34,976 bases of DNA from Hydrogenophaga sp. (GTDB lineage Bacteria > Pseudomonadota > Gammaproteobacteria > Burkholderiales > Burkholderiaceae_C). Under the pieces are notes generated by a model, which worked only from the letters and a program-made list of their open reading frames with translations, was not told the DNA's origin and made no database searches. Positions 1-34,976 of this stretch are shown here, one piece after another. Every line of letters begins with the position of its first letter. Within the stretch, counting starts at the first letter, position 1. The translations under genes and the position numbers were made by a program. The stretch covers positions 1 through 34,976 of the forward strand of contig JAGKSX010000048.1 in the NCBI GenBank assembly GCA_018993155.1, given 5' to 3'.

Positions 1-466
1 GCCCCTCGGCGGTGAGCAGGCCGCGCCACAGGTCCTGCGCGGCCACGCCGGGCGAGTTGAACGACAGACCGTCGAGCAGCACCAGTTGGGAAAAGCGCCA
101 CGGCAGCGCCTGCACCGCCCAGGCCAGCAAGGAGCCCCCCTTGCTGTGGCCGATGGCGGGCAACGGCGCGCTGCCGCAATCGTCGGCCACGGCCAGCAGG
201 TCGCGCACGTCGGCCTGCCAGCTGTAGAGGTCGGCGTGATCCGAGTCGCCGTGACCGCGCTGGTCCCAGGCCACCGCGCGCCAGCCCGCGTCGGCCAGGG
301 CGGGCGCGAGCAGATCGAAGCTGCGCGCGAAGTCACCGATGCCATGCGCCAGCAGCACGGGTGGCGCGTCGGGCGCCCCCCATTCGCACACCTGGAGGCG
401 CAGGCCTTGGGCTTGGAGCGCGCGCGTGCGGTCGGGAGCGCGCGCGCCGGGGAACGTGGCGGTCAT
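1..466 (-). CDS. Alpha/beta hydrolase, partial (C-terminus beyond left edge)
   Basis: This is the N-terminal ~155 residues of an alpha/beta-hydrolase-fold enzyme that runs off the left end. The translation shows the oxyanion-hole segment LLAHGIGD, the WDQRGHGDSD strand-loop and the nucleophile elbow GHSKGG with its serine. The acid and histidine of the triad would lie outside the window. The start is ATG at 466 with GGGAAG about 11 nt upstream. It lies 28 nt after the TctC gene and is probably the fourth gene of the leftward operon. The substrate cannot be told; by context it could hydrolyse an ester, amide or ring-cleavage product of the pyridine/CoA pathway. Confidence 0.85.
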   Translation of the reverse strand, partial: MTATFPGARAPDRTRALQAQGLRLQVCEWGAPDAPPVLLAHGIGDFARSFDLLAPALADAGWRAVAWDQRGHGDSDHADLYSWQADVRDLLAVADDCGSAPLPAIGHSKGGSLLAWAVQALPWRFSQLVLLDGLSFNSPGVAAQDLWRGLLTAEG

Positions 467-494
467 TCGCAGACGGTCTTCCCGGGGTGCCGCC

Positions 495-1466
495 TTACTG
501 CGGCGTGATGCCCGCGGCCTTGGCCACCTTGCTGAAGCGCTCGAACTCTTCCAGCTGGAACTTGCGCATCTCCTCCGGGCCGAGGTCCAGCAGTTCCGTG
601 TTGTTGTTCTTCGCGTACTGGCGCGCCAGGTCGGTGTCCATGATGCGGGCGAGCGCGTCGGCCAGCTTCTTGCGGATCGGCGCGGGCGTCTCGGCGCGCA
701 CCACGAACGACGACCACACGTAGTTCACGAAGTCGGGGTAGCCGGACTCACGCGCCGTGGGCACGTTGGGGTAGTCGGGATGGCGCTTCTCGGCGGACAT
801 CGCCAGCGGACGGATCAGGTTGCCGCGGACGGCGGCGGAACCGCCCACCACGTCGGAGATCACGAAATCGATGCGGCCGCCGGCGACGTCGGTGTACATC
901 TGCGCGGAGTCGCGGTAAGGCACCACGTTGATCTTGATGCCGGCCATGTGGGCGAACCACTCCAGCGCCAGCTGGTAGCCGGAGGTGAACGCGCCGGCGT
1001 TGAGCGGCTGGGGCGAGGCTTTCGCCTTGGCCACGAGTTCCTGCAGCGTCTTGATGGACGAGGTCGGCTGCACCGAGATCATGGTCGCGCCGCGCGTCGT
1101 GCCCGACAGGGGCGTGAAGTCCTTGATCGGGTCGAAGCTCACGTTCTTCATCACCAGCGGGGTCACCACCAGCGGCGTGTTGCTGCCGATGAAGATGGTG
1201 TAGCCATCCGCGGGTGCGGACTTGGTGGTGTTCGCGGCGATCACGCCGCCCGCGCCGGAGCGGTTCTCGACCACGAAACTGCCGCCCAGCTGCTTGCCGA
1301 GCTGCTCGCCGAAGAAGCGGGCCGCGCTGTCGCCACCGCTGCCGGGGGCCGAGGGGACGACGATGCGGACCGGCTTGGTGCCGGGGTAGTCGGTGGCCTG
1401 AGCGGCGGCGTGCGGAGCCGCCATCACCATGGCCGCCGTGCAGGCGAGCGCGAACCAGTTTTTCAT
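495..1466 (-). CDS. TctC/Bug-family periplasmic solute receptor
   Basis: A 323-residue periplasmic binding protein of the tripartite tricarboxylate transporter receptor (Bug) family. It has an N-terminal signal peptide ending near AAAQA, then the family landmarks KPVRIVVPSAPGSGGD, VVENRSGAGG and APADGYT. The ATG at 1466 has a GAGGAC ribosome binding site 6 nt upstream. It follows the acyl-CoA dehydrogenases by 42 nt in the same operon. No TctA or TctB membrane subunits are nearby, which is usual for the many orphan Bug receptors of Burkholderiales. A Bordetella Bug protein is known to bind nicotinate-type ligands, so a pyridine carboxylate ligand is a reasonable inference from context but is not shown by the sequence. 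Confidence 0.93.
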   Translation of the reverse strand: MKNWFALACTAAMVMAAPHAAAQATDYPGTKPVRIVVPSAPGSGGDSAARFFGEQLGKQLGGSFVVENRSGAGGVIAANTTKSAPADGYTIFIGSNTPLVVTPLVMKNVSFDPIKDFTPLSGTTRGATMISVQPTSSIKTLQELVAKAKASPQPLNAGAFTSGYQLALEWFAHMAGIKINVVPYRDSAQMYTDVAGGRIDFVISDVVGGSAAVRGNLIRPLAMSAEKRHPDYPNVPTARESGYPDFVNYVWSSFVVRAETPAPIRKKLADALARIMDTDLARQYAKNNNTELLDLGPEEMRKFQLEEFERFSKVAKAAGITPQ

Positions 1467-1508
1467 GGAAATGTCCTCAAAGTGGTTGGAGGGGGTTGAA
1501 AGAAATCG

Positions 1509-2567
1509 TCACTCGCCGAAGGCGGTCAACATGGGCCACAGCGCATCGGGTCCCTGTTGCGCAACCAGCGATCCCAGGCGGCGCTGCCACAGCACTTCCG
1601 CACCGAATTCATCGCGCCAGGCCCAGAGCCGGCGGGTCGAGAAGTGCAGGCGGTGTTCGCGCGTGATGCCCATGGCGCCGTGCACCTGGTGCGCCACCCC
1701 GGCGCTCAGGCCGGCCGCTTCACCGGTGCGGGCCTTGGCGATGGCCACGGGGAACAGGCTCAGCCCCTGGGCACAGCCGAACACCGCGAAGTCCGCCGCG
1801 GCCTTCGCCGCCGCCACATGCCCGGCCATGACCGCGAGCATCTGCTGCACCGCCTGGAACTTGCCGATCGGACGCCCGAACTGCACGCGCTCGCCGGCGT
1901 ACTGGAGAGACAGTTCCAGTGCACGCTCCAACGCCCCGGTCATCTGCACCGAACGGAACAGCGCCCCGTCGAGTTCCAGTTGCTCGCGCGCCCCGGCGAC
2001 CGCCCGCGCGTCCACCACGGTGGCGCCGTCGAAGGTCAGCGTCGCGCGGGGCTCGCCGGCGACGTTGCGGTCGTCGGCCGTCACCATGTCCGGGGTGAGG
2101 CACACCAGCGCCACATGGTCGGCGCCGTCGTGTTCGGCCACCACCATGGCATGGCCGCACACCTGGCCCCAGGGCACGCGGCGCGCGGTGCCCCGCACGG
2201 TCCAGGTGCCGTCCTGCAGGCTCAGCGAGAGGCGGTCGTCCATCACGGGCGCCACCGTCAGCGCGCCTTCCGGCACCTCGATGCCGGCGCTCACCAGGCC
2301 GCGCCCGGCGAGAAAGGTCTCGACCAGGGGCACCGGCATGGCGTGGTATGCGCTGCGCGCGACGATGTAGAGCAGGTCCGCGAGCTCCAGGCCGACACCG
2401 CCGGCCTCCTCGGGCAACGCCGCCACCACCAGGCCGATGTTTTCCAGACCGCTCCAGACCGCCTCGGGCCACACGCCCTGCTCGGCCGCTTCCAGCACCT
2501 CGTTCGTGCAGGCCTCTTCGCTCAAACGGGCGAGGCCCTTGCCCAGTTCCTGACGCAACTCGTTCAT
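1509..2567 (-). CDS. Acyl-CoA dehydrogenase family protein (second, short subunit)
   Basis: A 352-residue acyl-CoA dehydrogenase-fold flavoprotein. The C-terminal helical domain contains YAGERVQFGRPIGKFQAVQ, the usual FAD and dimer contact segment, and the tail has the HQVHGAMGITREH segment typical of the family. The N-terminal half is less conserved. Its ATG overlaps the stop of the preceding acyl-CoA dehydrogenase (ATGA, 2564-2567), so the two are translationally coupled. Such coupled unequal pairs commonly form heteromeric alpha2beta2 enzymes, known best from side-chain degradation in actinobacterial steroid catabolism. The acyl substrate is unknown. Electrons would go to the ETF encoded at the end of the opposite operon. 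Confidence 0.9.
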   Translation of the reverse strand: MNELRQELGKGLARLSEEACTNEVLEAAEQGVWPEAVWSGLENIGLVVAALPEEAGGVGLELADLLYIVARSAYHAMPVPLVETFLAGRGLVSAGIEVPEGALTVAPVMDDRLSLSLQDGTWTVRGTARRVPWGQVCGHAMVVAEHDGADHVALVCLTPDMVTADDRNVAGEPRATLTFDGATVVDARAVAGAREQLELDGALFRSVQMTGALERALELSLQYAGERVQFGRPIGKFQAVQQMLAVMAGHVAAAKAAADFAVFGCAQGLSLFPVAIAKARTGEAAGLSAGVAHQVHGAMGITREHRLHFSTRRLWAWRDEFGAEVLWQRRLGSLVAQQGPDALWPMLTAFGE

Positions 2568-3712
2568 CGCAGACCCAGTCCGCGGGCGATCATCCCGCGC
2601 AGAATTTCTCGTGTGCCGCCGCGGATCGTCGCGGCCGGCGCGCGCAGGATCGCGCCGCCCAGCATGTCCTCGAAGCTGTTGCCGCGCCCCATGGAGGACT
2701 CGACGGGGATCAGCCGGCGCGCCACCTCGGGGATCTCGCGCTCGAAGGTCGTTCCGATGTCCTTGACCAGCGCGGCTTCCACGATGGGCTGCTCGCCGCG
2801 CTGCAACTTGCCCGCGATCGAGTTGGACATGAAGCGCAGCGCCGCCAGGTGCGCCACGAAACGGCCCATTTCGACGGCGGCGTGCGCCTCGGGCTGCGGC
2901 CCCAGCTTGCGCATGGTCTCCAGCAGCACCGCATACACGCTCATGAAACGGTCCGGCGCGGAGCGCTCGTAGGCCAGCTCACCGGTGACCAGCTGCCAGC
3001 CCTGGCCCGGTTCGCCGAGCACCATTTCGTCGGGCACGAAGTGATCGTCGAACACCACCTCGTTGAAGTCGTGTCCGCCGTACAGGTTGTAGATCGGCCG
3101 CGTGGTCACGCCCGGCTGGGACATGTCCACGATGAACTGCGTCATGCCCTCATGGCGCGCTTCCGTCTTGGGCGCGGTGCGCACCAGTGCGATCAGGTAG
3201 TGCGCGCGGTGGGCGTTGCTCGTCCAGACCTTGGTGCCGGTGATGCGCCAGCCACCCTCCACCCGCACGGCGCGGGTCCGCACCGCCGCCAGATCGGAAC
3301 CGGAATCGGGCTCGCTCATGCCGATGGCGAAGTAGCACTGCCCGGTCACGATGCGCGGGATGATCGTGCGGCGCGCGTGCTCGGTGCCGTGGCGCAGAAT
3401 TTGCATCCCGCTCTGGCGGTCCGCGATCCAGTGGGCCCCCACCGGCGCCCCGCCCGCGATCAGCTCCTCCATCACGACATAGCGCTCCAGGTTCGACATG
3501 CCCTGGCCGCCGTACTCACGGGGAAACACCAGCCCGATCAAACCCTCTTCACCGCAACGGCGGCTGAATGCCGCATTGAACGAGGTCCAGGTGTTGCGGA
3601 CGGGATCAAAGGTGTTGCGCGAGCGCTCCAACGCGAGGAACCGCCTGACACGCTCCCTCAAGGCCGGCGCCGTTGGCGGCAACTCCACGGGCTCAAAACT
3701 GAATTCAGGCAT
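2564..3712 (-). CDS. Acyl-CoA dehydrogenase (first subunit)
   Basis: A 382-residue acyl-CoA dehydrogenase and first gene of the leftward operon. The middle beta domain has FAIGMSEPDSGSDLAAVRT (about residues 128-146) and ITGTKVWTSNA, both standard FAD/substrate contacts. The helical domain contains GELAYERS (244-251), holding the likely catalytic glutamate, and the C-terminus ends with IRGGTREILRGMIARGLG. I chose ATG at 3712 (MPEFSF); an in-frame TTG at 3733 would add seven residues. Neither has a clear Shine-Dalgarno sequence. The gene is divergent from the nic operon across a 196-bp control region. The CoA substrate is unknown; the CaiB/BaiF transferase of the opposite operon could supply it. 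Confidence 0.92.
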   Translation of the reverse strand: MPEFSFEPVELPPTAPALRERVRRFLALERSRNTFDPVRNTWTSFNAAFSRRCGEEGLIGLVFPREYGGQGMSNLERYVVMEELIAGGAPVGAHWIADRQSGMQILRHGTEHARRTIIPRIVTGQCYFAIGMSEPDSGSDLAAVRTRAVRVEGGWRITGTKVWTSNAHRAHYLIALVRTAPKTEARHEGMTQFIVDMSQPGVTTRPIYNLYGGHDFNEVVFDDHFVPDEMVLGEPGQGWQLVTGELAYERSAPDRFMSVYAVLLETMRKLGPQPEAHAAVEMGRFVAHLAALRFMSNSIAGKLQRGEQPIVEAALVKDIGTTFEREIPEVARRLIPVESSMGRGNSFEDMLGGAILRAPAATIRGGTREILRGMIARGLGLR

Positions 3713-3764
3713 TGCAAAACGCCAAAGTCGCAAGGTCCGGGAACGTTGCCAACTTTCGACGGAT

Positions 3765-3801
3765 TTCGTTGAACAGAACTTGATGCTAACAAACAGAACT
3801 T
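3765..3801. promoter_or_regulatory. Operator pair A/B over the leftward promoter
   Basis: The sequence AACAGAACTT occurs twice, at 3772-3781 and 3792-3801, exactly 20 bp apart. The first copy lies in a rough dyad TTCGTTGAACAGAA (3765-3778). The second sits in the spacer of the candidate leftward promoter. The half-site resembles IclR-family palindromes of the GTTCTGTT-AACAGAAC type. No regulator gene of that family is in the window, so the binding protein is unknown. Confidence 0.5.
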
Positions 3802-3856
3802 CAAAGTCAATATATGTATCTATAAAGCAACATAAAAGGCTTTTTTGACTTGTAAA

Positions 3857-3891
3857 TTCTGTTTGATAGAACTATATTCCTTCAAACAGAA
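3857..3891. promoter_or_regulatory. Operator pair C/D over the rightward promoter
   Basis: Two 15-bp near-palindromes, TTCTGTTTGATAGAA (3857-3871) and TTCCTTCAAACAGAA (3877-3891), share the pattern TTC-N2-T-N3-A-N2-GAA and are offset by exactly 20 bp. The outer arms TTCTGTTTGA and TCAAACAGAA also form a perfect 10-bp inverted repeat. The first site lies between the candidate -35 and -10 elements and the second at the expected transcription start, a layout suited to repression. Confidence 0.5.
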
Positions 3892-3908
3892 ACAATGCCG
3901 ATCTTTCC

Positions 3909-4643
3909 ATGACCTTTTCCAAAGCGCCTGAGGCACCCACGCCTCCCTGGCACAGCGTGATCCCCGCCGACGAGCTGGCGCTCTACAACTCGATCGGGTT
4001 CGGGAGCCAGTCGCAGAAGCCGGGCAAGGCCGCCCTGCTGGTGATCGACGTGCAGTACCGCTCGGTCAGCAGCCAGCCGCTGCCGATCCAGGAAGCCATC
4101 AAGGAGTACCCGACCAGCTGCGGAGAACACGGCTGGAACGCGGTGCCGCACATCCGCGCCCTGATCGAGGCGTTTCGCGCCGCCGGTCTGCCGGTGATGT
4201 TTCCGCACGTCGCTCCCAAGAAGGCCTACGACGGCGGCCGCTGGGCCGACAAGGCCCCGGCGGTCATGACCATTCCACTGCGCGGCTACGACTTCGTGGA
4301 AGAAGTGGCGCCGGTCGAAGGCGACATCCTCTTGCCCAAGCAGCACCCGAGCGCGTTTTTCGGCACGCCGCTGGTGAGCTACCTGGTGGACAACGGCATC
4401 TCCACGGTGTTCGTCACCGGCACCACCACCAGCGGCTGCGTGCGCGCCACGGTGGTGGACGCCACGTCGCTGGGTTTCCGCGTGGTGGTCCCGATGGAAG
4501 CGGTGTTCGACCGCTCCCAGACCTCCCACGCCGTCAACCTGTTCGACATGAACAGCAAATACGCCGACGTCATGCCCGTGAGCGAAGCCCTTGAGCTGCT
4601 TCGCCAGGCCGACGCCGATCCCAAGGCTTCCCAAGGAACTTGA
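3909..4643 (+). CDS. nicF: Maleamate amidohydrolase (NicF-like, isochorismatase family)
   Basis: A 244-residue cysteine hydrolase of the isochorismatase/nicotinamidase superfamily. The catalytic triad is visible: Asp47 in LLVIDVQ, Lys144 in LLPKQHPSAFF and Cys177 in TTSGCVRAT. The segments GGRWADKAP and NLFDMNSKYADV also match what I recall of Pseudomonas NicF, which hydrolyses maleamate to maleate and ammonia. It has about 30 more N-terminal residues than the Pseudomonas enzyme. It is first in a 12-gene operon that also holds nicD and nicX, the two preceding pathway steps, and this supports the assignment. The ATG at 3909 lacks a clear ribosome binding site. A related amidase such as N-carbamoylsarcosine hydrolase is the alternative. 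Confidence 0.82.
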   Translation: MTFSKAPEAPTPPWHSVIPADELALYNSIGFGSQSQKPGKAALLVIDVQYRSVSSQPLPIQEAIKEYPTSCGEHGWNAVPHIRALIEAFRAAGLPVMFPHVAPKKAYDGGRWADKAPAVMTIPLRGYDFVEEVAPVEGDILLPKQHPSAFFGTPLVSYLVDNGISTVFVTGTTTSGCVRATVVDATSLGFRVVVPMEAVFDRSQTSHAVNLFDMNSKYADVMPVSEALELLRQADADPKASQGT

Positions 4644-4645
4644 AC

Positions 4646-5845
4646 GTGAGCAAGAAATTGAAAGTGGTGGTGTCCGGCGGCGGCATCGGCGGCCTGACGG
4701 CGGCCCTGGCCCTGCTGCAGCGGGGCATGGACGTCGAGGTGTTCGAGCAGGCGCAGGAACTCAAGGAGATCGGCGCGGGCGTGCAGCTCGGCCCGAACGG
4801 CGTGCGCGTGCTCCAGGCGCTGGGCCTGAACGAAGCACTGGTGAAGTGGGGCGTGGAGTCCTCGTCCAAGGAAGTGCGCATCTGGTCCAGCGGCAAGACG
4901 ATCCCGCTGCTGAACCTGGGGGCCGAATCGATCGAACGCTACGGCGCGCCCTACTACCTGATGCACCGCGCCGACCTGCACCAGATGCTGCTGGATGCCG
5001 TGCGAGCCCTCAAGCCCGACGCCGTGCACGTGGACTCGCAAGGCGTGGGCTTCCGCGAAGTGGGTGACGAAGTGGAACTCCAGCTCAAGAACGGACAGAC
5101 CGTGCGCGGCGACGTGCTGGTGGGTGCCGACGGCCTGCACTCGCGCGTGCGCCGCCAGCTCGTGGGCGAGCACAAGCCCCAGTTCACCGGCGGCATGGCC
5201 TGGCGCGGCCTGATCCCGATGGATCGCCTGCCCGAACACCTGCGCCGCCCGGTCGGCGTCAACTGGATCGGCCCCCACGGCCACACCATCACCTACCCGG
5301 TGCGCGGCGGCCAGTTGCTGAACTTCGTCGGCCACGTCGAACGCGACGGCTGGCAGGTCGAGTCCTGGACCGAAGCCGGCACGCTCGAAGAATGCAAGGC
5401 CGACTACGTCGGCTGGCACCCGGACGTGCAACTGATGGTCGAGAACATCGAGCACCATTTCAAATGGGCGCTGTTCCTGCACCCCACCCTGACGCGCTGG
5501 AGCCACGGCCGCGTCACGCTGCTGGGCGATGCCTGCCACTCGACCCTGCCCTACCTGGCGCAAGGCGCCAACATGGCGATCGAAGACGGCATGGTGCTGG
5601 CCCGCGCCCTGCAGGCCGGCGCCGACGATCCTGCGGCAGCCCTGCTGCGCTACGATCACGCCCGCATCGAACGCACCACGCAAATCGTCAACAAGTCGTC
5701 CGAAAACCTCAAGCGCTTCCACAACGAACAGTTGCTGGACCCCGTGCAGGCGGACAACTACACCTCCATCGAATGGGACCCCGCCCGCATCCGCGAGCGC
5801 TACGAGTGGTTGTTCACCTACGACGCCGTCAACGTGCCGCTCTAG
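4646..5845 (+). CDS. Class A flavin monooxygenase, NicC / HpaM / 3-hydroxybenzoate 6-hydroxylase-like
   Basis: A 399-residue FAD-dependent aromatic hydroxylase. It carries the N-terminal dinucleotide fold GGGIGG, the NAD(P)H/FAD DG motif GADGLHSRVR (160-169) and the GD motif GDACHSTLPYLAQG (294-307). GTG at 4646 is preferred because AAGGA at 4633-4637 is well spaced for it; TTG at 4640 would overlap nicF but is too close. His213 in GPHGHTITYP aligns with the catalytic base of 3-hydroxybenzoate 6-hydroxylase. Residue 47 (GAGVQLGPN) is Gln where Pseudomonas NicC has His, as I recall. In context it probably makes 2,5-dihydroxypyridine by decarboxylative para-hydroxylation of 6-hydroxynicotinate (as NicC) or 5-hydroxypicolinate (as HpaM). 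The substrate is not settled. Confidence 0.85.
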   Translation: MSKKLKVVVSGGGIGGLTAALALLQRGMDVEVFEQAQELKEIGAGVQLGPNGVRVLQALGLNEALVKWGVESSSKEVRIWSSGKTIPLLNLGAESIERYGAPYYLMHRADLHQMLLDAVRALKPDAVHVDSQGVGFREVGDEVELQLKNGQTVRGDVLVGADGLHSRVRRQLVGEHKPQFTGGMAWRGLIPMDRLPEHLRRPVGVNWIGPHGHTITYPVRGGQLLNFVGHVERDGWQVESWTEAGTLEECKADYVGWHPDVQLMVENIEHHFKWALFLHPTLTRWSHGRVTLLGDACHSTLPYLAQGANMAIEDGMVLARALQAGADDPAAALLRYDHARIERTTQIVNKSSENLKRFHNEQLLDPVQADNYTSIEWDPARIRERYEWLFTYDAVNVPL

Positions 5846-5875
5846 GCCGACGACCCTCCCACGTCCGAGAGATCC

Positions 5876-6739
5876 ATGAAGCCCCCAAGATTCCAATACG
5901 AAGCCCCCTCGACACTGGACGAGGCCCTGCGCCGACTGGCCGATCTGGGGGACGGTGCCAAGGTCATCGCCGGTGGTCAGAGCCTGGTGCCGGCCATGAA
6001 CATGCGCCTGGCCACGCCCGAGGTGCTGATCGACCTGGGCCGCATCGAGAGCCTGCGCGGGATCCGCGAGCTGCCGGGCGGCGGCATCCAGGCCGGCGCC
6101 ATGACGCCGCACGCGGCGTTCGAGCGCAGCGAACTGCTCCAGCGCCGCATGCCGCTCATTCCCGAGGTGATGCGCTTTGTCGCGCACGCGCAGATCCGCA
6201 ATCGGGGCACCATCGGCGGCAGCCTCGCGCACGCCGACCCGGCGGCCGAATGGCAGGCGGTCTGCATCGCGCTGGACGCCACCATCGTCATCGCCAGCAC
6301 GCAGGGGTGCCGCCGCGTCAAGGCGGTGGACTTCACGCAGGACGTCTACACCACCGACCTGCAACCGGGCGAACTGATCGAAGCGGTGGAGTTTCCCGCC
6401 TGGCCCTCGCAACGCCGCTGGGGCTTTGAAGAAGTCTCGCGCCGCCGGGGCGACTTCGCGATCACCGGCGCGCTCTGCACACTCGATCTCGACGCGGGCA
6501 GCCGCTGTACCCAGGCGCGATGCGTGGTGTTCGCCGCCACATCCCGACCCCTGGTCATCGAAGCCGCGCCCGGCTTGCTCGCAGGCCGCGTCGTCACCGA
6601 CGCCGCCATCGAGGCGGTGGCCGATGCCGCGCGCGCCGCGGTGGACCCCATGAGCGATCACCACGCGTCGGCCGAGTACCGGCTCGAACTGGTGCAGACG
6701 CTCATGGCGCGCGTCCTGCGCCAGGCGCTGGCGTCCTGA
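5876..6739 (+). CDS. Molybdenum hydroxylase FAD subunit (CoxM/XdhB-like)
   Basis: The 287-residue FAD-binding subunit of a xanthine dehydrogenase-family enzyme. FAD-binding motifs are AGGQSLVPAMNMR (32-44) and NRGTIGGSLAHADPAAE (about 112-128). The C-terminal domain is of the CO-dehydrogenase flavoprotein type. It passes electrons from the Fe-S subunit to an external acceptor. The gene starts at ATG 5876, 30 nt after the monooxygenase, and leads the medium-small-large gene order typical of three-subunit bacterial hydroxylases. Pseudomonas NicAB, by contrast, has no separate FAD subunit and uses cytochrome c domains, so this is a different enzyme architecture for the first pyridine hydroxylation. 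Confidence 0.94.
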   Translation: MKPPRFQYEAPSTLDEALRRLADLGDGAKVIAGGQSLVPAMNMRLATPEVLIDLGRIESLRGIRELPGGGIQAGAMTPHAAFERSELLQRRMPLIPEVMRFVAHAQIRNRGTIGGSLAHADPAAEWQAVCIALDATIVIASTQGCRRVKAVDFTQDVYTTDLQPGELIEAVEFPAWPSQRRWGFEEVSRRRGDFAITGALCTLDLDAGSRCTQARCVVFAATSRPLVIEAAPGLLAGRVVTDAAIEAVADAARAAVDPMSDHHASAEYRLELVQTLMARVLRQALAS

Positions 6740-6762
6740 ACGCCGACACGGAGAACATCCCC

Positions 6763-7260
6763 ATGACCGAAGCCATCCGAATCCAATTGCGCGTCAACGG
6801 CCAGGCGGTCGAACGCGACGTCGAGCCCCGCCTGACGCTGGCCGACTTTCTGCGCGACGAACTCGACCTCACCGGCACCCACCTGGGCTGCGAGCACGGG
6901 GTCTGCGGCGCCTGCACGGTGCTGCTCGACCAGGAACCGGTGCGCGCCTGCTTGATGTTTGCCGTGCAGGCCGACGGCCGCGACGTCGGCACCGTCGAGG
7001 GCCTGTCCCGGCCCGGTGAACTCACCGATCTGCAAGCCAGCTTCCGGCGCCACCACGCGCTGCAGTGCGGCTTCTGCACCCCGGGCATGCTGACCACCGC
7101 GCACGCCTTCCTGGAGCGCACACCCTGCCCCACGCGCGAGGAGGCGTGCGAGGCGATCTCCGGCAACATCTGCCGCTGCACCGGCTACATCCCCATCGTC
7201 GACGCCATCGTCGCCACCGCCGAAGCGCGCCAGGCGCAGAAAGCCGGAGGCCGGCCGTGA
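6763..7260 (+). CDS. Molybdenum hydroxylase 2Fe-2S subunit (CoxS/NicA-like)
   Basis: A 165-residue iron-sulfur subunit. The plant-type ferredoxin cluster is bound by Cys43, Cys48, Cys51 and Cys63 (CEHGVCGAC then C). The second cluster is bound by Cys102, Cys105, Cys137 and Cys139 (CGFC and CRC), as in the whole xanthine oxidase family. It relays electrons from the Mo site to FAD. ATG at 6763 is chosen because the ferredoxin domain begins directly after it; longer in-frame extensions upstream lie inside the FAD-subunit gene. Its stop overlaps the GTG start of the large subunit by 4 nt, so synthesis of the two is probably coupled. Confidence 0.95.
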   Translation: MTEAIRIQLRVNGQAVERDVEPRLTLADFLRDELDLTGTHLGCEHGVCGACTVLLDQEPVRACLMFAVQADGRDVGTVEGLSRPGELTDLQASFRRHHALQCGFCTPGMLTTAHAFLERTPCPTREEACEAISGNICRCTGYIPIVDAIVATAEARQAQKAGGRP

Positions 7261-9587
7261 GCGACGCCATGATCGGACGCGCCCAGGAGCGCAACGAAGA
7301 CCTGCGCCTGCTGACCGGGCAGGGCCGCTTTGTCGACGACATCAAGCGCCCGGGCATGCTGCACGCCGTGGTGGTGCGCAGCCCGATGGGCCATGCCCGG
7401 GTGCTCGGCATCGACGCCAGCGCCGCGCTGGAACTGCCCGGCGTCGTAGAAGTGATCACCTTCGCCGACATCGCGCCGTGGGCCAGGCCCATTCCGCAGC
7501 GCACCTGCCCGCTGCCCGGCATGGAGAACTTCCTGCAGCGCCCCCTGGCCGAGGACATCGTGCGCTATGTCGGCGAGCCGGTGGCGATGGTGATCGCGGA
7601 AAGCCGCTACATCGCCGAAGACGCGGCCGAGCTGATCCATGTGGACTACGACGGCCTGGAAGCGGCGGTCGATGCCCACGCCGCCGCGCAGAACGCGGTG
7701 CTGATCCACGCCGCGCAGGGCAGCAACATCGCCAGCGCCTACCACGTGGGCCGCGGCGATGTGGACGCCGCCTTCCGCGGCGCGCACTACACCCGCAAGG
7801 AGCGCTTCTACGTGCACCGCCACAGCGCCGTGCCGCTGGAGACGCGCGGGCTGGTGGCCGAATGGGACGCCGCCGCCGGGCACCTGAACGTGTGGGGCGC
7901 CGGCAAGGTGCCCTTCGCCAACCGCGGCATCCTGGCCGGCATGCTGGACCTGCCGCCGTCCGCGATCGACATGATCGAGGTCGATGTCGGCGGCAGCTTC
8001 GGCGTGCGCGGCGACTTCTACCCCGAAGACTTCCTGGTGCCGTTCGCCGCCAGGCTGCTGTGCCGGCCGGTGAAGTGGATCGAGGACCGGCGCGAGAACC
8101 TGATGGCCATGAACCACTCGCGCGAAATGCATTGCGAGCTGGAGATCGCGGTGGACCGCGACGGTCTCATCCAGGGCCTGCGCGGCCAGGTGCTGAGCGA
8201 CCTCGGCGCCTACGTGCGCACCAACTCGGGCGTGATGGCCGGCAAGGGCACCCAGTTCCTGCAAGGCGCCTACGCGATCCCGAACCTGGGTTTCGACGTG
8301 CGCGCGGTCATCCCCAACAAGACACCCGCCGGCACCTACCGGGGGCCGGGTCGCTACGAATCCTGCTTCTTCCGCGAGCGCCTGATCGACATCGCGGCCA
8401 AGGAGATGGGCATCGACCCGGTGGAGTTCCGGCGCAGGAACCTCATCACCGCCGCGCAGATGCCTTACGACGCCGGCCCGCTCGTGCCCGGCCAGCCCAC
8501 CACGGTCTACGACAGCGGCGACTACCCGACGGTGTTCGAGCGCGGTCTGGCGCACTTCGGCTATGACGCCCTCCAGGCCCGCAACGGCCAGCTCATCGAC
8601 GGCCGACTGCACGGCGTGGGCCTGGCGTGTTTCACCGAATCCACCGGCGGCGGCCCGGGCGAACACGCCCGCCTGGAACTGCGTGCGGACGGCAGCTTCG
8701 ACCTCTTCGTCGGCTCCTCCAGCGCAGGGCAGGGTCATGAAACCGTGATGGCGCAGGTGCTGGCCGACGCGCTGGGCGTGCCCTACGACAGCATCCGCGT
8801 GCACCACGGCAGCACCACCTACCTCAAGCAGGGCTTCGGCGCCTACCACTCGCGTTCGGCGGTGATGGGCGGCAGCGCGGTGCTCAAGGTCGGCCAGGCG
8901 ATGCAACGGGTGCTGCTGGAGCGCGCCGCTTCGCTCAACGGCCTGGCGGGTCCGCAAGGCCTGGCCTGGCGCGAAGGCCGGGTGGTGCGGGAGATCGACG
9001 GCGCCGTGATCGCCACGCCGGTGGCCCTGGCCGCCGGCCTGCCGGTGTGCGGCCCGCACGAGCGCGGCCCGGTCAGCGTGGAAACCTCGTTCGAGAACGA
9101 CAAGCTCACCTTCACGTTCGGCCTGCAGCTGGCGCACGTGAGCGTGGACCCCAAGACCGCCCAGGTGAAGGTCGAAAAGTTCCTCTGCGTCGAGGACGTC
9201 GGCCGCATGCTCAACCCGCTGATCGTGCATGGCCAGACCGTGGGCGCCGCCGTGCAAGGCCTGGGCGGCACCTTCCTGGACGAGTTCATCTACGACGAAG
9301 ACGGCCAGCTGATCACGGGCACCTTCGCCGACTACCTGCTGCCCGTGGCCACCGACTTCGAGCATGTCGACGCGCTCACGCTGGAACTGAGCCCCTCGCC
9401 CTCCAACCCGCTGGGGGTCAAAGGCGCGGGCGAAGGCGGCATCATCGGCACCGGCGCCGCGCTGTCCAACGCGGTCAGCAACGCGCTCTCGGGCCTGTCG
9501 GTCTCGGTCACGCGACTGCCGATGTCGCTCGACCGCCTGGCCGCCACGATGCGCGAAGCGCGCAACGCCGAGGGAGCGTCGGCGTGA
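7257..9587 (+). CDS. Molybdenum hydroxylase large (Mo-cofactor) subunit
   Basis: A 776-residue catalytic subunit of the xanthine dehydrogenase/aldehyde oxidase family. It holds the molybdopterin cytosine dinucleotide cofactor and hydroxylates a carbon next to a ring nitrogen. Cofactor motifs include GGSFGVRGDF, TYRGPGRYES and GQGHETVMAQVLADALG; the catalytic glutamate is Glu726 in GVKGAGEGG. The active-site loop lacks the AYRCSFR motif of true CO dehydrogenase, so CO is not the substrate. The start is GTG 7257, with GGAGG at 7246-7250 placed 6 nt upstream; an internal ATG at 7269 is worse spaced. Pathway context makes nicotinate, picolinate or 3-hydroxypyridine the leading substrates. It overlaps nicD by 4 nt. 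Confidence 0.94.
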   Translation: MSDAMIGRAQERNEDLRLLTGQGRFVDDIKRPGMLHAVVVRSPMGHARVLGIDASAALELPGVVEVITFADIAPWARPIPQRTCPLPGMENFLQRPLAEDIVRYVGEPVAMVIAESRYIAEDAAELIHVDYDGLEAAVDAHAAAQNAVLIHAAQGSNIASAYHVGRGDVDAAFRGAHYTRKERFYVHRHSAVPLETRGLVAEWDAAAGHLNVWGAGKVPFANRGILAGMLDLPPSAIDMIEVDVGGSFGVRGDFYPEDFLVPFAARLLCRPVKWIEDRRENLMAMNHSREMHCELEIAVDRDGLIQGLRGQVLSDLGAYVRTNSGVMAGKGTQFLQGAYAIPNLGFDVRAVIPNKTPAGTYRGPGRYESCFFRERLIDIAAKEMGIDPVEFRRRNLITAAQMPYDAGPLVPGQPTTVYDSGDYPTVFERGLAHFGYDALQARNGQLIDGRLHGVGLACFTESTGGGPGEHARLELRADGSFDLFVGSSSAGQGHETVMAQVLADALGVPYDSIRVHHGSTTYLKQGFGAYHSRSAVMGGSAVLKVGQAMQRVLLERAASLNGLAGPQGLAWREGRVVREIDGAVIATPVALAAGLPVCGPHERGPVSVETSFENDKLTFTFGLQLAHVSVDPKTAQVKVEKFLCVEDVGRMLNPLIVHGQTVGAAVQGLGGTFLDEFIYDEDGQLITGTFADYLLPVATDFEHVDALTLELSPSPSNPLGVKGAGEGGIIGTGAALSNAVSNALSGLSVSVTRLPMSLDRLAATMREARNAEGASA

Positions 9588-10393
9588 CCTACCTGCACGG
9601 CCAGCACGTCCGGGCCAACGGCATCCGCCAGCACTACCTGCGCTACGGGGGACGGGGGCCGGTGGTGGTGATCGTGCCGGGCATCGTCAGCCCTGCGGCC
9701 TTGTGGGACCACGTCGGCCGCTGGCTCGGCGAGACGCACGACTGCCACATCCTGGACGTGCGCGGCCGCGGCCTGTCCGAATCGGGCGCCCACCTGGACT
9801 ACGGCGTCGACGCCTGCGCGCAGGACGTGCTGGCCTTCGCACAGGCCCTCGGCCTCGGTCCTTACACGCTGGTCGGTCATTCGATGGGCGCGCGCATTGC
9901 ACTGCGCGCGCTGCGCGCGCCCGGCCATGCGGCGCAGCGCGCCGTGCTGCTGGACCCGCCCACCAGCGGCCCGGGCCGCCGCCCCTACCCCATTCCGATG
10001 GACCGCACGCTGGCCATGGTGCGCGCCGCACACCGGGGCGAGGCCGAAGCGCTGCTGCGCCGCCCGGGCCAGGCGGCCTGGCCCGAAGAACTGCTGGTGC
10101 TGCGCGCACAGTGGCTGGCCACCTGCGACGAGCGCGCGGTCTACGTCACCTACGACGACTTTCACCAGCAGGACATGCTGGCCGACCTGGCCTGCATGAC
10201 CGTTCCCACCCACCTGATCTGCGCGGGCCAGGGCAATGTGGTCTCCAAGCAGGACGTGCAGGACATGCGCAAGCGCCTGCCCGGCCTGCAGGTGGATCGG
10301 CTGATGTCGGCCGGCCACCAGCTGCAGGTGGATGACTTCGCCGGTTTTCGCGAATGCCTGGCACGGGCATTGAACCCGCCGGCACAACCGTAA
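9584..10393 (+). CDS. nicD: N-formylmaleamate deformylase (alpha/beta hydrolase)
   Basis: A 269-residue alpha/beta hydrolase that closely resembles NicD of Pseudomonas putida, which splits N-formylmaleamate into formate and maleamate. Shared stretches include ANGIRQHYLRYGG, LDVRGRGLSESG, LDYGVDAC, GHSMGAR and DPPTSGPGRR. The triad reads Ser100, Asp124 and His245, matching the residues reported for NicD (Ser101, Asp125, His245). The GTG start at 9584 overlaps the large-subunit stop (GTGA) and has AGGGAG 7 nt upstream. It sits directly before nicX, whose product it consumes. Confidence 0.92.
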   Translation: MTYLHGQHVRANGIRQHYLRYGGRGPVVVIVPGIVSPAALWDHVGRWLGETHDCHILDVRGRGLSESGAHLDYGVDACAQDVLAFAQALGLGPYTLVGHSMGARIALRALRAPGHAAQRAVLLDPPTSGPGRRPYPIPMDRTLAMVRAAHRGEAEALLRRPGQAAWPEELLVLRAQWLATCDERAVYVTYDDFHQQDMLADLACMTVPTHLICAGQGNVVSKQDVQDMRKRLPGLQVDRLMSAGHQLQVDDFAGFRECLARALNPPAQP

Positions 10394-10414
10394 GAGCAAG
10401 CAAGGAAAGAACCC

Positions 10415-11458
10415 ATGAAGATCGACGCCGACATGCTGAACGTGCTCACCGAGGAGCTCAAACTCTGCAAGGTGGGGCCGGGCCAGACGATGGTGGTGCT
10501 GAGCGCCGGCGACGAGCGCGCCGAGTGCGCGCACGCGTTCATGGTCGCGGCCAGGCGCCTGGGTGCCACCACCTTCAACCTCAACGTCGCCCGCGACCAG
10601 GCCAACGCCGTGGGCGTGCAGGGCCGCCACCCCATCGTCGGCAACGAGCTGGCGATGCGCACCCTCAAATCCGCCGACATGGTGATCGACATGCTGGGCC
10701 TGCTGTTCTCCAGGGAGCAGAACGAGATCCAGGCGGCGGGCGTTCGCATCCTGCGCGTGATGGAGCCGCTGCATGTCATCAAGGCCATGTTCCCCACCGA
10801 GGACCTGCGCCGCCGCGTCGAGCGCGCCAAGGCCATGCTGGAACAGGCCAGGGAGCTGCGCTTCACCTCCGACGCCGGCACCGACATCCGCTACAAGCTG
10901 GGGCAATACCCCGTGATGTCCGAGTACGGCTACACCGACGAGCCCGGCCGCTGGGACCACCTGCCCTCCGGCTTTGCCTTCACGCAGGGCAACGACGGCG
11001 AGATCGACGGCACCGTGGTGCTGCAACCCGGCGACATCCTCTGCGCGTTCAAGCAGTACGTGCAGTCGCGCGTGGTCCTCCAGGTCGAGAAGGGCATGAT
11101 CGTCGACATCGCGGGCGACGGCCTGGACGCGCAGCTCATCCGCAGCTACATGGAGAGCTTCAACGACCCGCGCGCCTACGCGATCTCGCACATCGGCTGG
11201 GGCCTGAACGAGCGCGCCCGCTGGTACCAGTTCTCCACCACGCGCCACCTGCCCGACGAGCACGTGATGAACGCCCTGTCCTTCTACGGCAACGTGCTGT
11301 TCTCCACCGGCCCCAACCTCGAACTCGGCGGCACCAACGACACCGCCTGCCACATGGACCTGCCGATGCGCCAGTGCAGCCTGTGGCTCGACGGCGTGCA
11401 GATCGTCGACCGCGGCGACGTGGTCCATCCCGACGTGCGTGTCGCTTCCCCTCAGTAA
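10415..11458 (+). CDS. nicX: 2,5-dihydroxypyridine 5,6-dioxygenase
   Basis: A 347-residue non-haem iron dioxygenase of the NicX family, related in fold to M29 aminopeptidases. It opens 2,5-dihydroxypyridine with O2 to N-formylmaleamate. Diagnostic segments are YGYTDEPGRWDHLPSGF, FNDPRAYAISHIGWGL and FYGNVLFSTGPNLELGG. Likely iron ligands are His259, His313 and Asp315 (SHIGW and CHMD), with the same spacing as the His/His/Asp set reported for Pseudomonas NicX. ATG 10415 follows an AAGGAAAG ribosome binding site. This gene gives the firmest evidence that the operon degrades a pyridine through 2,5-dihydroxypyridine. Confidence 0.94.
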   Translation: MKIDADMLNVLTEELKLCKVGPGQTMVVLSAGDERAECAHAFMVAARRLGATTFNLNVARDQANAVGVQGRHPIVGNELAMRTLKSADMVIDMLGLLFSREQNEIQAAGVRILRVMEPLHVIKAMFPTEDLRRRVERAKAMLEQARELRFTSDAGTDIRYKLGQYPVMSEYGYTDEPGRWDHLPSGFAFTQGNDGEIDGTVVLQPGDILCAFKQYVQSRVVLQVEKGMIVDIAGDGLDAQLIRSYMESFNDPRAYAISHIGWGLNERARWYQFSTTRHLPDEHVMNALSFYGNVLFSTGPNLELGGTNDTACHMDLPMRQCSLWLDGVQIVDRGDVVHPDVRVASPQ

Positions 11459-11480
11459 CCCCAACTCCGAAGCCCTCCTC

Positions 11481-12449
11481 ATGAAGACGTTCAGCCCCCT
11501 CCTCCTGGCCGGCCTCGCCATGTTCGCTGCCGCTGCGCCCGCTCAAGCCCAGGCCGACTACCCGAAGCAGCCCATCAAGTTCGTCGTGGGCTTCGCGCCC
11601 GGCGGCGGCACCGACATCCTGGCGCGCATGATCGCCGCGCCGCTGTCGCAGCGCCTGGGCCAGCCCGTGACGGTGGACAACAAGCCCGGCGCCAGCGGCA
11701 CGATCGCCAACATGGCGGTGAAGAACGCCCCGGCCGACGGCTACACGCTGCTCATCGGCGCCAGCGGCGCCATGACGATCAACCCCGCGGTGCAATCGGA
11801 ACTGCCCTACCACCCGATCAACGACTACGACCCGATCACGGTGCTGGGCACCTACCCGATCGTGTTCAGCACCAAGCCGGACCTGCCCGTGACCAACACG
11901 CGGGAACTGATCGAGCGGGCCAAGGCCACACCCGGCGGCCTCAACAGCGGCGGCGCGGGCGTGCTGTTCCAGCTCACCGGCGAGCTGCTCAACCAGCAGG
12001 CCGGCATCTCCACCACCTACGTCGCCTACCGGGGCACCGCACCGGCGGTCACCGCGATCCTGGGCGGCGAGATCGACATGCTCATCGCCGACATCGCACC
12101 CACGCTCCCGCTGATCGAATCCAGACGCATCCGCCCGATCGCCATCACCTCCGCCCAGCGCTCGAAGAACCTGCCGGACGTGCCCACCCTGGCCGAATCC
12201 GGCCTGCCCGGCTTCGATGTGGACGTGTTCGTGGGTCTGTTCGCCCGCAAAGGCACGCCCAAGCCGATCGTGGACCGCCTGCAGCGCGAGATCGCCGCCA
12301 TCGTGGCGAGCGACGAGATCCAGCAGAAGATGGAAAAGATGGGCATCAGCCCTTCCGGCATCACCGCACAGCAGACCGCCGCGCTGGTCAAGCGCGACCT
12401 GGCGAAATACACCGAAGCCGCGCGCCGTGGAAACATCAAGGCAGACTGA
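11481..12449 (+). CDS. TctC/Bug-family periplasmic solute receptor (second copy)
   Basis: A 322-residue Bug-type receptor. A signal peptide ending near AQAQA precedes PIKFVVGFAPGGGTD, VDNKPGASG and NAPADGYTLLIG, the standard family sequence pattern. ATG at 11481 is chosen since it begins the signal peptide; a longer in-frame version from 11439 would overlap nicX. Its stop abuts the CoA-transferase start with no gap. It is clearly a different paralogue from the receptor at 495-1466, so the locus carries one receptor in each operon and no membrane components. The likely ligand is the pyridine growth substrate, inferred from position only. Confidence 0.93.
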   Translation: MKTFSPLLLAGLAMFAAAAPAQAQADYPKQPIKFVVGFAPGGGTDILARMIAAPLSQRLGQPVTVDNKPGASGTIANMAVKNAPADGYTLLIGASGAMTINPAVQSELPYHPINDYDPITVLGTYPIVFSTKPDLPVTNTRELIERAKATPGGLNSGGAGVLFQLTGELLNQQAGISTTYVAYRGTAPAVTAILGGEIDMLIADIAPTLPLIESRRIRPIAITSAQRSKNLPDVPTLAESGLPGFDVDVFVGLFARKGTPKPIVDRLQREIAAIVASDEIQQKMEKMGISPSGITAQQTAALVKRDLAKYTEAARRGNIKAD

Positions 12450-13649
12450 ATGACCGCACCGAAGACTCCCGCTCCCTCCGGACCCCTGCAAGGCGTCCGC
12501 GTCCTCGACCTCACCGCCGTGGTGCTCGGCCCGATCTGCACGCAGGTGCTGGGCGACTACGGCGCGGACGTGATCAAGATCGAATCCCGCGAAGGCGATG
12601 TCATGCGCGGCAACGGCACGCGCAACGGCGGCATGAGCTCGATCTTCCTGAACATCAACCGCAACAAGCGCTCGCTGGTGGTCGACCTCAAGACCCCTGA
12701 GGGCGTGGAGGTGGTGCGCCGCCTGGTCAAGGACGTCGACGTCGTGGTGCACAACATGCGCGTCAAGGCGATCGAGCGCCTGGGCCTCGGCTACGAAGCG
12801 CTGTCGAAGATCAACCCGCGCCTGGTCTACTGCGTGGCCACCGGTTTCGACCAGGACGGCCCCGACCGCGACAAGCCCGCGTTCGACGACACCATCCAGG
12901 CCGCCTGCGGCCTGGTGGGCCTCACGGCGGGCGAAGGCGAAACGCCGAGCTATGTGCGCACCCTGATCGCCGACAAGACCGCCGGCCTGGCCCTGGCCAA
13001 CGCCGTCCTGGCCGCGCTGTACTGCCAGGCCAGGACGGGCCAGGGACAGTATGTCGAGGTGCCGATGTTCGAAACGCTGGTGTCCTTCATGCTCGCCGAG
13101 CACCTGGGCGGCCTCGCCTTCGATCCGCCGGCCGGTGCCGCCGGCTACGCCCGCCTGCTGGGCAGCGGCTCGCGCACCCCGGTGGCCACCTCGGACGGCC
13201 ACATCGCCATCCTTGCCTACACCGTGTCGCATCGCCGTGCCTTGTTCGAGGCGCTCGGCGTTCCCGAGCTGGCCGAGAAATACGGTGCCAAGAGCAACGG
13301 CACCCTGGGCATGTACGACGAGCTGTCCCGGTTCACCCGCCACCAGACCACGGCATACTGGCTCGACCTGTGCGCGCGGCTGGACATCCCGGCGACGAAA
13401 ATCTACCGGCTCGACGACCTGCCGCAGCACCCGCAACTCGCCGCCATCGGCCTGTTTCAACCCACGGAACATGCCACGGAGGGCAAGATCGTCACGGTGC
13501 GGCCGACGACCAAGTTCTCGGCCACACCCGCATCGGTGCGCTCGCTGGCGCCCACGCTGGGCGAGCACAGCCAGGACGTGCTGCGCGAAACCGGCTACGA
13601 CGACGCGCAGATCGCCGACCTGATCAAACGCCAGGTGGTCCTGGGCTGA
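12450..13649 (+). CDS. CaiB/BaiF (class III) CoA-transferase
   Basis: A 399-residue class III CoA-transferase. The N-terminal part has VRVLDLTAVVLGPICTQVLG and GADVIKIES, and the catalytic aspartate is Asp146 in KPAFDDTIQAACG. The C-terminal region ends with the usual PTLGEHSQDVL segment. Enzymes of this family move CoA between carboxylic acids without ATP. A CoA-transferase is not part of the known nicotinate pathway. It may activate the acid oxidised by the divergent acyl-CoA dehydrogenases, or activate maleate or a related diacid. It is placed between the Bug receptor and the CoxG-like gene in the same operon. Confidence 0.93.
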   Translation: MTAPKTPAPSGPLQGVRVLDLTAVVLGPICTQVLGDYGADVIKIESREGDVMRGNGTRNGGMSSIFLNINRNKRSLVVDLKTPEGVEVVRRLVKDVDVVVHNMRVKAIERLGLGYEALSKINPRLVYCVATGFDQDGPDRDKPAFDDTIQAACGLVGLTAGEGETPSYVRTLIADKTAGLALANAVLAALYCQARTGQGQYVEVPMFETLVSFMLAEHLGGLAFDPPAGAAGYARLLGSGSRTPVATSDGHIAILAYTVSHRRALFEALGVPELAEKYGAKSNGTLGMYDELSRFTRHQTTAYWLDLCARLDIPATKIYRLDDLPQHPQLAAIGLFQPTEHATEGKIVTVRPTTKFSATPASVRSLAPTLGEHSQDVLRETGYDDAQIADLIKRQVVLG

Positions 13650-13691
13650 GCGCCACCCTGCACGACACCCCTTTCACATTTCGAGAATCAC

Positions 13692-14264
13692 ATGGAACTC
13701 AACGGCGAACGCACCATTCAGGCGTCGGTGGACACCACCTGGAAAGCACTGAATGACCCCGCAGTGCTCAAGCAATGCATCCCTGGCTGCGAATCGCTGG
13801 AACGCACGGCCGATGACACCTTCACCGCCGCGCTGGCGCTGAAGATCGGCCCCGTCAATGCCAAATTCAAAGGGCTGGTGCGCCTGAGCGACCTGAACCC
13901 GCCGCACAGCTACACGCTGAGTTTCGAGGGCCAGGGCGGCATGGCCGGCTTCGGCAAGGGCACGGCGGCTGTGACGCTCACCGCCGAAGGCGCGTCCCAG
14001 ACGCGCCTGAACTACACCGCCAACGCCAAGGTCGGCGGCAAGATCGCCCAGGTGGGCTCGCGCCTCGTGGACGCCACCGCCGCCAAGATGGCCGAGGACT
14101 TCTTCAAGGCTTTCGAAGCCGCCGTAGAAACGCCCGTGCCCGCCGCCAGCGAAGTCGCGGTGGCCTCCGCCGCGCCCACCGAAACGCCCGCCGCCCGCCG
14201 CCCCTGGCTGTGGGGCGTGGTCGCCACCGCCGCGCTGGTGGCGCTGTACCTGGCCCTGGCCTGA
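13692..14264 (+). CDS. CoxG-like SRPBCC protein with C-terminal membrane anchor
   Basis: A 190-residue protein of the CO dehydrogenase subunit G family. Residues 1-145 form an SRPBCC (START-like) domain beginning [20 protein letters not shown], with ECIPGCE-like CIPGCESLE. An Ala/Pro-rich linker follows, then a single C-terminal hydrophobic helix ([17 protein letters not shown]). CoxG of carboxydotrophs tethers the Mo enzyme to the membrane. The protein here most likely does the same for the hydroxylase encoded upstream, giving it access to the respiratory chain. ATG 13692 lies 42 nt after the CoA-transferase. Confidence 0.9.
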
Positions 14265-14281
14265 ACACGGAGGACTGCCCC

Positions 14282-15031
14282 ATGAAGGTCATCGTCCCCG
14301 TCAAACGCGTGGTGGACTACAACGTCAAGGTTCGCGTCAAGAGCGACGGTACTGGCGTGGACATCGCCAACGTCAAGATGAGCATGAACCCGTTTGACGA
14401 GATCGCGGTGGAAGAAGCCGTGCGCCTGAAGGAGAAGGGCGTGGTCACCGAGGTGATCGCTGTCTCCTGCGGTGTGGCGCAATGCCAGGAGACCCTGCGC
14501 ACGGCCATGGCCATCGGCGCGGACCGCGCCATCCTGGTGGAGACCAGCGAAGAACTGCAGCCCCTGGCCGTGGCCAAGCTGCTCAAGGCGCTGGTGGACA
14601 AGGAACAACCGCAACTGATCATCCTGGGCAAGCAGGCGATCGACGACGACTGCAACCAGACCGGCCAGATGCTGGCCGCGCTGGCCGGCCTGCCGCAGGC
14701 GACCTTCGCCTCCAAGGTCGACGTGGCCGATGGCAAAGCCAGCGTGACGCGCGAAGTGGACGGCGGCCTGGAGACGCTGTCGATCGCGCTGCCGGCCGTC
14801 ATCACGACCGACCTGCGCCTGAACGAGCCGCGTTACGTCACGCTGCCCAACATCATGAAGGCCAAGAAGAAGCCGCTGGAGACGGTCAAGCCCGAAGACC
14901 TGGGTGTGGACGTGAAGCCGCGCATCAAGACCCTCAAGGTCAGCGAGCCGCCCAGGCGCGGTGCCGGGGTGAAGGTGCCCGACGTAGCCGCCCTGGTGGA
15001 CAAACTCAAGAACGAAGCGAAGGTGATCTGA
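14282..15031 (+). CDS. etfB: Electron transfer flavoprotein beta subunit
   Basis: A 249-residue ETF beta subunit. The start [20 protein letters not shown], the AMP-site region [18 protein letters not shown] and the docking segment [19 protein letters not shown] are standard for the family. ATG 14282 has GGAGGA upstream; the in-frame extension from 14210 lies inside the CoxG-like gene. ETF takes electrons from acyl-CoA dehydrogenases and hands them to ETF:quinone oxidoreductase. Its place at the end of the pyridine operon fits a dedicated partner for the two divergent acyl-CoA dehydrogenases. It could also be a housekeeping copy recruited to the locus. Confidence 0.96.
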
Positions 15032-15976
15032 ATGCCGGTCCTGGTCATTGCCGAACACGACAACGCCGCCCTCAAGGGCGCGACCCTCAACACCGTGACC
15101 GCCGCCGCCCAGTGCGGGGGTGATGTGCACGTCCTCGTGGCTGGCCACAACGCCGCCGCTGCCGCCCAGGCCGCTGCGCAGATCGCTGGCGTGGCCAAGG
15201 TGATCCATGCCGACGCCCCGGGCTTCGAGCACGGCCTGGCCGAGAACGTCGCCGCGCAGGTGCTCGCTCTCGTCAACAATGCGGCCGCCGACTACAGCCA
15301 CATCCTCTTCCCCGCCACCGCCAGCGGCAAGAACGTCGCCCCGCGCGTGGCCGCCACGCTGGACGTGGGCCAGGTCTCCGACATCACCAAGGTCATCAGC
15401 GCCGACACCTTCGAGCGCCCGATCTACGCCGGCAACGCGATCGCCACCGTGCAGAGCACGGATGCCAAGCATGTGATCACCGTGCGCACCACCGGCTTCG
15501 ACCCGGCGGCGGCCACCGGCGGCAGCGCCGCCGTGGAAACCGCCACGGCCGCGGCCGATGACGGCAAGAGCAAGTTCCTGGGCAGCGAGATCGCCAAGAG
15601 CGACCGCCCCGAACTCACCGCCGCGAAGATCATCGTCTCGGGTGGCCGCGCGCTGGGCTCCGCCGAGAAGTTCAACGAGGTGATGACACCGCTGGCCGAC
15701 AAGCTCGGCGCCGCCCTGGGCGCCAGCCGTGCCGCCGTGGACGCGGGTTACGCGCCCAACGACTGGCAGGTGGGCCAGACCGGCAAGATCGTCGCACCTC
15801 AGCTCTACATCGCCGCCGGCATCTCGGGCGCGATCCAGCATCTGGCCGGCATGAAGGACAGCAAGGTCATCGTGGCGATCAACAAGGACCCCGAGGCCCC
15901 GATCTTCTCGGTGGCCGACTACGGCCTGGAGGCCGATCTGTTCACCGCCGTGCCCGAACTCGCTGCAGCGGTGTAG
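15032..15976 (+). CDS. etfA: Electron transfer flavoprotein alpha subunit
   Basis: A 314-residue ETF alpha subunit, starting directly after the etfB stop. The C-terminal FAD domain shows [31 protein letters not shown] and [12 protein letters not shown], the recognised FAD-binding signature. The N-terminal domain is Ala-rich, as is normal. It is the last gene of the rightward operon: the next gene is convergent and ends 17 nt away, leaving no room for a separate terminator of ordinary size. Confidence 0.96.
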
Positions 15977-15992
15977 CCACGACAGCCAGCGG

Positions 15993-17882
15993 TCATGGGC
16001 CGGCTTTGTCTGCCGAATCCCAGGAAAGCACGCACAGTTTGACGGAGATCTTCTCCTCGAACCAAGGCACTGCTCCGCTGGGCTGTTGGATCGAAAGACC
16101 CAGGACCTTGTCTTCCAGGCGGCTCTCGGCATTGAAAAAATGCGCGGCCGCTTCGGTGGAGACCAGCGCGGGTGACAACAGGAAGCCGGTCTGGCCCGCC
16201 TCGCGCAGATACCGGAAATCGGTGCTCCCCATCGGGGTGGCGATCGTCATGCGAAGAACGGGGGGACCGGTCAACAGGCTCAGAACCCGTCCGAACCAGG
16301 TGGGTTCCACGTCCATCTCGGCCCACACCGCTTGATCCGGGCCCACGGAGGGAACCAGCAGTGGCAGATCGAACTCCGTTTCAGACGTGCGGCACCGTTC
16401 AGACTGGGCCAGCGGCGAAGCACGGCGCGTCAACAGCAGGGCGTTCGGCGTCTGCCGGTCAACCTGGTACTGCCGTCGGTAGGCTCCCAGGGTAAGCGGA
16501 TCTTCCTGGGCTGCGTAGCGGCCATCGATGGGCACGACGCTGAAAACCACCGACCGCGGAGCCTGCGGGCTGGCGAGGAAATCCGCGTTGCGCGCCGACA
16601 TGTAGCGGCTGGTGGCAAAGTAGGACTGAAATGCGGGCCGCGAGGCGATCGGCAACCCAGACGCGTAAGCCAGACTGAACTCGAAGGGGAAGACATCGAC
16701 GGGGCCTTCGATGCCCACAAAGGGCAGGGCTGCGCGCGCTTCCATGAGCGCCGTCTCGTGGCGACGGCGCCTGTCGGCATCCGAGGCGGCCCGGTATCCT
16801 GGGTCCAGCACATAGCGGATGCGACTCTCCACAGCGTGCACGTACCCTGTGATGTAACCCACTTGCGGGAGCACGGATGCCGAGATGTGGATGGCCAGCA
16901 AAGCCGCGGCCATCGCCACTGCGGCCATCACACGCCGGTGGCGGCGGGTGGGGACGTCGACGCTTGGGCTCCCAAGTTGCACGGCGCACAGCACGGCCAG
17001 CGCGAGAAACGAAGCGCCCGGGTTCGCGCCATGCCGAACAAAACCCATCTTGTAGGCCACCAGCAGATACCCCAGCGTGACGAGGCTGAGCACCGTGCTG
17101 GCAGGCCGGGTCATGCGCAGCGTTGCGGCGACAAGGACGGCGGCGCCAACGATGTAGGCGCCATGCAGCGCGAATGGCGCGGGCAGGCCCATGTCCGCGT
17201 TGTAGGCCAGCGAGACATCGGCATAGCCGCGCAGAAAGCGGAACACGCCGGAGACATCTTGGCCAGACAACCAGAACAGCAGGACGAAGGACAAGACAAA
17301 GCACACGGGGACAATGGGCCGGTAGTCCCGCACGGTGAAGCGGTAGATGCTCGCCAGGACAAGGGCAGGCAAACTGAAGAACAGGGCATTCGCCTTGACC
17401 AGGCACGCCAACGCCGCGGCGAACGCGAGCAGAACCGAAAGCGCGAGTTGCGCGGCATTGCCCTGCTGTCTGCGGCATTCATGGTGGCACAGCAGCAAGG
17501 CGGGCAGGAGCAGGTACACATCCCGCCAGATGCCCATCAGCAGGGTCAGGCCACCCCAGGCCAGCAAAGCCCCTGCGCTCCTGATTTGCAATACCAGGAA
17601 ACAACCGATGCCCACCATCAGCAGGAAGGCGGCCTTGTAGAGCAGCCTCTCCTGATGGGTTTGTTCGAAGTAGATGACCGATTCGATGAAAGACAACGGC
17701 CCGTAGTTGAATATGATTTGACTGCCGTGCTGAAGCCTGTTTTCGTGGGCGTACCCGAGCATCGCGTGCCAAGACAAATCGAGCCCGCGCATCGTCGGGG
17801 CGAAATCTCCATAAAGCAAATACCCGAGCATGAACAGCGTTCCGGCAAGCGGCACCGCGAAAGAGAGAAGTCGGGTTTTCAT
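15993..17882 (-). CDS. Polytopic membrane protein, candidate GT-C glycosyltransferase
   Basis: A 629-residue protein with about ten hydrophobic segments in residues 8-335 and a soluble C-terminal domain of nearly 300 residues. The first large loop has GLDLSWHAM (33-41) and FNYGPLSF (58-65). A Gly-Leu-Asp-x-Ser-Trp plus Tyr-Gly-Pro-Leu pattern with an acidic residue in the first periplasmic loop is what I expect of GT-C-fold enzymes that use polyprenyl-phosphate sugars. The fold call is inference. Its divergent neighbours make a polyprenyl-phosphate arabinose donor, which supports it. ATG 17882 lacks a good ribosome binding site. Otherwise it is a conserved hypothetical protein. Confidence 0.8.
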   Translation of the reverse strand: MKTRLLSFAVPLAGTLFMLGYLLYGDFAPTMRGLDLSWHAMLGYAHENRLQHGSQIIFNYGPLSFIESVIYFEQTHQERLLYKAAFLLMVGIGCFLVLQIRSAGALLAWGGLTLLMGIWRDVYLLLPALLLCHHECRRQQGNAAQLALSVLLAFAAALACLVKANALFFSLPALVLASIYRFTVRDYRPIVPVCFVLSFVLLFWLSGQDVSGVFRFLRGYADVSLAYNADMGLPAPFALHGAYIVGAAVLVAATLRMTRPASTVLSLVTLGYLLVAYKMGFVRHGANPGASFLALAVLCAVQLGSPSVDVPTRRHRRVMAAVAMAAALLAIHISASVLPQVGYITGYVHAVESRIRYVLDPGYRAASDADRRRRHETALMEARAALPFVGIEGPVDVFPFEFSLAYASGLPIASRPAFQSYFATSRYMSARNADFLASPQAPRSVVFSVVPIDGRYAAQEDPLTLGAYRRQYQVDRQTPNALLLTRRASPLAQSERCRTSETEFDLPLLVPSVGPDQAVWAEMDVEPTWFGRVLSLLTGPPVLRMTIATPMGSTDFRYLREAGQTGFLLSPALVSTEAAAHFFNAESRLEDKVLGLSIQQPSGAVPWFEEKISVKLCVLSWDSADKAGP

Positions 17883-18095
17883 GGGCGGATGGATGTCGAG
17901 CGAGAACTGATTTTTTTATTGGCGAGCCCTGCGGCCATTGTCCATTCCAGCCCGTGGCATGGACGACGCCCATGCTAGCATCGCCTTCATGCGCCCACCT
18001 CGCTCCTCAATCACAGCGCGATGCATTGGTGGTGCCATTGGCTTGGAATTGGACTGCGCCATCCACCGCGAAAACGTTGCACCCCAGGCGGCCTG
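17883..18095. other. Divergent intergenic region of the glycosylation module
   Basis: The 213 bp between the membrane protein and the DprE1-like gene contain an AT-rich patch near 17910-17920 and a 6-bp inverted repeat, GCATGG (17957-17962) with CCATGC (17970-17975). No convincing -35/-10 pair or operator was seen. An in-frame extension of the downstream gene from ATG 18021 exists, but its residues do not resemble the family. Confidence 0.4.
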
Positions 18096-19397
18096 ATGGA
18101 ATTGCATGGCTGGGGTCGCTATCCGAGGCAGGAAGCCCATGTGGCCGAGCCGCTGTCGAGGCAGCAGTGCCTGCGTGCCATGCCAGGCGCCCTGCCACTG
18201 ATCGCTCGCGGACGGGGGCGAAGCTATGGTGACAGTGCGCTGGGCCCCCAGGTGCTTTCAACCCGCTATCTGGATCAGTTTCATGACTTTGATCCGCAGA
18301 CGGGTGTGCTTTCCTGCGATGCCGGTGTTTCGCTGGATGACATTCTGCAAACCTTCGTGCCACGTGGCTGGTTTCTCCCCGTCCTGCCTGGCACACGCTT
18401 CATCACCGTCGGCGGTGCCATTGCCAGTGATGTTCACGGAAAGAACCACCACCGTGATGGCACCTTCAGCGCCCATGTCGCTTCGATTCGGATTCTTTTG
18501 GGCAACGGGGAGTGCGTGGGTGCGTCTCCATCCGACAAGGCCGAGCTTTTCCATGCCACCTGTGGCGGGATGGGGCTGACCGGCGTCATCGTGTCCGCCG
18601 TGTTGCGGCTCAGGGCCATCACCGCCAGCGACATCCTGGAGACCAGGATCAAGACACCCAACCTGGACGCGGTGCTTGAGGCCTTTGACGCGCATGCCGC
18701 CAGCGCCTATTCGGTCGCCTGGATCGACTGCATGGCGCGTGGCACCCACCTGGGCCGCTCCATTCTCGTCATGGGAGAGCAATGCACCGAGGGCCCACTG
18801 ATCGCACAACAGGTCAAGGCCCTTGGAATACCTGCCGAAATGCCCTCGGGTTTGCTCAATCGAGCGGTGGCCAAGATGTTCAATGCCGCCTATTACGGCC
18901 GGGCACGCTCCCATGCGCAAAAGTCGCGCCAGCCGTTCGAGTCATTCATTGCCCCGCTGGATGCCATTACCGGGTGGAGCAGCTTGTATGGCCGCCCGGG
19001 ATTTCTGCAATACCAGTTTGTGTTGCCCAAGGCATCCGGTGCGGAAGGATTGCGGGACATACTCAAACACATCGGTCAATCCAGACTCGGTGCTTTCCTC
19101 GCTGTTCTGAAATTGTTTGGCGACGCCAATGCCAACCCGTTGAGCTTCCCCCTGAAAGGGTATTCGCTGGCGGTGGATTTCAAAGCGGAAGCCGCGACAT
19201 TTGAACTGCTCGACGTGCTGGACGGCATCGTTGCCGCGCATGGCGGGCGGCTGTATCTCGCCAAGGATGCCCGGATGAGCGAAGCCATGTTCAAGGCGGG
19301 TTACCCACGGTGGCAGGAGTTCGAGGAGGTGCGTGCACGCTGGCATGCCCACGGCAAATTCATGTCGGCCCAGTCCCGTCGACTGGGTTTGGCATAA
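18096..19397 (+). CDS. dprE1: DprE1-like decaprenylphosphoryl-ribose 2'-oxidase (FAD)
   Basis: A 433-residue FAD-linked oxidase of the vanillyl-alcohol oxidase fold, homologous to mycobacterial DprE1. DprE1 oxidises polyprenyl-phosphoryl-ribose at C2', the first half of epimerisation to arabinose. Visible motifs are ARGRGRSYGDSAL, PGTRFITVGGAIASDVHGKNHH and GMGLTGVI in the FAD domain, then KLFGDANANPLSFPLKGYSLAVDF and LYLAKDAR in the substrate domain. Lys390 matches catalytic Lys418 of the M. tuberculosis enzyme. Ala359 stands where that enzyme has Cys387, the residue trapped by benzothiazinones. I start at ATG 18096 (MELHGWGRYP). The gene is followed by its partner, dprE2. Confidence 0.9.
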   Translation: MELHGWGRYPRQEAHVAEPLSRQQCLRAMPGALPLIARGRGRSYGDSALGPQVLSTRYLDQFHDFDPQTGVLSCDAGVSLDDILQTFVPRGWFLPVLPGTRFITVGGAIASDVHGKNHHRDGTFSAHVASIRILLGNGECVGASPSDKAELFHATCGGMGLTGVIVSAVLRLRAITASDILETRIKTPNLDAVLEAFDAHAASAYSVAWIDCMARGTHLGRSILVMGEQCTEGPLIAQQVKALGIPAEMPSGLLNRAVAKMFNAAYYGRARSHAQKSRQPFESFIAPLDAITGWSSLYGRPGFLQYQFVLPKASGAEGLRDILKHIGQSRLGAFLAVLKLFGDANANPLSFPLKGYSLAVDFKAEAATFELLDVLDGIVAAHGGRLYLAKDARMSEAMFKAGYPRWQEFEEVRARWHAHGKFMSAQSRRLGLA

Positions 19398-19446
19398 ACG
19401 CTGCACGCAGGCACGCCCTTCAGATGCATCTGTACCCAAAAAAATC

Positions 19447-20187
19447 ATGACGAGAATTCTGATCATCGGTGCGACTTCAGCCATCGCGAAAGCGACGGCG
19501 CGTCGCTGGGCGCGCGAGGGGCATGAGCTCTATCTGGTCGGGCGCGACCGGGATCATCTGCACGAGATCGCGGGCGATCTGAAAGTTCGCGGCGCTCAGT
19601 CGGTCCAGTGTGCGGCGCTGGACGTGAACGACTTGGCCCAGCACGCCGCCGTGATCGACACCGCCGCAGGCGCACTCGGGGGGGTCGACGTGGCCCTGAT
19701 TGCCCACGGCACATTGGGCGATCAAAAAGCCTGCGAGCAGGATTTCCAGGCCGCGCTCCAGGAACTGAACACCAACGCCATCAGCGTGATCTCGTTGCTC
19801 ACCCATCTGGCCAACCGATTTGAAGCGCAAAGGCAGGGCGCCATCGTCGTTCTCGGTTCGGTGGCCGGCGATCGCGGCAGGCAATCCAACTACGTGTACG
19901 GCACCGCGAAAAGTGCCGTGGCGACGTTCCTGCAAGGCCTGCGCAACCGATTGCACAAGTCGGGCGTCCAGGTCTTGACGATCAAGCCGGGGTTCGTGGA
20001 CACACCGATGACGGCGGCATTTGACAAGAAGGGGCCGCTTTGGAGTTCTCCCGATGCCATCGCCGAAGAGATTCTTCGCGGCATCGCCAAGCGGCGCGAC
20101 GTCGTGTACGCGCCCTGGTTCTGGTGGGGCGTGATGGCCATCATCAAGTCGATTCCGGAGCGCCTCTTCAAGCGCTTGTCGCTCTGA
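19447..20187 (+). CDS. dprE2: DprE2-like short-chain dehydrogenase (keto-sugar reductase)
   Basis: A 246-residue short-chain dehydrogenase. The N-terminal Rossmann motif is GATSAIAKATARR (8-20) and the catalytic set is Ser138, Tyr151 and Lys155 (GSVAGDRG, YVYGTAK). The C-terminal tail PWFWWGVMAIIKSIPERLFKRL looks amphipathic and suited to a membrane-borne lipid substrate. In mycobacteria DprE2 reduces the keto intermediate made by DprE1 to polyprenyl-phosphoryl-arabinose. The adjacent dprE1 homologue makes this the natural assignment; alone it would be a generic short-chain dehydrogenase. ATG 19447 is the first codon of the Rossmann fold; an upstream extension overlaps dprE1. Confidence 0.88.
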   Translation: MTRILIIGATSAIAKATARRWAREGHELYLVGRDRDHLHEIAGDLKVRGAQSVQCAALDVNDLAQHAAVIDTAAGALGGVDVALIAHGTLGDQKACEQDFQAALQELNTNAISVISLLTHLANRFEAQRQGAIVVLGSVAGDRGRQSNYVYGTAKSAVATFLQGLRNRLHKSGVQVLTIKPGFVDTPMTAAFDKKGPLWSSPDAIAEEILRGIAKRRDVVYAPWFWWGVMAIIKSIPERLFKRLSL

Positions 20188-20237
20188 GCCCCCTGACCTG
20201 AGGCGAGGGCCGTGGCGCTTGTGTCAAAGTCGCGGGC

Positions 20238-20897
20238 ATGACTTCCCGCACGATCAGCGCCGCCGACTTCCTCCTGGCGCCTGAGGTTCAACAGATCCTC
20301 AAAACCGTTTTCGCCGAACCCACCCAACCGCACTCGAGGTCCGCGCTCGCCAAGGCGACACGGCTGACGCCCGACGATGTCGAGCGCACGCTGCAGCACC
20401 TGCTGCAGAGCGGCATCCTGACCCAGCACGCCGCCGATACCGATGGCGAGGCCGGGCCGGTGAGCGCCAACACCGGCTTCGTCTTCTACGCCGAGCTGCG
20501 CCGCATCGCGCTCAAGTCCTTCGCTGCGGCGGAGCCGCTGCGCGCCATGCTGCGCGCCAAGTTCAAGGACTCGGTGCTGCAGGCCGTGCTGCTGGGCGAG
20601 GACCCCCAGGGCACGCTGACGGTGCTCGTCGTGCACGGCGAACGCCTGCCCGATGCCGCCGCCATGGCGGCAGCCTGCCAGAAGCTGCGGGGCACACTGG
20701 GGCGCCACCTTCAGGTGCACGTGCTGAGCCACGCGTCCTTCGAGGCCCACGCGGCGCGAACGCAGCTGGCGCAGCGCCTGGCCTCGGGGGAAGCGATGCA
20801 GATCCTCGCCCCGGGCGAGACCAAGGCCCGGGCGCCCAGCGGGCGCGGTGGGCTCTTGCAGGCCGCCAAGGCGCGCCTGGCGGCACTCAGGCGCTGA
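20238..20897 (+). CDS. Winged-helix protein with degenerate nucleotidyltransferase-like domain
   Basis: A 219-residue protein of no clear name. Residues about 10-65 read as a winged helix (SRSALAKATRLTPDDVERTLQHLLQSGIL), as in ArsR/MarR-type regulators. Residues about 80-165 alternate strand and helix in a way that suggests a nucleotidyltransferase-like domain, but the Gly-Ser and paired Asp residues of active enzymes are not evident (GEDPQGTLTVLVV). The C-terminus is basic (KARLAALRR). It follows dprE2 by 50 nt, has only a weak ribosome binding site and is convergent with tetR. It may be a local regulator; function unknown. Confidence 0.75.
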   Translation: MTSRTISAADFLLAPEVQQILKTVFAEPTQPHSRSALAKATRLTPDDVERTLQHLLQSGILTQHAADTDGEAGPVSANTGFVFYAELRRIALKSFAAAEPLRAMLRAKFKDSVLQAVLLGEDPQGTLTVLVVHGERLPDAAAMAAACQKLRGTLGRHLQVHVLSHASFEAHAARTQLAQRLASGEAMQILAPGETKARAPSGRGGLLQAAKARLAALRR

Positions 20898-20954
20898 CAG
20901 GGCATTGATCGACACGGCGCTCCCCCGCCGCAGCGCTGGCGCCCCGTGCCCGCT

Positions 20955-21698
20955 TCAGCCCGTCGGGGATGTCTTACGGCCAAGGAACACTTCGAGCCCA
21001 CTGAGAAAAATTTCGACATGGGCATCGAAGCTGCTGTTGAGCGGCACGTCGGTGCCGTTCTGCCAGCGCAGGATGAAAGCGCGGTTGGCCAGCAAGGGCA
21101 GGTAGCGCACCAGCGTGGGATTGGCCAGCGGGTCGATGGAGCGCACCCGGCCTTCCAGCGCAGTGGCCCAGCCCTCGGGATCGTCGGTGGGCAGGGGCGC
21201 CAGTTCCATCGTCATGAAGCCCATCATCGCGGAGATGACGCAGTTGTAGGCCTCGCGCAGGTTGGCCTCGGTGGCGCCCGCTTCCAGCAGGGCCTGGATC
21301 ACGCCTTCGATCAGGTCGGTGCTCAAGGCGCCGTTGGAGGCCAGCTGAGCACCGATCAACTGCGCCACGTTGGGGTGCTTGCGCACGGACTTGCGGTAGC
21401 GGTTGAACAGCTTGCGCATCCAGGCGCGCCAGTCGCCTTCGCCGCGCGGCGGCACCACACCGGCCATCACCAGGTTCGACACCTCGGCCAGCAGCGCGTC
21501 CTTCGACGCCAGGTGCCAGTAGATGGTGCTGGGGTACACGTCCAGCGACCGCGCCACGTCCCGCATGCTGAACGCATGGATGCCCACCCGGTCGATCTGG
21601 GCAAGCGCCACCTCGACGATGAGCTCGCGCGTGATGGTGCTGTTGGTGGGCCTTCCCGCCGTCTTGCGGGCGGGCTTGGAGGAAGCTGAGGGGGGCAT
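20955..21698 (-). CDS. TetR-family transcriptional regulator
   Basis: A 247-residue TetR-type repressor. The N-terminal DNA-binding domain is ITRELIVEVALAQIDRVGIHAFSMRDVARSLDVYPSTIYWHLASKDALL, shown here in parts: helix-turn-helix MRDVARSLDVYPSTIYWH. The larger C-terminal domain would bind the inducer. I start at ATG 21698 (MPPSASSKPARK); ATG 21758 is a real alternative because GGAAGGG lies just upstream of it, though the added residues look uninformative. The gene is divergent from the ABC transporter operon and probably controls it, with candidate operators at 21885-21911. Confidence 0.92.
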   Translation of the reverse strand: MPPSASSKPARKTAGRPTNSTITRELIVEVALAQIDRVGIHAFSMRDVARSLDVYPSTIYWHLASKDALLAEVSNLVMAGVVPPRGEGDWRAWMRKLFNRYRKSVRKHPNVAQLIGAQLASNGALSTDLIEGVIQALLEAGATEANLREAYNCVISAMMGFMTMELAPLPTDDPEGWATALEGRVRSIDPLANPTLVRYLPLLANRAFILRWQNGTDVPLNSSFDAHVEIFLSGLEVFLGRKTSPTG

Positions 21699-21884
21699 GG
21701 CGTCGGGTCGGGCGTTGAGGAGGCCGGGCCGATGGTACACGCTCCACCCCCGCGCCATGCACCCTTCCCGAGCGCTCCAACGGCCCGTTTGGTGCGTTGC
21801 GCGCACCGTTGTCGGGCAAGGGCCCCAGACCGCCGCCTAGGGTTATCCCTCTCCTGCCGCCATGCTCCATTCGACAAAATCTAA

Positions 21885-21911
21885 TTATCCAGTGAACAAT
21901 AAAGTAATTGT
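21885..21911. promoter_or_regulatory. Candidate TetR operator in the divergent promoter region
   Basis: Two overlapping imperfect dyads lie in the AT-rich part of the 279-bp gap between tetR and the transporter operon. One is TTATCCAGTGAACAATAA (21885-21902) with TTAT/ATAA arms. The other is ACAATAAAGTAATTGT (21896-21911) with perfect ACAAT/ATTGT arms. A possible rightward promoter, TCGACA (21871-21876) and AACAAT (21895-21900), would be covered by the first dyad. All calls are by eye. Confidence 0.45.
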
Positions 21912-21977
21912 CCTGCGTGGCATATTGCTTGCTTGAAGCTGAACGTACCCACTCAACGTGTCCACCAAGGAATGCCC

Positions 21978-23555
21978 ATGCCCTTCACGCGCCGCTTCAT
22001 GTTCGCCTCCACCCTGGGGGCTGCCCTCGTCCTCGCGGCGTCGTCCGCCCTGGCGCAGGGCAGCACGTTCCGCCTCGTGCCTTCATCCGATCTGAAGGTG
22101 CTGGACCCGGTCTGGACCACGGCAGTGGTCACCCGCAACCACGGCTACATGATTTACGACACGCTCTTCGGCACCGACGCCAAAGGGCGCATCCAGCCGC
22201 AGATGGTCGAGTCCCACACCGTGAGCAGCGATGGCAAGAGCTGGACGTTCAAGCTGCGCGCCGGCCTGGCCTTCCACGACGGCCAGCCGGTGACGGCCGA
22301 GGACGTGCTCGCCTCGCTGGCGCGCTGGGCCAAGCGCGACCCCATGGGCCAGCGCATGTACGCCGTGCTGGACAAGGCCGAAGCGGTGTCAGCCAGCAGC
22401 TTCCGCCTGGTGTTCACCGAGCCGTATGGCGTGGTGCTCGAATCCCTGGGCAAGCCCTCGTCCCTGGTGCCCTTCATCATGCCCAGGCGCATCGCCGACA
22501 CGCCGGCCGACAAGCAGATCGCCGAGCACATCGGCTCGGGCCCGTACGTCTTCAAGGCCGACGAGTTCCGCCCGGGCGAGCGTGCCGTCTACCTGAAGAA
22601 CGACAAGTACGTGCCGCGCACCGAAGCCCCCTCGGGCACCACCGGTGGCAAGACGGTGAAGGTCGATCGCGTGGAGTGGGTGGTGCTCAAGGACGCGCAG
22701 ACGCAGGTCAATGCCCTGGTCAACGGCGAGGTCGACATGCTTGAGTCCGTGCCCTTCGAGCACTACAACGCCCTGAAGGCGAACAACCGCATCACCACCG
22801 CGGCCGCGGCCGGCGGGCAGTACCTGCTGCGCTTCAACCACCTGGTGCCGCCGTTCAACGACGTGCGGGTGCGCCAGGCCGCCATGCTGTCCATGAACCA
22901 GGACGCGCTGCTGCGCACGCAGGTCGGCATTCCCGAGCTGTACAAGACCTGCATGTCGGTCTACCCCTGCGGCTCGCCATTGGCCTCGACCAAGAGCCTG
23001 GGCTTCACCGACAAGCCGCAGTTCGCCAAGGCGCGTGAACTGCTGAAGGCCGCAGGCTACAAGGGCCAGCCGGTGGTGCTGCTGCACGCCACCGACAACA
23101 GCCTGCTGGCCAAGCTGCCGCCGGTGGTGGCGCAGCTGCTGCGCCAGGGCGGCTTCACCGTCGACATGAAATCGATGGACTGGGGTTCCGTGGTGGCGCG
23201 CCGCGCCAAGAAGGAGCCGGCGAGCCAGGGCGGCTGGGACGCCTTCGTGACCTACTGGGGCACGGAGGACGCGCTGAACCCGATCAACTACGCCCCGCTG
23301 TCGGCCAACGGCGAAGCCGGCTGGTTCGGCTGGGCCAGCGACGAGCGCCTGGAGCAGCTCCGCTCCACCTACGCGCGCGCCACCACCGAAGCGCAGCGCA
23401 AGCAACTGGCCGACGACATCCAGGTTCGCGCCTACGAGATCGGCGCCTTCGCCCCCATGGGCGAGCTGCTGCGCCCGGTGGCCTTCCGCAAAGGCGTGGT
23501 CAGCGGCGTGCTCGTCGGGGCGACCAACGTCTACTGGAACATCAGCAAGCCCTGA
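21978..23555 (+). CDS. ABC transporter substrate-binding protein, family 5 (oligopeptide type)
   Basis: A 525-residue periplasmic binding protein of SBP family 5, which binds peptides, opines or similar compounds. It has a signal peptide ending SSALAQG, then LKVLDPVWTTAVVTRNHGYMIYDTLF, the usual first domain, and the later GSGPYVFK and NHLVPPFNDVRVRQAAMLS segments. ATG 21978 is chosen over ATG 21972 because AAGGA at 21967-21971 is 6 nt from 21978 but touches 21972. It is the first gene of an operon with both permeases and a double ATPase. Specificity cannot be read from sequence; downstream genes suggest an amide-linked beta-amino compound. Confidence 0.95.
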   Translation: MPFTRRFMFASTLGAALVLAASSALAQGSTFRLVPSSDLKVLDPVWTTAVVTRNHGYMIYDTLFGTDAKGRIQPQMVESHTVSSDGKSWTFKLRAGLAFHDGQPVTAEDVLASLARWAKRDPMGQRMYAVLDKAEAVSASSFRLVFTEPYGVVLESLGKPSSLVPFIMPRRIADTPADKQIAEHIGSGPYVFKADEFRPGERAVYLKNDKYVPRTEAPSGTTGGKTVKVDRVEWVVLKDAQTQVNALVNGEVDMLESVPFEHYNALKANNRITTAAAAGGQYLLRFNHLVPPFNDVRVRQAAMLSMNQDALLRTQVGIPELYKTCMSVYPCGSPLASTKSLGFTDKPQFAKARELLKAAGYKGQPVVLLHATDNSLLAKLPPVVAQLLRQGGFTVDMKSMDWGSVVARRAKKEPASQGGWDAFVTYWGTEDALNPINYAPLSANGEAGWFGWASDERLEQLRSTYARATTEAQRKQLADDIQVRAYEIGAFAPMGELLRPVAFRKGVVSGVLVGATNVYWNISKP

Positions 23556-23576
23556 CGCACAGCCGCTGCACACGCC

Positions 23577-24518
23577 ATGGTCACCTTCATCGCCCGCCGG
23601 CTGCTTTCGACGCTGCCGGTCCTGATCTTCGTCGCGGTCTTCGTGTTCCTGATCCTGCGCATGACGCCCGGCGACCCCGCGGCGCTCATCGTGGGCGACA
23701 TGGGCACCGAGGCCGACCTCGCCCGCGTGCGCCAGAGCCTGGGGCTGGACGGTTCGCTGCCCTCGCAGTTCCTGATCTGGATCGGGGAGCTGCTGCGCGG
23801 CGACCTGGGCGAGTCCTACTACTTCAAGACCAGCGTGGCCACGCTGATCGCGCAGCGCCTGGAGCCCACGCTCTCGCTGGCCGCGCTCACCATCGTGCTG
23901 GCCGTGCTGATCGCCGTGCCGCTGGGCGTGCTCGCGGCGGCGCGGCACGGCGGCTGGCTCGATCGCATGCTGATGGGCTTCTCGGTGCTGGGCTTTTCGG
24001 TGCCGGTGTTCGTCATCGGCTACGCGCTGATCTGGCTGTTCGCCCTCAAGCTGGGCTGGCTGCCGGTGCAGGGCTATGCGCGCCTCTCTTCGGGCGTGGG
24101 CCCCTGGCTCGCGAACCTGGTGCTGCCCGCCATCACGCTCTCGCTGGTCTACACCGCATTGATCGCGCGGGTCACGCGCGCGGCGGTGTCCGAGGCCTTG
24201 ACCGAAGACCACATCCGCACCGCGCGGGCCAAGGGCCTGGCCGAGCGCGCCGTCCTCATGCGGCACGCACTGGCCAACGCCGCCGTGCCCATCGTCACCG
24301 TGATCGGCATCGGCATCGCGCTGCTGATCGGTGGCGTGGTGGTCACCGAAACCGTGTTCGCCATCCCCGGCCTGGGCCAGCTCACCGTGGACGCGGTGCT
24401 CTCGCGCGACTTCCCTGTCATCCAGGGCGTGATCCTGCTGTTTTCGGTGGTCTACGTGCTCATCAACCTGCTGATCGACCTGAGCTACGTGCTGCTGGAT
24501 CCGCGCATCCGCTACTGA
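23577..24518 (+). CDS. ABC transporter permease, DppB type
   Basis: A 313-residue inner-membrane permease of the oligopeptide/dipeptide family. It begins MVTFIARRLLSTLPVLIFVAVFVF, the classic first helix of DppB/OppB proteins, and includes RMTPGDPA, the large periplasmic loop and the ATPase-coupling EAA segment near RTARAKGLAERAVLMRHALANA. About six membrane helices are visible. It pairs with the next gene to form the transmembrane channel. The spacing of 21 nt after the binding protein and 13 nt before the second permease indicates one transcript. Confidence 0.96.
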   Translation: MVTFIARRLLSTLPVLIFVAVFVFLILRMTPGDPAALIVGDMGTEADLARVRQSLGLDGSLPSQFLIWIGELLRGDLGESYYFKTSVATLIAQRLEPTLSLAALTIVLAVLIAVPLGVLAAARHGGWLDRMLMGFSVLGFSVPVFVIGYALIWLFALKLGWLPVQGYARLSSGVGPWLANLVLPAITLSLVYTALIARVTRAAVSEALTEDHIRTARAKGLAERAVLMRHALANAAVPIVTVIGIGIALLIGGVVVTETVFAIPGLGQLTVDAVLSRDFPVIQGVILLFSVVYVLINLLIDLSYVLLDPRIRY

Positions 24519-24531
24519 CCGACCTGCCCGA

Positions 24532-25482
24532 ATGACGACCATGACCTCCGATCCCCGCGACCTGCCCTCCGTGGCCCCCGAAGAAGCCACGCCGGCTCGC
24601 CAACGGCCTTCCACCTGGCAACTGGTGCGCGCCAACGGCGCGGTGCGCGTCGGCGCCTGCGCATTGGCCTTGCTGACTTTCGTGGCCGTGGCCGCGCCCT
24701 GGCTGGGCACGGTGGACCCGTCGGCCATCGACCCGGCCAGCATCAACATCGCGCCCGGCACGCGCGCGCCCTTCACCGACCTGGCCGGCGACGCCAAGGA
24801 CCACCTCTTCCTGCTCGGGGCCGACGGCTTCGGGCGCGACACCTGGAGCCGCATCGCCTATGGCGCGCGCGTCTCGCTGCTGGTGGGCGTGGCGGTGGCC
24901 GTGCTCGCCATGCTGGGCGGCGGCCTGATCGGCCTGGCGGCCGGCTACTTCCGCCGCCTCGACGGCGTGCTGATGCGCCTCATGGACGGCTTCATGGCGA
25001 TCCCCAACATCCTGCTGGCCATCGCGCTGGTCTCGATGTGGCGCGCCAGCCTGCTGACCATCGTGGTGGCCATCGCCATCCCCGAGATCCCGCGCGTGGC
25101 GCGGCTGCTGCGCTCCATCGTGCTCTCGGTGCGCGAGGAACCGTACGTGGAAGCCGCCGCCGCGCTGAACACGCCGACCTGGAAGATTCTCTGGCGCCAC
25201 GTCCTGCCCAACGCCGTGGCCCCGCTGATCGTGCACGCCACCTACGTCTGCGGCTCGGCCATGCTGGTCGAGGCGATCCTCTCCTTCCTCGGCATCGGCC
25301 TTTCGCCCGAAATCCCGACCTGGGGAAACATCATGTCCGAGGGCCGCGTCAACTTCAACGAACACCCCGAGAACGTGCTGTTCCCGGGTGCTTTCCTGGC
25401 GCTGACCGTGCTGGCCGTGAACATCCTGGGGGATGGCCTGCGCGACACGCTGGACCCCAAACTGCGCCGCCGCGGAGCCTGA
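24532..25482 (+). CDS. ABC transporter permease, DppC type
   Basis: A 316-residue DppC/OppC-type permease. An N-terminal cytoplasmic stretch of about 40 residues precedes the first helix (VGACALALLTFVAVAAPWL). FLLGADGFGRDTWSRIAYGARVSL is the hallmark of DppC proteins (LLGTDxxGRD), and the EAA loop is EEPYVEAAAALNTPTWKILW followed by HVLPNAVAPLIV. The start at ATG 24532 could instead be ATG 24541. Its stop lies 2 nt before the ATPase gene. Confidence 0.96.
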   Translation: MTTMTSDPRDLPSVAPEEATPARQRPSTWQLVRANGAVRVGACALALLTFVAVAAPWLGTVDPSAIDPASINIAPGTRAPFTDLAGDAKDHLFLLGADGFGRDTWSRIAYGARVSLLVGVAVAVLAMLGGGLIGLAAGYFRRLDGVLMRLMDGFMAIPNILLAIALVSMWRASLLTIVVAIAIPEIPRVARLLRSIVLSVREEPYVEAAAALNTPTWKILWRHVLPNAVAPLIVHATYVCGSAMLVEAILSFLGIGLSPEIPTWGNIMSEGRVNFNEHPENVLFPGAFLALTVLAVNILGDGLRDTLDPKLRRRGA

Positions 25483-25484
25483 CC

Positions 25485-27118
<1,634 letters not shown>

Positions 27119-27122
<4 letters not shown>

Positions 27123-28630
27123 GCGCGCTCCGCACCACGGCCCCCCAAGTGCTGGTGGCCCGGCTCAGCCACGAAAGCCACGCCTTCAGCCGGCTGCGCA
27201 CCACGCTGGCCGAGTTCGGCCGCGAGGAGCTGCTGTTCGGCGACGAGATCGTCGAGCGCATGCGCGGCACGCGCACCGAGCTGGGCGGCATCATCGACGC
27301 CGCGCAGGCGCAGGGTTGGCAGCTCGTGCCCACGGTCAGCGCCTGCGCCTCCACCGCCGGGCCCGTCACGCGCGCGGCCTACGACGCGCTCACCGAGCCC
27401 ATGCTGCGAGCGCTGGCCGAGCACCCTCACGTGGCGGCCGTGGTGCTGTCGCTGCATGGCGCGATGTTCGTCGAAGGCCTGCCCGACCCCGAGGGCGATC
27501 TGCTGTGCCGCATCCGCCAGCAGGTCGGCCCGCGCGTGGTGGTCGCGGCCACGCTGGACCTGCACGCCAACGTCACCGACGCCATGGTGCGCTACGCCGA
27601 CATCCTCACCAGCTACCGCACCACGCCGCACGTGGACCAGTACGAGGCCGGCCAGCGGGCCTGCGCACTGGTGCGGCGCGCCCTGGCCGGCGAGATCCGC
27701 CCGCGCGTGCACCTCGCGCGGCGCGACATGATCGCCGGCATGGACCTGGGCCGCACGCTGCGCGAGGGCCCCATGACGCGCCTGCACGCCCGCGCGCGGG
27801 CCTGGGAGCAGCGCGAGGCGGCCGTGCTCGATGTGAGCCTGAACGCGGGCTACTACATGGGCGACGTCTACGAAGCCGGCCCCTCGGTGCTGGTGGTCGG
27901 CGACGGCGACGCCGCGCTGTGCCAGCGCGTGGCGGACGAGCTGATCGACGACGCCTACCGCTGGCGCGACCAGAAGACCGTGCACCTGCAAAGCGTGGAC
28001 GAGGCGCTGGCGCGCTGCCGCGAACCCGCTCAGGGCCGCGGCCCGCTGATCCTGGCCGACTACACCGACGGCCCGGGCGGCGGCGGCTACGGCGACGCCA
28101 CCGCCCTGCTGCAGGCCCTGCTGGCCGCCAACCTGCCGGGCACGCTGGTGGGCCTGCTCCACGACCCCGAGAGCGCGCGCCAGGCGATCGAAGCCGGCGT
28201 GGGCCAGGCGCTGGACCTGCGCATCGGCGGCAAGACCGACCCGGCCTTCGGCGGCGGGCCTGTGGCCGTGCGCGCCCGGGTGCTCGCGGTGTCCGACGGC
28301 CGCTTCGTGCGCAGCGGCCCCTTCAAGACCGGCACACCGGCCTCCATCGGCGCCAGCGCCCTGCTGCAATGCGGCGAGGTGCAGGTGATCGTCGCCAGCA
28401 ACCGCGTGCAGGCCGAGGAGCGCGGCCAGTACCGCGTGCTCGGCGTGGACGTCGAGCGGCTCAACGTGCTCGCCCTCAAGGGCATCAACCACTTCCGCGC
28501 CGACCTCGAACCCATCGCGCGCGGCATCGTGTTCGTGGAATCGGGCGGCATCCACGCCACCGACCTGCGCACCCTGCCTTACCGCAACGTGCGGCGCCCC
28601 CTCTGGCCGCTGGACGACACCGCCGGCTGA
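27119..28630 (+). CDS. M81-family metallopeptidase (MlrC / microcystinase C family)
   Basis: A 503-residue zinc hydrolase of peptidase family M81. Candidate metal and catalytic residues are Glu54 (RTELGG), His113 (SLHGAM), Asp147 and His149 (LDLHAN) and His171 (TTPHVDQYEAG). From His113 onward their spacing equals that predicted for MlrC of Sphingomonas (His150, Asp184, His186, His208). The C-terminal domain contains DYTDGPGGGGYGDAT, typical of the family. MlrC releases the beta-amino acid Adda from linear microcystin peptides. The enzyme here is coupled to the ABC ATPase gene and followed by a beta-aminotransferase, so an amide of a beta-amino acid is a plausible substrate. A leader peptide is absent, so it should be cytoplasmic. 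Confidence 0.92.
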
Positions 28631-28656
28631 TTTCCCCTGTTTTCCCTGACCATCAC

Positions 28657-29949
28657 ATGAACCTCGACACCGAACTGAGCCAGCTGCGCGACGCCTATGT
28701 GGCGCGCCACCCCCAGAGCCAAAGCCGCTACCAGGCCGCCACCGCCGTCATGCCCGGCGGCAACACCCGCTCGGTGCTCTACTACGATCCTTTTCCGCTG
28801 GCCATGGCCCGCGGCGAGGGCGCCCGCCTCTGGGACGCGGATGGCCATGAGTACCTCGATTTCCTGGGCGAGTTCACGGCCGGCCTGTACGGCCACAGCC
28901 ACCCGGTGATCCGCGAAGCCATCCAGGCCGCCTTGGACGGTGGCATCAACCTCACCGGCCACAACCTGCTCGAAGCGCAGCTGGCCCAACTCGTGACCAG
29001 CCGCTTCCCCTCGGTGCAGCGACTGCGCTTCACCAACTCCGGCACCGAGGCCAACCTGCTGGCGATTGCGGCCGCCAAGCGCTTCACCGGCCGCCAGAAG
29101 ATCCTCGTGTTCAAGGGCGGCTACCACGGTGGCGTGCTCACCTTCGCCGCCGGCCACTCGCCGATCAATGTGCCGCACGACTTCGTGCTCGGCACCTACA
29201 ACGACCAGGCCGGTGCCGCCGCGCTCGTGGCCGAGCACGCGAAGGACCTGGCCGCCATCCTGGTCGAGCCCATGCAGGGCGCCGGCGGCTGCATCGTCGG
29301 GCGCCCCGGGTTCCTGGCCGACCTGCGCCGCCTCGCCACCGAGACCGGCGCGCTGCTGGTGTTCGACGAGGTGATGACCTCGCGCCTGACGCCGGGCGGG
29401 CGCCAGGCCGCCCTGGGCATCGCGCCCGACATGACCACGCTGGGCAAGTACATCGGCGGCGGCATGTCCTTCGGCGCCTTCGGTGGCCGCGAGGACGTGA
29501 TGGCGCTGTTCGACCCGCGCGTGCCGGGCCACCTGGGCCACGCCGGCACCTTCAACAACAACGTGATGACCATGTCGGCCGGCATCGCGGGCCTGAGCCG
29601 GATCTACACGCCCGAGGTGGCGGTGGCCTTCAACGCGCGCGGCGACGCGCTGCGCGAGCGCCTGAACGCGACCGCCCGCTCGCGCGGCACGCGCCTGCAG
29701 TTCACCGGCCTGGGCACGCTCATGAACCTGCACGCCACGCCGGGCGAGATCCGCCACTGCGACGACATTCCCGCGACCGAGCACACCGTCAAGGACCTGT
29801 TCTTCTTCCACATGCTGGCCCACGGCTTCTACGTGGCGCGGCGCGGCTTCATCGTGCTCTCGCTGCCACTGACGGACGACGACCTCGACCGCTTCCACGG
29901 CGCCTTCGAGGCCTTCGTGGACCGCTACGGCCAGGGCCTGCAGCCATGA
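28657..29949 (+). CDS. Class III beta-amino-acid aminotransferase (VpAT-like)
   Basis: A 430-residue PLP enzyme of the glutamate-1-semialdehyde aminomutase-like class III group. It has NSGTEANL, GGYHGGVL, Asp237 (VFDEVM) and the PLP lysine Lys264 (TLGKYIGGGMSFGAFGG). Long stretches match what I recall of the Variovorax paradoxus beta-phenylalanine aminotransferase, including GGINLTGHNLLE, HAGTFNNNVMTM and VLSLPLTD. Arg38 (NTRSVLYY) corresponds to the carboxylate-binding Arg41 of that enzyme, and Arg396 (RRGFIVLS) to a second active-site arginine region. It is therefore likely to turn a beta-amino acid into a beta-keto acid. It overlaps the next gene by 4 nt (ATGA). Confidence 0.92.
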   Translation: MNLDTELSQLRDAYVARHPQSQSRYQAATAVMPGGNTRSVLYYDPFPLAMARGEGARLWDADGHEYLDFLGEFTAGLYGHSHPVIREAIQAALDGGINLTGHNLLEAQLAQLVTSRFPSVQRLRFTNSGTEANLLAIAAAKRFTGRQKILVFKGGYHGGVLTFAAGHSPINVPHDFVLGTYNDQAGAAALVAEHAKDLAAILVEPMQGAGGCIVGRPGFLADLRRLATETGALLVFDEVMTSRLTPGGRQAALGIAPDMTTLGKYIGGGMSFGAFGGREDVMALFDPRVPGHLGHAGTFNNNVMTMSAGIAGLSRIYTPEVAVAFNARGDALRERLNATARSRGTRLQFTGLGTLMNLHATPGEIRHCDDIPATEHTVKDLFFFHMLAHGFYVARRGFIVLSLPLTDDDLDRFHGAFEAFVDRYGQGLQP

Positions 29950-31058
29950 GCGCCGCGCAGGGCCGCTCCCAAGCAAGCTCGCACCGCAGCCCGCAGGGCG
30001 AAGGTACTCCAGTGAGCGCCACCGAGCCGCGCCAAGGCCGCGTGCAGACCGTGCTCGGCCTGGTGGACCCTGCCGTGCTGGGGCCCACGCTCATGCACGA
30101 GCACGTCTTCATCGACCTCACGCCGCCGCCGCTGCGCCTGAACCCGCCGGCCGAGCAGGAAGCGGACATCGATCTGTGCAACTGCTGGGGCATCGCCTAC
30201 GGCCAGAAGCCGTTCATGCGCAACTACCGGCTGGACGAGACCGACGTGGCCGTGGCCGAGCTGCGCGACATGAAGGCCGCCGGCGGCGCCTCGCTGGTGG
30301 ACCTCACGGTGGGCGGCCTCAACCCCCAGCCCGATCGGCTGGTGGAGGTGGCGAAGGCCACCGGCGTGCACATCGTCATGGGCTGCGGCCACTACGTGAA
30401 CGACTACCAGCACCCGGCCAACCACACGCGAACGGCCGACGACTTCGCGCGCGAGATGGTGGAGCAGCTCACCGTGGGCGCCTGGGGCACGGCCGTGCGG
30501 GCCGGCATCATCGGCGAGATCGGCTGCCAGGCCCCCTGGACGGATCTGGAGCGGCGCGTCATGCACGGCGCGCTCACCGCGATGCAGGCCACCGGGGCCG
30601 CGCTCAACGTGCACCCGGGGCGCGATGCCGACCAGCCCATGGAGGTGGTGGACTTCATCCGCGCGCGCGGCCTGCCGGTGGACCGCGTGGTCATCAGCCA
30701 CATCGACCGCACGATCTTCGACGACGACCGGCTGCTGCGCCTGGCCGACACCGGCTGCGTGATCGAGTTCGACCTGTTCGGCTGGGAGCAGACCGCCTAC
30801 CCGGCGGCCGACATCGACATGCCCAACGACGGCGCGCGGCTGCGCATGGTCAAGCTGCTGGTCGACCGGGGCCACCGCGATCAGGTGCTGATCAGCCACG
30901 ACATCTGCACCCGCACCCGGCTGGGCCGCTACGGCGGCCACGGCTACCAGCACATCTTCGCCAACATCGCGCCGCGCATGCTGCGCCGCGGGTTCACGCA
31001 GGCCGACGTGGACACCATTCTGGTGAAGACCCCGCGCCGCCTGCTGACGTTGATCTGA
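29946..31058 (+). CDS. Phosphotriesterase-family metal-dependent hydrolase
   Basis: A 370-residue TIM-barrel amidohydrolase of the phosphotriesterase family. Predicted binuclear metal ligands are His51 and His53 (LMHEHVF), Glu191 (IIGEIG), His223 (NVHPG), His252 (ISHIDR) and Asp319 (ISHDIC). Glu replaces the carbamylated lysine of true phosphotriesterase, as in the PHP-like and some lactonase members, so lactone, amide or ester substrates are more likely than phosphotriesters. Residues 1-22 (Ser/Gln/Gly-rich) are not family-like. GTG 30012, with GAAGG 7 nt upstream, is an alternative start, but ATG 29946 couples neatly to the preceding stop. It may open a lactam or cut an amide before transamination. 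Confidence 0.88.
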   Translation: MSAAQGRSQASSHRSPQGEGTPVSATEPRQGRVQTVLGLVDPAVLGPTLMHEHVFIDLTPPPLRLNPPAEQEADIDLCNCWGIAYGQKPFMRNYRLDETDVAVAELRDMKAAGGASLVDLTVGGLNPQPDRLVEVAKATGVHIVMGCGHYVNDYQHPANHTRTADDFAREMVEQLTVGAWGTAVRAGIIGEIGCQAPWTDLERRVMHGALTAMQATGAALNVHPGRDADQPMEVVDFIRARGLPVDRVVISHIDRTIFDDDRLLRLADTGCVIEFDLFGWEQTAYPAADIDMPNDGARLRMVKLLVDRGHRDQVLISHDICTRTRLGRYGGHGYQHIFANIAPRMLRRGFTQADVDTILVKTPRRLLTLI

Positions 31059-31248
31059 GTCCCGCGCACCGGCAGGCCCTTTCCTTTCCCCCATCGACAG
31101 AGCGCTGCGCGCGCGCCCTTCCGGGTGCACGCGCCAGGGCTTCTGTTGCCCGAAAACGGCCGCAAGGCCACCCAAGGCCCGGAGCACCCGCTCCGGAATC
31201 GCAACCGGCGCCGCGCAGGCGCCACCACTGGCAAATGGAGCAAGCACT
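31059..31248 (+). promoter_or_regulatory. Porin upstream region with two GC-rich hairpins
   Basis: This 190-bp gap is the longest inside the rightward operon. It contains CCGGAGC (31179-31185) and GCTCCGG (31190-31196) around a 4-nt loop, and two GGCGCC blocks (31207-31212 and 31218-31223) around a 5-nt loop. Neither has a T-tract, so they are not ordinary intrinsic terminators. They would fold in the leader just before the ribosome binding site GGAG (31237-31240) of the porin gene. No clear promoter was seen. Confidence 0.4.
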
Positions 31249-32364
31249 GTGAAACACTCGAAACTCATTGGTCTGGCCTGCCTCGGCATGGCCGCGCTGA
31301 GCCCGCTCGGCGCCTTCGCGCAAACGGCCCCCGCGCCCACGTCCAGCGTCAACCTCTATGGCGTGCTGGACATTGGCCTGACCCGTGTCAGCAACGTGGG
31401 CGGCAGCGGGATCACCCGCGTGGACGACGGCGTGTCCCAGGGCAGCCGCATCGGCTTTCGCGGGCGCGAAGACCTCGGTGGTGGTCTGGCCGCGATCTTC
31501 AACCTGGAGATGGGCGTGGCGACCGACAACGGCACGCTGCGCCAGGGCGGCCTGGCGTTCGGCCGCGCGGCCTTCGTCGGCCTGGCCGACCAGAAGCTGG
31601 GCCAGTTCACGGTGGGCCGCCAGTTCGACCAGATGGTCGGCACCCTGCTGCGCTACCACCCGGGCTTCCACACCGGCATCTACGGCATGACGCCGGGCGA
31701 CGCCGACCGCGTGGCCGGGGCCTGGCTGGACAACCAGATCACCTACGTGAGCCCCGACCTGGCCGGCTTCAAGTTCACCGTGCAGCGCGCGCTCTCCGAA
31801 GGCGGCACCAGCGCGACCAACGCGGGCAACGCCTGGAGCGCCGGTGCGACCTACGGCAACGGCCCGTTCAACCTGGGCGTGGCCACCACCAGCATCCAGG
31901 GCCACACCGTGCGCCCGGGCAGCAGCTACGGCGTGTCGCAGTTCCTCGGCACCACCCTGGCCACACCCGCCACCGCCTTCGTGCTGCCCGAGTACCAGAC
32001 CGCCGGCATCGGCGCCTCCTACGCCTTCGGACCGGCCACCGTCGCGGCCCTGACCACGCGCTCGAAGTTCGAGCTGGCCAACGGCGCCTCGGACGCGATG
32101 AAGACGGTCGGCCTCTCGCTGTCGTACAAGCTGGGCGAGCTGATCCTGTCCTCGGGCGTGCAGCGCGCCAAGCTGGCGTCTTCCGCCTGGACCACCGTGA
32201 CGCTGGGCGCCGACTACTACCTCTCCAGGCGCACTGACGTGTACGTGACCTACAACGCGCGCAAGGCCTCGGGCCCGAACACGCGCGCGGTGCTGGTGAC
32301 CAACGGCCCGTCGTCCGACGACAGCCAGAACGCGCTGCGCGTGGGCATCCGCCACCGCTTCTGA
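31249..32364 (+). CDS. Gram-negative outer-membrane porin (Burkholderiales type)
   Basis: A 371-residue outer-membrane porin. A 24-residue signal peptide ends GAFAQ, and the mature protein begins SSVNLYGVLDIGLTRVSN, followed by SRIGFRGREDLGGGLAAIFNLEMG, the signature start of Burkholderiales trimeric porins. The C-terminus LRVGIRHRF ends in Phe, the usual barrel-assembly signal. The start is GTG at 31249 with GGAG 8 nt upstream. Lying between a hydrolase and a CoA ligase in a catabolic operon, it probably lets the growth substrate across the outer membrane. Confidence 0.95.
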   Translation: MKHSKLIGLACLGMAALSPLGAFAQTAPAPTSSVNLYGVLDIGLTRVSNVGGSGITRVDDGVSQGSRIGFRGREDLGGGLAAIFNLEMGVATDNGTLRQGGLAFGRAAFVGLADQKLGQFTVGRQFDQMVGTLLRYHPGFHTGIYGMTPGDADRVAGAWLDNQITYVSPDLAGFKFTVQRALSEGGTSATNAGNAWSAGATYGNGPFNLGVATTSIQGHTVRPGSSYGVSQFLGTTLATPATAFVLPEYQTAGIGASYAFGPATVAALTTRSKFELANGASDAMKTVGLSLSYKLGELILSSGVQRAKLASSAWTTVTLGADYYLSRRTDVYVTYNARKASGPNTRAVLVTNGPSSDDSQNALRVGIRHRF

Positions 32365-32366
32365 CC

Positions 32367-34376
32367 ATGACGACCACCACCGCTTCGAACGCCCACCCCT
32401 TGCCGGACGGCGCGGGCGAGCTGCTCTGGTCGCCCACCGCCGAGCAGGTGCGGTCCAGCCGCCTGGCCCACTACCAGGCCTGGCTGGGCGAACACAAGGG
32501 CGTGCGCACCACGTCCTACGACGAGCTCTGGCGCTGGTCCACCGACGACCTCGACGGCTTCTGGCAATCCATCTGGGAACACTTCGAAGTGGTGGCCGAG
32601 GGCAGCCCGCAACCCGTGCTGGGCGAGCGGCGGATGCCCCATGCGCAGTGGTTTCCGAATGCGCGCCTGAACTACGCCGAGCACATCTTCCGCAACGCCA
32701 CCGCCGAGCGCCCCGCCATCCTCGCGCACGCCGAAGACGAACCCCTGCTGAGCATCTCGTGGGCCTCGCTGGAGCGCGACACCGCCGCGCTCGCCGCCAC
32801 CCTGCGCTCGCTCGGCGTCGGCCCCGGCGACCGCGTGGCCAGCTACATGCCGAACCGGCCCGAGACGGTGATCGCCTTCCTGGCCTGCGCGAGCGTGGGC
32901 GCCATCTGGTCCAGCTGCGCACCCGACATGGGGCCTACCGTGGTGCTGGACCGGCTGCGCCAGATCGAACCCAAGGTGCTGTTCGCCACCGACAGCGACC
33001 GCTACAACGGCAAGGCGCACGACCGCGCGCCCCAGGTCGAGAGCCTGCTCGCCGAACTGCCCAGCGTGCGGCACGTGGTGCACGTGCACGGACCGGCGCA
33101 CACCACCCGCGCCGTGGGCTGGCGCGACCGCCTGGACTGGTCCGAGTGCATCCAGCACGCGGCGCCGCCGCGCTACGAGCGCGTGCCCTTCGCGCACCCG
33201 CTCTGGATCGTGTATTCCTCCGGCACCACCGGCCTGCCCAAGGCCATGGTGCACAGCCACGGCGGCATCGTGCTCACGCACCTCAAGACCATGGCCCTGC
33301 AGCACGACCTGCGCGCGGGCGACCGGTTGCTGTTCCTGGGCAGCACGGGCTGGATCGTCTGGAACTGGCAGGTCGGCGCGCTGCTCACGGGCGCCTCCAT
33401 CGTGCTCTACGACGGCAACCCCAGCTGGCCGGACACCCAGGCGCTCTGGCGCTTCCTCGACGAACAGGGCATCACCCTGTTCGGCTGCGGCGCGGCCTTC
33501 CTCATCAATGCCATGAAGGACGGCCTTCGGCCGCGCGACGTCTGTTCGCTCCAGCACCTGCGCGCCATCAACGCCACCGGTTCGCCCCTGCCCATCGACG
33601 CCTACCGCTGGGTCTACAGCGCCGTCAAACCCGACGTCTGGCTGGCCTCGATCAGCGGCGGCACCGACATCGCGGCCGGCTTCGTGGCCTGCGCGCCCTC
33701 GCTGCCGGTGCACGCGGGCGAGATCCAGTGCCCCGAACTGGGCGTGGCCGCCCAGGCCTACAACGACGCGGGCCAGCCGGTGGTCAACGAGGTGGGCGAG
33801 CTGGTCATCACCCAGCCCATGCCCTCCATGCCGGTCTTCTTCTGGAACGACCCGGACGGCCGGCGCTACCGGGAAAGCTACTTCGACACCTTCCCCGGCG
33901 TCTGGCGCCACGGCGACTGGATCCGCTTCACCGAGCGCCGCACCTCGGTGATCTATGGCCGCTCCGACAGCACCATCAACCGCTTCGGCATCCGCATGGG
34001 CACGGCCGAGATCTACCGGGTGGTGGAGGCGCTGCCCGAGGTGCGCGACAGCATGGTGGTGGACCTGGAGTACCTCGGCCGGCCCTCCTTCATGCCCCTG
34101 TTCGTGGTGCTGCAACCGGGCCTGTCGCTGGACGAGGCGCTCAAGGCGCGCATCGTCGAGCAGATCCGGACGAAAGCCTCCTCGCGGCACGTGCCCAACG
34201 AGGTGCTCCAGGTGACCGACATCCCGCGCACACTGAGCGGCAAGAAGATGGAGGTGCCGGTGCGCAAGCTGCTGCTCGGCGCGCCACCCGACCAGGTGGC
34301 CAGCCCCGATGCCATGCAGAACCCGGGCAGCTTCGGCTTCTTCGTCGACTACGCGAAAAAGAGGGTGCCCACTTGA
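32367..34376 (+). CDS. Acetoacetyl-CoA synthetase-like beta-ketoacyl-CoA ligase
   Basis: A 669-residue ANL-superfamily ligase of the acetoacetate-CoA ligase group. Motifs in order: WFPNARLNYAEHIFR near the N-terminus, the P-loop YSSGTTGLPKAMVHSHGG (about 282-299), GSTGWIVWNW, the hinge region YGRSDSTINRFGIRMGTAEIY, and the C-terminal SGKKMEVPVRK holding the adenylation lysine. It uses ATP to join CoA to acetoacetate or a similar beta-keto acid. This fits as the step after the VpAT-like aminotransferase, whose products are beta-keto acids. ATG 32367 lies 2 nt after the porin stop. Short-chain carboxylates are an alternative substrate. Confidence 0.93.
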   Translation: MTTTTASNAHPLPDGAGELLWSPTAEQVRSSRLAHYQAWLGEHKGVRTTSYDELWRWSTDDLDGFWQSIWEHFEVVAEGSPQPVLGERRMPHAQWFPNARLNYAEHIFRNATAERPAILAHAEDEPLLSISWASLERDTAALAATLRSLGVGPGDRVASYMPNRPETVIAFLACASVGAIWSSCAPDMGPTVVLDRLRQIEPKVLFATDSDRYNGKAHDRAPQVESLLAELPSVRHVVHVHGPAHTTRAVGWRDRLDWSECIQHAAPPRYERVPFAHPLWIVYSSGTTGLPKAMVHSHGGIVLTHLKTMALQHDLRAGDRLLFLGSTGWIVWNWQVGALLTGASIVLYDGNPSWPDTQALWRFLDEQGITLFGCGAAFLINAMKDGLRPRDVCSLQHLRAINATGSPLPIDAYRWVYSAVKPDVWLASISGGTDIAAGFVACAPSLPVHAGEIQCPELGVAAQAYNDAGQPVVNEVGELVITQPMPSMPVFFWNDPDGRRYRESYFDTFPGVWRHGDWIRFTERRTSVIYGRSDSTINRFGIRMGTAEIYRVVEALPEVRDSMVVDLEYLGRPSFMPLFVVLQPGLSLDEALKARIVEQIRTKASSRHVPNEVLQVTDIPRTLSGKKMEVPVRKLLLGAPPDQVASPDAMQNPGSFGFFVDYAKKRVPT

Positions 34377-34386
34377 ACCGCGCGAC

Positions 34387-34976
34387 CTAGACCGCCAGAC
34401 GGGCCTCGGCAGGTGTGCAGGTGGTGAGCGCGCTGCCCACGCGGGCGCGGGCCTGCTCGATGAGGTAGTCCAGGAACACCTCGGTGCGGCGCGGCATGAA
34501 CTTGCGGCTGGGCAGGGCTGCGTACACCGTCAGCCGGTCCGTGATCCAGGGGTTGAGCACGCGCACCAGCTCGCCGCTCTCGATGAAGGGCGCGGCCAGG
34601 CCGATGGCGCAGGCACCGATGCCGGCGCCATCGAGCGCGGCGTGCATCAGCGTGTCGGGGTGGTTGACCCAGAGCACCGGTTGCACCTCGATGTCGACAA
34701 AGCGGGCTTCGTCCGTCTCGTGCAGCAGGCGCCAGCCCCGGGTGCGGCCGGTCGCGGGCTTGAAGCGCAGGCAGTCGTGCCGCTCCAGGTCTTCGGGCTG
34801 CACTGGCGTGCCCTTGCGCTGCAGGTATTTGGGCGAAGCCAGCAGCACGGTGACGCTGGAGAGCACCTTGCGCGCGATCACGTTGGCGTCGAACGAGGCC
34901 TGCGCGCCCATGAGCGTGATGTCGTAGTCCTGGATCGGGGGTTCGCGGGGGGAGTCCACGTCGATGTCGAGCAGGA
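34387..34976 (-). CDS. LysR-family regulator, partial (N-terminus beyond right edge)
   Basis: The C-terminal ~196 residues of a LysR-type regulator; the reading frame stays open to the last base of the window, so the helix-turn-helix is outside. The visible part is the substrate-binding domain: LLDIDVDSPREPPIQDYDI, LLASPKYLQRKGTP, LERHDCLRFKPATG and the late DGAGIGACAIGLAAPFIESGELVRVL, all typical. It is convergent with the ligase gene, 10 nt away. Its target is not evident in this window. Confidence 0.92.
   Translation of the reverse strand, partial: LLDIDVDSPREPPIQDYDITLMGAQASFDANVIARKVLSSVTVLLASPKYLQRKGTPVQPEDLERHDCLRFKPATGRTRGWRLLHETDEARFVDIEVQPVLWVNHPDTLMHAALDGAGIGACAIGLAAPFIESGELVRVLNPWITDRLTVYAALPSRKFMPRRTEVFLDYLIEQARARVGSALTTCTPAEARLAV

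What the first reader, a model, noticed from the sequence alone, without database searches (positions are those of the whole stretch)
21978..34376. Possible beta-amino-acid peptide/amide catabolic operon
Nine co-directional genes join an oligopeptide-type ABC transporter, an M81 (MlrC-family) metallopeptidase, a VpAT-like beta-amino-acid aminotransferase, a phosphotriesterase-family hydrolase, a porin and an acetoacetyl-CoA synthetase-like ligase. Most junctions overlap or are under 30 nt. Each step's product suits the next: amide hydrolysis frees a beta-amino acid, transamination gives a beta-keto acid, and AACS-type ligases activate beta-keto acids. MlrC itself releases the beta-amino acid Adda, and VpAT acts on beta-phenylalanine. 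I know of no described pathway with this exact set; the substrate is inferred.
Basis: partly seen in the sequence, partly recalled or inferred. Interest (0 to 1): 0.75.

Follow-up and report, generated by a model that had tools for sequence, protein, structure and literature searches.

The report
Operon for degrading β-amino-acid amides
A bacterium related to Variovorax carries a conserved set of neighbouring genes that looks built to import, cut and digest compounds containing β-amino acids, an unusual kind of amino acid that ordinary peptide-cutting enzymes handle poorly; the exact food molecule is not known.

Summary
The nine co-directional genes are real and where stated. The acetoacetyl-CoA synthetase (AACS) clusters with it in the window and, rearranged, in G1240, not in G1244. 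The aminotransferase carries the residues of β-phenylalanine transaminases (R41, E75, R398). The phosphotriesterase-family gene is nearest to PTER, which in mouse hydrolyses N-acetyl-β-alanine but not N-acetyl-α-alanine, so I assign the N-acyl cut to it. M81 takes the place an amidase holds in relatives, and in 9 of 21 Burkholderiales loci M81 sits between AptA and MMSDH (β-alanine type). Best reading: uptake of amide-linked β-amino acids, cleavage on both sides (M81, PTE), transamination to a β-keto acid, activation by AACS; related clusters use BKACE or CoA transferase instead. No activity was tested and the substrate is open. Against: most VpAT-like genes elsewhere lack these partners. The (capped) listings of my paper searches showed no description of this gene set.

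The parts
20955..21695 (-). TetR-family regulator, divergent from the operon (the ORF is open up to a GTG at 21806); probable regulator of the system
   Evidence: TetR_N 42.7 bits; orthologues at 39-55% in 9 of 146 loci, all 9 holding a VpAT-like aminotransferase; 88-89% in both congeners
21696..21977 (.). divergent intergenic/regulatory region; weak sigma-70-like match at 21871-21900
   Evidence: the promoter match is weak (1 found in 21600-34976, 0.4 expected)
21978..23555 (+). family 5 (oligopeptide-type) substrate-binding protein, with a signal-peptide-like N terminus
   Evidence: PF00496 229 bits; nearest solved chain 8vdx
23577..24518 (+). OppB/DppB-type permease
24532..25482 (+). OppC/DppC-type permease
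25485..27122 (+). fused OppD-OppF-type ABC ATPase
   Evidence: two ABC_tran stretches
27119..28630 (+). M81 (MlrC-related) metallohydrolase, proposed cut on the carboxyl side of the β-amino acid
   Evidence: PF07364/PF07171; Zn ligands E19, D147, H149, H171 kept, MlrC substrate-site residues not
28657..29949 (+). VpAT-like β-amino acid aminotransferase
   Evidence: best solved match 4ao9, 58.8% over 417 aligned residues; R41, V43, E75, K267, R398 kept, Y76F
29946..31058 (+). PTER-like phosphotriesterase-family amidohydrolase, proposed N-acyl-β-amino-acid hydrolase
   Evidence: best solved match 9efa, 279 bits; metal ligands and the R204/R233 pair kept, H300 replaced by C
31249..32364 (+). outer-membrane porin
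   Evidence: PF13609 156 bits for the stretch from 31288; 50% match in the P. graminis cluster
32367..34376 (+). acetoacetyl-CoA synthetase-type ligase
   Evidence: TIGR01217 815 bits; 4wd1 728 bits; one of three AACS-like copies in this genome
34387..34976 (-). partial LysR-family regulator, convergent; probably not part of the system
   Evidence: PF03466; no LysR match over 80 bits in the stretches of the two congeners

Best explanation
The operon takes up and degrades compounds in which a β-amino acid is held in amide bonds (N-acylated, peptide-linked or amidated). Porin and Opp-type ABC transporter import the intact compound (inferred). In the cytoplasm M81 cuts the amide on the carboxyl side of the β-amino acid and the PTER-like PTE-family enzyme removes an N-acyl group (both inferred from relatives and position). 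The VpAT-like enzyme transaminates the freed β-amino acid to a β-keto acid (residue signature shown, activity inferred). AACS converts the β-keto acid, or acetoacetate derived from it, to its CoA ester for thiolysis (inferred). The divergent TetR gene is the likely switch (inferred).
For: Core of eight genes plus TetR collinear in two congeners, dN/dS 0.10-0.42. AT signature: R41 in 53 of 53 and R398 in 54 of 54 readable VpAT-like sequences, S in 23 of 23 and 22 of 22 GSAM-like ones. PTE-anchored test: 8 of 11 distinct loci at 50% identity or more have a VpAT-like AT within 10 kb, 0 of 9 below 50%; 2 of the 3 exceptions have another class III aminotransferase. Mouse PTER acts on N-acetyl-β-alanine, not on N-acetyl-α-alanine or N-acetyl-GABA (PMC13311154, abstract and section 5). 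Order amidase-AT-PTE in L116, L123 and (with TetR between) L125, against M81-AT-PTE here. On plasmids 6 of 6 records with M81 above 44% have a VpAT-like AT within 5 kb, but these are two distinct loci; none of the other 46 M81 records is among the 33 AT records (compared by eye). AptA lies within 3 kb of M81 in 13 of 21 fetched order-level loci. MlrC frees the β-amino acid Adda (PMC4810221, passages). β-keto acid modules: BKACE in 7, SCOT in 5, AACS in 1 of 17 opened plasmid loci (17 of the 33 AT records, chosen by me); BKACE and AACS in one region in L138.
Against: No activity data. Of 27 VpAT-like loci from the capped genome scan, only one each has PTE, M81 (32%, 6 kb away) or AACS, and two BKACE; of 7 aminotransferase loci from the same family 1 has PTE. 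The full nine genes were seen only here and, with AACS moved, in G1240; in the 36 kb read around the G1244 operon no AACS was found. MlrC substrate-site residues and PTER H300 are not kept. [quoted passage not shown] BKACE was found only elsewhere in the genome, and no thiolase was annotated among the window genes scanned.
Confidence: 0.7

Rival explanations
1. A narrower system: the substrate is a short aliphatic β-amino acid (such as 3-aminobutyrate) or its acyl/peptide form, so transamination gives acetoacetate itself and AACS acts on its textbook substrate.
For: AACS scores far above the acetoacetate-CoA ligase cut-off; L134, L136 and L137 pair the aminotransferase with SCOT, a deacylase and thiolase, without a BKACE match; Y76, which binds the aromatic ring in VpAT (PMC9850050, passages), is F here.
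Against: F76 is common (16 of 53 readable VpAT-like sequences) and still aromatic; VboTA of this family converts both aromatic and aliphatic β-amino acids; BKACE in related clusters (7 of 17 opened plasmid loci) points to larger β-keto acids.
Confidence: 0.3
2. A general peptide/amide scavenging operon: M81 and PTE family act on ordinary amides or lactones and the aminotransferase is not devoted to β-amino acids.
For: Family 5 binding proteins and PTE-family enzymes are broad families (recalled); in the listings I saw no substrate described for M81 enzymes other than MlrC; PTER has side activity on other N-acetyl amino acids.
Against: The aminotransferase signature separates cleanly from GSAM; the PTE subfamily keeps the arginine pair that 3k2g lacks; M81 also partners the ω-aminotransferase AptA; BKACE/SCOT/thiolase in related clusters fit β-keto acids.
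Confidence: 0.15
3. Detoxification or use of one natural product or drug with a β-amino acid residue (an antibiotic, cyanobacterial peptide or β-amino-acid drug amide), horizontally acquired.
For: The PTE subfamily is rare in the samples: 1 of 399 genomes in the order, 4 of 398 in the phylum and 3 of 67 in the genus, the window's own counted; some related clusters lie on plasmids.
Against: Import, porin and CoA-activation genes point to use as food; none of the nine genes was named as an efflux pump or target-modification gene.
Confidence: 0.15

Closest known systems
β-phenylalanine aminotransferases VpAT (4ao9) and MesAT (2yku)
   Same: 58.8% and 53.9% identity over 417 and 414 aligned residues; R41, E75, K267, R398 kept
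   Different: Y76 is F; here the gene sits in an operon with hydrolases, transporter and AACS. In Paraburkholderia the β-keto acid was seen to decarboxylate to acetophenone (PMC6150868, abstract and passages)
PTER, N-acetyltaurine/N-acetyl-β-alanine hydrolase
   Same: Nearest solved relative (9efa, named phosphotriesterase-related protein); six metal ligands, R204, R233, Y128, Y263 kept
   Different: H300 replaced by C, T258 by W; bacterial and operon-encoded; activity untested
MlrC (7ylq) and the M81 family
   Same: Same Pfam domains and the four Zn ligands; MlrC frees the β-amino acid Adda
   Different: Distant (phmmer 179 bits); W59, F67, E70, F96 of the MlrC substrate site not kept; MlrC model 186 bits against cut-off 999
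AptA-M81-MMSDH clusters of Burkholderiales
   Same: M81 beside a β/ω-amino acid aminotransferase (13 of 21 fetched loci; full trio in 9)
   Different: Different aminotransferase; semialdehyde dehydrogenase instead of AACS; no PTE match
amidase-AT-PTE clusters (G947, G979, G1110; in other orders P. graminis, S. meliloti)
   Same: Homologous AT and PTE in all five, TetR in four, Opp transporter in two
   Different: Amidase-signature enzyme where the window has M81; no AACS match; BKACE in P. graminis
Acetoacetyl-CoA synthetase (4wd1, TIGR01217)
   Same: Full-length match above cut-off
   Different: One of three copies in this genome, the one tied to this operon

Membership tests
VpAT/MesAT β-amino acid aminotransferases | R41 (substrate carboxylate) with supporting E75 | tested here: met
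   roles of the residues from PMC9850050 passages
VpAT/MesAT β-amino acid aminotransferases | V43 and Y76 (aromatic ring) | tested here: inconclusive
   V43 met, Y76 is F
VpAT/MesAT β-amino acid aminotransferases | R398 and the PLP lysine K267 | tested here: met
   roles of R398 and K267 recalled
VpAT/MesAT β-amino acid aminotransferases | activity on β-amino acids | not testable with these tools
   needs enzyme assay
PTER | metal ligands H26, H28, E169, H201, H230, D298 | tested here: met
   list from PMC13311154 section 5
PTER | substrate residues R204, R233 | tested here: met
   3k2g has G and P there
PTER | substrate residue H300 (by docking in the paper) | tested here: not met
   C in the window; C in 19 of 20 relatives and A in one; hence filed as PTER-like, not as PTER
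MlrC (microcystinase) | Zn ligands E39, D167, H169, H191 | tested here: met
   ligands from PMC9982164 passages (that paper writes H191 and once H196)
MlrC (microcystinase) | substrate-site W59, F67, E70, F96 and NCBIfam cut-off | tested here: not met
   so M81 family member, not MlrC
M81 metallopeptidase family (Pfam) | PF07364 and PF07171 above gathering score | tested here: met
mlr microcystin cluster | mlrA, mlrB, mlrD beside mlrC | tested here: not met
   none among the nine annotated genes; mlrD recalled; the rest of the genome was not searched for them
Acetoacetate-CoA ligase | TIGR01217 cut-off | tested here: met
   815 against 520.9 bits

The most novel reading that the evidence does not exclude
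M81 and the PTER-like branch of the PTE family are bacteria's dedicated hydrolases for β-amino-acid amides, cutting on the carboxyl and the amino side respectively, and are shuffled between gene clusters with whichever β-amino acid aminotransferase (VpAT-like or AptA) and β-keto acid or semialdehyde module (AACS, SCOT, BKACE, MMSDH) fits. The window would then be a complete import-to-CoA pathway for β-peptide-type compounds, which most peptidases do not cut.
Probability: 0.35. Interest if true: 0.75.

Novelty: new variant of a known kind. Interest (0 to 1): 0.57.

Why it matters
β-amino acids occur in toxins, antibiotics and drugs, and β-peptides are not recognised by most peptidases (PMC3281772, passages), yet I saw little on how bacteria consume them. 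This operon puts candidate enzymes for every step in one place and gives a testable role to two groups: M81 enzymes other than MlrC, and bacterial PTER-like enzymes. The aminotransferase class is also of industrial use, so its natural partners matter.

Tried and rejected
LysR at the window end as regulator: convergent, cut off, and no LysR match over 80 bits in the congener stretches; TetR fits better. Microcystin degradation: MlrC substrate site not kept. Glutamate-1-semialdehyde aminomutase, the best NCBIfam name for the aminotransferase: below its cut-off and against the residue signature. Resiniferatoxin-binding-type PTE (3k2g): lacks the arginine pair. A first transfer of PTER numbering by a fixed offset was wrong because of insertions and was replaced by motif anchoring; Y65 could not be placed reliably. 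Structure prediction was not run because sequence matches were already clear. A TTGTAC-n3-GTACAA-like palindrome upstream of some TetR orthologues was not clear in the window. Paper searches for M81 with β-alanine and for β-amino acid clusters listed nothing on this gene set; one search listed 15 of 777 papers.

Full report
What is there. The window is the whole of contig C109 of a 4.9 Mb, 176-contig assembly. Nine + strand genes from 21978 to 34376 encode a family 5 solute-binding protein, two Opp/Dpp permeases, a fused ABC ATPase, an M81 enzyme, a class III aminotransferase, a PTE-family enzyme, a porin and an AACS. Seven of eight junctions overlap or are under 30 nt; the PTE-porin gap is about 190 nt. 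The N termini of the binding protein and the porin look like signal peptides and those of M81, AT and PTE do not (read by eye), so hydrolysis is probably cytoplasmic after import.

Outside the given coordinates. A divergent TetR gene lies at 20955-21695 on the minus strand (Pfam). Among 146 fetched loci, of which 54 hold a VpAT-like aminotransferase, its orthologues (39-55%) occur in 9, all of them among the 54. In L035, L118 and L125 it is divergent from, and next to, the aminotransferase gene. It is 88-89% identical in both congeners.

Conservation. In 67 genomes of the genus, 3 including the window's own carry the PTE gene at E 1e-60 or better. Both others, G1244 and G1240, have SBP-OppB-OppC-ABC-M81-AT-PTE-porin collinear at 76-95% protein identity, with dN/dS from 0.10 to 0.42 over 17 gene comparisons, AACS of G1240 included. 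In G1240 the AACS gene lies upstream of TetR, not after the porin. It is 78% identical to the window's copy, and both are 72-73% identical to the next AACS of the window's genome, so I take the two for orthologues. In G1244 no AACS match was seen in the 36 kb read around the operon; another AMP-dependent ligase stands beside TetR. The window's genome has three AACS-like genes in all at E 1e-60 or better.

Aminotransferase. Its best solved relatives are VpAT (4ao9) and MesAT (2yku), far above glutamate-1-semialdehyde aminomutase: 58.8% and 53.9% identity. R41, V43, E75, K267 and R398 of VpAT are kept and Y76 is F. Across loci, position 41 is R in 53 of 53 readable VpAT-like sequences and S in 23 of 23 GSAM-like ones; position 398 is R in 54 of 54 against S in 22 of 22 (L034 repeats L016 and L036 repeats L018, so 52 are distinct; 23 of the 53 GSAM-like loci passed the score limit for this alignment). 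PMC9850050 (passages) gives the roles of R41, V43, E75 and Y76 and says that VboTA of this family converts aromatic and aliphatic β-amino acids.

PTE-family enzyme. The best solved match is 9efa, named phosphotriesterase-related protein (279 bits), ahead of 3k2g (188 bits). By motif-anchored alignment, all six PTER metal ligands and R204, R233, Y128 and Y263 are kept, H300 is C and T258 is W; 3k2g lacks R204 and R233. Mouse PTER hydrolyses N-acetyl-β-alanine and N-acetyltaurine but not N-acetyl-α-alanine or N-acetyl-GABA (PMC13311154, abstract and section 5). Because H300 is not kept I do not file it as PTER.

PTE-anchored test. Taking PTE as query, and the aminotransferase as unknown, the searches gave 11 distinct loci at 50% identity or more besides the window: eight genomes and three plasmid loci (four S. 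meliloti records count as one). Eight of 11 have a VpAT-like gene within 10 kb. Of the other three, G1013 and Rhizobium NXC24 have another class III aminotransferase, and G1013 also a BKACE; G722 has no match to the window's aminotransferase, and the two neighbouring ORFs scanned are not aminotransferases. Of the nine loci below 50% that these searches returned, none has a VpAT-like match (two of them end with the contig close to the gene). The subfamily is rare in the samples: 1 of 399 genomes of the order and 4 of 398 of the phylum, own genome included.

M81. It belongs to the M81 Pfam families but scores 186 bits against a cut-off of 999 for MlrC. The Zn ligands E19, D147, H149 and H171 are kept in the window and in all 25 relatives aligned, whereas the MlrC substrate residues W59, F67, E70 and F96 are not kept in the window. 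The two rhizobial M81 proteins of clusters with a VpAT-like gene (L025, L026) share the window's H at MlrC N41; the other 23 relatives have N. Linked evidence: (a) in L116, L123 and L125 the order is amidase-AT-PTE, in L125 with TetR between amidase and AT, where the window has M81-AT-PTE, so M81 seems to stand for an amidase (L116 and L123 come from one family); L125 also has the Opp transporter with a fused ATPase at 56%. (b) On plasmids, all 6 records with M81 above 44% have a VpAT-like gene within 5 kb; these are two distinct loci, and none of the other 46 M81 records is among the 33 AT records (compared by eye; AT limit E 1e-90). (c) In the order, 13 of 21 fetched M81 loci (of 25 non-own places) have AptA within 3 kb, 9 of them as AptA-M81-MMSDH; the family names were tested on L148 and carried to the rest by 66-82% identity. 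L149 is cut off on the AptA side. (d) MlrC cleaves only the Adda-Glu bond of linearised microcystins and frees Adda, a β-amino acid (PMC4810221, passages). Together these suggest that M81 enzymes act on amides of β-amino acids, on the carboxyl side.

Fate of the β-keto acid. I opened 17 of the 33 plasmid records with a VpAT-like gene: BKACE occurs in 7 (27% identity in one, L031), SCOT in 5, thiolase in 5, amidase in 5, AACS in 1, PTE in 2, M81 in 2 (100 bits or more; L055 is counted there and also in the scan set). BKACE makes acetoacetate and an acyl-CoA from a β-keto acid and acetyl-CoA (recalled). L138 holds BKACE and AACS about 9 kb apart in one region, L037 AACS and thiolase. No BKACE was found in the window; the genome has two elsewhere. 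So AACS may act on the β-keto acid directly or on acetoacetate.

Results against. Of its 27 VpAT-like loci, 1 has PTE, 1 M81 (32%, 6 kb away), 1 AACS and 2 BKACE; its 53 GSAM-like loci, used as control, have none of these four. Many of the 27 are short contigs, which lowers the counts, and GSAM is a housekeeping gene, so the control is weak. Of 7 aminotransferase loci from the same family, 1 has PTE. A VpAT-like gene alone therefore does not predict the cluster; a close PTE does.

Literature. Searches (open-licence PubMed Central only) listed 6 of 6, 15 of 53, 15 of 20, 14 of 14, 12 of 13, 15 of 44, 15 of 777, 4 of 4 and 10 of 15 papers. In those titles and abstract openings I saw no description of this gene set, of an M81-AptA link or of a bacterial PTER-like role. 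I opened only the eight papers PMC11374699, PMC13311154, PMC6150868, PMC9850050, PMC9982164, PMC4810221 and PMC3281772 (passages), with the abstract and section 5 of PMC13311154; that makes seven in all. Novelty is stated for these listings alone.

Verdict. Enzyme activities, substrate and regulation are not shown.

Noticed in passing
window 3909-15973: A second catabolic block: isochorismatase, FAD monooxygenase, the three parts of a molybdenum hydroxylase, TctC, a family III CoA transferase, CoxG and ETF subunits; it resembles an N-heterocycle or aromatic degradation cluster.
   Followed up: no
L144, L146-L148, L151, L156, L158, L160, L163: AptA-M81-MMSDH three-gene clusters in Burkholderiales, suggesting that M81 supplies a β-amino acid such as β-alanine.
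   Followed up: partly
L024 1423-3844, L026 19199-21254, L136 13374-19110: Rhizobial plasmids carry a lysine-2,3-aminomutase-like gene and ATP-grasp-type ligase genes near the VpAT-like gene, as if β-amino acid compounds were both made and eaten there.
   Followed up: partly
upstream of TetR orthologues in L118, L125, L133, L116, L123: A palindrome like TTGTAC-n3-GTACAA, a possible TetR operator; not clear in the window.
   Followed up: partly
L032, L138, L140: A related rhizobial cluster: amidase, arginine-deiminase-like protein and amino acid ABC transporter (with a carbamoylase-type hydrolase seen in L138 and L140), divergent from AT-FCD regulator-BKACE.
   Followed up: partly
L168 4987-7873: In congener G1244 an AMP-dependent ligase and a DUF5938 protein lie beside TetR instead of AACS.
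   Followed up: no
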